Source: Amphibalanus amphitrite (taxonomy: Eukaryota; Arthropoda; Thecostraca; Balanomorpha; Balanidae). From it: 64,000 bases of DNA. Numbering within the stretch: position 1 is the first letter of the stretch; each line of letters begins with the position of its first letter. A program made the translations under genes and the position numbers. The stretch spans positions 372,001 to 436,000 of the forward strand of contig NW_024881530.1 of the NCBI RefSeq assembly GCF_019059575.1. Direction: 5' to 3'. The notes under the pieces were generated by a model that saw only the letters and a program-made list of their open reading frames with translations, was not told where the DNA came from and made no database searches. This document shows, one piece after another, positions 1 through 64,000 of this stretch.

Positions 1-665
1 ACTGATTTAATGTTACTTCGGTACCTTGGGGTAAGATGCCCCCTGTCCTGATGGGGAAAGACGCCCCCTAAATCCGTAGGCTGTCTTTCAAGCAGTCCGT
101 CAAATCATTTATTACATACTTGTGATGAGAGACAAAAGCCGATCTGGGACTATTGAGAGTCCAGTACGGTCGGGTGCTCCCCATGCCGGTCTCTCGGCCC
201 ACACAGCGACTTTTTGGGCGGCATCTGACTCCGAGAGCGAGAGCCCTCACGACGGCCTCTGTGGGCCCCATTATTGGCTCCAGGGCCCCTCACGACATCC
301 TTTGAGGGCTCCCACGTTGGCTCCACGGGCCGCGCTGGCATCTGAGGTCCCCACGATGGGCTCGAGGGCCCTCAAGCATCATGAAGACCTATAAGGGCCC
401 CACAGTGGTCTCCGAACGCCACCACGGAGGCTTGTTTGGCCGCGCTGGACTATGTTGGCCCTAACGATGACCTCTGAAGCCCCTTACGACTACTTTTGAG
501 GGCCCTTACGATGACGTTTGGTGTCTACTGCAGGCTCGAAGGGACTACTGATTCGTTCAGGCAATTCACGTGCCCATTTTTGCCACTTATAGTGCGGAGG
601 GGCATCTTACCCAACCCCAGGGGGCGTCTTTCCCACCCTGTGGGGTAAGATGCCCCCTTTCACTT
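1..665. repeat. Transposon-derived block: GGGCCC minisatellite between inverted GGGGTAAGATGCCCC motifs
   Basis: A degenerate tandem array (about 225-545) with a unit near 27-30 bp, built on GGGCCC and CTCTGAGG, lies between inverted GC-rich blocks. GGGGAAAGACGCCCCCT near 53-69 is mirrored by AGGGGGCGTCTTTCCC near 618-633, and GGGGTAAGATGCCCC occurs near 30 and 640. The array resembles the one at 25.3-26.9 kb. No gene is supported; open frames here come from the repeat composition. Confidence 0.55.
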
Positions 666-1527
666 CTTCAGGAAAATGCTTAATAGCAAAAACAGTTATC
701 ATATTCGAGGCACGAAAGTGTGATATTTTTGGAGAAAAATGATGTCGGCTTCCGTTGAAACTCCAAGTTTTTGCTTTCCGATCGTCATTTTCGAATAATA
801 TAGGGGAGAGTGGTGCAGGAGGCCCCCCCTTAAGCTCAGTTGCTATTTTTAGACAACTGATAATATTTAAGAGCTAACGTGTGCATGCGCTGTGAGCATG
901 CATCATTTTCCCATACATATTTGCATTCATAATGAATCTAGGGGGTACACAAACCGTAAACTTTAACATTTTGGGAAAAGTTGCAAAAGGGCCTCTTACA
1001 CTATGGGTATGGTAAGACGCCCCCCCCCCTCGGGCGTTTTACAAGTCAAGTCGACTTGTAAAAGACGCTTTGCGAACACAGCTGCAAGGCCTTTTATTTC
1101 GAAAAGCTAAGCAAATACGGTGTTATCGAAACCAACCAACACTTCCAAAGCGCTCGAACAATGCGAAAACTAGCACAACCAAACGCTGATGACCAACGAA
1201 AATTGTACCTATTACCTCTAAGAAAAGAAACAGAAAAAAGAAACAAAAACAAACTCCTTGAAAAAAGAATGCCACGCCTGCCGCAGGTGCAGGCGTTTTA
1301 GCATCGGGGGCGTTTTTTATCGGGGGGCGTTTTATCATCCTCGAAGGGAGGGCCTCTTAAACAAATGCAGTGTTTTAACGTCCACATTATTTATGGCTTA
1401 TGAGACATTTGCAGCGCACCAGAGCATGGTCTATTCTGAAGCTAGCATGTGACAATTTCGATGAGATAAGATTGCATTTGATAGCCATTGTTTTTTCAGA
1501 TATATAAGGGTGATAATGATGCATATA

Positions 1528-2487
1528 CAGGGTGTCCGGAAAGTCCTGGCGCTTCTTTTGGACGCCGTGTAACGCGCGCTGTGATTATTGGACATTCAGC
1601 CAATCATCACAGACATGACCCCTCGTTGATTGCTCAGCCAGGGGTCGTGTAAATATGACCTTGAAATCGTTTTCAGTGATGGGTAGATGGGCGAAGATGC
1701 GCCTTGTCGCTGAATGCCTGCGCGCGGCGGCCGGGTGCGACTTGAACGAGGCGCGAGTTGCAGCGCGATGCGGCGTTTTTCGATGAATGGTTTAGCAGGT
1801 AAAGGTTTATTTCGACTCGGGAATTCCTTAAAAAATATCCTCAGACCGTTTCGAACGCGATATGGGAACGGAGCAGCATTTCAACGCGGCAATCGAAGAA
1901 AGTGCGGGGGTCTGATGGACAAAAATGTCCCATCATCTTCGTCAATGTCGAATAAATGAATAACAGACTGGCCCACGAGGGGTTCCTGGACAGCCACATC
2001 AACCCGTGGGTCAAGACGACATGCCCTAAGGGTCACTTCGCATTTCAACAGCACAGAGCACCCTCCAACAACGCCGCCGCCATTCAAGCTAAACTGACAG
2101 AGGAGCTTGCCGGGCCAGATCACCGTGGCGAAATGAGATTAGGCCGCCTTATTCTCCTAACCTGACCCGCTCGACTAAGGCGTGCTACGCGTTTTGTAGA
2201 ACAGGATCTAGGCCATTTCTCACCCCAACCTGGAGTCGCTGAAGACTCGCATCATGACAGCATGGGAGGACCTGGAAATGCCCCGCATCGTCAAAACCCG
2301 CAGACGCTTCCTCCCCTACGTCGAGGCCGTCGTCGGCGCCGACGGTGGTTACATTGAATGAGCACGTAGCGGAAGCATGTGGCTTGGTGTCCCTGGTCAT
2401 TGTTTTGATCCATTGATTAGTATCTATGAACCAATGGCATTTGTTTTAGAAAATGTTGAAAAGCGCCAGAACTATCCGGACACCCTG
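1528..2487 (+). mobile_element. Degenerate mariner-type (IS630/Tc1/mariner) transposon
   Basis: Terminal inverted repeats CAGGGTGTCCGGAAAGT and its complement bound the element, with TA on both sides (1526-1527 and 2488-2489), the classic mariner target duplication. At about 960 bp it is shorter than an autonomous copy, and the internal coding region is broken. It sits inside an older inverted-repeat element. Confidence 0.75.
1956..2361 (+). pseudogene. Mariner-like transposase remnant (C-terminal half)
   Basis: Two segments in different frames resemble the end of a mariner DDE/D transposase. The first (1956-2165) reads like the catalytic centre, with a PWVKT stretch and FAFQQHRAPSNN, where families normally have QDxAPSH; the catalytic Asp appears replaced by His. 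The second (2221-2361) ends with HPNLESLKTRI and GGYIE before a stop. The frameshift between them and the lost catalytic residue make it inactive. Homology is from memory of the family and was not searched. Confidence 0.6.
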
Positions 2488-3028
2488 TATCTAGCAAGTA
2501 AAGGGGCAAAAACAGAAACAGGCTTACCAAAAGTCGCTGCGACGCACCTGATACCTCAGGTTTCGTGAGTTGTTGTTTCAAGAGGGCTTCTGCTTTACAA
2601 GAACCTTAAAAAATAAATAACATTATTGGTTTGGTAAAAAAAGCGATGGGGCCTCTTACCGACCCTGGGCGTCTTACACGGATCTCCCCTACGACATAGT
2701 AAAACCCTGGGCATCTTTCCCCACTCTCCCCTATGTTAGAGCAGCGAAGTCATTTTTCGCTGACTTCTCTTTTTCGTGAATAGCAAGAGCTCTTCAAATT
2801 ATTTAGGTATCACCAAGCTTCTAGCTAATGTACCTAGATTGAGGCTCTGAAATTGTTGCGAAGAATGAATTTTGTTACCAAATGCTCAGGTTCAGCGTGC
2901 CTTTTCTGCATCCACTTATGTGCTCATGGCCTTTTACTAATGTTTGTAATAAATACCGACGAACACTGCACAGTGTGCCTCACTGTTTGCACTTTCCCTT
3001 TACCTACCTATGCGCGACAAACAAAGCT

Positions 3029-4254
3029 TTAACCCGTGACCGCCTGGGGGGGGGGTCGGATCCGACCCCCCCCCTCCGTTTTTCTTGAATAACTCATGAA
3101 CCGCTTAAGCTATCAACTTGAAACTTCGCATACCTTCTCCCCCATCAATTTGACGTCTCCTGTGCAATTTTTAAGAAAAAAATTTCAAAAATTTCTGAGA
3201 TATATCGATTTTAGTGATGTAACTACATAGCGTTTTCAGTCAAAAAATGGTAAATGTTTAAAAAATCGCCAAAAATCGAGGTTTTAAGCAAATTGCAAAT
3301 TAAGGACATGAAAAGACGCAGCTCAACAAGTTCTTTAAAATGGCTATCTCGGATTTTCCATAAAATGCGTTTTTCACCCCTAAAAATTCAAAAAACTATA
3401 TTTTTTGGAAAACAGCTAATAAAATCCAAAATTTTGAGAATTTCCAAAAAACCGGAATATATGTTATAGAGCTCTATTAGAACATTAGATGTCCCAAATT
3501 TCAACTTTCTATCTTGATTTTTGACCCCCAAATTGTAAAAAATAGCTCCAACATGCATAGGGCATGGTGACGTCATAAGCGTTTTCGCGAATTAGAGGCA
3601 CTTCTGAACATCGCATGTGAAAACAAATGGCACCACTAGATTCCTGGGACAAAGCTCGTCTAGAAAAGTGCATTTTTATGTCAAAAATAAAAAGTTGAAA
3701 AATTGACCTTTTTTTCTTAGCCCTCGTTTAGTTATGTATGGTATAAACGATTTTTTATGCTTTCAATGCACACTTATCACCAGCACAGTGACTTGGGGTC
3801 ACATATAACCATTACCATCGGATTTGGCGTGAAAAAATAAGCCATAAAACATGTGTCGCACGCCCATGTAGCAGAAAGTGAAAACCGTGACCTTTCGTGA
3901 CCTGACCTGACCTTGACCCGTACTTAGTATGACCCCTATACGCACATGGTACCTTCACTAGGTCTTTGAGGTCATTTGTGGTGAGTTTCGAGCAGCAGCT
4001 ATCGATTCCGCTGTCCGTAAGCCTAATCATGCAAAACCCCTGAATTTGACCTTTGACCTGACCTTGACCCGAAAGTTGACCTCAATCTTAAAATCTTAAG
4101 AGTGCTTTGGGAAGGTCTCGTAGAGACCTTTCGAACGCCGCCTCGCGGGGCTCGATACGACCATTGGTTCTCGAGATAACAGGGGGGGGGGGTCGGATCC
4201 GACCCCCCCCAGGCTGATGTGGGTACGGAAATAGCCCAGGCGGTGCCGGGTTAA
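3029..4254. mobile_element. piggyBac-like MITE with TTAA ends and AGGTCA-rich interior
   Basis: TTAA occurs at both edges (3029-3032 and 4251-4254). The inverted ends read CCCGTGACCGCCTGGG on the left and CCCGGCACCGCCTGGG on the right (complemented). Just inside each end is a perfect palindrome of G-run, TCGGATCCGA, C-run (3047-3074 and 4185-4210). The interior has no intact transposase but carries several GACCTGACCTGACC-type runs (3890-3930, 4045-4085). TTAA duplication and ends starting with CCC are piggyBac traits; the assignment is inferred from structure alone. Confidence 0.6.
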
Positions 4255-4627
4255 GCACTTCACTTAGTAAATTAAATGCTTGCGAATGTATGCTTTGAAT
4301 GGTGGAGCACAGCGATTTCAAGCTTTTCAATATACCTAATGAATCCCAACTAAAATTCCGATGCGAACTTGGAAGTGTAGAGGACGAGCCTTGAGATCGA
4401 ACTTATTTCCTGAGATAATTTGTGAGATAAGTAAGTTGTGAGATAAGATATAAGTTGTGAAGTGCAATTAAAATAGATTAAAAACCAATTCAATGAAATG
4501 AATAATCATTTTATAGCGCATTTAACCTTCAAGTCTATTCATTCTGAGAAGTGGAATGCTCGCGGCTCTGCGAGATCTCGCGTTGCATCTATGCAACAGT
4601 CTCTGGTAACTTCCTATCTTTTGGCAG
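4255..4627. other. Region upstream of the GPCR exon
   Basis: AT-rich sequence with no recognisable gene. It ends with a good splice acceptor, CTATCTTTTGGCAG at 4614-4627, which suggests that a 5' untranslated exon of the GPCR gene lies further upstream. That exon could not be located. Confidence 0.35.
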
Positions 4628-4657
4628 GAGTTCTGCTCGCCTTCTTTGCGTCCAGCC

Positions 4658-5914
4658 ATGGCTATGAACACAGACATCCGAACGAGCGCACAGCAGTTCC
4701 TGCGCTCGATGCTGAGTCGCATGAACCTGACTCTGGGCGACTGGTACGCCTACCGGAACTACTCAGGTCACCTGTTCGATGACCTGGATGACCTGGACGG
4801 GCCGGGCGGCCCCCAGCGCGCGGACGCCTGCGGTGATGGAATGCGCTGGCTGAGAGACTCCTACCGGCCCGTGCATGGCTACCTAGCTCTGGCTATCTGC
4901 CTGTTCGGCTTCGTGGCCAACGTGCTCAACATCGTGGTGTTGACGCGGAAGGAGATGAGATCGTCGACGAACGCGATCCTCACCGGACTGGCTGTGGCGG
5001 ATGGTTCCGTCATGCTCGAGTACATGCCGTTCGCAGTGCATAACTATGTGCGCGTCTCCTCCAACACATTCTCGTACTGGTCGGCGCGGTATGTGCTGTT
5101 CCACGCGCACTTTGCGCAGATCTTCCACACGGTGTCCATATTCATGACGGTAATGCTGGCCATGTGGCGATACTTGTTGATCGTGGAACCTAGCGCCGCG
5201 GTGCGACGCTGCACTGTGCGCCGCACAGTCGCCGTTATTGTCGCCGTGTACGCCATCTCGCCGCTTATCTGTGTGCCGTCCTACTTCACATTTTCCGTGC
5301 AGAGCCGGTCAGCCGGCGCGGGCGCAGAACCTCTCTACATCATCGACATCAGCGACATCGCGCGGCGGCACCACGGCCTGCTGAACCGGATGAACTTCTG
5401 GCTGTACTCGGTGCTCATCAAGCTGGCGCCGTGTCTGGCTCTGACGTACTTTTCTCTGCGGCTGATCGCCGTCCTTCTGGAAACCCGACGGAGGAAGAGA
5501 CGGCTGCTGGCGGCCGGCACATCGCCTGCCCCCAGAGGTAGGAACGTCACCAGCTCGCTAGCCCAGGGAGTGCGGCACACGGACCGCACCACCAGTCTGC
5601 TGGTGGTCGTCCTGCTGCTCTTTCTGCTGACCGAGCTGCCGCAGGCTGCGCTGGCCATGCTCTCAGGGGTTCTCCAGGAGCATTTCTTCCGCACCTGCTA
5701 CCAGCATGTCGGTGAGCTTCTCGACATCCTGGCGCTCACCAACTCGGCGGTAAACTTTGTGCTGTACTGTATGATGTGTAAGCAGTTCCGCGCCACCTTC
5801 TGGGCACTAATCGGCTGTCCACGTGACTGTCACCGGCCGCCGCAGCAGATACTGCTTAACAGTCACGTGATCAGCCTGCCAAAGCAGGTCGCTGTCAAAA
5901 CGACGCTCGTCTGA
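4658..5914 (+). CDS. MsR: Myosuppressin/FMRFamide-type neuropeptide GPCR
   Basis: A class A (rhodopsin-like) receptor of about 418 residues, predicted to sit in the plasma membrane and signal through G proteins on binding a FMRFamide-related peptide, most likely myosuppressin. Seven hydrophobic segments fall near residues 74-97, 106-128, 147-174, 189-209, 247-273, 313-337 and 354-376. N-glycosylation sequons (NLT, NYS) lie in the N-terminus. Features I recognise from arthropod myosuppressin receptors are GLAVADGSVMLEYMP in TM2, MWRYLLIVEP after TM3, LLLFLLTELPQ in TM6, and DILALTNSAVNFVLYC in TM7. The ATG at 4658 has good context (GCCATGG) and sits 30 bases after a splice acceptor at 4627. 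The frame is also open upstream from a TTG at 4646, which is not a likely start. The whole receptor is in one exon. The family is secure; the exact ligand is inferred. Confidence 0.88.
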   Translation: MAMNTDIRTSAQQFLRSMLSRMNLTLGDWYAYRNYSGHLFDDLDDLDGPGGPQRADACGDGMRWLRDSYRPVHGYLALAICLFGFVANVLNIVVLTRKEMRSSTNAILTGLAVADGSVMLEYMPFAVHNYVRVSSNTFSYWSARYVLFHAHFAQIFHTVSIFMTVMLAMWRYLLIVEPSAAVRRCTVRRTVAVIVAVYAISPLICVPSYFTFSVQSRSAGAGAEPLYIIDISDIARRHHGLLNRMNFWLYSVLIKLAPCLALTYFSLRLIAVLLETRRRKRRLLAAGTSPAPRGRNVTSSLAQGVRHTDRTTSLLVVVLLLFLLTELPQAALAMLSGVLQEHFFRTCYQHVGELLDILALTNSAVNFVLYCMMCKQFRATFWALIGCPRDCHRPPQQILLNSHVISLPKQVAVKTTLV

Positions 5915-6139
5915 TAGAACGTTGGGGCACATGGGGTCTTACGACGGCGTGAGACTAATTGTGATTTGGCAGGTGATCGCTGGATGTTTGTACGCATACA
6001 GAGACATTGTGTTTATTGATGTAACGCATATTGGATATGCCATATGTGAATGCTGAAATGGAGTCGTGATCTTCACAGACCATGATCGTTACGGAATACG
6101 TTTTGTCTGGGATGACAGCGAATCTTTTAAAACTAAACT

Positions 6140-6463
6140 ACACCGTTCCATGCTTCTATCCTCAGGATACGGAAGTCCTTCTCCTCCACGCCGCAACCCC
6201 CCTCCGGGCTGGACAGGCAACTTTATCTCATGCGGGCTGCTCCCTTGGAGCGGCACCGCTGCTCCCGAGGGAGCGCACCCCGTAGCCGGGTGCAGTGAGT
6301 ACTTTGGGGCTGGTTGGCCTGTCCTTCGGGATGGGCTCAGCCCCGGTGACTCACTAGGGTGCCTGCCCAGACCAATGTCTCCCCCTCATTCCTATCATCC
6401 TTCCGGCTCTGAAATGGTCTAATTGGACCGAAAGGGCCTAACCAAAAAAAAAAAAACTACTGT
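6140..6463 (+). repeat. SINE-like or 3'-truncated retroposon with A-tail
   Basis: A GC-rich segment ends in GGTCTAATTGGACCGAAAGG, CCTAACC and an A-run at 6445-6456. A related 3' end (TTTCAATCGGACTGAATGGG, then an A-rich tail) occurs near 44.6 kb. The shared end plus poly-A suggests retroposition. No internal tRNA-type promoter was recognised, so it could instead be the end of a LINE. Confidence 0.4.
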
Positions 6464-6606
6464 AAAGTTTGTTTAAACTAGCTCGTATTAAAGGTCTTTC
6501 GTCTGAAACCGGCCTGAGGTACTTTATCACCACGGTTGGCTAAAACCGTCTTGCATAATCTCGGTGCATATCTACTTACCTACTGGTTAAATATGTGCGA
6601 TGCCAA

Positions 6607-6975
6607 CTATTTGTGATGCCCCTCTTGCATAAACCCTGAGATAGCTTTTTGTGTATCACGTTTGACCGAATCCATCGCCATCTTCCATTGCTTCGAGGAT
6701 TCCGATCTTTGGTGTCGGCTGGACAACGCTAGCTGAGGGAAGTCCAATGTGTTGACCATGTTCGTCGGTCCTATTTTCAACTGATGTGATGTATATCTGT
6801 CTGTTTCCTTGTACCATTTCTGGCTGATGTGATTGCCATAATTATAACGTTTGTCTGCGTTTTCTCGCCACCACTGCGATGACCGGACCATTTTTCTCCG
6901 CGGCCGAGTTCGACATATGCCGCACTCAGTTGTGGTAACGGATATAATGTATGACATTTGATGTTGGTCTCCCAT
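6607..6975 (-). CDS. Possible small uncharacterised protein (122 residues)
   Basis: A complete ATG-to-TAG frame on the minus strand. I do not recognise a family. The composition is unlike chance translation of AT-rich DNA: it is hydrophilic, with several Trp, Tyr, His and Lys and a segment (about residues 32-60) of W/Y/N/K-rich sequence such as SSQWWRENADKRYNYGN. This loosely recalls short axonemal or sperm-tail microtubule inner proteins, but that is only an impression. No signal peptide or membrane segment is visible. No upstream exon was identified. It may be a real intronless gene, a terminal exon, or chance. Confidence 0.3.
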   Translation of the reverse strand: MGDQHQMSYIISVTTTECGICRTRPRRKMVRSSQWWRENADKRYNYGNHISQKWYKETDRYTSHQLKIGPTNMVNTLDFPQLALSSRHQRSESSKQWKMAMDSVKRDTQKAISGFMQEGHHK

Positions 6976-7667
6976 TTGTTCTCATGAGAGCGGAAGCTTT
7001 ATGACTGCATGCGACACCCTGTCAAGTATTTCTCGCGTCGACTCTATACGCGTTGTAAGATTCTGCATGCCAAAAATTGTTATCTTATTCGTGTTAATGT
7101 TAATATGTATCTAAACTGTGAGGGAACAATACACGCATTGATTGAAAGCGCATTTACCTACATTTGCATTGGTAGCGACCTCCATAATTTCATATTTTCA
7201 AAAGTAAGGCGTCTGTTATGCCCTTCAAAAGAATCCATAGATATTCAGGACCTTATGAACAAGCGTTTTGGAAACAGCAGCGCCTAGACGTTCAACATAT
7301 CTGCGAACTTTATGAGACGACCGCCATCTCATACGCCTCCTAAGAGCACCATGGCAGCAGTCGCATTTAATCACGTAATTTACCGACAATGAAGAGGGCT
7401 AGAATTTGAATAATGCCACTTCGATATCTCTCCGAGCTGCCGTTGTGTTTCGTGAGCCGAATACCGCGAAGTACCTATAGCGAATTTCTATTCACGTTCA
7501 TCTCTCGTCTCAACCTCAAAATGAATTCCATTGAGTGCGTCACCGGCAGTTATTGCACCAGTTGAAGATACCCACGTCATCCCACAGAGCCCAGTGCAGG
7601 ATGTCTCGACTGAGTCAGGTGTACCGAAATAGTTCACCTGTGGCGATGCAATGACACGGTTTCTATA
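6976..7667. other. Intergenic, nothing recognised
   Basis: AT-rich to mixed sequence with only short unsupported frames on either strand. No repeat ends, RNA gene or promoter pattern was seen. Confidence 0.4.
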
Positions 7668-7985
7668 TTGACGGCAGAGGGGAGCCGAACAACTCCGGAT
7701 GAAACGGGGGCGGAGCAGGGGGGAGCAGGACGGAACGAGCGGAGCGGAGTGAAGCGGGGACATAGCGGGGCAGAGCAGGGGAGCAGGGGGAGGTTCGGGC
7801 GGAACGGGGGAGGAGCGGGGCGGAGCGGGGAGGTTCGGGCGGAGCGGGAGAGGTTCGGGCGAAGCATGCGTAAGGAGCCGGCCAGCTTCGGACGGAGCGA
7901 GCGGAGCGAAAACGGAACGGGGGGGGGGGGGGAGTGGGGATGGAGCGGGATAAAGTAGGGCGGAGCGGGAAGGAGCGGAGTTAGT
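7668..7985 (+). repeat. Purine-rich low-complexity tract (GGAGCGGAG-type)
   Basis: Over 300 bp the plus strand is almost entirely G and A with scattered C. It is made of imperfect copies of GGAGCGGAG, GAGGTTCGGGCGGA and a G-run at about 7920. Long frames in several phases on both strands come from this bias. It could form triplex or G-quadruplex structures. Confidence 0.7.
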
Positions 7986-9690
7986 CTCACAGCTGTCCAG
8001 CTCCCACGACAGACGCCTCCGATGACCCGCTCCAGGCCGATCCACCGGATCACCGCCTGAGCTCCGGCTGATAACGGCTCAGCAACACGCAATCCGACGG
8101 CTTCAGCGACGACCCCTGCAGCACATCGACGTCCTCCTCTATCCCCAGATCAATCCACTCTCTAGGCACTGACCAATCCCTTCCCCACATATCAGATTAT
8201 TCACTTGACAACTTGCTTTCATTCACAACCGTCATTCACATTCTTGGCTCCTTTCCAATCAACTACATAACCTCTTCAAAAAAAAAAAAAAAAATCCTCA
8301 GAGTAGGTACCAAGTACCAACAGTCCTCAGATACCAACCAAAGTCCTCAATGCCCCCAAGTCCGTCCCGAGATTCCCCAGCAGCCCGTCAGTCCGGGGCT
8401 GAACCGTCCATCAGGCCACCGTCCGTGATGAAATCCGATATAGGACGCGGCCTCGGCCCGAGCCGCATCAAATTGCCGCAGCTCTTTATTGGCTTATGTG
8501 GAGTCGGCAAGTGCCGAATCGATGGCCGTTGGCCGGCATCTCAGGAGGATCCCCCCCCCAGCTCCCCCCCCCCCCCCCCCACCGACCGGCGAAGGCAGAT
8601 CAAAGGTGCAGGCGTGGGTTTGAACTTGGAGCGCTGCCGACATTGATCGGTGCTGCCCATGCTGCAGCGCATCCGGATTCGATTTACTGGGGTTCGAACG
8701 CCATTGGGAAATCTAACGCATTCTTCTCATTGCAATAGCTTTCTGATGTAAATTTATGAGCATTAGCACTCTCTAGAGAGGAGACTGAGTGCCTAACTTG
8801 CAAACTAAATAAATGTTTTTGAAAATAAGTGTTGGCCTGCAAATGTTCCAACACAAGTAATTCAACCCCTTTGACAAAAGTGTGGAAGGGGCCAAAGGGG
8901 GCATGTTTGAACATTCCCCTCCCCCGGCCCGGCGGCGGTCTCGCGCCGGCTGACCTTTCAACCTCTTCGTCTGGTCAGAGCCAGCGGCCATCCATCTCCC
9001 TGGCTATTGAGGTACCAATAATGGCCGCAAGGTTTGTTTGCGTCTTCAATCTGGCAACATGAACTGTAGGATAAAATTAAACTTCAGAGGCTTGTGCTCC
9101 CTCGAGTGAACGGGAAAAATACTTCGTTGACTACGTTTTAAACTTTTTCCTGCGACTCACTATATTCGCCCTTATTCTATTCGTCCATGCGCCATGATGC
9201 AGTGCCGGCCTCTAGCGGGGAGTTGACAAATTCGAGCACGGGGGCCTCTGGGCGGGAAAACTGACCCAGACGTCCCCGAAGGAGGTTGCGCGCGGCGCAG
9301 GTGCGTGCTGTTTCGTGATAGGTGGGCAGGCTGCACAGCCAAGGTGAGACTTTTTGGTTTGAGGAGACGTGTGAAGCGTGCTTTTGTGAGTGAAAGAGGT
9401 GCTGAGTACGACGGTAGACGGTAGTGTCTCGCAGACTGACACTTGACAGCGCGGGCGTCGTGATGACACTTTCTGCGTGCGAGCTTTGCGATCGAGTGAT
9501 TGTGGGTTCCCGTGAGTTATCGAGCTGTCAGTGAGTGAGTGAGTGAGTTCGGTGAGTGGTTGAGTGGAGTTAGCGTTTGGTGCGAGTGTGGTGGATACCG
9601 ATCGTCGGTGAGAAGAATCTCGACTGACATTATGGATCATCTTGGAATCTGCACTCGAGGAGCTTCGGATCGCGAATGGTCAGTCCGCTC
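7986..9690. other. Intergenic with homopolymer runs and a GTGA-rich stretch
   Basis: Includes an A-run near 8280 and a C-run near 8565-8580. A G/T-rich region from about 9290 to 9640 contains repeated GTGAGT/GAGT steps (GTCAGTGAGTGAGTGAGT near 9528). The last part could be a promoter or 5' untranslated region for a gene on the plus strand, but no coding exon could be tied to it. Confidence 0.3.
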
Positions 9691-10839
9691 CCGAATGGTT
9701 GAGCGGTAATTCAGTTTCTTTTGTGTGCTTCAAGGTGTATCTAATGGCGGACCCAGATGAAATGCGCGTCATTTCTCTAAATTCACATGCTTGCCGTTTA
9801 ATTATTTCTGTTTAGGTTCATTATGATCTATTTTGAGCTGAGATGCCAACGTAACTACATGATGAAAATCTTTGCGGAAGCTGAAATATGTGTTTGAAAT
9901 AGTGTGATTTTCTTTTTTATCTTGGCTAGAAAAAGTGAATGATTCTCTTGAGCATGAAACTTTACATAAAACTTACATGAAACTTTCAACTGATGCTACC
10001 GTCTTTATCTTTACTCAAAACCATCTGGATCCGCCTGTGATATACCTACTGTCGCTTGTGTTTGTCATGTTGAACCGCCTTGCTCTCGGCCCGGCTCGCG
10101 GCCCGGACCGGACCGCCGCGGGCACCGCTCGCCGGTCACGGGGCAGCCAGCTGACCGCCGCGCTGTCTCGGCCGGCAGAGGTCACTAAAGGTCAACAGCC
10201 ACGGGTGGAGAACTAGGGGTTTCAGGGGCGGCATTGTCGATCACCACCTTACATCCTAGCCCGTTTTAATGGAAAATGGTCCTTACTCTGAGTACATTGA
10301 AAAAATTATAGATAAGCTGCTGAAAATCGCTTGGGAACCAGTTATTGGGCTGGGAAGCACACATGCTGAGGATTTTCACGAATTTTCACGAATAATTTCA
10401 CGGCGTAGTTAATTGGATAGATCCTGGGAAAGCACCGCTAGGTTTTGAACACTATCGCATTACGTCTACCTTCTATACGCATGATATTGTGTTTCATCGG
10501 TTGTGTTTGGTTTGTTAATGAATTCGTATCTATCAATAGCGCTTATTATGTCGATGCTGATTCTTTGTTACGTCCGCAGATAGGAGCGGTGCGATTTAGC
10601 GAACTCCTAGGAGTTTATTGACATTATTGTGTTTTGTGATTGTTGAGGAGTCGTTAGTGTTTAGTTATCGTTAAGGTACTTACTTACGTACCTAGCTGCC
10701 GTTATTGTAGCAACTGGCCTCACCAACTGAATTTACTAGAGCTATGTGACTGTCTTAGAGGCAAAACAGCGCCTTTGATCCTAAATCTCTCAAACGTGAA
10801 ACGTACGGGTTGCGAGTGCTGAATAATCATAAATCATTG
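9691..10839. other. Intergenic, nothing recognised
   Basis: AT-rich sequence with a small GC-rich island at 10080-10200. Only short frames are present and no coherent gene or repeat boundary is visible. Confidence 0.3.
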
Positions 10840-13800
10840 ACCGCCCAGCTTTCCGACTGCCTAGTCGCCATAAAAAACTGTTCAATTAATTAACAACAGC
10901 TGCTCAATTAGTTAACAATCTGACTAACCAGCCACCAGCCAGTTACCACTGTTTGATAAACCATTGAGCTATCAAAGATGAATATCTGCTGAACTATCCG
11001 AATAATCACGGTCACTGTCCCCTAAACTATCCATATCAGTCGGGGGAGGTTTGGTCAATCGTTGTCATTTTTAGCACGTGCTATTTTTGTCACACGTGCT
11101 AAAAATGACAACGATTCTGCTATTTTTGACAACGATGAGGCCGATTTCACTCCTCAGCGAGGAAATGAAGATTTTGGAAAGATAAACACTGATTTTGGAA
11201 AAGAAGTGCTGCCACCTGGTGCAAGACGAAGAATCCAGCTTTAATATGCCTGTTATTTGTATGGTAGTTTGTTTTGTGGCCTGAAGTTGGAACTTAAAAT
11301 TGAAGCATCCGAAAATGATCGATATTGATCGAAAACATGATGTTGATGAAAAAAATAATATTTTAAGTTGAGAGAGGAGGCCATTTTATCCAGATGCAGT
11401 AGTTTACTTCTTGAAATTATTTTTGCTAATGACGGCTGCTAATTATCCCTCATTACATGGCAGTCGTCGTAAGCAAAAATAATTTCAAGAAGTAAACCAC
11501 CGCATCTGGATAAAATGGCCTCCTCTCTCAACTTAACATATTATTTTTTTCATCAACATCATGATTTCGATCAATATCGATCATTTTCGGATGCTTCAAT
11601 TTAAAGTTCCAACTTCGGGCCACAAAAAAGGGTATACTTCAACGTTGGACTACCATACAAACAACGGCCATATTAAAGCTGGTTTCTTCTTCTTGCACCA
11701 GGTGGCAGCACTTCTTTTCCAAAATCAGTGCTTGTATTTCCAAAATCGTGATTTCCTCGCTGAGGAGTGAAATCGGCTTCATCGTTGCTAAAAATAGCTG
11801 ATAGCGTTGTCATTTTTAGCACATGGTTGCCAAAAATGGCATGTGCTAAAAATGACAACCATTGACCAAACCTCCCCCAACTGATATAACCCTGCGACCG
11901 ACTATAGTCACGGTCCAACAAGTCATCAATGACCGTTAAACTATTTGACCAGTCACCACCATTATTGACTGCTGAATTATCCAATTCGCTAGCCATCAAC
12001 TACTCACTCTTGGGCACTTAACATCAGAAGTGCAATCAGCAAGTCAAAACTGCAATTGACTAATGAGCTATCCGACAAACCATTCGCCACTGAATGACAA
12101 GTTGTATAAACAACTCTTCAGGAGTCCATGCTCTCTATGTATATCGAATATGATCAACTTGGATCTCTTATCTGGACGGTCGAGTTTCCCGCCCAACCCC
12201 TGATTCGGCGGGCCGCCGCAGCGGCTGTCGTGCCCGCCGCCGCCGCCCGGAACAGCGGAACAGTCTACACCCCAGGGGCCAGGTCCGCCGGCTGACCTTG
12301 ACCAGCCGGCGGACCGCGAGCGAGGTTGGAGTGGAAGACGGGACAGAGGAAGTTATTTAGGACTCGTCTGGAAGCTTACACGTATCTAGAACTTGATCAT
12401 CCCCACCGCACGATAGCAGATCGGTGGCTTATACTCTTTCACCATTGGCGATATGCGGTCTACCTGTGCTTCTGTTTGGACGAGTATGACCTCTCGTGCC
12501 CACTACCGGTCGAGGTCAGGTCGTATGACCACGTGACCGGTTAGGTGCCCCTGGTGCTGGAGCTGGAAGAATCCATTCGTTCAGCACTTGTGAGGGAGGA
12601 CACAATAGGCAGCACCAACGGCGCGTCAATGACGGAACACCCTGTAGTCACCTCTACCTGCAATCTTCAGTTATTGATCGCGTCTGCTTGTCAGCAATCC
12701 ACTACTATTGTCAGTTTGGCCATCGATGTCAGATTGACGCCAGTTGCTGGAATCAATATTTCAGTCACGTTCAGTATCCGCGCTTGATCAAACGTCGATG
12801 TTCGACGCCATGCGCTACATCGTGGGACAGTTGCCCGACGCAGAACTTGGACAATGTTTGGGAAGACTCTTCAAAGGCTCGGAATGTTTCCATTGTTTGA
12901 AAGCTATCAAGTGCGCAGCGTCTCAAGTTTGGATAATGACTAAATGCGCCTTTGTGTTATGGCTGATTTCGGCTATGCACTGATGTCACATAATCTGGAC
13001 GGTAATTGGTTACGGTGTCTGGGCAAGGGACGATTTAAGGCTGGCGTAGAACGCTGGCAAAGGGAGCGGGTTAGGATTACATGCATGCTTATATTAAGGT
13101 ACGCTTTAGTTTAAGCCTTAGGTTTAGTCTTATAGCTGAAATAGACTCTTTGCGCAGTGAGTAAAACGGATGCGAGAGACTAATTAAAATACAATGAATC
13201 AAGCTCGCATCAATCGCACACACCTCCCTGCCAGCGATCGATGCGATCGTGAATTAATGTCCTTGAATCCTTAACCTCTCGCATGTAATTTCCTGACTGC
13301 GGGTATAGTCTGTTTCAGCCTTATTAGGCTAAGTGTTAGGCCTTAGTTTAAGTCTAAGTATAGTTTAAGGACTAGTTTAAGGCCTAGCCGTGGGTATATT
13401 TACCATATACCCATGGTGTAAGTGTAACCGTAACCAAGTACCGCCCCTTTCTGAGGCACAGCGAGCTGTAACGCCTGATTAAAGTCACCAACGAGGAGAC
13501 CTCCATTATGGTTCCAGGGTAGCCGCGAAACCTTCCGAGCAAGAGTCAATAAGCACAAATCCTCTAATGAAAACATATGAGATCTTTTTACTCTCAAGTT
13601 TGTTTATTGACCGCATATTTAGTTCTAGATCGGATACTGCAGTGTTATAAGGCAGGCTCAATTTCGAATTAACATTTGTAATGTTTTTGTGGTCATGAGC
13701 CTGCTCAGAGTGGGCAGATAGTCGCTCGATTGCTTTCTTCAGTCGAGAACAGCGTGGGTTCCTGAGAAACCTGCATTTTGAGACTGAATATCCATTTTCC

Positions 13801-14760
13801 TGTCGTCTAGGGCTGGTTATCTTCCCATGCAAGCCAGGATTCCAGTAAGGCAGATTCGGACACAGTTCCCAACACCAGAGCTGCTCACCGTCGTCGCCGG
13901 GACTGCCTCACGGGTCGAGCTGCTGGGGGACTGGCCACCCTTCAGCTGGCTTCCTGTAGGGCCGCACACGGACGGCTGGCGGTGGCTGCTCTGGTGTTTG
14001 GTTCACGTTTGGTTTTGCTCCTCTCTTGATTTTTTTTTTAATTACACGCATGGACAAATTGTGGGTTCCACCTAATTTTATCTCTATCCACAGGTTATTA
14101 GTATTGTCACAGCTATCAACTTCTAACATTTGATGTGGCCGGCGTTGACGCAGGATCGCGGTCAGGAATCACGATATCGAGTCGACCCTCTGTCCATCTT
14201 CCGTGCTCCACTCGCTCGCGGCCGGCCGGCTGGTCAAGGTCAGCTGACGGACCTGGCCCCTGGGGTGTAGGCTGTGCCGCTGTTCCGGGAGGCGGCGGGC
14301 GAGGCAGCGGCATGAGCGCGAGCGGCGGCACGCCGGATCAGGGGCCAGGTGGGAAACTCGACCGTCCACACAAGGGATCCAGTCGATCATATTCGGCATG
14401 CATGGATGAGCACGGACTTGTAAGGACTTGTTCATACAGCTCACCATTCAGTGTCGGATAGTTCATAAGTCCATTGCAGTGTAGACTTGCTTATTGCAAT
14501 TCTCATAGTAAAGTGATCGAGGGTGAGCAGTTGATTAATAGCAAGTGCAGTTCAGTAGCCATAAATAACTTGTTGGCGACTGACTTGTTGGTGAATGATC
14601 AAATAGTCGAAGTCAATGGTGACTTGTTGAACCGTGACTAGTTGGTCTGATAATTCAGTGATTAGAGGCGACTGGATGTTTTTTTTTTTAGATAGTTCAA
14701 CAGGCAGTGCAGTGACTGGTTTAGCCGGATAGTGCACTTAGCTCAGAAGTCAGAGATACC
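10840..14760. mobile_element. Large composite element with long, imperfect terminal inverted repeats
   Basis: Sequence from about 11888-12345 reappears in reverse complement at about 14180-14660. Examples are GACGGTCGAGTTTCCC at 12176 versus GGGAAACTCGACCGTC near 14351, and matching GC-rich blocks containing GGTCAAGGTCAGC and GGACCTGGCCCCTGGGGTG. Looser similarity extends outwards to about 10840 and 14760 through short repeats such as GACTTGTTG and AACTATCCG. The core (12346-14179) has no intact transposase. A foldback element (11033-11887) interrupts the left arm. The superfamily is not identifiable, and the outer limits are approximate. Confidence 0.5.
11033..11887. mobile_element. Foldback (hairpin) element, 855 bp with ~400-bp arms
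   Basis: Left arm 11033-11439 and right arm 11460-11887 are reverse complements over about 400 bp, separated by a loop of about 20 bp. The ends read ATATCAGT(C/T)GGGGGAGG. Both arms carry the same short frame, including the motif NDEADFTPQRGN and ending LPPGARRR, read outward to inward on opposite strands. That is expected from the inverted structure and is not proof of a gene. A transcript would form long double-stranded RNA. Confidence 0.8.
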
Positions 14761-16499
14761 GACTACTGTTGGCACTAAAACCCTCGAAGTCCTAATTTTT
14801 CGTGATTATTTTTAATGCACGGAAAAAAATCCAGCAAATTTAGGAATTATAGTCACCTTTTCGCCGTTCATTTTTTTGCAGGTGTATGGGTGTCTCTCGG
14901 TCAGTCTTTTCCTGGTCTGACTGTATTGAAGCGATCTAATAGGTGTAACTGAGTACGGTAAACGCTTCTTCGTAATCAGATGGAACACGACATCGAAACA
15001 TTCAAAACCACATCAATGCCGAATGCGCATACTCGTTCACACAAACACAGATACATCACTACATTTATGCTCCTTCTATTTATGTACAAATAAGCGACTG
15101 TTTAGACCCCCGTGAAGAATCTGTTTAAACCCCCGTGTCAAGTTGTTGCATGTTTTGTATAACTATGCAATGGCGATGTCATCTTGTTTCCTGGTTCAGA
15201 TGAAATATTGTTATGGTGCGTGATTCTCAGTTTTTTTTTGTGGGTGTGTGTGACCGTGCTTGTTGCCCATGTTTTATGCGAGGTGTTCCGGCGGTATTTG
15301 TTTTACGCCTCTTTCATGTTTTTATGACATCGCGCTCGCTTGGAGCTGGGTTCGATTATTAGTTTCTGGCTGGTGTTACAAACCATTGCTGAAGCTATTC
15401 TCATCTGTGTCCTCGACTTGTTTTAGGTAAGTGTATGCTCTTCGGTAAGCATGAAACATGGTAAGCTACCTTTATCCTTATTACGCAACATGGTTCCCAC
15501 AACTAAACTGACCCATAAACCTTACACAAGTGGAAATAATTGGGAAACAAATTACTTCAAACACATGGGAGCAAAATAAGTATGCATTTGACAAAATTAT
15601 TAGTCGTGTGCATCGCTGGTGTTTTCTATTTTTCTTTTGTATGTATGCCGACGGTTTTTTCGACGCGGTTGTTTGGATGATTTTGCGTTTGTAACGCTGG
15701 CGATCTTGATGGCGTTCGTGCAAATACGATTTTAATTTTTACATCCGTTTTGGCATTTTCAGTTTTATTGCGAACAATTCTTGACCGCGTTAAACGTCAA
15801 GAGTGCACGACGTTTCGGAGGATTTTATTTTTCTTGAGTTATCGCGCTGATTTTTATGGTGCTAATTGAAGCGTGCCAAGATCATAGTGCAAGATTAAAA
15901 CAGCATTCTTTTTTAGGTGAGTTGGTGAGTAGCTTACTACCCCTGTTCGAAGTGTCTCTAGCAGACTTAGTTCCTGTTGGCTACTGTATATGTTTTCTGA
16001 TGTAGCAATCTTCACTTTACTTATCTGAACGTCCTTGTTGCGTGTTATAGTGCCAAATTTAAGGCTGGTTGTTAGGCAATTAAATTTTCACAATAAGCAA
16101 TATGGAGTTTTCAACGAATGTTTCTTTTCCTATTAGGTGGGCTTAATGATTATATTACCTCTACATAAGCTCTACTGATGCATGATCTACTGATAATTCA
16201 GTTTCTTGAAAAATATTGCCGGTATTCCAAATAGTCGAGTTCTGATGAATCCAGCAGAACTATTTCTTTGTTATGAAGCTGTTCTGTGCTGCTTTTATTA
16301 TTTGTGTTTTATTTGAATTTTTTTTAGATGTGTTTTGCTTGTTGAAATGCATTAAATCATCACTAACAGCACATTCGGAAAGTGTCATAGCACGTAAAAT
16401 GAGCTACTTATTTTTTCAGCATGTTTAACGCTTTTTATATGACAGACCACTCATACGAGTAAAGAGCATGACTTTTTAACACCTGTCCGCTGTGCTTTA
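14761..16499. other. Intergenic, nothing recognised
   Basis: AT-rich, with T-runs and short open frames only. No gene, RNA gene or clear transposon boundary was seen. Confidence 0.35.
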
Positions 16500-16850
16500 T
16501 TGAGTTGGTGCCTACTTATTTGTGTAGGTACGGGGTTATTACGCCCTGTTAGGTAGACTGGTACGAAGACTGTTTGGTATATGATAGGTAGACTGGTAGG
16601 TGGGTATTTGATAGGTAAGCTAAGAGGCAAGATGATAGAGTTGCTGGTAGGTAAGCTGGTACGTAGGTATAGGTAATAGGTAGGTGATAGGTAGTCTGTA
16701 AAGTAAGCTAATAACTAGGTATAGTAAGTGATAGGTTGCTATGTAGGCTGATTAAAGGATGGTAGGCATAGGCAGTATAGGCTGCTAGATAGGTGGAAAG
16801 TCACTGTAATTAAGTTGTAGACATGCAGATAGGTAGGCAGGCACTTGGCC
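16500..16850 (+). repeat. Degenerate TAGGTA/GATAGGTAGGC tandem repeat
   Basis: TAGGTA, AGGTAGACTGGTA and GATAGGTAGG recur irregularly over 350 bp. This is a decayed simple-sequence array on the upstream side of the matrix-protein gene. Confidence 0.6.
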
Positions 16851-17934
16851 TATCAGCAAGACATGTAATAATTAAGAAGGTGGGCCATGATACTGATAGG
16901 AGTATCATGGGTTTTGGACAGTCTTCAGACTCCGGAGAGACTCTTCAACAACCTCTAATTCAAATCACGAAGTGTATCCTATGTCAGGATTGTTTTTAAT
17001 ATATCTACAATTACATAACGCTCTCCGGCAACTGACGACTGTCCAGGGCGATGTCCGCCGTATCCCTCCGGCTCCACGTGCCGGACATCGGGCAACAGGG
17101 TGACGTCAGGCTGACCTCTTCTGACCTTAACGGTGCCAACACCGACACCTGTCGTGAGGTGCTAACTGTGAATTGTACCTCATGACAGTAAAATGTAATA
17201 TGGACTGTAATATGGACTACGGTATTTCTTGCTTATTGGTCGTTTTCTATTTGGTAGTGGTATCATACTGTTCCTTTTGTGAAGTGTCGCTTGGCAAATG
17301 TCATTTGAATCAAACGACTCCACTTAAGTTATGAACAGTTAGCTGATGCGTTGTAAAGCAGCATGATGTCACCCTGGCTAAGAGAGGGATGCTAAATAAA
17401 ACTGCTTGTGAGTGCTTGCTGGGTATTATTATGCCTTGTGTGTTTGGCACAAAGTGATGGACATCACTGCTCTTCTTGCACTGATACAATACAATTTTTT
17501 TCAGACACCATATTTTCTTATGAACGCACCAATCACTCTCCAACATAGCATCCAGCTAAAGAATAACAATGCGCCTTGCAACATTCGATATCCACAACAT
17601 CAAAGCATGAGGAGACAGCTGTGACTCTTTATCATTCGGCTCCTGAACAATCTTTAATCATGATATACTTGATCTTTTGATCCCTAGGCATTGCAGCAGT
17701 CTGGCTGTGAAAGTTAACCCAGGTAACACCAGCCCCGTCCCGCTACGTCCGACCCTTCTGTTTGATCCGCCTTCTGTCACTGTCGCTGGGGGAGCGTCAT
17801 GTGTGACAGGGGTGAAGCTCTCCGGTAATGTCACTCGACGGCGCGGAGCTGACCTTTGACTGCGTCATGGCCGCCGTGACGTGACGGTCCGCTCGGTGTG
17901 ACGGTCACTGAGGTCACAGTCGGGAGCGGTCAGC
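16851..17934 (+). promoter_or_regulatory. Upstream region of the FAS1 matrix gene
   Basis: No coding exon is recognised. The last 250 bp before the start codon are GC-rich and contain repeated GTGACGTGACGG/TGACGGTCACT steps (17870-17915), resembling CRE/bZIP half-sites. No clear TATA box was placed. The region probably holds the promoter and 5' untranslated region, but the transcription start is not determinable here. Confidence 0.3.
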
Positions 17935-18026
17935 ATGGCGAACCCCCAGCTGATGGTGCTGCTGCTCGTCTGCACCCTGCTGGCGACATCAGCCGGCCAG
18001 GGGCGGAATGACGCTTCAAGGAGGAG
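17935..18026 (+). CDS. Matrix gene exon 1: signal peptide
   Basis: ATG in the context CAGCATGG starts MANPQLMVLLLVCTLLATSA, a textbook signal peptide with likely cleavage after TSA. The exon ends at a strong donor, GAG|GTAAGT, leaving two bases of an Arg codon. Confidence 0.75.
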
Positions 18027-21000
18027 GTAAGTCGGCTACAGTTTGAATCTGGAGAGGCTGGGTCGCTGGATAAACGTCTTGCGAATCTCCCAGATCAGGC
18101 AGCATTACGGGCTCGCTAGATTTCTAACGTGCTTATTCGTTTCCCAATAATTAATTCCTCTGAATACATATTTTGGTATACACTTGAAAGTATGAACTAA
18201 AAAAGTGGCTAAAGACATATGTTTTGCACCACATGTTGATTGAATAAATAAAAAGTTATTAGATATAATTATTTCATATTTAAGATGTAACCCACGTTTC
18301 AACGCTATGTATTGATCTCAGGCAGCTTTTGCAAAATTATCAGAGAACTCAAATTTGTTTTTCAATCGAAAAACACAATTTTAACGAATAGTGTTCTACC
18401 GATTGACTAAAAACCTTTGGTTGTTTCATATCGGCCTTTTTATCATTAATTAAGCCTTAATCTTTTTACAACGCATCCTGTTCGGACAAAATAAAACCGA
18501 AGCAACACTCTGCCGAGTTCGATTGACGCATTGATGAAATTTTCTCCCTCAAACTCGCCATAAATTTCAGATTTAGCGATACGAATACCGTATCTTTTCA
18601 TTCTGTGTGATAGGCTGTACCACAACGATCGGCTGTAGTTCTTGATAAAACCATTGATGATAAATGTTTTTATTTCAGAGGAGATGCCAGTCCCACAGAT
18701 GGATCACCTCGCCCCACTCCACAACCCAGTAAGTACATAAAACTCTCTAATATTTGATATGTATTGCCAGTAATGCGTATGTACGAATGCGGTCAATAAG
18801 AAAGATACGTAGATGCTTGATACTTCGTACTCAATGCCTCCACTAACATACACCAGAAACTTCATCTATTTCCATTATCGATAACCCACTCAATGGACAT
18901 TTTGGTAGCAGGGGCGCACCCAGTCAAATAGTTTGGCGGCAGTAATATCGTATTCTTGACAGAGCGGATTTGGCAATGGCCTGTGCTCCACCAATGGAGA
19001 AATATTGGTTCGCTGCCAGGCCGTCGGATTTCCGCATATCTACTGAACGGTGAGCCCAATCCAAATCGAGGTATGCCGAGATCAGTGCTCGAAATTATTG
19101 TCCTCCATATATACTCATAAAGGAGACAGATATAGAATTATCGGAAGAGAGCGTCACTGGTCAGGCTCAATAAGGAATTATTGCTCTTTGATTCGGATTG
19201 CATGACGTCAAATGTAAAGATTAATGGAGACCGTATTTTTTACCTTATTTCTAATAATTACAAATGCCAGCACCCATAAGGAAGAAAAGAGACGTGACTA
19301 TATTGCTGAGAAATAGTACCTTCTGTCGATTTTCTACCGTTTGCTTCCCTTTCTCACGAGATTGCAGGCTGCAGCGCAGTGTACGATTGCACGGTTGCAA
19401 TAATGGAATGGTTGCATGACATTGGTGTATAAGCTCATGTTTCGTGCTCGTCTTACGTGCTTTTTCGCCTGTTGCGTGCTTCATTATCATTATTAGATGC
19501 CATAGTAACACATGCATGAAAGGGGTCACGTTTTGGAACTTTTCTAAAGTTCCCGTAACAGTTCCGTTTTTCTACAAAAAAAAAAACATTTTAGTTTGTG
19601 CCAACTGGTGAATGCTTTAAAGAAGAGCTTAAATAAGCTAGGCGTAAAAATTATTTGTTTTATACAAAGCCATCGAATATTATTTTCCAACATGCTCTGC
19701 AGATGTAACGCCAGGTATAGCTCAGCATTTCAATAAATTTCTCCACATGTTTGGAATGGCTTAGAACGTCATCCTAATGGTATTTGATGCGCAGTTAAAG
19801 GAAAAGGGCCACCTTCGTGAAATATGAAGATATCGTTGTTTTTCATTTTGACATTATTATTTTTCATTTTCTTTTTAAAACTGGTGCCAGAAGTGCACAA
19901 TTCGCGAAAAAGTATTTAAAACTATTTAACATATTGGTACTATGTTGATACTCTCTACGGCACCTACTGTATGATGGCATAGCGATGACGTCACACTCAA
20001 GCCAATCAGCGTTCAGAAGACAGACTCGTCGGATTGTGTCAGATAAGCTGATTGGTTAAAGCTGAGCTGGTTGGAGCTGATTGGTAAAAAACCAAAGCCT
20101 CGCCGCGGGTGGCTGTATTGTCGGATAAGAACGCATTCCTGGGATAAGGACGCATTCCTGGCGTATTTTCTTTTAAAATTGCCGATAACTACGAATGGAG
20201 GCCGAAATCGGCCGTAAGGAGGTAGACAGACAGGTTTTCGGACACGGGCTACAAGATGGCTATCTCAGTTTCAATCCCCATGTTAAAGGTGGCCCTTTTC
20301 CTTTAATATACATTAACATTTGACAAGCTAAATCGCTGAATTTTGATGGCTTGTTAAACATTAAATAAAAATGAATAAAATACATGGAATGGTGCACTCC
20401 AATTTCAGCAAGAAATCGCACACATTTTATCCCGCGCCCCAGTGGCGGTCTCGGCCAACTTCGCCCTAGTGGGGGGGGGGGGGGCATATGTTACCACCCA
20501 CCTCTAACTCAAAAACTAAGAGGGCTAGAAAGACGCGGTAAAAAGCAGTCGATAGCCCTCAATGCGTACGTTCGAAAGTATTTCGGTCATTTTTAACCTT
20601 AGAGCAATATTGGGGTCACCAGAGGTCATCAAAGGTCAAAGTTTGCCAATTGTCATTATATTTTTCAAAAAACATGCTGCTATCTCATGAACTATGGTAG
20701 CTAGAAAAACGCATGGAAAAGCAATCGATAGCTTTTGAACTCTTCTTTTGAAAAGGTCATTATCAATATTGACCTCAGGTCAACGGTTTAGCCTCCAGAG
20801 GGAAAAAACTCCAAAAATAGCTGTTTTTACGAAAAGTGTTTTTCGACAATAACTTTCGACTACAAAAAGCCACGAAACTTCTATTGCCAGAATCGTGCTC
20901 CCCTCGCCGAGACGCGTCGAATGAACTATAATTTGACCTTGAAAGGTCAACTTGAAAATTTGACCTCAGGTCAAGGTCATGACCTTACCGGAAAAGGTCA

Positions 21001-24000
21001 TGTTGCATATCAGTCGATGCGTCTCAACAAGACAAACACAATGAGACCATCCCCAGCGTTCTATCTCTGTCCAATCTCGAGTTGTTGGCAAAAAACTGTT
21101 TGTAGCCTCAAGTGACCTCGGATGACCTGTCTAGAGGCTATCAGCAAAAATGACACCTTGGTCATCACGAGTGGACTAAATCATTGTGATTCTGAAATAT
21201 TTGGACTGTTCCGATGCGTACACACGGATCTAGAGGCATTTTCATTTTTCTCCATTGACTTGTAATGGAAAGGTCACGCCACTGACCTGACCTTAGGTCA
21301 CGGATATAAAAAATCCGAGATATACAAATTGTAGGCGCCTATAACAGCATGCAATCCACCAAGTTTGAAACCTTTCTGACAAACACTGCAGGCTGGACAT
21401 GATTGCAAACTTTTTTTTAGGCTTGGTCAGTTAACTTGACCTGGTGACCTGACCTGACATGACCTGGGGTCAAAAATTTCACACATTATTCAAAATTGAT
21501 GTACCAAAAGCTACCCCAAGCGGCGCGGCGCTACGCGCTGCGGTTTTTTATTTACACGCAAAAAACGCGACAGGGTTGTAATATATGCCCCCCCCCACTG
21601 GGGCGAAGGTTAAAGAGACGTTTTAAATTTTGTGGCATTCACTTTCTTCTCTTATCCTATATCTACCTGTATCTTATGTTGAACTACAAGCCGCTGGCGA
21701 GTCCATCAAGCCGACGATATAGTCTTTGAACTAACTGGCTGTTGGCTGCACACGCTGTTTTCCTCTCCCGTTTCAGGTGCCGACGATGCCTTGTCTAGGT
21801 TCACTCGGCTGCTGACCAAGCCCATCGGCCTGCAGAAGAACAGCTCCTTCGGCGGCAGTGCCAGATCGCTGCTCGACGACGCGTGGAACAAACCGCTGCG
21901 TCGCCCCGAGAAACCCCCTGGAAACTCTACAGCCGGAGACCAGCAGCCGTCTGAGCCTGCCGACGGTGGAGAGCAGCAAAAGCCCTCCTCTCCACCCCCT
22001 ACCGAGGAACAGCGGCCTCCCACCTCCGCCCCTCAGCAGCCGACACGAGGGTACAGGCCGCCAGCCTCCTCGCGACCGCCGTACGGCCGAGATCAATATC
22101 CAGGGCAGCGGCAGTATCCAACACGCGAGTCCCCACGGCAGTACCCAGGACAAAACCGGGATTCAGAGCGAAATCGGTACCCAGGACAAAGTCGGTACCC
22201 AGGACAAAACCAGAATCCAAGACAAAATCGGTACCCAGGACAAAATCGGTACCCAGGACAAAATCGGTACCCGGGACAAAGTCGGTACCCAGGACAAAAC
22301 CAGAATCCAGGTCAAAATCGGTACCCGCCAGGCCAAAACCAGTACCCAGGCCAAAACCAGTATCCAGGACCGAATCGATATCCGGGACAAAACAGATATC
22401 CAGGTCAAAATCAGGGTCAAGAACAAAACCAGCGTCCAGAGCAGGATCAGTATCTTGGCAGTCAGTATCCCCCACGCCGAAATCCAACACCACAGTATCC
22501 AGTCGGTCGGTATCCAGAACAACAGCGAACTACAACAGAGCAGCCGTACCAACCACGCCAGTATCCAAATAATCAAAATGTGCGGCGTCAGACTCGAACG
22601 CAGGGCTATCACCGATACCGTCGGCCTGCGCAACGGCAAGACGAAGAGCAGCGTCGGAATTTCGTGACAACGAGAAGACCTAGACGATCCCAATCTCGGA
22701 CCACGACCAGAAGGCCGGCTCGTTTTCCGACGATAAAGCCAACTGTAGCTGGATTCAGACTGCGCACAAAGAGACCACAGTTCCTATCAATAACACGGCG
22801 CACGCCAAACTATCAGTTTCCTACAAGAAGACCACAGTTTCCAACTATTCCTCCAGGTCCGCCTAAGCCAAATATTCCAACAGAGCAGCCTCCAGAGCCG
22901 ACAACTCCCGCCGAAAAGTCTCCAGAGCCTCAGCCGCCACAGCCCCAACCTCCAACAGACCAGCAACCGCAGCCTACGAGTAGGTATCCAAGAGAACAGC
23001 GACCACAGGAGAGGTATCCAAGAGAGCCGCGACCACAACTCCAGCCCCCAACAGAGCAGCCTCGGTATCCATACCAGCAGCAGCCTCAGTCCCAGTATCC
23101 AACTGACCAGCAGCCTTCATATCCAACTGAACAACAGCCTCCGTATCCAACAGAGCAGCAGCCTTGGTATTTAAATCCTACAACAAAACGACCTCAACTT
23201 CAGTATCCATACCAGCGACAACCGCAACACCGATATCCAGCAGAACCACAGCCTCAGTATCCAACGACGCAACCGCCTCGATATCAATACCAGCAACCAG
23301 AATATCCATACCCAACAAACCAGCAGCCGCAGACACGGTATCCAACAACGCAACAGCCTCAGTATCCACCAAGACAGCAGCAACAGTCCCAATATCCATG
23401 GCAGCGACAACCACAAAACCGGTATCAAACAGAACGGCAACCACAGTCTCAGAGAAGCACACGGCAGCAGCCTTCGTATCCAACAGAGCAGCAGCCTTGG
23501 TATTCACCTCCAACCACACAACGACCTCAACCTCAGTATCCATACGACCATCAACAGCAGCCACGGTATCCAACAACGCAGCAGCCCCGGTATCAATACC
23601 AGCAACCACAAGACCAATACCCAACGAACCAGCCTCGGTATCCAACAGAGCAGCAGCCGCAGACCCGACATCCTCAGAGACAGTATCCTGAACAGACACA
23701 GAACCCCAGGCGGAGACCAGAAACGCCCCAGAGACGGTATCCAACGCCAGATGAGCGGGCAAGCCGGCCTCAGAATCCCACAGAGAATCCATACAGACGT
23801 TCTCCGCAGAGGCAGCGGCCCGCAGAACCAGAAAAGCCCTCGACTACTGCTAGAACGACTCAGGAGCCTGAAGACGGCAGGAATTCGCTCTCTATAATTG
23901 ATAAACTGTATGCACAGAGAGGACTGCAATCCTCTGGTTCAGGCAGAAGCAGCTTTCCGTCTCTAGACTCAGGCAATCTGGGCAATGCGACCACCACACG

Positions 24001-27000
24001 TCGAACGTCTGTGAGCAGGCAAAGCAGCGGCGGTGGCAGCAGCATCTCGTCAGCGGGTTCTTCTCCGTCAGTTGGAGACACCTCTCCGTTATCTGGAGAC
24101 ACCTCTCCGCTATCTGGAGACGAGCCGCCGACGGGCACACCGCGCGGAGAGGAGGCTGGTCCGGCGGGGGCCAGAGACGGGTCAGGGCAGGGCGATGGTA
24201 GAGGCAGAGGACCGTGGGTCAGAGACAGGAGTGTCTCCACGACAACTCGTCGGCCCTCGCTCTTCAGTAGCTTCCGGTTCCCTTCGGACAGAAACAGCGG
24301 CTTCTTCTACCGTAGGAGATCGCCGCTAGTTGCCACTGGCGCCTCGAACGCCGGCAAAAAGGATCGCAACGGCACGTTCGTCGGCTCACGAGGGGACCCG
24401 TAAGTAGATGTGGCTAATCTAGGGTGGTTAGATGTGACTTATTATTATCTAAATGTGGCTTATCTAACTACATATTTGGAAAATAAGGTTTTCTTAATGC
24501 GAATCGGCATCCATTCAGATGGCATTAGCTTGTTTTGCCTGAACGGTAGACAATTGAAATGCTTCTGTAATGTTTCCAGTGAACGCATTAATGACACACG
24601 GCTTTCGCGGCATCAGTCATGTCAGATCGATGCAGGCATTTTGCTATAAAAAGTTAGGCATTGGCCGTTAGGTTCCGACAGGTTTTTACCATCCTCTATA
24701 TCCGAATGTTATACCCGGTTGGGCATTCAATTTTTGACATTTTTTTAGTTTCAATTGATAGCTAATTATGTTAGGCTTGGACTGGCTTTACAGTGCATTT
24801 GCTTTACACCAAAGCATCATTTGGCGTGACTGTCATTTGGGTGTGACTGCACGAAATGTTCAAAATAAACAGAAGTTTCATGAAATGGGTTTGTTTGAAA
24901 TCAATCAAAAAGGTATGACGAGCCTTCAACATCACTATTTCTGTCGTAGGTAAATGAAGTTCACATTTGAGACCCTGTGTAACGCTGACCAACCGGACCA
25001 CAGTGGTTTTCATTTTTATTTGTGACGTGAGGAGAATGTTATTTTTAATAGTTATTATAAGATTTTGAACTTTCTGTAAAACTCCTTTGATCGCGTATAA
25101 GCTACATATAGATCAAAATATGCGGCGTTCTAATGTCGTAAGTGACACTGCAGTGGCGGTCGCAGGGGGGGGGCATCAGGGCCATGGCCCCCCCCAAGGC
25201 AAATCAGGGGGGGCCATCATATCATTTGGCCCCCCCCCAAACAACCGATGGGCCCCCATGGCCGTATGGGGCCCTGGCCCGTATTCGATTGTCACGAGGC
25301 TCGAGAAACCCACGCCAGCTATTAACAGCTCCCATACCAGTCTTTGAGGGTCCTACACTGACGTCGGAGGGCCCTTCAGTGGTGGTCAAGCGTCCACATT
25401 GACCGCTGAGGACCCAAATTGACCTCTGAGGGCCCTCCACTGGCCTTTGAGGGCCCCTAAACCGGTCTCAGGGGCCCAACCGGCGTCTGAGAGCCTCATT
25501 CCGGCCTCTGATGGCCTCATTTCTGTCTCTCGAGTCCCAAGACCAGCCTTTAAGTGTCTCTGAGGGCCCGCACTGGATTCTGAAGACCCGATGTTGGTCT
25601 CTAAGAGCCCGCATCGGCCTCTGGGGGCCCCATCTTGGCCTTTGAGGGCCCTCCGCTGGTCTCTGGGGTCCAATGCCGGCCCGTGCCGGCCTTTTAGGGC
25701 CCAAAACTGACTTCTAAGGGCCCATGCTGGCCTGTAAGGACCCACATTAGCCTCTGAGGGCCCCCCGCACTGGATTCTGAAGACCCAATGCCGGCCGCTC
25801 AGGGCCCGCATCGGCCTCTGAGGGCCCATCTTGACTTTTGAGGGCCCTCTACTGGCCTCTGGGGTATAACGCCGGCAAATGCCAGTCTTTTAGGGTCCCA
25901 TTCTGACCTTTGAGGGCCCCATGCTGGCCTGTAAGGGCCCACATTAGCCTCTGAGGGCCCCCGCACTGGATTGTGAAGACACGATGCCGGCCTCTAAGGG
26001 TTAGCATCGGCTTCTGAGGACCCATCTTGGCCTTTGAGGGCCTTCTGTTGGCCTCTGGGGTCCAACGCCGGCCCATGCCGGTCTTTTAGGGCCCCACACT
26101 GACCTCTGACAGCTCGTGCTGGCCTGTAAGTACCCACCTTAGCCTCTGAGGACCCCGCACGAGCTTCTAAAGACCCGATGCCGGTCTGTAAGGGCCCGCA
26201 TCGGCCTCTGAGGGCCTATCTTGGCCTTTAAGGGCCCTCTACTGGCCTCTGGGGTCCAACGCCGGCCCATGCCGGTCTTTTAGGGCACCACGCTAACCTC
26301 TGAGGGCTCCATGCTGGCCTGTAAGGACCCACATTTGCCTCTGATTGCCGAATTCGGTCTCTGATGGTCTAAAACTGCCTTTTGCAGGCCCTGTACTGGT
26401 CTCTGAGGGCCCTAAACTGGCCCCTAAGGGCCCAAACCAGCCTAGGTCCCACACCGGCCTCTGATGATCCCATTTCTGTCTCTGCGACCCAAACTGACCC
26501 TGTGCCTCTGAGGGCCCCGTACTGGCTTCTGAAGGATCGATGCCGGCTTCTGAGGACCCATAACAGTCTTTAAGTGTCTCATGCCGACACCTCAGGCCCC
26601 ACACTAGCCTCTGAGGGGCCCCAAACTGGCCTATGAGGTCTCTACACCGGCCACTGATGGCCGTATTATGTTCTCTGGGGGGCTCAAGCCTTACCTTCGG
26701 GGGTCACGCACTTGCCTCTGAAGGCCCACATCAGCCTCTGGGGTCCCACCTGGGGCCTTTGAGACCATTCGCTGACCCTTGGGTCCAACGCCGGCCTCTG
26801 TGGGGTCTGACACCGTACTCTAAGGGCCCCATTGCAGCCTCTAGGCGATAGGTATCGCCTAAGCGCTATCGATGGGCCCATAAGTGTAGGAACCATGGGT
26901 GCAGTGGGCGCAGTTGCACCAAACACAATTCTGCAGTGGGTGCAGACAATGTATTCTGCATCCACAATAATCTAGAACAAAAACCCCTTTTCTCAGCAAC

Positions 27001-30000
27001 ACTACTTTCCATGCAGCACGACAAATTTAGGATATTTTGCCCACTATCCATCTTTCGAAGCATTTGATACTGTAATGGTCTTCAAAATTTACATTTGTGC
27101 CCAGTAAAAAAAGAGAGAAGATGAAACGGAACACATGTGATTTAACAGTGAACAGATACCGAGGACCCACTGTCAAAAGTTTTAGCACGATGATCTTAGA
27201 AAATAGCAAAGTTAGCCGCCTAAGCCGCCTTTACTTTTGCGGTAGTCCATTCACAGTTGCGTGAATTATAGACAATATCAATAATTCAAAATGCACTTAT
27301 CGGTACCTTTTCGACATTGTACACCCTCAAAGCTCGCAATGAGCCTCCGCTCGGGTGCCGCTCCCTACCCCCCCCCCCCCGCTTCACCGGTCATGGCCTG
27401 GATTTCTGTACCCGTGCACTACGCCCGTGGGCCCTTTTGAGCTAGCACCGGGCCCCCCGGGTCAGCGCAGGGGCCCCTTTGCCAAGTTGGCCCCCCCCCA
27501 AACTCCAAGTCTGCGACCGCCCCTGAGTGACAGCAATGGTCTTGACGGCAATGACACTTCACATTCGCACTAAGCAAATACCAGAGTGTTTCTTCGGCGA
27601 AGCGAGGGACTGTAAAAAGTTCATCGTTTTACAAAGATTATTTCATTTTCAGTAGGTGAGCAATATCATTGCTTTGTCTGGCGCCTGCTGTTTCGGGCCC
27701 CGGGGGTGAAAGCGCCGTCATTAGAGACAGCACTGTCTACGTTTTCAATACCAGAAGCCTAAGGCTGCTTCAAAGTTCTGGCGAAGACGCAGCAAGTCGG
27801 ATGGAGATACTCGTTGCGGTACCATCGAGCCTCGAGATAATATATTATGATACGGCGAATAGTGGTTAACAGATATTAAAATGTGAAGAATAGAATAAGC
27901 GTTTATTACGAAACCTAGTAAGTAATCGTTTTTGTTTCGGGTGTCCATGAAAATAATGTCCACTTAATTCTGTCAGAAGCCATAGCCATAGAGTACCTAT
28001 TGATAACATATGTAGTTACATTGAGTTTGCTTTATGCCGTGGATCTGAAGCGCAGCAGAAAAAAAAACTAATAACCACTTCTATAACTACTTCTTATCGG
28101 GCAAACACTTTTTCGTTCTAAACGGCTGTTAATTAAGTATCACATCACAATCACCTGCACGATTACCCAGTACCCACATCAATCACGATTCGATATCATT
28201 CGGTGCGCTTACTTCACATACTCGCATTGCCAGTGGAAAATGAAATAACCTACCATGAAACGACCATGAGATGCCAGTTTGCCTCAAACGTTGAGCTTTT
28301 CGTGAAGAGGAAGACCTGTTACATCGGTTAAGCTGCGTATGATATAGGTGGTGGGTCTCGAGGCAAGAGGTTCGTTTTGGGCCGTTTTTTGTGATATCTT
28401 TTTGATATTTTGAAGAAGGGTAATCCAATCCACTAAGCTGTTTTAAAGTCGTCTCATTAGATGTGTTGCTAGGGTGGCACGTTTAACAGTGCGTTGAATG
28501 AAGATTTGCATTTCCTTCATGAGCCTAGATATTGAATGATCACCGATTCGCATTAAAAACACGATACTCACTGCACTATTTTTGTCAGTTTTATAGCCAG
28601 TAGGAGTGCAACGAAACGTCTACTGGCTATTCCGTGATATCCAGTTTAAGAATTAACCTTACACATATCAAGCCACCTAAATTGTTTACATCTGCGCATA
28701 TAAGATACCTATCTAATTATTTAACAACATGCATAAAGCAGAAGCCACAGAACACAACCTTTTGTGCGACTCAGTAAGAACGTATGCGTGGAGCGGCGTA
28801 ACTTCACGCGCGAGGTGGGCGGTAGCAGGGGCTCGGGCCGCGCGAGCTCCAGCGGCTCCTCGTGTTCCTCGGCGTCCGGCACGCGGGTCTGCGTCTCGAC
28901 CAGCATCGTCAACGGCGTGGCCACCATCACCGAGAGCATCAGCCGCTGCTGTCCCGGCACCGCGGCCAAGGCAAACGGCTGCGTCAAGGTCAGGATGACT
29001 AAGTGTAGAAGCGCGTTTTAGAGCAGAGAGAATGTATAGTTACTGTTAATCTTGTTAAGCCTGCGTATTTTCCTGGAAATGAGATAGGTCCCGTTTGACG
29101 ACCTAATGCTTTGTAGCTCTTATGTGATCAACATTTATTAAAATATTTGTATTTACAGTAAAGGAGTTATCATGCAGTAACTTTTCATGTACGGACAAAT
29201 TTATTACGATGTCGTGGCAACCAAGACTGCGGCAACATTAGTGGCAACTGCGTGCATTCTTTGTTCTATCAGATTGCGGTCAAGAAAGCCCCGGAGAAGC
29301 TGCAGGATTTGGAATCGTTTGCGTTCCTGCAGCTGCTCAGAAGGGCTGGAATGAGTGACATGCTGGACGGAAAGTACACGATATTTGTTCCGGCAGACCC
29401 CGCTGTTCAGAAGCTTCTGCGGTCTCATCTTGTGAGTAAGCGGGCCAACAGTTTTGGGCACCCAAAGTGTACGGCCTGTCAGGGCCGTACGGCCTGTCAG
29501 GGAACTCATATGTGCCCTTCTTTAATGTGTGCGACGGGCTGCCAGACAGCTGCTCTTTGGGGCGGTCATGTAGAGAGCTTCTGCGGAATTACGCTGGACA
29601 TAAATGGGCCGTAAAACAGTTTCTACAGATCTATCCCAAGTATACGAGGCGACAGAAAGCTCCTGTTCGTCCATCCTATGATAATCTGTCATGCTGTCGT
29701 GCTAAGAGGTACCACGGCATAGACATACATCCTTATATGCCCGTCTGCATACATCCACAAACTTTGACATACATTTATGTAACCTGTGATGATACCGAGA
29801 ACTCACTGTCAGGAAAATGTCACACATGCAGACATGGGGACATTCAGTTAGAGGATGTTGGACAATGCTACTTGAAAGGCTTCTCTGCTGGTCACCACTT
29901 TATTTGAGGCTTTGGAAATAATTTCACTTTGATCGATGTTATTAGCGGCACACTACCTCAAACCCTGTCTGGGGCATATAGACCCAGACCTGAACCTCTG

Positions 30001-33000
30001 AGGCTTGAGTTGCAAGCAGGAAAAAATATATCAAGGCTGGGAAAGGCCTAAAACGTTCCGCCATCCGATCTGTTATGTTCGTTAATGGAAGTCTCAGTCC
30101 AGCATTATTTGTCCTCTCTTTCAGTATTTGGAGCATTCTCCAGAAATCCGTCGTATCCTCGGAGGGCACATTGTCGACGGCATTCTCCCGGTGTCTCAGC
30201 TGACGTCACAGGTGGGTCGATTCTAATAATGCAGAAGTCAATGGAGTTGAATGGCGCAAACATGACATCCTTTTATTGATGGTGATTATTTTAGGTGTTC
30301 TCATGGGTTAAAGTTGAATTAACGTCTATTGCCATCAGCCTTAATTTGGGTTAAGCTGTCTACTCCAGAAAGGACTATTTAAGCTTGTTCCTAAATGGTC
30401 ATTGTCTTTTAAGTTATTAATCGATTTAGGCCTCACTCGAGTATTTTGTCAATTATTGACCTTTCATAGTCCGCACAGGTCACCAGGGAGCGGAACGACC
30501 CTTAGTAGAGCCTGTCGCCCCAAAGGTCGAGGTCACAGTGGTTCACTCACTGACCGTACCCCACCCCCAGACGCCAGTGATGACCCGCGCGGGCCCACTG
30601 TGGGTCACCCGGGGTCACAGAGGTCTCCTGGCGAACTGCGAGCCCCTCCTGTCACGTGACCGGCCCACGCCCGGAGGAGGGGTCATCCACACAGTGGAAG
30701 GAGTGCTCCACTCCGACCGTCGGTCACTGGTACAGGTCGTCAGGGACAGGCCGGAACTCAGCACACTGGCGCAGAGTGAGTTATGTAAATGGTTGTATAT
30801 ATGGGGTTATATAATAGGGGATTTCTTTCTGCTCATTCTGTCATGAGCTACTCACAATATTCAATGCGATATTACTTACACGCCTCACAGCGTGTCAACG
30901 CTGTAAACGTGATGATGGGTGCTGCCCCGCTCTTTAAGTGATTTTTATTAGAATTATACTCTTAACTAAAAAAAAAAATCATGAGCCATGACCATTTACC
31001 AAGCTACATGGCCAAAGTAGCGATGTGTACTTCAAATATTTATTGGGCTGTGGTCACCTTACATTATTTTGTTTACTTACAATATAGAATATGCGTGCCG
31101 TCAAATATCGCATTATGTCCATGAATTATGAATTAGCTCAATATGAACGCACTCTGAATTATGAGCTAACCTATTTCTATTTTGGAAGTTTCTGGACTTA
31201 GAATTCCGAAAAAATCATAATCTACGCAGAATTAAGCGTGCTTTAAGAATCTGAAGAGAGCTGAGCTCTAAGTGCAACCGTTCTGCTTAAACTTAGAAAA
31301 TAAACAGAAAAAGACCGTTTTATGTACTTGAAGATGATAAAAAAGACCGATTTATGTATTACATATAACGGTCCTGACAAATTCACTTCCGTCATTTCTC
31401 GGTCCTTTTTGGGCCTTTTTTACCCAACTTTGACCTGACCTAGCTCTTAAGTTTTAAGACTTAGGTCAGTTTTTCTTTTACGAACGTTAAGAGTGGACAA
31501 TTCCCTACCACCTAATACCCCGCAATTTTAATTTATACCAAACATAACGCTTTTAGAGCGTTTTGAAGATAGGTCTACCAGGACCGTTTAATGTACAAAT
31601 CGATAATACATTTTCTAACAAGACCGGGTCATGGATTAGAAGCTAACCAATGTGAATTTACATAGTTCACTTGATAATGGAAAATGGGCACATAACGGAC
31701 AATAAACGTAGTTTTCCGAAAGTTGATGTCGAATTGAAGGTAATTCCAAAGCAAAACCATTCAGCTCGACGAAATATGTCATATTATTCTACCCTCATAA
31801 TGTAAAGCAACTAACGAATCTAGCTATTGTGGTCGGATTATATGCACACGCTGTGATGTGGGATATCAATATGACAGTCTAGAGCTGCTTTGATACAGCT
31901 TTGCCAGATGAGATGAACGTATACACCTTTTGTTCTCTGTACTCAATGAAGACAATCCGACATGACAGCGCCATCAACCCTGTGCCTGACAGGCTTACCT
32001 TTCTATACACGAACCGAAAGTCGGTGTTATCAGATACGTCATGAAAGCAACGGCATGTTTACCTGATACGGCCGCGAGATTAGGGTTTCCGACGATGATA
32101 TTGTTGCCTTCTGGGTATATATTGAGTTCGCTGGGACGGCCGGGCTGGCGTCAATACACTGCTTTATGACGCAGTAGCCGGCACATCCGCCTACCGTAGT
32201 CCGTGGTGACGGGTGTGAGCGTCATTCAAACCAGCCAGGCCCCGGGATGGGCGTTTGTTTGTGTGCTTATGATTGAGAGACTGGGGAAAATAAGATAAAG
32301 AGGGGGGGCGTCTTTTATCTCGGGAAGGAGACAAAAACGAAATAGTGGTTTAGCTTTATTTCCATAAGTTAAAACACATTTTGGAGTCTCCCTCGACGCT
32401 CAACTTCCAATCCGGCACCCTATCAATATTCATTTAGGATTTCTATCGTCAATATTTTTGTACCTGTCCCGGAAAGCGGCGTGTTGTCTTATCTGGATTT
32501 CCGTTCGACGTCAGCGATACTCCACCCGGACGCCATACTGGGTTTGCTGACATTTGGCTTCAGTAAGCCGACCGTTATCCGCATGCCGGGAACATATCGC
32601 GGAAAGTGAGTTGCATCTATAGTTTACGGAATTGATTCCAGATTGAACTTTGAAATCATATCGGAGAAACTCTATAGCCGCTATATGATGCATGACCCCA
32701 GAATACTTTTATGGAACATGACAAAACCATTTTACAGTGCTGGTCGAGACGGGTCTTGCCGATGAACTAGACCGCCGCAGGTCGCTGACACTGTTTGCTC
32801 CAACGAACGAGGCGTTTGAGAAAATCCAGTTGCCAGAGGATGCCTACATGAGAAAAGGTTTGTATAATTCCGCAACACTACCGCCCTGCTCTGCCCCCAT
32901 GCATTGCCATGTGCACAATAAAATATTTGCATTCCACGATGCCTCAGATATGCACTGCACTGCTGCATACGGTGGTGTTGCATTTCTTCCGGTACTGGTA

Positions 33001-36000
33001 ATATGTTTGTGTGCTAGGCTTGGCCATTGTTCAAGATCAGTCTTTCGAGCTTCTTCACATCCATGTACTGTTTGTTATGGTCCATCCACGTGTCTGTATC
33101 GCCCACAGAGATCCTGCGCTCCCATATTCTGAGCGGCTTGCAGTGCCGGGCCGGTCTGCCGGGCGGGGGCACGGACGGCCGCGGCCGGCCTACGCTCCTG
33201 TTTGCTGACGGCTCCCGGGGTGTGACGGTGGTACCCCGACTGCAGGAAGCATCGAGTACCGTCCAACTGGCAGGTCCCGGTCTGATCACCGCTACTGGCC
33301 TGCTGCAGACGGTCACACAGGTCATCATGCCGCCGTTTGGTGAGGGATGCTGCTATATCTCACTGCCGTATCATGGATATATAAGAGATAATGAGATACC
33401 GCCCCCGGTCGATCGATGTTTCACACCAGCGAGCGAGCCATGCTGTCTCTCGGGGATTTAGATAATAGGTTTACTGCTGCATGACAATGGCTTCCCGAAT
33501 CAAACAACTTGTTGAATTGATGCAGAATTATACAGTGACCGGGAAGGCACGAAGCTTAAGTGACAAGCGAACAGATGTCTGAATGTTGATTCAACCTGTC
33601 TACGACCGTTCTTCGTAGACTGAATGTACGACCGACCGTTCTTCAGCCGTGGCCACACTGACCACCCTCCGACGTCTGGAGGACTCTGCCAGGTTCGCCC
33701 ATCTCCTGGCCAACGCTGGGCTATCCGATCAGGCCAACGGAGAAAACGTGACTTTGCTGGTGCCACCGTCAAAGGAGCTATCCGGCCTCCCTGACACGGT
33801 AAAACGTCGATTTTAGTGTTTATTGTAGTCACAGACGGTCGAAACGAATGCTTTCCGGCAACTTATGTAAGGAGTGCTTTCTCTCTGTTATGTAAGGCTT
33901 TCTCTCGCTCTAATTTTACTTTTGAATGAGCCTTCTGGACGTTAAGCTTCAATGTGAGGATGAAAGGAGCACTGCGATTGTTGAACTGCTTTTGAGATAT
34001 ATTCGACAATTGTCTGGATAGAATTTAGCTATTCAGGTTATAACCTCAGTTCGACGTAATTTCTGTGTTCTTTTGAAAAGGTCATGTTATATAAAAGAGT
34101 TACTTGACTGATATTTCTTATGATATAATGCTACTATTAAACTCAAAAATAAAGAATTATGAAGGACGTCGTAGTTCCATTTTGCGACAAGCAGGATATA
34201 TTTACATTGATGAAGTTGGTGAAAGCTTTTGTTCGTTCCACATAAGTTAGGTAAGCCTCTGAGCGCTGCTTTGTTACGATAGTTCTGGTGCTGGTACTGT
34301 GATGCTCACTCGTCTCTCCTCTCCTCTCCCCAGAGTCGCGGCCGTCTGCGTTCGCTGCTCTCCCCCCACCTCCTCTCCGGCTCCGGGCTGCGGCCGGAGC
34401 CGGGCGGTGCTCTCTGGGCACAACCCCTCTCCGGCGGCCGACCGCTCCTGGTCACAGCCCCCTCCCCGGGACCAGCGGCCGACCAGCCGCCGCTGGTCCA
34501 GTGCTCGGCCGTGCTGGGCCAGCTGGATCTCGATAAGCCAGCGGTGGATGTGCTGGGGATCGGCCAGGTGCTGACCCCGCCGGCAGCCGACCTGCTGACG
34601 GCACTTAATAGCCGACCGGAGCTGTCCAACTTTGCCAGAGCTGTGCAGGTCAGTGGGTCGGTCTGTCCTTCTGAAATTCTCAGTATGAATGAATCTCATT
34701 ACAGCTGTTAGAATTTACGAGATCTGTGCAAATCACAAGTAGTACTGCGCCCGCCCACATCGTTCACGGCTGCCTCGGTCAGCTGCTATACGCGATATTT
34801 CTGCAAGCGACACGACATCCGCCTGAGTCGCGTTCAACTAAGAATATGCGGCGTTAATTGTCCCTTGACCCTTAAGAGCTGTTACGTGAGCTTGAAGCGT
34901 CAAGGACATCCAATGTATCCATATTCATAATCAATGTAATGCATTGTCCAGCCCAATGTCTCTCAAGGGGAAAGTATCCTACTTTAGAGCTGATATTTGA
35001 CAACAGGAGAGAGACTAGTTTGAATCACTGCAGCGCCTATTATTTTTCTCTACGGGGATGAAATACGGTTATTGTCAGTCGTCGCGCCATACGGACAGAA
35101 ATGATCGGTGAAGTGGGTCTCGTCAGGTGCCTGACTAAGTAAATACAACAGTGTTGCCCTTAGTTCTGTAGCATATTCTGCAATTATACTGAAGACTTTG
35201 TATCGGCTCGTTAGCCAAGGCAATAAGCAAAGGGCGCCTAGCCATCCCTTGGCGTATTTAAGATAAACCCAGCCATTGGCAGTATCATATCAAATAAGCT
35301 TGATAGTTGAAATTGAATACATTGAGGAGGGAAGGAGGAGGCCTATGTGCGATCAGCAAGGGTACGAGGTAGAGCATAACGCAGTAGCAAACTCAATTTC
35401 AGATTAGATCGCATTGATATTGCGGCGTAATATTTACTATAATGCATATTCCATATTCATCACCAACCCGCACATCACAAGCGTCGAAATCTTTCCCTGA
35501 ATACTTTGATGGCTGCTACCTGAGCTTCTAAGACTCCCGGGATCTAGTGGGCTTCAATGTGCGCTTTAGAATTCCTTCCGAACACCCCACAAGGCTTCTG
35601 AAAATCGACGGGGCTCAACAGCTTTCCGATTCCGAGAAAGTATCGTTTGTGGCTTATTCTCGGGAAGAATGGCATGCTGCTCGTAGGCAAATGAGTTTTC
35701 GCTGAGCTATATTTCGAGAAATTACTCATCTTACAGCCGCAGGCATTTCCATCAGTGGTCGTATTCTGGAGCTCACTCGGCCGTCGGGTTAGACAAGCAC
35801 AATGGAATTCTCATCAGCCAGGATAGCACAAAACAATGTATTATGTGGTTTGTGGTGAAGAACGACAAGCGGCATTCGAGAGCCAGTTACAAAATCTATC
35901 GACAGTCTTCCGACCAGTGCAGTGTTTCGGTTAGGTCAGCGCTGAGACAACCTTTCGTCTAATCGAGATCGAGACACGCTTTATTTAGCCGCAGTCATGG

Positions 36001-37597
36001 AGCACATTCATTAGGAGCTACTTCAGAGACATTCTTCAGATTCATGCTTCAGAGACATCTGCCGGCGGGAGCAGGAACTTTGTGCTATGCGGTGCAGCAT
36101 AGTTCAGGCGCTAACACCTAGAGACATCTTGTGGCCGGTATAAGAAACTGCCGAGGTCTGCGGTGCAGCATCTATCAGGCGCTAACCTTCAGAGCCATCT
36201 GTTGGCTGATGCACAAACTGCTGGCTGAAGAACGCGGTGACTACTGACAATGAGTGAATGCAGTTATATGCTATTCAATATCATGATAAGCTGCACATTC
36301 AGTTTGGTTTGTTTCTGTTCTAACTCTTTTCCTACTTTTTGTGTAATAAATAATATGCTGGTTCGCCAGGATATTTGGTCATGTTTAGTGAACGTCTGCA
36401 TATGTCTTGTGACAGCGGATCATAGCCAGTTGTGTGCAAAGTGGCTTCTGTTTTGCCCTTTCCGATGATAAAGTATGTTTTTTTTTAAGATGCGCAACTA
36501 GCTGCAGCTCTAGGCTGACACGTTCGACAGGATGGCAGGAGCACATGCCAGCGTGACACTGCAATCAATCAATCTGGAACCAGCACGTATGTAACCACCA
36601 GCGAAGCACGTGCTGCAGTAACTGCGTCCATCCATCCCCTGACCGCTGACTCGGCAGTCTGTCCGTCCTAATGCCGGACCCTTTCTGTCCGACTGAGGTC
36701 GTGTACTCTCTGCTCTCAGCTCTCCGGTCTGGCTGACGTCCTGGGTTCCGGTCTGTCCGACGAGCTAAGGGAGGGAGATCTTCTCACACTACTGGCTCCT
36801 GTCAACCCGGCTCTGGTGGACATCAGTTACCTTGATACGACGCAAAAAGCGGCCGACTTTGTGCGCGTCCATCTCATTCGCGGTAAGTGGACGCAGTGGT
36901 GCGACTAACACGCTTTTCCTCGGCAATATACATAATTAATGTGTCTTAACTGGAAAATAATGTACGCAGAAAAGTATGGCGTAGGCGTATTCTGAATATG
37001 AAAAATGGATTTGTCTGACTGTGCTTGCCGTACATTGGCGTGTTTACACTGACATGTTATGTTTGTCTTAGCAATTACCTGATGCATGCTTTAGGGAGAC
37101 AATGAATTGCTAGTAATATCATTATCTGACAAATTAATGCATCGTCAACATTAGGTCTTGATGCAAGTAACCCGTACTTTATGCCTCCAGACGCCATTTG
37201 CTGCGGCGGTACAAATCCGTTAAGCTATCTGCATTTATGTATATGTATGACCCCTTACATAACTACTTCCTTGGGTGACTTCTTACATGTTAGTATGAAC
37301 CTGTATTTTCTGCTCTCAGGTGCCGTCTGCTGCGGCGGTATGAACCCCTACCTAACCCCATACCGTCGGCTGGACGGTGGCCGTCTCTTGATGGCCAGTT
37401 CGTCCGACGGCGGGGCCACGGTGCTTCCTTTGGACACGCTGGCCACGGGGGCGGTGGATACAGTCTCCTGTGACCTGGTGACCTCCAATGGGGTGCTGCA
37501 CACGCTGCGCCGACCTCTGGAGGGGCCGGGAGCCGATACGGACCCGCTCTCTGATGTTTCTGAGCTACAGTTGTCGCTATTTATGCCCGCTGTCTGA
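17935..37597 (+). CDS. Secreted matrix protein: YP-rich repeats, RGD, EMI-like segment and four FAS1 domains (13 exons)
   Basis: Predicted extracellular protein of about 1590 residues joined from 13 exons in one continuous phase: 17935-18026, 18679-18728, 21777-24399, 28775-28988, 29273-29431, 30125-30211, ~30487-30775, 32738-32857, 33109-33339, 33647-33798, 34334-34648, 36720-36882, 37320-37597. Order of parts: signal peptide (1-20); RGD (31-33); Pro/Gln/Tyr/Arg repeats with RYPGQN-type units (about 150-270) and QYPTEQQP-type units (about 440-690); Ser-rich SGDTSPL copies; a second RGD (919-921); an EMI-like Cys segment (922-993); four FAS1 domains (about 994-1145, 1150-1288, 1289-1420, 1422-1560). 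EMI plus four FAS1 is the plan of TGFBI/periostin, which bind collagen and integrins. The giant YP repeat is not part of that family and resembles adhesive or cuticle-type proteins. The domain calls are sound; adhesive function is inference. Confidence 0.8.
18679..18728 (+). CDS. Matrix gene exon 2: short linker with RGD
   Basis: A 50-base exon between a TTTTTATTTCAG acceptor and a GTAAGT donor. Joined to exon 1 it reads RGDASPTDGSPRPTPQP, so an integrin-type RGD is created at the splice junction. Phases fit on both sides. Confidence 0.65.
19795..20306. mobile_element. TTAA-flanked MITE, 512 bp
   Basis: TTAA at 19795-19798 and 20303-20306 encloses inverted ends AGGAAAAGGGCCACCTT and AAGGTGGCCCTTTTCCT. 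Target-site choice suggests piggyBac-type mobilisation. The interior is non-coding. Confidence 0.7.
20455..21613. mobile_element. AGGTCA-rich MITE-like element (most complete copy in window)
   Basis: The ends are inverted: CAACTTCGCCCTAGTGGGG followed by a long G-run and CATATGTTA on the left, and TATATGCCCC, a C-run, then CACTGGGGCGAAGGTTAA on the right. TTAA at the right edge appears decayed to CCAA on the left. The interior contains at least a dozen AGGTCA/TGACCT hexamers, several as tandem GACCTGACCTGACATGACC (near 21440-21470). Related copies lie at 41.8-42.2 kb and 63.3-64.0 kb. No transposase is present. Confidence 0.6.
21777..24399 (+). CDS. Matrix gene exon 3: giant Pro/Tyr/Gln repeat exon
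   Basis: A 2623-base exon encoding about 874 residues. It opens after CCCGTTTCAG with SADDALSRFTRLL, then Pro-rich linker, about twenty RYPGQN/QNQYPGQ units (DNA period 18 bp, 22090-22450), a basic Arg/Thr-rich part (22590-22850), and YPTEQQP/RYPTTQQPQ units (22960-23700). It closes with a Ser-rich SGDTSPL duplication and GSRGDP. Tyr and Arg alternate with Pro and Gln throughout, and there is almost no Cys. Tyr in such contexts is a classical substrate for hydroxylation to DOPA in other adhesive proteins; whether that happens here is inference. Confidence 0.8.
25151..27525. mobile_element. hAT-like non-autonomous element filled with minisatellite
   Basis: The ends match CAGTGGCGGTCGCAG on the left and CAGGGGCGGTCGCAG (complement) on the right, the CAGxGGCGG start seen in many hAT elements. 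The flanks AGTGACAC (25141-25148) and AGTGACAG (27526-27533) agree at 7 of 8 bases, like an 8-bp target duplication, although three bases (TG plus one) intervene on the left. No transposase is present; the interior is tandem repeat and GC-rich filler. Confidence 0.6.
25330..26860 (-). repeat. Higher-order minisatellite: ~28-bp units in ~196-bp blocks
   Basis: Units of 27-29 bp follow a GGGCCC-xxx-TGGCCTCTGA pattern. A block of about seven units is itself repeated: the landmark GCACTGGATTCTGAAGAC starts at 25570, 25767 and 25963, and a variant at 26157, giving spacings of 197, 196 and 194. Open frames here, mostly on the minus strand, follow the repeat and are not genes. Confidence 0.8.
28775..28988 (+). 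CDS. Matrix gene exon 4: EMI-like cysteine segment
   Basis: Begins with KNVCVERRNFTREVGG and ends RCCPGTAAKANGCVK before a GTCAGG donor. The CCPG followed by a spaced GC resembles the end of the EMI domain that precedes the FAS1 domains in TGFBI and periostin. Its middle is Ser/Gly-rich, with SSSGSSCSSASG. Phase joins exon 3 through a Pro codon and exon 5 at a codon boundary. Confidence 0.7.
29273..29431 (+). CDS. Matrix gene exon 5: FAS1 domain 1, first part
   Basis: After TTTGTTCTATCAG the frame reads FAFLQLLRRAGMSDML and then YTIFVPADPAVQKL, the FAS1 start with its YTxFxPxxxAxxxL signature (H1 box). It ends at CTT|GTGAGT, phase 0. Confidence 0.75.
29440..29907 (+). other. Cys-rich open frame inside intron 5
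   Basis: An open stretch of about 155 codons, TAA at 29437 to TGA at 29905, on the sense strand of the intron. Its first part repeats YGLSGPYGLSGN, followed by VCDGLPDSCSLGRSCRELL and then ten or so further Cys. The C-x-C-x-C spacing loosely recalls a GDNF-receptor/GAS1 module. It does not splice in phase into the FAS1 domain, whose halves join perfectly without it. It may be a cryptic exon or chance. Confidence 0.2.
30125..30211 (+). CDS. Matrix gene exon 6: FAS1 domain 1, middle
   Basis: TCTTTCAG acceptor, then YLEHSPEIRRILGGHIVDG, the FAS1 L-xx-HI segment, and a GTGGGT donor. The 29 codons are in phase with both neighbours. Confidence 0.75.
30487..30775 (+). CDS. Matrix gene exon 7: end of FAS1 domain 1, start of domain 2
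   Basis: Contains GGGVIHTVEGVL, the FAS1 NGVxHxIDxVL (H2) box, then RPELSTLAQ opening domain 2. The donor is CAGA|GTGAGT. The 5' limit is uncertain: the frame is open back to about 30440, and in-phase acceptors end at 30486 (used here) or 30525. The more obvious AG at 30478 would break the frame. Confidence 0.6.
30776..32737 (+). other. Intron 7, nothing recognised
   Basis: A 2-kb AT-rich intron. Variants of AAGACCGxTTTATGTA recur near 31310-31380 and 31580-31625, hinting at an old repeat, but no element ends were found. Confidence 0.4.
32738..32857 (+). CDS. Matrix gene exon 8: FAS1 domain 2, H1 box
   Basis: CATTTTACAG acceptor, then LVETGLADELDRRRSLTLFA and APTNEAFEKIQLP. This is the clearest FAS1 signature in the gene. 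Donor G|GTTTGT. Confidence 0.8.
33109..33339 (+). CDS. Matrix gene exon 9: FAS1 domain 2, C-terminal part
   Basis: Acceptor TATCGCCCACAG; starts EILRSHILSGLQC and ends GLLQTVTQVIMPPF before a GTGAGG donor. It carries the domain's L-xxHI and terminal hydrophobic strand. In place of the usual NGVxHxID it has a diverged TATGLLQTVTQVI. Confidence 0.75.
33647..33798 (+). CDS. Matrix gene exon 10: FAS1 domain 3, first part
   Basis: CGTTCTTCAG acceptor, then SARFAHLLANAGLSDQ and VTLLVPPSKELSGLP, a diverged H1 box (VTLLVPPSKEL where the family has FTVFAPTDEAF). The donor is ACG|GTAAAA, phase 0. Confidence 0.7.
34334..34648 (+). CDS. Matrix gene exon 11: FAS1 domain 3 end, domain 4 start
   Basis: CTCTCCCCAG acceptor. 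The 105 codons run from LRSLLSPHLLSG through VDVLGIGQVLTPP and into SRPELSNFARAVQ, the opening helix of domain 4. Donor CAG|GTCAGT. It is strongly GC-rich, unlike the flanking introns. Confidence 0.75.
34649..36719 (+). other. Intron 11, nothing recognised
   Basis: A 2-kb intron ending in ACTCTCTGCTCTCAG. It contains a local direct repeat (GAGACATCT, CTGCCG/GGTGCAGCAT, CAGGCGCTAAC near 36050-36190), probably a short duplicated segment. No gene is seen. Confidence 0.4.
36720..36882 (+). CDS. Matrix gene exon 12: FAS1 domain 4, H1 box
   Basis: Starts LSGLADVLGSGLSDELREGD, then LLTLLAPVNPALVDI, a diverged H1 box, and ends FVRVHLIRG at a GTAAGT donor (phase 1). This follows directly from the last codon of exon 11. 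Confidence 0.75.
37191..37319 (+). other. In-frame alternative 5' extension of the last exon, with duplicated exon start
   Basis: An upstream acceptor (TTTATGCCTCCAG, ending 37190) would add 43 codons in the same frame without a stop. Its first codons (AICCGGTNP) are almost the same as the normal exon start (AVCCGGMNP), so a piece of the exon start seems to have been duplicated into the intron. It could be an alternative exon or a silent relic. Confidence 0.4.
37320..37597 (+). CDS. Matrix gene exon 13: FAS1 domain 4 end and C-terminus
   Basis: TTTTCTGCTCTCAG acceptor, then GAVCCGGMNPYLTPYRRL and TSNGVLHTLRRPLEG, the FAS1 NGVxH box, ending in a short tail and TGA at 37595-37597. It supplies the only Cys pair in the FAS1 region of this domain. 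Confidence 0.75.
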
Positions 37598-37724
37598 GAC
37601 ATGAGGTGTGATATCTGAGACAGGAGCTGTAATGTTTGTCTTATTTGAAAGATTGAATATTTATTCTAAATGCGCAGTTAATCATCTGAGTACGATTATT
37701 TTTCATAATCGATTGGAAACATGT

Positions 37725-37730
37725 AATAAA
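37725..37730 (+). terminator. Polyadenylation signal AATAAA of the matrix gene
   Basis: A canonical AATAAA lies 128 bases after the stop codon in AT-rich sequence, consistent with a short 3' untranslated region. Confidence 0.55.
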
Positions 37731-40062
37731 ATACACGAGCACATTGTTCTATGAAAAACATATAACAAAAACGTAATGTCGTTTTTTCTAGTACCAGCTT
37801 AATTTTTATTTCATTCCAATATTTGTGCCCATGCAAAAACGTTATTAGTGACGCCAGACCCCGATTCACAGTTCCTCAAATGTTTGTAATACCAGTTTTT
37901 TTTCTCGCTAGGATGCCAAGATTCAAGACTGGGGTGAGCTACATCTTGCCGATTACTCAGCGCTGCACCATTCTTCATTGATAACATTAGTTGCGTGGCA
38001 TATTACCCAAACGGCTGTATTAGTTAGAGGGTCCTACCCTGGCCCTGAAATCGCCTGCCTGCTAAATGGATTGCCGACATCGTTTAAGTGCGATATCTAG
38101 GTGTACTAAAAAGGAGTATCGAGGGGATCGGGCCCATTCAGCGGTGCATGCCAGTCCTTCATGAACCCAATCAACTCGGAAATTACGAGCGGATCGGTGG
38201 TGTGTACCGACTACGCACTGTTCCAGCTACCTGCTCGACTGATATTATCACAGTCATGCAGCATACGGTCGGTCGTGCACCTACAGAGACACTGTCAGAA
38301 TTTGTAATCGAACAAGTGTCAGTCGCCAGGCATATTTGACGTGTACCATTATTGAGCTCATGCTCCAGGGAGCTTGACAAGGAAGGTCGTATTTTAGCGA
38401 ACAGTTGTGTGTCAAGTGGTACCGATGTTCAGCACGAAGTTCTTCTTCAGAAAACCCCTTAAAACTTGGCGTTACATTGATGGACACATGCCCAATGAGC
38501 CGATATCGATTATAGCTCAAATGCAGTGAGCGTTCGTTCCCGATGTCATTTGTCAAATTAATTCGTCTGTGATATAGCGACCAAAACTCGGAAGGACGAG
38601 ACAATCGGTCGGACGACAGACCAGCCATGCGTGACAATCGCGTGCACACTGGCACCGCACGTGCCAGTGACCCAGGACACGTGATCAATCATACCGGCAG
38701 GGACTGTATGGCATTCCAAGACGACACTTTGTTTCCGGGACAATAGCCTTGTTTCCGGGAAGTGCATGCTTCCCGGTGCGCGCACGTCTTCCCCAGATGC
38801 TGTGCTCAGCGCTGATGCAGGTGTTTCCTAGCACTTACCGGTGAGCACTCATTCGGTGCCGAAACTTGAGTCATTTCTGCCTTCCGCCGCTGCTGGAAGG
38901 ATCCAATAGGTGCAAACTTTCCGGTCTGGGCATACTTATGTCAAACAGTGCCTGCGAAACAGAAGTTGCTAATGGTGTTGCGACGAAACAGCCGCCGTGA
39001 ATCGTTTAGAGAATATGCTGCACGCGATACATCCGTCTGGAATGAGAAGACGTTTTTTACAGATAGCCTTGTTGATAATTTGAGTAGTAAAAGACAGGGT
39101 AAAAACAAAACAAAGCAATTACGAACACATTATCAAAATCACGTTTCTTGAAGAAGCAGCGTTTGCCATCATTTTTATAGCATTGTCCACTGAGGTGCAG
39201 ACGCCTTGCTTGTCATCACTTATCTTAGTCCCAATGCTTATTATTTTCTCTTTCTCAGTTTAGAATGTAAAAAGTGGCCACGGTAGCTTTCACGACAACG
39301 TCTCTGCGTAATTACGTACGCAATCTGAGCAGTTCCACTCCCCCGCTAAATTTGACAACGGGCACAATCTCATTTCTGAAGCGGGCTTAATTTCATCTTC
39401 AGTCGGCTAGCTAGCCGGCCATGCGTGCTCCGTCTTATTTCGGCCTCCTCGGGGAAAAGTAGCGCACGCTGTGATGAGGCTTTATTGCTAATTGTTCCCG
39501 TTGTCCTACCTCACCCACTTGCTGGAAAAGACTGACTACAGATAACGGTGCACTCACCGAACGCTGGCAAAATAGATGTACTCGTATATACGGACTGCCT
39601 TACCCTCAACGGAACTTGTTAAAATAACCGAGATGTTGTCTGTAGGTAGAGAATGTTGGTGACCCAAGCTGTGAATAACAGAGGAAACATGATATGAAAG
39701 GCAGGCATGTGGTTGCGCACTGCGCAGTGTGTAGGTACGGGTTTAGGGTATAAAGTACGGACTACGGATCCGAGAAAATAATTCTGCGACAAGGTGCTAT
39801 GTTGTTCTTAATTTGGGCTCCGCCTCCGATGCCATGCTTTAGATCTCTTTCATTTTGTATCAGGCACAGCGAGGTTACATCAACGGACATGACTTGGCAA
39901 GGAATAGACTGATATTATTGATTTTTCAAGTCGTTTTTGTCAGGACAGAAATAAGATTTTTTGTCCTACAGGATAATCGCGCTGACGCTTTATTTCAAGG
40001 CTGCAGTGTAATCGGAGTTACGTTTGTGATACTAATTTGATAGTTTTTTTTTTGCCAGAGGC
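37731..40062. other. Intergenic; possible Tc1-like relic at 38570-38790
   Basis: Mostly featureless. Around 38570-38790 the plus strand, read across stops, faintly resembles the N-terminal helix-turn-helix region of a Tc1-like transposase (SRAHWHRT, QGLYGIPRR), and long minus-strand frames mirror it. The evidence is too weak for an element call. Confidence 0.25.
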
Positions 40063-41120
40063 TAGGGGAAGTTGGGGCAATGCCGGAGTTGGGGCAAAGC
40101 CGAAATTCGAGATATTTCGAAAACCGTAAGACATGGATGCCACTTGTCAGTGATGCTCTGAAGCTTAAGTGACTACAATTATCGCATGTTTGTTACGAGT
40201 CGTCATTCGGAATACTTCGGCTGTGAGGGCGCCAAGAGCGTTTTCAAGGTACGCGTTCCTTGTACTACATGCGCCTTTGAAGCTGCATTTCTTACTCATT
40301 ATGCTACCGTTTGTCTGGCCAATTCGGTCAAGTAATCTTCAGCATGTCTTTGCATAAGTGTGCTGCCTATTTGAAATTTATACGACACGTTGAAAAGTTA
40401 TGGGCCTGCAAATGAAAGTATGGCTGGCTGGGGTAATGCCGAAAACGTGCAATGGGGTTGGGAACTCGATTTTTTTAAGAATGCATGAAAATGATCAAAC
40501 TATTTTCACAGAATTTATGGTGCATACAATTTGCCTCATAAAATCAATAAGCTGAGAGAAATGGGGGAAGAAAGATAGGAAACTTGTTTTGAAAAGTTCT
40601 TGAAAAAGATGCTCTTGATGCTGTTACGTCACATGTCACCTTCTGCGGTTGACAAATAATGGCGCATCTGGCGCACCACAGATTACCTACATGTTATATC
40701 AATGGGTGAAAGATGTTGTTTGCTTCACTCTGCCATTCGCGCTGTTTTTAACTTTAAATTATGCTAAAACATTTACGGATGAAATGTTCAGTGTCAAAAA
40801 TTGATGTGTCTGCCGTGTACTATATTCCCACTTAACATGAGCGCGTGATAAACATTTTATGTACCTCGAATTTTCAAATGATAAAGATGATGAATCGGAG
40901 GATGCTGAAAAGCAAAAGCTCATTCCAATATTTGGACTACTTTACGATTAAAATGTTTACATTCCTGTCATCTTATTGATCATTTATTTGTTCTTTTTTA
41001 TGAAAATAACTTAAGGCGTTGAGAACCGAGGTAATTTCTATCTACCGTGCCTTAACTTACCAGCAACAGCAATCTATCTTCGCCCAACGGTGGCAAGGGA
41101 GACTGTGAAAGAAGCGTAAG

Positions 41121-41390
41121 ATGGATTCTAAACAATTCTTTTGTGATATACTGAAGGGCAAAGTGCAGAGAAGAGCGTACAAGTCCTGTTTTGTGCCAGG
41201 CTGTTGCAGTAGCACTTATGAAACTCCGAAAACGATCTTCGTTCATGTCCCAAACAACATTACCCTGAGGAGATGATCGTCTGCAATAGCAGGAAGAGCT
41301 GATGCAAGTACTTTGAAATCCACTATCAAGTCGGTGCTATTGTTGTAATGATCACTGTGAGGTGAGATATTTTGTGCAAGGGCTGAGTGT
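41121..41390 (+). pseudogene. THAP-type zinc finger remnant, frameshifted
   Basis: ATG at 41121 opens 51 codons with SCFVPGCCSST and TIFVHVPNN before TGA at 41274-41276. These match the C-x-x-x-GC and FxxPxx parts of a THAP (C2CH) DNA-binding finger. After the stop, another frame continues with SRCYCCNDHCEVRYFVQ, matching the downstream C-x-x-HF part (His present; Phe replaced by Cys). The stop and frameshift show it is dead. THAP fingers occur in P-type and other transposases as well as host genes, so it may be the host element's own transposase start. Confidence 0.5.
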
Positions 41391-41779
41391 AATGCCCAGG
41401 AAATGACCTCCATTCGCCCCCTGACCGGTCAGGGTTATAAAATTTGAGTGGATGGCGGTCCGTTTGGGGTTCAGATGTCAATTGTATTTTGTTCCTGTCA
41501 AACAATACATGTTATGCTGGCAGCGAATGTGTGTAACGTCGTTTTTCGAAACAGAAGTTAGAACTGTAACGACAGAGTGCTTGCTGGTCTCATCGTAAGT
41601 ATTGTAAGTGTTGTACAGCAAAAGCATTGTCAATATTGTAAGTATTGTGAGCATTGATGTATGGTAGACATCACCTCACATGATCTCGGCTCAGATAACC
41701 CTCTCCGGTGTCCCTGTCAGTAAATGGCACCTGGACCATTACAGATAAGATAATTTGTCATAATTCTTAAAGAATTGGG

Positions 41780-42170
41780 TGGTTTTGACTCGTTTACTCG
41801 AGGTGCAGGTCGCATTTCAATACTTTTCCATAGGCTTGCAATGTAAAGGTCACGACTCTGACCTAACCTCAGGTCACAGATCAAAAATTCTGAGATATAC
41901 AAACGACACATACTGCAGGTACTGTTTTAAAGACTTGATGAGAGGAAATAACTTCGTGAAAAACTCAAGCTCTGACGTGTTTGCAAACTTTTCTGAGGTG
42001 GGTTCAACAAACCCGCTCTGGTTACCTGACCTGACCTGACCCGGCATTTTTTTTTTTTTGCTGAGATGTGCGCAATGAGCATTTAGGAAAAGTCACCAAA
42101 TATGAGCTGAATGTCTCGCGGCGTTTGGCAATTGTACAAGAAAATCCTGAAAGGTCTCCCCGTCCGAAAT
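41780..42170 (+). repeat. Fragment of the AGGTCA-rich repeat family
   Basis: Aligns by eye with 21230-21490: AAAGGTCACGACTCTGACCT, GAGATATACAAA, then ACCTGACCTGACCTGACCCGG. It is nested in the 4.17-kb inverted-repeat transposon. Confidence 0.55.
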
Positions 42171-44449
42171 AGGGTTAATGTGTATATGAAGAGTTGCAGA
42201 TGCCAAACATACCCAGATCTAAGACTGCAGTTCCCAGCGCCGCTGCAACGTTTTTAAAACAAACATACATAGGACATACAAACATGTGTATTTGCATCTG
42301 TTTTGGATAATAGCAAGTAGCAACTCATGACGCCATCACCCGCGATAACTGTTAGGATTTGAGATATATCTTTATTTAGGCCATTAGTTTGGCTGTAATG
42401 TTTATTAATATTAGTTGGGCGGAGTTTGGTAGTTTTTTATTTAACTTGTGGTATGTTGTGCTGATTGCGGGTTGTTCAAACCTTTCAAATGTAAGGACCT
42501 TATTGAACTCAACCCTACCCCTACACTACCCTACATACCTACGACTGGACGCTTTCCAAGCCCACAAGCATCACGACGCCGAGATGGAATGTAGCCGAGA
42601 AATCACCCTCGCCATCTGCTCTAGAGCTAATCGTGTGGGGCGGCGTGTGGGGCGCCGCTTATCCTATGGGGGTGCACTTCTAGTGGATGGGGGACGGGGG
42701 TGCACCTGCACCCCTTTCATATGGAAAGTTACTTCCCTTATTACAGCTCCCCGTATTGCACCTAATCAGGGAACGGCCAGCAAACGAAGGAACTATTTCT
42801 GGATGACAGGCGAATAACCGCTCACGCAAGGAGCGGAGCTCCGCCCCGTCCAAAGTGGCCAACAGGCAACAAAGCAGAGACAGAAGCAGCATCACATCTT
42901 CCATCAAAGAACTGGTTTCTGGCTTGGAAGATGAGCTCCATCTTTGCATCCGAGTCGGTGCTGTCAGGAATCAGCTGGTCTAATGGAGTGAGAGTAGTGA
43001 GACGACTAGCTATTGTATCAGAGCTGCCTGGTCTTCGTAGCATTTGCACCGATTCTTCTCGATCGGACTCTGAATTCTGTCCCTCCTGCGTATTACTTGA
43101 GGCATTGCTATGTAGCTAAGTCTTTGGCAGAGTTTCATTATCCATGCTTTGCAAACAGTGCCATAACAACACAGTTAATTAATCACCAAGCTTCTTTGCA
43201 AGTTCCAATACAGTTAAATCGCACGCGATTTGAGTGCAAAAATCAAGAAAAGTGCCAACTTGTTCCCGTAAAATATTTTGAATATTGACCTAAAAAAAGG
43301 AGTAATTTCCAGATAAAATAACAGCGAAATCAGTTTTCGCTTGCCAATAAAACTCACAGATATTGAAGCTCCATTATTAAAGGAACATTTTAGTATATGC
43401 CATTCTTGATAAAACTTCTTAGCCACGCAATACCAGCGCAAAATAAAGAGACACTGAAAACACGACCAATCACTCCGATTTACCATAGGAAAATACATAG
43501 AAAATGTATGTCTCAACTGCGCCAAATATACAGACAGTTATATACCTACATGTGACGTCATGATTAGCCCGACCAATCAGAAGCAAGTTGTTTTCAGCCA
43601 CAAATAATTAATTTCTGAACTAACTAGGCATTTTTATAACAAAGTGATTTTAAATTAAATCATTAAAAATTCTGAGCTTTTTTATTTTACCAAAACATAC
43701 AGAGCATGCAGATAGGTCCCAACCCTATTGCGCACTTTAAAGCACGCTACGTGGACTTTACTGGTGTAGAATAGCAACGCGAATTTTTAGTCACACAAAT
43801 TACACTTTCAACCGACACAACAGCCTGTTACCTATAAGGAATTATTTACCTGGCATTTTCTTATTATATCACACAATTATAACTTCCAGTGTGCACCAAG
43901 CGTCCTCAAGCACTTAAAACGCGTGTCAGCTTTGATAAATTCTGGATAAAGTTTGAGATAAAGTGGCAAAACATCAATGTCGGCATTCCCCGTAGATCAT
44001 TTCTCCCATTTTCGGCTTTCCCCGCAGTCCGGGGCAACGCCGAAAAAGTCACTTCTTTGATATTTTTAGTTTGTGCGCTTAACGGTATGCGAATTCATCA
44101 AATGCGCTTGGTATGTTTGAAAGGCAAAAGACTGGCCTCTCGAATGACGCCAACAAGAATAGCTTATGTTGTCTACCTTGCGTGCTACGGGCGTCAGAAA
44201 AAAAGTATTCGGCGTTCCCCCAACTTCCCCTAATGTGATCATAGATCGTCACTTCAGGACATCGTCACTTCAGATTTAATTGGAGCCAGATTCTAACCTG
44301 CACTTTGCCTTGAAATCCACTAAAATCCCAGATCCAACACCTTAGTCCATGTATAGCAATAAAAATGTGCCTTCTGCAATGCGTACTGGTCTATAAAAGC
44401 TAAAAGCTCTCTGATGGCCGATGGGTATGCATATGTAGGAGCTCCGTTA

Positions 44450-44680
44450 TGAGCAAGCGCCGCCATTTACTGTTGGCTGGCCTGTTTGTCGTTGGGACGT
44501 TCGTATCATACGGGACGGCTGAGCCACAGCGACTGCTGGCTCCCTGCAGTGTACCAGACGGCCGGTGAATTGATTGAGCCAGTCCATTGTTCCGCTCATC
44601 CAATCTTCCCTTGAGCCGGGAGTGGTTTCAATCGGACTGAATGGGCCTTACCCAACCAAACAGACAAAAAAAACAAGATG
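44450..44680 (+). repeat. SINE-like retroposon end, related to 6140-6463
   Basis: Ends TTTCAATCGGACTGAATGGG, CCTTACCCAACCAAA and an A-rich tail, paralleling the tail of the element at 6.1-6.5 kb. The 5' part diverges. Confidence 0.35.
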
Positions 44681-45520
44681 TTGATGGGATGATCGCAATC
44701 CTCACAAAACACACGCGATGATATCTACACCCATAGTCTTATAGACACTGAGAGACGACGCAAAACATCATTTGAGCGAGCGTGTCAGTTGTATTGAAAA
44801 ACGGCGCTTCACCGTCGGCGACTAGGTCGCTCAGAGGTGGCGGGGTCTACTTAGACATCGCGCTTCCGTTCACACGACAATCACGCCTATAAGGACAATA
44901 AATTAGGACACCTCACAACCACTGGTCCATCAAACACTGTCGATAAATTTTGATTATGTGCAGTACGGATAGATGATGTACGGTTCTTATCAGTGGAGAG
45001 AAATATCTAGCCGAGTGAGGTAATTCTAACGTCACATGAGTCGATTCGTAGTCGTTGCTTTGAGCTCGTTTGGCACTGTAGAAGCGTCGCATGGCACGGT
45101 ATTGACATAAGTCTGTGTACAAATCAGATTTATCAAGTCGGCACACCTTAAACTATGGAGCCGCGAGTACAGCATCCGGTCAACTTTGAGCACTTTGTGC
45201 TAATCTCGTTTGATATCAAAACCCAAGGTCCTCAGGTACAACGCTCGATATCACTTATCACAACAATATTCCGACCGCCAACAGATTGTCTGTGATCGTT
45301 TTTCACACACTATGTACACAATTGCCGCTCGGCTGAGGGTGGTGGTCGAACTTCAGCTCGTGAGCCAGTCAGCGGGAAATCGCTCGCTTTCCAAACTCAC
45401 ACGAAGCCTCCTCTGACAGCTCGAGGGTCATTTGACCTGTCAGCTCAGGTTACACGATATACACTGCATCCGTCAGCTCGTGGTTTCTCATCCCAGACCG
45501 ACCCTTAGGTCTTCCTGGGA
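44681..45520. other. Intergenic / probable grh 3' region, nothing recognised
   Basis: Lies downstream of the grh stop codon (minus strand) and probably includes its 3' untranslated region. No confident minus-strand AATAAA was located close to the stop. Confidence 0.3.
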
Positions 45521-45584
45521 CACATGGGGCCTCTCACGGCACGTGGGGCCTCTCACAACACGTGGGTCTCTCAGACGACACGTG
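45521..45584. promoter_or_regulatory. Tandem E-box repeats downstream of grh
   Basis: CACATG at 45521 and perfect CACGTG palindromes at 45540, 45559 and 45579 occur at 19-20-bp spacing within a repeated GGGGCCTCTCAC unit. CACGTG is the core site for bHLH factors of the Myc/USF/Clock/HIF type. The repeat may be a functional element or just a minisatellite of three to four units. Confidence 0.4.
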
Positions 45585-45664
45585 GTTAGTCCTCAGTATA
45601 AGGAGATCGCGTGCGGGTGTTCTGTGGAGCCGCTCGGGCTCCTCGGAGCCGCTCTGCAGTGACC

Positions 45665-45791
45665 TCAGTCGCCGACTTCGATCAGTGTGATGTGGTACGA
45701 GCCGTCCTGCTCAGCCTGCCGGATCTCCAGTAAGAAGGTATCCTCATTGCAGTAGTGTGCTATCATATCGTCGTCCATAGTCGCCGTCACC
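45665..45791 (-). CDS. grh: grh last exon: end of dimerisation domain
   Basis: Reads [20 protein letters not shown] and [19 protein letters not shown] to a TGA at 45667-45665. Acceptor GACCCCACAG. It matches the remembered Grh C-terminus residue for residue in DDDM and YCNED. Confidence 0.9.
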
Positions 45792-48700
45792 CTGTGGGGT
45801 CAGACAACGGGAGGTCAGACTGGGTCAGGTCAGGAGGTCAGGTCAGGCTAGTCTGGCTAGGTGAGATAGACAACATTAGGTCGTATAGGATCAGATCATC
45901 CACGTTAGACCAGGTAAGGTCAGTCTAGTTCGGCGGGACGGATGATCAGACCGAAAAAGATTGGATTAGGTCGGGTCGGGACAGGCAATGGCAGGAAGGT
46001 TACTCAAGTTAGACAAGACGAGTGGAAGTTCGAATAGATCAAAATACGCCAGTTCAATTCAGGTCAGGAAAGAACATGAAAAAACAATGAAAAGGAAGTT
46101 AAGGAAGGTCAGATGAGGTCAATAACTTTTGTCAATATCTCAATAAGTCGATAAAACGAAGATCATTTGCCACAGGCAATTATTCTTTTTATAGATCTCT
46201 ACAAATAATTTTTACATGAGATTGGTATTCTTTACCGCAACTGAAACAATTCAGGCTTCATACAAATTCGATAGACATTCTGCACGGAGCACAGGAGCAC
46301 TTTACACGACTCTAGAGAGGCGCGCGAGGGACCCGGCCGGCCTCGCTTTATTGACATTGCGCAGACGGCAATCTAATGAAGCTTTTAGCAAACACTTTCA
46401 ACGGTATTCACGCTCCTAAATAACGTCCGACATCCGAATGCGTTTAAAATGGAAATAAGCTGTTGCATTAGCAACCAAACCTGTGATTCGAGTTATACTG
46501 AAACATATTTTACAAAGCACCAGAGTCTTAAAATGATTTAATTACAAAGAAATTGGGAAATGCACATGCTGGCGATGGATATCCCTGACAACAGACTGCC
46601 GGCTATGTGAGATTTTTTTTTTCAAATAAATTACGACAGCACAGTAATTCACAATCACATACAGCTATAGTTTAAATGCATCGTATGCCCTCATGTCCCC
46701 AGTCCCCACACATCAGCTCGTCATACCACTAGCACCACACCCTACATACCCTTTCTTGTTCTTCCGACAGAGCGTGTGAGCGCAAGACGTACTGATTTTG
46801 TACTTGCTCTGGATCTGAAAGGTAGAAAAGTGGAGCGAGGGGTCAACACCACGCATGCTGGAAAGACAGAGTGGTGTGTGCCCGAGAGAGAGAGGGTGGG
46901 AAGTGTACCATTCGCCGCGTGCCGATCACATGCCAAACCAAACTGAGAGCAACTACAGTGTCCAGAACCAGGTAATGATCTACGGATACCCGTCCCGTGC
47001 CGACGATAAACCATTGAATGTAGAAAACGCTAACTGAGATCACCACTCTACACTACAAGAAGGGCGAATTGTTCTTTCACCGGTTGGGTGTAAAGACGGA
47101 CACAGTCACTGGCGACAGGAGCTGCACGGAGCTGCTTAGTTGGCTCCGTAGAAGTTCGGCTGATGTCCGAACAGAGTCCGCATCGCTAGTGACTGTGTCT
47201 GAACTACCGCGAGCTACCCATTGTCTGCTGTACCGCGGGTGTTTGCATGTCTGCGTTGTAATGAACCGGACCCGGGCTCGACTACAGCGACATCTGAACT
47301 CCAGCCGGGATACTCACGGCATTGAGTAGGCCCAGTGTTGTAGGTGGCGCTACGTGCAGCGGCGTGTAGACTTCCTCCTGTTCTTGACGGGCGTACAGCA
47401 TCACCCGCTGGCTGAGCGGTGGCGTCAGTCGCGCCCGTTTGGCCGACGGGAGGAACAGGCCGTTCTCATCCCTGTGCTCCCTGCCGGGGGAGGGTGGTAA
47501 GTCTGCGGTCTAGCCGTCCAAACACGATGTGGGAGGGTTAAGCCGCGGGTCTTGTAGCCATTGAGCGGGGACGGGCGATAAAAAACGGGGTTTCGTGGTT
47601 CGAGAACAGCAACAAAGAAAACAGGACTCACATCAGGTAATGCATATTGACGTCATACTGTACAAACTTCATGGCATGTCTGGAGGAGGCTGATAGCAGA
47701 GGTCTGTGATGCCGATGCTGAACTCTGTCGGCGGACGCAGACCCACCACCACCACCACTCGCAGGCTGCCTGTACACTGTGCTGACAGTCACCGCCGTCC
47801 TCTAAGCGCTGGCAGACGTCGCTCACCTCTCTGCCATCTCGGCAGTGGCCGGGGGCAGGCTGTACTGACTCTGCAGGCCGTCAGGACTGAGGGGCAGAGC
47901 CGGTGACTCGGCCACGTCCTGGTACCTGCGGCGCCCGAAAAGCCGAGCAGGCCACAGTTAGTCACACGGACGAGCGGCCAGGCGCGCACGCAGGCGGTCA
48001 GGGCGCATGCAAAGCGCAGCGGCGCGGGTGAGGTATGGTGATGTCGATCGGCACGGTATACACAGCTTATGGCGAACACAAACAGCGTCGCTGGCAGTCG
48101 GCATACAGCGAGGCTGCCAGCAGCAATGCAATGGTGAGCAACACACAGACAGCGGGCACGGACAGGGCTCGGCGGTGCTGGCAGTGCTCACATGCAATGC
48201 AGAGTTTGGGAACAGTGTACTTCATTGGGTGCTCAGGAGTGATACGGAGCTTTCGGTGCCTGATATGGTTTCATGAATGAATTGAGTCTGCCGTGCTAGA
48301 GTTAACAATTTATATATTAACCGAGGATCGGAATTATTTGTTGCACCATTCTCTTGTTCTAGTTTCTACCTTTGTCAAACGTCAGACCGATCGTTTTTAA
48401 AATGCTCTGCACGATTGATTGTTTGACTCTTTCATAAAATTTCGATAAAAAAGAGAGTTAGTCATTGATATCATACGAATATTAGGAAACGCTCAATTTA
48501 TTTCGCTACAATATTTTCATATTTTTAGAGTATCCCGCCTTTGTTTAAGTCATTATCGAATTCTCGGAGGGTTGTTTTGACGACTGGGCGCGGCCGTTTG
48601 AATTTGCCATCATTAATTCGGTTTGTCGCACGCACATATCTCTATAATGACTTTGAGAGCACAATGGAAGCGCATTTAAACAGCTCGTCTTTTTCTAGAC

Positions 48701-50167
48701 TTTAATTACCTGTCATCTGACGAGCATACCTATAGTTAGGCTTGCAAACATTAAACAACGGGTTTCATCTTATTGCGACATGCAAGCACAAAAGGAAAGT
48801 AGCATTCCTGGATGCATTGGGATTTAGAACACAGATCGGTGAAAGGTACATAGCAGTAAATAACAGCCAACATCGCATTATAGCTCTTGATTGCTTTGAC
48901 AACATGGGCATGGACATGCATGCAACAGAATGACAGAGAGCTGAAGAAGAGTTATACAGCAGGGCTGGTTTGCTGTCATTGTTCAGGCGCGCGTGGAAGA
49001 TAGAACAGACAAGAAGAAAGATAAATGGAGAGTGTACTCACAGGCCGTGGCTGTCTCCGTCCTGCTGAACGTAGTAGTTTTGCAGCTCCATGTTCCCGAT
49101 CTGCCGGAAAACAGGAGGTGACAGGTTAATCCGGGTGCAACCAAAGAAGTTTGTGAACGAATGAAACGAGGGACAAAAAAGTTTTCTATGTTTCGCCGTG
49201 AAATGGTCAAACTAAACTGCCGTAAATACTAGTATGTCGCGCAATTATTCTTATTCACTTAAATATCTTAAAACGTTCGCGTTCTATCAATTCATATATA
49301 TCTGAGTCATCGCTGGATCCGTTAGCTCACGCTCTGACTCAGTGCTCAGTCCGTCTACTCATCTCTGAGTCAGCACCATAAACTCACATTCTGAGTCACC
49401 TCCCTGCCTATCGTCTCACCTTTTCCGAGTCGGCGCTCGGCTGGAAGAGCTGCGCCGGTTTCAGCGTGTCGGCCATGCTGTAGAACTCTGTCCGCTCGCA
49501 GGCCGGGTGGTACATCTCTTCCATCTTCTTACGGCCAGTGGCGGTCATTCGCCGCTTGGAGGCGCGTCGCTCCTCGTCCCGGGTCTTCCTCTCAGCACCC
49601 TGATGGAAGGGGTGAGGTTGATAAATAGTTAGAGGTAGATTGGCGCCAGGCCAGGCGGCATGCAGAGAAGTAAATGCCATGATAACACACAATAAATGAT
49701 GACAAACACTACAGCAATACTCTTTGCAATCGCACTGCAGTAAATTCAACCCACTAGGCTGAACGATACCAAATGATCCGGGGCATAGATAAAGCAGACT
49801 AAACCGTAACAACAGGCCTCAGACACTAAAAATCGAAGTGTCATAGCCTCATGCAAACGAGTCTAGCACTGTGTGCTCCACATAATCTATAAGGAAATGA
49901 AAGCTGCTAACCCATTGCTATCGTATTACCCGAGCCTCGATAACCCGCTGCACCGTAGGTCACAGTTGGATATGGTTTCGAGCCCCGAGACCTCCACGCT
50001 GCTCTCACGGAATCAGCTCGTGCCTCGTGATTCTTAGCCCCACCAGTCACGTGCATTAGAGGTGAAGAGAGCCACGATGTTACATGACCCACGCCGAGGG
50101 TTGGAGGGGTGACCTGTCTAGGAAGGGGAAGGGTCAGGGTGAAATGGAGAGGGGAGGAAAAACTTGC

Positions 50168-50232
<65 letters not shown>

Positions 50233-52164
50233 AGGGAGGTGCGATCGCTCACCTTGTCACAGAAGGATTTGACCTGGCAGTAAGAGCGCTGTATGACGGC
50301 TGCGTTAGGGTCCCGGTAGTCGTCATATGTGTCAATCTGCACGTGCAGCGGCAGACCCTGAGAAAGAGGAAACACGTGATAAAACGTTAAGGAAATGCCA
50401 GTGGTTCACGGGTGAGGATGAGGAAGTACTTACACCTTATGTGGTGAAACATTAAAGTAAACGGAACACCTTGGTTTACGATCAAATAGAATACGTTATG
50501 TGGCGGTTAGTGGTTTCGGAAGGGGTGTTACGTTACGGCTTCAGTGGTCAAAGAGAGCACGAATTACTGTGGTTAACGGTAAGCTCGAACAGTAAACGTA
50601 ATTGTAGTGAACAACAAACGGTGAAGATGATATGTATTCAAGGTGCATAGTGGTAACGGTCAGATGATATCGATAATATAATAAATTGAAACATTTCGTG
50701 ATTAAAGGTGGTTTGCATGCAGAAATGAAGCATATCCTATTCCATACACAACGCGTTCGATCCTGTAGGGGCAAGTGGTCTCTCTTACCTTGACTCCCTT
50801 TTGACTGCTGAAGTCTGTGCTGAGGCACTGCAGAGCAATGCTGATCTGAAAACAGACAGGCACTGGGTCAATACCGCTCCTCTTAGGGCATCATCAATGG
50901 AAGTTTGCAGTCAAGAATGGGCCAGTTTCGTGCACTGTTCCCATCTTCTGCTGATGAACATTAGGAAAAAGAGAGGAGGAGCAAGGGAACGATGCGAAAA
51001 CCGGTTAACACGACGATAAATCTATCTTTGGAGTACCTTCCCCGAGGTCAGTGCTAACCTCATTACACCCGCGGCCACCAATTAACTACAATTAGCCACT
51101 CAATCACGGCTAACTGCGATATTCTCACCAGTCGCGGCCGATTAGCACCTCCTCACTCAGGGCCGGACCGGGCCGCGGCGGCTCGGACGGTGAGTATCGA
51201 TAAGGCCGGGCCCATGGGCTGTCTGTGAGCTCCATCACCCGTGTAACGACTGATCGTGACCCGCACGGTCTGAGGTCACAGGGACCGAGCGCGGTATTAG
51301 CCGAGAGGTCAGTGCCGGGTGACGCGCGCGGACCTCGCCAGGGGTCAAGGAGGGGACCGGGATGATCCTCACCTTGGCTGAGCTCTCCAGTGGGTTCCAG
51401 TAGACGGCCACGGCGTTGTGAGCCACCTCATCGATACCGCCAACCAGACCGACGCTGTTCTTAGTGTCTAAAATGGACCCGGAGGACTTCAGTCAGTGAC
51501 AGTGACAGTGACAGCAGCAACTTGCAACAGTTTGATATAGGCTGCTCATACAGACAGCGACATTAAGAAACAGTTATTATCGATTTTATCCACGTTCTTG
51601 TCCATCGGTACTTTCCCTGGAGCATGATGACATGCAAATGACTTGCAAAAGGCCTACCCCAAGAAACATAACGTTGCAGAGGTAACCGCTCGCTCCGCTA
51701 CTAAGCGCCGTAATGTCGGATTTGCATCAAACGATTTCGTTGAGTGAACACTGAACACGGAACACTGCTTTTCAGATATATTCGCTCCGTGATCTGTATT
51801 GGACATCGTGGAGTCACGACTTCTTTCTTTCCATCCCTGAAAAAGGCAGCAGTTGGGCAATAACTGCCGGCAAAAGTGAATGTGAAGTGCTCATAATGGC
51901 ACCTGACTGCTCATATATCGTTTCGATGTTGAGACTGTCGCACACAGAGGCTGTTCTATGGTAACCAGTAAGTTGCTGTCTTTATTTACCAATGTCGAGG
52001 ATGCGTTGCTTCACGCTGTGCTGTCGGCTATGCCAGAACATCCAGGCTTTCGTGTCGTCTTCTACCGGCTTCTCCTCTCGGAATACCAGCATCACCACAC
52101 TCTGTGAAGGTGGACAGACATGTGTGAGTTGTGAGAGAGATGTGAGAGATGAGAGAGATGAGAC

Positions 52165-52197
<33 letters not shown>

Positions 52198-55100
52198 CAG
52201 AGAGAGGCATAGATACCATGCTGCTGTTCTCTACGTTTATTACAAAGTATTTACGGATTTATGCCCAAAACAGAAAGTCCGATTTTTGAGCTAAAACTAG
52301 ATGACATTTTAATGCTGATCACGAGGATTCCTGACCTGACGTCGTGGTTGTGATCATCTCACCTTGACGGTTCCGTTCCTGAGCGGCTTGTCCGGATCGG
52401 GCACATACTCCATGGTGATGCCGTAGAACTGGCCCTTGTTGACGTAGGTTAGACGGTCGTCCTCGCGACGCTGGCTCGTCGAAATCGGTGCCTCCATGAA
52501 GAAACGGAAGCCGAAGTTGGAAAAGCTGAAAACGACACCATCCTCGTCAATCCCAACCTCGATTGGTGTGATTCTGTGGTAGGTAGTAAAAATAATTAGA
52601 TAAACTAAGTGCTAATGCCGGCGGCCTGTTCCATAACTTGCACCGCCCATCGGTTTGTTGTCAGCAGAGTGTCACGGCAGCGCGCTCTGGGGTCACAGCG
52701 CTGGCGATCATTGCGGCCTAACGCCGGGCTCGTGGCCACAAATCGACTGAGAACGGGCCGTTATCGTGAGCCGGTTCAGGGGCCGACGAGATGGTATCGG
52801 CCGCGCTGCTGGCGGGCTGTGAGGTCCCCCGCGCACACACCCGGGCGGTGGGAGTGGGGGTACTGTGACTGACGTCATGGGATACAGCGTGACGTCAGAT
52901 GGAGTCCAATGTGACGTCAGAAGGGGAGATTTGGTCCGATCAGATATACGTGCATGATGCCAGGTAATATCGATCGTCAGTTTGAGGGAAAAGAAAATGG
53001 GAACTCGTCTTCCTGCTGGAGAGACAATTAGCAAAACATGACCTCGGTACCTTTTTCATCCTCCCTCCTCTAATTCTCACTCCCTTCCCTCTTTTCCCGC
53101 TCTTCTGCCCAAGGTGTTGAATCACATGATGTGAACCGTGACACTCCTCAGATGAATTGTCCAGCATTATGGACCCTAATGAGTGGGTACACTGTACGTT
53201 TGTTGAAACCTCGATGGGCTCCTTGGTCGGTAAAGGAAGACTCGACGGCCAATCGTTCCGCGAACACAATTGACGGGGTGTGACCAAGAGCCCCAGCGAC
53301 CGTTGTTAGTTACATAGCAACAGGCAACAGCCTTAGAGAGTCCGGCGGCGTAACATTCAAGGTGTGAAAGGTCAGCAGCACGCCCGAAGACGTGCAAAAC
53401 TAGGCCAAAAACGACCTGTTTGGGGGCAGAGTTCACGCATTGAAGCAGGGAACATTCAGTTGACCCTTCGCACCAGCTTAACAGGATGGAATAAATGAGG
53501 ATTGGGCGGGCGGCTGAAGGGTACACAGCCATGACATAAATTGTGGGCAATGTTCAACCCCAGGCGGCAGAAATGGTGCCGCCGGAGCGGTACGGGTAGT
53601 TTGATGGCTTAATTCTGGCATGCTTGACCTCATGCAGAGTGCGCCTTGATTTATTTGATTGATTCTATTAAGTCATACATTTCTTCACAATCAAGAACAA
53701 AGGGAATGGCTATGCACTTTGTGATAATGTGATGATGTAACGTTAACGGTACGTTCTTTTTCATGGTCTAATGCGAGTACATGATGCTAGAGGAATTAGA
53801 AATGAGTGTATTATTTAATTTTATCAGTATCATGCATATGATTTGAATACTCGTATACCCACGCAAACCACACCCTGCTGCGGTTCGCTCAACCCTGTAT
53901 CCTTTTCCGGTACTCACATTTTCGGGATGTGGATTTTGTCCACCTCTGTCTGACGTCCGAAGTCGTGCCACGGCCGGGACCGGGATGTGGATGGCGATAC
54001 CGGGCCGCGGATCAGACCCGGCTCAGCCAGCAGCGACGACTGTCCCACCACGTCCGAGTACTCGAAACCGGTGCCCTGAAACACAGAAAGACATAGCGGT
54101 TAGATACGGTGAGGTCATGGGAGGAGCACATGACGTCATGTGACGAGGCAGCTGGTGATGACACGATATGTGATGAATATCGTGTGAAAGGCTCTGAGGC
54201 CGGCCAGGTGCTGAGAGTGCTGAGGAGATGATAGATACGTGGGTGAATTTTATTTGCCCGTGATTTACAGTGGACATCAAAATGTATCTATTAATCGACT
54301 TCACGCCAATAACGACATAACGGGCTTCCGCAAAGTCTTCATTGCGTAGAGTGTTGTTGATGCGAGGTTACAAGTCAACGTCAATGATTATGATATACCT
54401 ACAGGGAACAGGGAACAGGGAACGTAGGCACTCGGCCTGTACTCAGCAGATGCGATAGTCGTTTTTGTCTATGGCGACACCCGTCAGCTGCTACTCGTCT
54501 TCTGATCCGTCACTTAGCAAATAAATGTCCCTAGTGTAGCTATTCATCATGCCAGATCGTCTGCTTCCTGGTCCATGCTTGCACGAAAATGAAGATACAA
54601 CAGTGGCTTGTCGGCATCCATAGATAGAACAAACAAACAATGCCGGGCAGCATCTTGCGACATGCAAACAGCATCAAGAAGTGCACACGGCTATGTTCAT
54701 AGCCGCTCGTTTCATTTATGTATGCAAATGTAGTAACAGGCATGGAATATAAATGCAGGTTACATGCAGATTTGCTTACTCGACGACGCTAAGAATTTAA
54801 AGTTACCAACTGCATTTCTGAGTCGTCGGCGGACTAACTAATATTGTATTCTATGTAGTGCTGTCCATTCGGATGAACCAATCAAATATCGCCGAATCAT
54901 GCTATCATCATCAGTGAGGTATGTCGTCCCTCGTCGTTATACGAGACCCACACATTTGGAGGTTCGGCCCCGCACATTTGAAGGTCCGGTCCCGCACATT
55001 TAGAGGTCTGGCGCAGTCGAGCGGGAACAGATGAATAGTCGGCCGGGCGGGTCCCTTTGCCGTCCTTCGGGCGTTGGCTGGCTCACTTTCATCCCGAGAC

Positions 55101-58100
55101 TGAGGTGCCGATAGGTTCAGGAGCACTCTGTCGTCACCTCAGGCGCCCGTGTTTCAACCCACTTTAGGGAAATCGAACAGACACGAACAAGAAATGCCGA
55201 GACCTCGGCAAATTCTATGAGTCGATGGTTACATATTAGCGATAGAGATGAAAGGACGAGCTATTCGGGCCGGTGTATGTAGCAATAACGTTATAAATGA
55301 TCGAGAATTTAGCATATAGCACGGGCCGTCGGTACCGAGCATATTACGAAGTTGGTCTGGTCATTGATCTTCGATGATATGATTTATCATTATACGCATA
55401 TCAATAGGTACATGACCGTAAGCACATTTATATCACAGCTGTTATGGCATATGGAAAAGGACGGCCAAACTTGACGTTTATAAACAATTGCCGCATTTGT
55501 AAATCGCGTAATCGCATTTAAGCTTCAGAGAAACTCTTAAATAATGTCCTTTGCTTTCAGCACTGATCCCATGTTAGGGAAACACTACTCCATCTAAAAC
55601 TTCGGAGCGGCACTCTTCAAAGCACACGTAATACTTCAGATTCAATATGCATTTACAAACCCACAAAAAACGTGTTATCGATCGATCGCTGTTCATCTTT
55701 CTGCTCGGAGCGCGGTGCACGCCAGCATATTTCTGATGCCGGGGGCGCGCCTGTGCGACCGCCGCTTCCCAAAGAGCGCTGCGCCCGCGGCGGAGCGGAA
55801 GGCATGCCGGAGGTGAGCTCAGGTCGCTGGGAGCCGAGCGACTTCCGGCTCACCCAGCGGAGCGTCTCGTCCCGCCCCGTCGGCGGGCACCTACTCGACT
55901 GGTTCTGCAGCGGCCCCACTGGAAAGTTCCGCAATCCTACAGTAGCGGTGTGTCTGACACATCCCCGCCCGCCGAGTGACCGGACAACAGCCCCGATCAG
56001 CGTCAGCAGCCCCGGCGCGCCCCCGGCTTACCGATGAGTGCAGCCGTTGCAAAAATGCTGGTATTTATTCTGATTGAAAGGTGACTTACAGCACGCCTAC
56101 GCAAGAATTTAGTATCGTAACTTAGGCTATCGATAAACCATATATGACTAGCAGAATTATTGCATCAACAAGTTTGTAAGAAGGCCTTACCCCTTCGCCT
56201 AAAATACACTAAGCGCTCACCGCATAAGAGCGGACATATGTCCGGCTTTCTCGAACATTTCACCGGTAACGGGCTATCCTCAGGACATTCGTTCCATGGA
56301 GAAACCTCGTCGTTCGGTAATGGTTCGCTCACAGCGCTGGTCCTTTGGAGCCACTTACACCCGAACACTCCACTACGTGGTTACACCATCAATGGGTGCT
56401 CTTCACAAAAACGACGGCGTTTTTTTACACGACAGCCTGTGACCATCTATCAAAGGCGACGCGGTGTCGTCGGGTGGCAGTCAGGACGACCAGCGTATCG
56501 GGGGAATTGAGGGAGCGTTCGGGAAATCCATGTCGGTGTGGGGTGAGAGAGGTGGGACCAGCTCGGAGTGGCTGGGACGGTGATTTAGGGAAGGTGACTG
56601 CCTCCGAGAGGCCTTTCATTAGCTGAGGATCACCTGAGACGGAGAGGGTACAGAGTTGGGAAGTAGGGACTGAGGAGCCGTAAAGCCAAGCTGTCCGGCA
56701 ATGGCGGATATGTCGGATATCGGACATCAGCCGAGGGCATGTGGACGTATCTTGAATACGGAGGGAGTGGAGGCATGGGCGAGAGATGTTGATAGGCGAG
56801 AGGCTGTTCATCGTCAATGAATAAATTTGCCCGCATTAGGAATGGGATATGTTGAAGGACAGAATAGTTTAACATGCGAAAGGAGATTTCAGCAAGGAAT
56901 TAAGGGCTTAAGCTAAGTATACGCACTGTTTCCTGCTTAGGACGTACGGAAACTGCGCCCGGAGACCCTGATAAAGGGCGACAAAGATAAAAAATGGACC
57001 AATCGGAAATATCTCCGTTCATGCTCCGCTTACAAGTGAGACACATACTGATGGTGGTATGGAAGACATATCCGTCAGTCACGGCACACAATCTTATGAA
57101 TATCAGCCGAGATGCAGGGGTGATAGACATTCCTATCAGGGCTCTTTATTCTGATATTGGCCGTATAAATGTCAGTTTATCGACTATCAGAAGCAGTTGA
57201 ATAGAACATTAGGGCACAACTGTCGCTCAGTTGGACTGTTATGAACACCACAGGCAGGGAACGGATGAAGTTCAATATATCAAACTTCATCTGTCGACTG
57301 GGTATGAAACGTGTTATCAGGACAGACCGTGGGTTTCTATCAGTAAGTATTTGTGCGTGTCCAGACACCTGCGCTTCCCTTTGACTCCTGACCCCTGCCC
57401 TCCGACCTCCGATCGGCCGGGACTGACCTGCTGCAGGCTGGTGGCCTGATCGCGCGGGGTTGCCGCCTCAGCTCCGATGCCGCTATCCGGTGACGGCAGG
57501 TCGACGGCCAGACCCTGGCTGGACAGCTTGTAGACCGCCGACCCGGGGCGGATGTAGCGCTCGACGAACTGGGCGTGACTCTCCTGACCATCGGCGAAGG
57601 CGGGTGCGGCGCGGCTAGCCGGCGCGCTGCCTCCGTACTGATCGGTCGTACCCGCTGCGGAGCCCACAGGAGAGTAGTAGTCACGGTAGTAGGGGTCCGC
57701 CGCGGCCACGTACGACCCAGCCGACGTGCGGACCGTCGTCGCCTGTCCGTAGGTCGCCGTCGGAGACGGCGGCAGAGCGCTGTACTGGGAGATGGGCTCG
57801 GCGAATACCTGTGCGGGCGCCAGACCCGTGTACTGGGCCGTGTATGCGGTGGAAGAGGACATATCCTTGGGTGAGGGCGAGTCCGCGTGCAGCGGCGCCA
57901 GCGGCGCGCCGTAGCGCGGCGAGCCGGGGTCCCCGTCGCCGACGATGACGCCGCGGCGCTGTTCGACGACCTGCTGCTGCTGTGGCTGCTCGGAGGGCGA
58001 GCGGCGCGCGGTGAGGTCCTCGGCCTCTCGGTCTGCCAGCAGCAGACCCAGCTCACTGCCCGAGACCAGGTCAGCGGGCGCGCGACTCTGGGAGGTGACT

Positions 58101-58142
58101 GTGCTGACAGCTCCGGCCGGCGACGGCGCCGCGGCCGTGCTC
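45665..58142 (-). CDS. grh: Grainyhead (CP2/LSF family) transcription factor, 14 visible exons
   Basis: Minus-strand gene; exons in order of transcription: 58142-57428, 54075-53918, 52525-52363, 52101-51990, 51467-51373, 50845-50789, 50357-50253, 49599-49420, 49100-49042, 47925-47827, 47679-47632, 47480-47318, 46814-46750, 45791-45665. All junctions are GT-AG and keep one frame (714 codons from the first exon shown). Grh binds AACCGGTT-type sites as a dimer and controls epithelial and cuticle genes. Visible parts: an N-terminal low-complexity activation region ending in the conserved [14 protein letters not shown] and TPRDQ; the CP2 DNA-binding domain with [39 protein letters not shown] and [17 protein letters not shown]; and the C-terminal dimerisation domain with [18 protein letters not shown] and [12 protein letters not shown]. 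The identification is firm. The start codon is not in the first exon listed; see 62266-62297. Confidence 0.92.
45810..46130 (-). repeat. AGGTCA-rich segment in the last grh intron
   Basis: Plus-strand GGGTCAGGTCAGGAGGTCAG at about 45822 and further AGGTCA/AGGTAAGGTCAG steps to about 46115. It may be related to the AGGTCA-rich transposable family elsewhere in the window or be simple sequence. Confidence 0.5.
46750..46814 (-). CDS. grh: grh exon 13: dimerisation domain
   Basis: CTTTCAG acceptor, [20 protein letters not shown], then a GTATGT donor. KYKIS and the NKKG step match the family. The Gly codon is split across the junction. Confidence 0.88.
47318..47480 (-). CDS. grh: grh exon 12: nuclear-type basic cluster and dimerisation domain start
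   Basis: Contains [20 protein letters not shown] and [19 protein letters not shown]. Basic KRAR before TPP is in the position of the family's KRGRMTPP. Donor GCC|GTGAGT. Confidence 0.9.
47632..47679 (-). CDS. grh: grh exon 11: short linker exon
   Basis: A 48-base exon reading [15 protein letters not shown] between CCTCCTCCAG and GTGAGT. MKF may correspond to the LKF of other Grh proteins. Chosen mainly on splice sites and phase. Confidence 0.7.
47827..47925 (-). CDS. grh: grh exon 10: Pro/Ser-rich linker
   Basis: Reads [20 protein letters not shown] and PPATAEMAE. Acceptor CGCCGCAG, donor GTGAGC. Variable linker between the DNA-binding and dimerisation domains. Confidence 0.75.
49042..49100 (-). 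CDS. grh: grh exon 9: linker
   Basis: [19 protein letters not shown] between TTTTCCGGCAG and GTGAGT; the phase fits both sides. Confidence 0.75.
49420..49599 (-). CDS. grh: grh exon 8: end of DNA-binding domain
   Basis: [20 protein letters not shown] followed by [12 protein letters not shown] and ERTEFYSM, among the most conserved Grh stretches. It ends SEK before a GTGAGA donor. Confidence 0.92.
50169..50230. repeat. (GA)n microsatellite
   Basis: About 31 uninterrupted GA dinucleotides in the grh intron, 22 bases from the exon 50253-50357 donor side. Its proximity to a splice donor makes length variation potentially relevant. Confidence 0.95.
50253..50357 (-). CDS. grh: grh exon 7: DNA-binding domain
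   Basis: [20 protein letters not shown] and [11 protein letters not shown], matching the core CP2 domain. CTTTCTCAG acceptor, GTGAGC donor, phase 0 on both sides. Confidence 0.92.
50789..50845 (-). CDS. grh: grh exon 6: DNA-binding domain
   Basis: [19 protein letters not shown], 19 codons, nearly identical to other Grh proteins. TGTTTTCAG acceptor and GTAAGA donor. Confidence 0.92.
50999..51006. promoter_or_regulatory. Perfect Grh consensus site AACCGGTT inside grh
   Basis: The palindrome AACCGGTT, the established optimal Grh binding site, lies in the intron upstream of the 50845-50789 exon. Autoregulation is a reasonable guess, but a single 8-mer can occur by chance. Confidence 0.35.
51373..51467 (-). 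CDS. grh: grh exon 5: DNA-binding domain
   Basis: [20 protein letters not shown] then [18 protein letters not shown] acceptor and GTGAGG donor. The first Asp codon is split with the previous exon. Confidence 0.92.
51990..52101 (-). CDS. grh: grh exon 4: DNA-binding domain
   Basis: [20 protein letters not shown] then [25 protein letters not shown] acceptor. The donor is G|GTAAAT, a weaker match than its neighbours. Confidence 0.92.
52165..52207. repeat. Second GA-rich microsatellite in grh intron
   Basis: An imperfect (GA)n run between the 52101 and 52363 exons, with flanking GAGATGAGA variants. Confidence 0.85.
52363..52525 (-). CDS. grh: grh exon 3: DNA-binding domain, with a possible 16-codon upstream extension
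   Basis: [20 protein letters not shown] and [17 protein letters not shown]. Joined to exon 2 it gives IPKI-FSNFGF, matching the family. A second acceptor ending at 52574 (ACCTACCACAG) would start the exon at 52573 and insert 16 in-frame codons ([16 protein letters not shown]) between these two parts. Confidence 0.88.
52870..52919. promoter_or_regulatory. Cluster of three TGACGTCA (CRE) palindromes in grh intron
   Basis: Perfect TGACGTCA at 52870-52877, 52890-52897 and 52912-52919, each preceded by G or C and spaced 20-22 bp. This is the consensus for CREB/ATF bZIP factors. A further copy lies at about 54132. It could be an intronic enhancer. Confidence 0.45.
53918..54075 (-). CDS. grh: grh exon 2: entry to DNA-binding domain
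   Basis: [20 protein letters not shown] through [27 protein letters not shown] and the IPK step are Grh hallmarks. Acceptor TGTTTCAG, donor AT|GTGAGT. Confidence 0.9.
54076..57427 (-). other. grh intron 1 (of those visible)
   Basis: A 3.35-kb intron. A GC-rich segment at 55690-56040 has long frames on both strands but no convincing coding signal or repeat ends. A short direct repeat (GGTCCGGTCCCGCACATTT-type steps) occurs at 54957-55010. Otherwise nothing recognised. Confidence 0.4.
57428..58142 (-). CDS. grh: grh exon 1 (visible): N-terminal activation region
   Basis: A 715-base exon from the CGCCCCTGCAG acceptor to the CAG|GTCAGT donor. It encodes an Ala/Ser/Pro/Gln-rich region with polyGln (PQQQQ), ADPYYRDYY, and the conserved [14 protein letters not shown] and EAATPRDQ. 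The leading single base means the start codon lies in an upstream exon, although an internal ATG at 57862 could serve a shorter isoform. Confidence 0.88.
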
Positions 58143-58859
58143 CTGCAGGGGCGAGGGGAGAGAGAACGTTAGAACAGGTGGACGGAGAGACAATCAAAGA
58201 GTCAGAGTCAAAGAGGGGACGGAGGGCCAAGGGTCCTTCAAATACAGTACAGGGAACGAGCGCCAAGGGATTGTCAAAAAGAGTAAAAAAAAAAAGGTAA
58301 AAGGGCACGGACGGGATGGTCGTCAGAGTTATGGACAAGTGCGGAGCGACCGAAAGTTTCAAAAAGAACGAAGACAGACAGAATATAATAAGGAGACCGT
58401 CAAAGGGGGAATCGAGACTCAAGACAGTTTCAGAGGAAGGTGAATCAGCACCATGCGGTTAGAAACTAGGAATGGAAAGCATGATGTGGATTTACAAGAA
58501 GTATACAAGTGAGTGAAAGGTTAATGCGTTATATAACGGTGAGAAAAGATAAGTGGTGACATCAGCCTCTTGTATGAACATTTGTTAGAAAAGAGCTGCT
58601 ACTCCATGGCCTGTTCATCCTATGTTCCCGTTTCATCATTTTAAAAATATTTACAGCCACTACTCCGTTTGCCGAAAGTATGCCCCGTGGTTTCTTTTCA
58701 TGTCACGGATTAACGTCACGGAAATCCCAGAAAAGACGTGCTGGGACTCTTCCCACTGAACGGTTGTGCGAGTTATACGGATTAGAGCACTGAGCTGGTG
58801 ACATTTGAGCGGGGTCGGTGACCTGACCTGCTGTCTAACCGTGCGCAAATGTTATCGCT
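58143..58859 (-). other. Start of grh 5' intron, nothing recognised
   Basis: Begins with the polypyrimidine tract of the 58142 acceptor on the minus strand. The rest is mixed sequence without repeats or exons. Confidence 0.4.
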
Positions 58860-60010
58860 CTCATTGCCCGCCTGCTTGCAGATAATGAGACCGCAATTCT
58901 GACCAAAATATCCAGCGGGAGGTCGCCCCGGCGCTTAGTCCCGCCCAATCCGTGGACGAGAGCTCGACTCCGAGCGAAATCACCTTATCAGCACTCAGCT
59001 CAACAATAGCCGTCTCTGGCTTTCGAAAAATGGCCGCTCGCTGTATCTGTCATCAAGAGTCGCGTTTTACAAGACATCCTGCATAGCTCTGCGGCGGAGC
59101 GAGATCGTCGCCATCTGAAAAAATTAACGACTGTCCGGCGATTCTGCGCCCGATTGGCGACGGTTTGCGACACAATGGCCGCCGTTAGTGCCCTCGGTGA
59201 CCGGCGGTGACCTTCCGTGACCTTCAGGGCAGCGGTGGAGGCTCGGACTTGAGCCGCCGGCCGTCATTGCCGCCGAGCGACTCGAAATGACAGGTGCAGG
59301 CCGAATTTGGTCGGCTCTGCAGCCACCTCTCCGAGGGTTGATCTCTGATGTGCACTATTCCCCGGTGACAGAGCATGGCGCTCGTTAATCCGCGGCGGTC
59401 GTTAATCCGCTGAGGACGTCCCTGCCGCCATGACACCGTCGGTCTGTCCCGGAAAATCTCCCAGCCGGGGATAGAGACCGAGCGTAGCGGCACTGACGTG
59501 ACCGCTGAGCCGACCCGGCTGACCCGGCGCGGATCATCGCCGACCAGACACCTGCTGTCTGAGGAAACGGGGCACCGAGCCCTCCCCTCCCCCTCCCCTC
59601 CCCTCCGACCCCCGGGGGACCGACCGACACCCGATCTCAGCGCCAGCACACGCGCGGAAGCAGAGACAAAATCTTACATCCTGTTGCCAAATGCTTCACG
59701 CACTTTTGTTAATCCGACGCGCAGAATCGAAAACTAGTTAGCGTGCTGACGTCATCTCATTTGCGCAAGTTCTCTGCACGTCGACGAGCAGAAATCCGCA
59801 AAGCGACGGCGCAACAGCGCTTAGCGCAAAACAAAATGGCGGCGGGTGCGAGGTAAAGTGATAGGTGCGTGAGGGGGCGACGAACGGACGGCGGAGCTCG
59901 CGGAGCGCCCGTGGCTGCCCCGTGACGGCTCCCGTTTCCTCCGGACGGAAACGTTACGCGTCACGCTCTTCCGTCACATCGTCACGTAACCAGGACGTTA
60001 CGGTGTGGCT
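58860..60010 (-). promoter_or_regulatory. GC/CpG-rich promoter-like region in grh 5' part
   Basis: CpG-rich sequence over about 1.1 kb with a polypyrimidine CCCCTCCCCCTCCCC tract (59584), repeated GTGACC/CGGTGACC steps and AAAATGGCGGC (59830). It could be an internal grh promoter or hold an untranslated first exon. A minus-strand frame ending LKSEPPPLP at about 59226 is not tied to any splice site. Confidence 0.35.
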
Positions 60011-61741
60011 GCCACCGACGAACCCCGGTCTCGAGTTCACGCAACAGTCGTCTCCAGTTTCTACACATTCCGTGGGAATATCCTGTCCTCACGAGACTGA
60101 ATTTGGCGGTGGCATTTCCGTGGTTACAGTGTGTGGATGTTTTTTTTATCACTTTTACAGCATATGTTTGGTCGTCTTTTACATTAAGTAACTACCAATC
60201 TAACCACTTTGATTGTTTAACCGGCAACCTTTCAATTTAGAGCGCGAAAGTCACCAAGACTCACCAAAACATACGATTTGTTTTATCATGGAGGAATGTA
60301 AAAGTAGAAAGTCTTCCGGATCAGCAGACTAACTTTTAGAACAGCTGATAAAAGGGAGCAAAAAAATTGCAGAACATGTTTACATGAGGCTTATTGGGCC
60401 CTTGACAAACAACTCAATCTTTTTTCGGAAATCAAAAGGAAAGGTATAACATAACAAAAAAAATCCTTTAATCATGATTATAACAAAAATCAGAGAACCT
60501 CTGGATCTTTTTTTTGTAAAAGTAAAACCAATCTTTTCATCTGCTCCTATTCCCAATAGATACATAGCAGATGCAGTGACAGGTCGCATGTACCAGGGTG
60601 ATGCATTCTGGGATAAGTCTCTCGTTGTGACCAGAAATTGTATTAGAACATGTATTCTCATTGCGTGGTAGGACTGTCGAAGCATTTGTGTTAAAAAAGA
60701 TGCAATTTATTTGAGACGAACGCTAATAGTTAAATACCGAAACCCAAATATTTTTTATTTTTGTTTAGCAAAAGTTTCTGGGGAAGTATTCCCTATCGCA
60801 CATTATCCGACACTATTTTTCTAGATTCGCGTGTTGATCCACTTCCAGAAAAGGACAAATGACAGCAGGAACGCAATAGCTGCACCACAGACTACTGTGG
60901 TGCAGCTATCTTTGGCTGCACCGTGCACAACACATAATACTCAAGAACGTCTAGTCAAGATGCTTCACACGATTACCTAGGTGCTAGAGCAAAACAAGAG
61001 AAATAAATCACAATCGCTGTTGACCAAGGAACGGGCCATGAATACATGCAACAGAAACTGCAGCAGGGTCAAAAGGAACTTCTCCAGTTCATATCCTTGC
61101 AAGCCTGTGAGCCAAGCTTTTTCACAGCGCGATGGGATCGATGACCATTCACCCTTTCAGTATCACCAACAACATGGTGCATTGGAGTCGAGCTAACTCA
61201 CGCAAGACAAGATGCCGTTTGCTAAATCCGCTTGTCAATTATATCATAAGCTTTTTCTCATTGAAATAATGACTCTAATGTGATGTGGTTTGTGACTGTA
61301 GGGCGCCCGAACTTCGGAGACCATCGGCACCCAGAAATGATGACTCTGAATACCTAGTTTTTATATTACATGATTTTTATTTACGTCCAATGACTCCATT
61401 TCATAGAGGATATATTTTGATATGCTTGGTTTCATGTAAGAGAGGCCGCTTACAAAATGGGCACTGGCGAAGCCACAAAAGCTCTCTTTTAGGAATGGAC
61501 CTAAAGAACTGAAGTTCCAATGGGTTGATGGCTTGCTGGGTTTCACTGGACACCGCATTTGTTTTTTGTTGAGCAAATTGTAAAATGGCACTCCATGCTC
61601 CCCTGGTTCACCAGGTCTCTTAGTAAATTTCAAAGATAAGCAATCCACATCGATTGATTTGTTTGCGACGATAATTGCATCATAGCCTCTAATTTCTGAG
61701 TGTATAATTTAGAGCAAGCCATGACACAATTACACATTGGG
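60011..61741. other. AT-rich intron/intergenic sequence, nothing recognised
   Basis: Low-GC sequence with short frames only. A small inverted repeat (TAGCTGCACCACAG / CTGTGGTGCAGCTA, 60879-60908) is the only structure noted. Confidence 0.4.
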
Positions 61742-62015
61742 TTTCCACAACGCCGGTTCACCTGCCGAGCGCCGGCTGCCCTCAACTCACTGCCATCGGA
61801 TTTGCCCCGACTGCCCCCGGGGGCGTTCGGACGACGCCTACGCAGGCATCTGCTCGAGGAGCAGAACACTAGCAACTAGTCATCATGAGTGTCTCTCTGT
61901 ATATGTGTTCCCCTTTCATCTTTTATTGTATTTTATCATCACCTGTTTTACTGACGACGGGCAGTAATAGCCACATGTTCCAGTGGAATGTCCTGAATAA
62001 ACTGTCTATTGGTTA
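61742..62015 (+). pseudogene. LINE 3' end: reverse transcriptase C-terminal tail
   Basis: Read from 61742, the frame gives FTCRAPAALNSLPSDLPRLP then FGRRLRRHLLEEQ and a stop at 61877-61879. That is the typical last segment (WNSLP-type box and RRxLRxHL) of CR1/L2/Jockey-like LINE reverse transcriptases, here with the Trp replaced. A short 3' sequence ends near AATAAACTGTC. It is 5'-truncated, as usual for LINE copies. Confidence 0.6.
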
Positions 62016-62265
62016 AAAACACGCACTTGGCATCATAGACGGATACAATACATGTAAGCAAGTGCAAATTCATTCAGTATTTTAAAACAAGGACTGCTTA
62101 TCTATGAACAACACTCACACACCTCTGTGTTGTAACTACTCGATAACACAGCCAACTATTGAAACTAACACTTGTAGGCGCGCAGACTGTCAGAGTCGGC
62201 GTGGTCTCCCCAGTCGGCGGCTCGGGTGCCGGTGACGCCGGTTTTCGGCGGCGGAGCCAACTCAC

Positions 62266-62297
62266 CCGAACGGCCAGGTGCGCAGGAAGGCGTCCAT
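62266..62297 (-). CDS. grh: Proposed grh 5' coding exon (tentative)
   Basis: Within a GC-rich island, ATG at 62297 reads MDAFLRTWPFG and ends at a strong donor, GG|GTGAGT. It leaves two bases, exactly what the 58142 exon (one leading base) needs, and the joined frame gives 725 residues with no stop. The same frame is open upstream to an ATG at 62453. Only phase and donor quality support this; a different first exon outside the window is possible. Confidence 0.35.
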
Positions 62298-62519
62298 CGG
62301 GCACGCTGGCGGCCACCAAACTAGCCGGGCACGCGCGCGCCTGCTCCGCACCGACCGGCGGCCGCCGGACCGCCCACCGGACGGCAAAGTAGCAGTGCCC
62401 CCGCCAGCTGAGCCCCCCCCCCCCACCAGCGGAGAGAGACCCCCTGAGTCCATCCCCGACCCCGGCCAGCGGAACCGTCACCGACGGTCATTGACCTCGC
62501 GAGAGAGGCGACATGATGC

Positions 62520-63329
62520 ATCACTGTCATCATGAGGGAAACAATGGGCAGCTTTGTGGAAAATCTGACTGCATTTAGGCAATAAATAGAAATTGATCCG
62601 GAAGAAAATGAATGTCAATGAAAAAGTATTTTCTGGAATCAAAACACACGTATTATTACAAGCAACCATATTTGGACATAGAGTTAGACATTGCACAGCT
62701 CGCAAGTCAAACTTTGCAATGTGAAATAACTTCGAAATCATCAAAAAAGCGTTAATCGTAAATCGCTAGTCGTTAAGTCGTTATTAAGTTAGATTTAGAT
62801 GCATCTATTGCTCGGTGTTTCGCGGTATGAGCGTTCTCAAGGGCCGAGCGGCGAGCATTAAAAAATATTTGGCACAAGCTTGCACATTCGTCATGTAACC
62901 GGAAACGCATCATAACGTTTTCTCACAAATATCAGTATTTAAAAAAAACATGTTCTTTTCTTGACGGGGAATTGAGAAACTTCTCAAAGATATTGGAGCA
63001 AGGCTCTTCAGAATATGGAAAATGGTCGCCAAAGAAAGTGACTTTTCCAATTTTTCTCGTCGGATAACGCATCCCACGATGCCTAAAATACTTTTTTTTT
63101 GTGCAGTTGGGATGGATTTCAGGACCACTTAATGAGGGACAAAGTTGGACATTTCCCTATACCTGCATCCACCCTTGGTTCCTAAAATGCATATTCTAAG
63201 TCCCCTCCTTATGCCTAGGGCAAATATATGTTGTGTTGAATGGCGTTTGCCCTGTCAAGATCAGTTAGGTACTTCGCCCGTGTGCGTGTGTGAGGGGGAC
63301 GTTTTTGGCCACAATCACCAGTATTTTGA
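62520..63329. other. AT-rich, nothing recognised
   Basis: No gene, repeat boundary or RNA gene was seen. Confidence 0.4.
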
Positions 63330-64000
63330 GTTATATATGTAGAAAACCACGGTGCGCCGCCCCGCGAAGCGCAGTATAGCTTATCATTCACCAATTTCGA
63401 ATCGTGTGTAAAATTTTTGACCCCAGGTCACAAGCGGTCAGGTAACCATGTCAAGTTCAGTGACCATGCTAAAAATGAGATCCTATCATTACTACAGCTT
63501 TTCTTTAAGACTTTTAATACTATTGATTACATGAGGATATCAATATCAACACTTTGTTTATCTCGTATTTTCATATCTATAACCATTAGCTTGGGTCAGG
63601 TCAGATTTGTCAGCTCATCATGATAAGGCAATGGGGGAAAATTTCAAATGCCTTCAGCTTTGAACAAAGATGTCAAAACCACAAGATATTTATAAAAACA
63701 CGATTATCCCGCCCATATGCAATGGTCAGGGTACAGCTGATGGCCAGCGTCACTCAAAAAGTCAAGTTAGATTATAAAAGAGTATCAGTAGTGTTTCGGC
63801 AAATCTTTTGATGGAGACATGATAGAGCGATGAAATGTGCTAAGGACATCAGTACAAATCAATTAATATGTAGCATGACCTTTTCCGATCAGGTCATGTC
63901 CTTTACCTGAGGTTAAAGTTTGAAGATGAACTTTCAGGTCAACTTAGAGTTGATTCGGTGTGTCTCGACGAGAGAAACACGATGGTGGCAAAATAAATGT
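63330..64000 (-). repeat. AGGTCA-rich repeat copy, reverse orientation, cut by window end
   Basis: In reverse complement this follows 20.88-21.55 kb: a GCGGCGCGGCGCTACGCGC-like end near 63350, GACCTGGGGTCAAAAATTT-like sequence near 63410, and CGAGACACACCGAATCAACT near 63945 versus CGAGACGCGTCGAATGAACT near 20909. It confirms the family is dispersed. Confidence 0.6.

Follow-up and report, generated by a model that had tools for sequence, protein, structure and literature searches.

The question raised by this locus is whether a stretch of barnacle DNA (Amphibalanus amphitrite; 17935-37597 on the plus strand of the window, by which we mean the whole 64-kb stretch analysed) encodes one secreted protein, in which a half made of Tyr/Pro repeats is joined to a half resembling TGFBI and periostin, and what such a protein might do. 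The original prediction was of 13 exons joining in phase into a protein of about 1590 residues, and an independent splice model reproduced this exactly, with 1590 amino acids and a sole stop codon at the very end (Table 1). All 12 introns are GT-AG with compatible phases, the joined frame runs for 4773 bases without an inner stop, and 10 of the 12 donors match the consensus at 7 or more of its 9 positions, which 33 of the 1123 GT dinucleotides between 17 and 38 kb achieve. The plan reads as a signal peptide, an 874-residue exon rich in Pro, Gln, Arg and Tyr, an EMI-like segment and four FAS1 domains. The N terminus is hydrophobic (best 11-residue Kyte-Doolittle mean 3.17), and no membrane anchor is apparent at the C terminus (DVSELQLSLFMPAV); we infer that the protein is secreted and located in the matrix. 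The in-phase model, the Pfam matches to FAS1 and the hydrophobic N terminus all agree with the claim of one predicted secreted protein in which Tyr/Pro repeats make up one half and four FAS1 domains the other. Contamination was rejected, since the gene is spliced and the window contains other animal-type genes. An AATAAA/ATTAAA motif lies at 37725, 3' of exon 13, and a partial copy of the start of exon 13 is present at 37174-37211.

Table 1. Exons and other features of the predicted gene (positions within the window)
Feature	Position	Strand	Description	Basis
Exon 1	17935..18026	+	start codon, predicted signal peptide at about aa 1-20 MANPQLMVLLLVCTLLATSA	splice model, hydrophobicity
Exon 2	18679..18728	+	RGD, aa 31-33, across exon 1/2 junction	splice model
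Exon 3	21777..24399	+	874 residues, repeat exon	splice model, Pfam, composition
YPGQ(N) block	22097..22411	+	11 YPGQ, aa 155-259	period-18 tandem array 22141-22412
YPTEQQP-type block	23096..23869	+	aa 488-745, majority of YPT motifs	period-24 arrays
Second RGD	24389..24397	+	aa 919-921, immediately N-terminal of EMI-like segment	splice model
Exon 4	28775..28988	+	EMI/CROPT-like, its six cysteines ordered as in TGFBI	Pfam, PDB search, Cys pattern
Exon 5	29273..29431	+	FAS1-1, first part	splice model, domain scores
Exon 6	30125..30211	+	FAS1-1	splice model, domain scores
Exon 7	30487..30775	+	FAS1-1 end (to about 30720), FAS1-2 start	splice model, domain scores
Exon 8	32738..32857	+	FAS1-2	splice model, domain scores
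Exon 9	33109..33339	+	FAS1-2	splice model, domain scores
Exon 10	33647..33798	+	FAS1-3, weakest domain (14.5 bits alone)	splice model, domain scores
Exon 11	34334..34648	+	FAS1-3 end (to about 34585), FAS1-4 start	splice model, domain scores
Exon 12	36720..36882	+	FAS1-4	splice model, domain scores
Exon 13	37320..37597	+	FAS1-4 end, stop codon	splice model, domain scores

For the FAS1 half, a profile search of exons 5-13 had been set as a check beforehand, and Pfam PF02469 matches the protein over four stretches (4.8e-36), as predicted. Taken singly, domains 1 to 4 score 3.9e-10, 1.1e-12, 0.041 and 1.9e-8, the third staying below the curated cut-off of 22 bits. The best relatives of solved structure in the PDB are TGFBI (2.1e-22) and periostin (1.2e-21), and two cysteines align with those of TGFBI, namely Cys 1126 (exon 7) with the Cys of NCARLL and Cys 1224 (exon 9) with that of KSAMCAEA. 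The EMI assignment is the weakest claim, and the segment, judging from its sequence, is degenerate. What stands of it is the order of the six cysteines (C..C-x8-C..CC..C), which 141 of 400000 shuffles match, one of these also with CCPG, the pattern having been written post hoc, after seeing the sequence; what does not stand is recognition by profile or structure, as Pfam gives 13.9 bits against a cut-off of 25 and exon 4 alone matched neither TGFBI nor periostin in the PDB. The low Pfam score weighs little, however, because the same profile also missed the clear EMI domain of another gene of this genome (on contig C704, see below).

The other half was described as a single 2.6-kb exon of Tyr/Pro/Gln/Arg repeats, and indeed exon 3 contains 18.1% Pro, 15.8% Gln, 12.8% Arg and 6.8% Tyr, with 1.6% Lys and no Cys. 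Its 39 YP dipeptides compare with 10.6 (s.d. 2.9) in 2000 shuffles. It is net positive (K+R 14.4%, D+E 7.6%). Neighbouring units of the 18-bp array differ in 18 of 85, 19 of 84 and 34 of 85 comparisons at codon positions 1, 2 and 3; in the 24-bp block (23071-23790) the third-position lean is only faint (111, 131 and 140 of 232). A chance open frame at exon 3 was rejected, as the frame spans 2.7 kb and is in phase on both sides, and so was coding on the other strand or in another frame, where only shorter frames are found. The N-terminal 922 residues match no Pfam family and thus contain no chitin-binding or cuticle domain that Pfam recognises; the remainder of the protein matches only EMI and FAS1. 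The RGD motif to which the original prediction drew attention is present, in two copies (aa 31 and 919), but at least that number occurs in 548 of 5000 shuffled versions, so that this part of the observation weighs little. Binding of integrin or collagen, as envisaged originally, is likewise not supported, given this RGD count and the degenerate EMI segment.

Do the two halves belong to one mRNA? Exons 1-3 could instead be a stand-alone secreted YP-repeat protein ending at an in-frame TAA in the exon 3 donor (24401), with exons 4-13 being another FAS1 gene or a remnant. Such a reading would fit the stop met immediately on passing through the donor (open frame to 24403), the potential poly(A) signal at 24864 and the 4.4 kb of repeat-filled intron 3. 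Codon usage, too, is unlike in the two parts, exon 3 having more A/T-ending codons (third-position GC of 0.494 vs 0.719 in exons 4-13). Against two transcription units, exons 3 and 4 are in phase across a donor matching 7 of 9 positions, and the region 24401-28774 offers no one-exon alternative start for the FAS1 half (ATG, hydrophobic stretch and in-phase GTRRG donor). Further, in three other FAS1 genes of this genome (C73, C450 and C1301) a long low-complexity frame continues into the first FAS1 helix, so that tail and FAS1 share a single open frame, and this makes the join in the window gene, where they occupy separate exons, more believable. In our opinion two units are therefore unlikely, and we infer splicing of exon 3 to exon 4.

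These three genes, found on the contig pairs C450/C625, C1301/C829 and C73/C174, resemble the window gene in having a long low-complexity frame 5' of FAS1. In C73 a signal peptide, YGPP/GYPG repeats and the FAS1 start lie within one open frame. Coding constraint is seen between the two copies of C450 and of C73, the two dN/dS values being 0.39 and 0.21, and every internal gap between the two copies of the C450 exon is a multiple of three; a second copy of the long C1301 frame was sought in 5.3 kb of C829, where neither a match nor a FAS1-helix motif was found. The tails are of different types: acidic and P/S/E/T-rich in C450, S/P/T/H-rich in C1301, Gly-rich in C73. Two of the three are Tyr-poor (3.0 and 2.2%), hence Tyr-Pro is not a common trait of the tails. 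Nor is there similarity of weight between them, the best E value being 1.1 for exon 3 of the window gene against C450 and C1301, and 0.031 for C450 against C1301. A Cys-pattern search found no EMI near C450 or C1301.

With TGFBI and periostin the window protein shares four FAS1 domains and the two aligned inter-domain cysteines, and it resembles them in its predicted signal peptide, its putative EMI/CROPT-type Cys segment and the lack of a visible anchor; it differs in the N-terminal 874-residue repeat exon, in the diverged EMI, and in that both of its RGDs precede the EMI segment, whereas the RGD of TGFBI lies near the C terminus. The gene is not just a tailed version of TGFBI/periostin but a diverged paralogue, since the genome contains a closer relative of TGFBI: a gene on C704/C1291 has a TGFBI-type EMI that aligns with TGFBI without gaps (8.7e-18), as well as FAS1 exons, and is likely the Mfas/TGFBI orthologue. 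The 30 kb examined upstream of this nearest TGFBI-type gene contain no such tail, in agreement with the claim that the architecture is unlike that of TGFBI and periostin. Drosophila Midline fasciclin (Mfas), compared here by description only, is secreted and has four FAS1 domains and CROPT according to PMC6032426, and the window protein resembles it in its four FAS1 domains and, as predicted, in secretion and a CROPT-like segment; the window gene would be a further paralogue beside the likely orthologue.

The explanation that we favour, and hold to be fairly probable, is that of a secreted extracellular matrix protein, a diverged TGFBI/periostin/Mfas paralogue whose disordered, positively charged Tyr/Pro/Gln tail would make it a linker for cuticle or attachment matrix. 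The FAS1 half would dock into, or assemble with, extracellular matrix near epithelial cells, the repeat half would extend into cuticle or attachment matrix, and the regularly spaced tyrosines might be cross-linked by oxidases, although chemistry and tissue are a guess.

A DOPA-type underwater adhesive of the cement gland or base, as proposed originally, seems to us distinctly unlikely. Mussel-type DOPA adhesive proteins have repeats rich in Tyr and Lys; tyrosines are indeed spaced in the YP repeats of exon 3 and its charge is positive, but its 6.8% Tyr is accompanied by only 1.6% Lys, its basic residues are Arg, and two of the other tails are Tyr-poor. Barnacle adhesive proteomes do list fasciclins, along with peroxidases and lysyl oxidases, yet that report describes barnacle adhesion as distinct from DOPA-reliant systems (PMC8371367). 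Since it gives the A. amphitrite adhesive fasciclin only one FAS1 domain, the window protein is not obviously that fasciclin. In the available text of the barnacle and crustacean literature we recognised no FAS1 protein with a comparable tail.

That the gene is a decaying Mfas/TGFBI-family paralogue, a pseudogene in progress, is very improbable: the degenerate EMI, the weak FAS1-3 and the partial copy of exon 13 would fit, but the uninterrupted joined frame, the 12 intact GT-AG introns and the third-position drift in the 18-bp array speak against it.

Returning to the matrix-linker reading, it is tempting to speculate, tentatively and with considerable doubt, that barnacles repeatedly fused FAS1 docking modules to long, fast-changing disordered tails (in at least four genes, two of the Tyr-Pro type), and that the products are cell-anchored, cross-linkable polymers that hold living tissue (base or epidermis) to hardened material (cuticle, shell or cement). 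To our knowledge, the attachment of living barnacle tissue to hardened cuticle and glue is poorly understood, and the window gene and its tailed paralogues are new candidate cuticle or attachment proteins, named and testable. FAS1 joined to disordered tails in an animal also parallels plant fasciclin-like arabinogalactan proteins and Volvox algal-CAM, in which a proline-rich flexible region is joined to FAS1, the algal-CAM region being N-terminal, extensive and Pro/Ala/Ser/Thr-rich in the available description (PMC6032426). This is an analogy only, given another kingdom, another repeat and glycan-bearing proteins.

Copies and paralogues were sought in the 807.55-Mb genome assembly, where no second copy (haplotype partner) of the window gene was found as far as searched. 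A search for YPGQ elsewhere in the genome gave at least 22 further weak matches, with 150 of 335 candidates scored; the two of these 22 that were inspected (C160 and C724) have at most two YP in any frame and were taken as low-complexity noise. Contig C23 also bears FAS1 exons.

The 13-exon gene with compatible phases that was originally predicted is reproduced by an independently built splice model, which runs on the forward strand from 17935-18026 through 37320-37597 and gives 1590 residues; all 12 introns are GT-AG and the joined frame has no inner stop. At least seven of nine consensus positions are matched by 10 of the 12 donors, a level reached by 33 of the 1123 GT dinucleotides between 17 and 38 kb. 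Part of the exon 13 intron/exon border recurs 5' of the real one, over 38 bases (76%, 4.3e-5), possibly as a decayed exon duplicate. Two intronic stretches are likely mobile-element insertions, judging from their flanking inverted repeats.

The FAS1 domains expected in exons 5-13 are indeed detected by Pfam, in four stretches (4.8e-36; scored singly, 3.9e-10, 1.1e-12, 0.041 and 1.9e-8 for domains 1-4). The closest solved relatives of this C-terminal half are TGFBI (2.1e-22) and periostin (1.2e-21), and Cys 1126 and Cys 1224 align onto TGFBI cysteines, which form a disulfide in that protein. The EMI segment stands only in part. Exon 4 has six cysteines in TGFBI order, and its x8 spacing and CCPG are also as in TGFBI, but it scores 13.9 bits against Pfam EMI, below the cut-off of 25, and phmmer with exon 4 alone did not match TGFBI. 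The low score by itself is no disproof, since the same model also failed on a clear case: another gene in this assembly (contigs C704 and C1291) has an unmistakable EMI of TGFBI type (gap-free alignment over 71 residues, 8.7e-18), which the model did not detect. We would call the exon 4 segment EMI-like only. Because the C704/C1291 gene carries FAS1 exons besides its clear EMI, the window gene is a diverged paralogue and not the Mfas/TGFBI orthologue.

The 2.6-kb Tyr/Pro/Gln/Arg repeat exon is borne out by its composition. Its coding frame is the only one open over the full length. The 874-residue product lacks Cys; Pro makes up 18.1% of it, Gln 15.8%, Arg 12.8% and Tyr 6.8%. It contains YP 39 times, where shuffled sequences average 10.6 (s.d. 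2.9), and no Pfam family matched it. Adjacent units of an 18-base array differ at 18/85, 19/84 and 34/85 of first, second and third codon positions, an excess at the third position which suggests that this frame is translated; the lean is faint in the second repeat block.

Does exon 3 belong with the FAS1 exons? In our opinion it very probably does: its phase and donor quality fit, a scan of intron 3 found no alternative one-exon start, and tail and FAS1 share a single frame in the paralogues on C450, C1301 and C73. Against this, third-position GC is 0.494 in exon 3 and 0.719 in exons 4-13, and read-through past the exon 3 donor meets an immediate stop, and a candidate poly(A) signal lies at 24864. 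The stop and the candidate signal make a short isoform without FAS1 possible.

The joined tail and FAS1 half would not be an isolated case. A PF02469 search of the assembly (807,550,619 bases, 2644 contigs) gave 15 matches at E <=1e-3 on nine contigs other than C33, which holds the window at 372001-436000. Together with the window gene they make six FAS1 gene groups, four with long tails; the C704/C1291 group has none in the stretch read (no long low-complexity exon in 30 kb upstream of the C704 gene), and C23 is the sixth. Besides the window gene, a long low-complexity frame lies 5' of FAS1 in three genes, and hand-joined FAS1 pieces score 1.8e-41 (C450) and 4.3e-38 (C1301). The coding status of the tails was checked by comparing second copies. 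C450 and its copy on C625 share 1336 codons at 88% amino-acid identity (dS 0.162, dN 0.064, ratio 0.39), with all gaps multiples of three up to the presumed exon end and a lone two-base gap beyond. For C73 and its copy on C174, 398 shared codons give dS 0.057 and dN 0.012 (ratio 0.21), and the gaps span 21 and 4 residues. The C1301 case is weaker, since the stretch of C829 that was read yielded no partner. Compared with each other, the tails have no clear shared sequence. A VRNY.. motif recurs within the C450 frame and is present in C1301 too.

Features of the window (positions without contig name) and of related contigs
Feature	Location	Strand	Size	Remarks
Exon 3	21777-24399	+		repeat tail
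Exon 4	28775-28988	+		EMI-like
Partial exon 13 border copy	37174-37211		38 bases
Intronic stretch	25151-27525			inverted repeats, 15 nt at 93%, enclosing minisatellite of period 196
Intronic stretch	20426-21619			inverted repeats, 24-32 nt at 81-92%
Low-complexity frame	C450:350227-354336		1370 codons	terminates in FAS1-like helix
Low-complexity frame	C1301:91464-96146		1561 codons	terminates in FAS1-like helix
Single exon	C73:472563-473834 (-)			signal peptide, YGPP and GYPG repeats, first FAS1 helices; good donor at end
GPCR frame	4610-5908	+
CP2 exon	52357-52608	-
Tyr/Ser/Ala-rich frame	57320-58165	-	282 aa
Protease-like frame	C450:370013-371797	-

Searched with 620 bases of the 3' end of exon 3, the assembly gives a single match, and all 10 matches of the 668-residue C-terminal half at E <=1e-3 lie inside the window; thus nucleotide and protein queries found no second copy of the window gene among the best candidates, which alone were scored. 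One table in PMC10454600 lists A. amphitrite GCA_019059575.1 at 808 Mb, and its final column of sizes gives 481 Mb; this excess agrees with the paired FAS1 contigs.

The make-up of the protein speaks for a secreted matrix protein. According to PMC8371367, fasciclins occur in barnacle adhesive proteomes alongside peroxidases and lysyl oxidases, with one FAS1 in the A. amphitrite protein and four in one from Pollicipes, and barnacle adhesion is distinct from DOPA-reliant systems. Given this last statement, the scarcity of lysine in the tail and an RGD count close to chance, we think it more likely that the protein links epithelial matrix to cuticle or attachment matrix than that it is the DOPA glue first proposed; the tail might, at a guess, be cross-linked by oxidation of its tyrosines. 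While the FAS1 half belongs to a familiar type, the candidate novelty is the long Tyr/Pro tail together with the tails of different composition on other FAS1 genes of the same genome. Neither was found in the literature searched; this search covered papers only and so is no proof of novelty. The nearest design is that of plant and algal proteins in which, as PMC6032426 describes, proline-rich regions are joined to FAS1.

Elsewhere in the window, one open frame codes for a GPCR of the rhodopsin class (Pfam Srw 4.5e-32, 7tm_1 1.3e-23) and one exon matches a CP2 transcription factor (8.8e-8), presumably grainyhead-like; a frame rich in Tyr, Ser and Ala, matching no Pfam family, may be part of the same CP2 gene. 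On C450, a further open frame resembles, by eye, a CUB-domain and trypsin-like serine protease.
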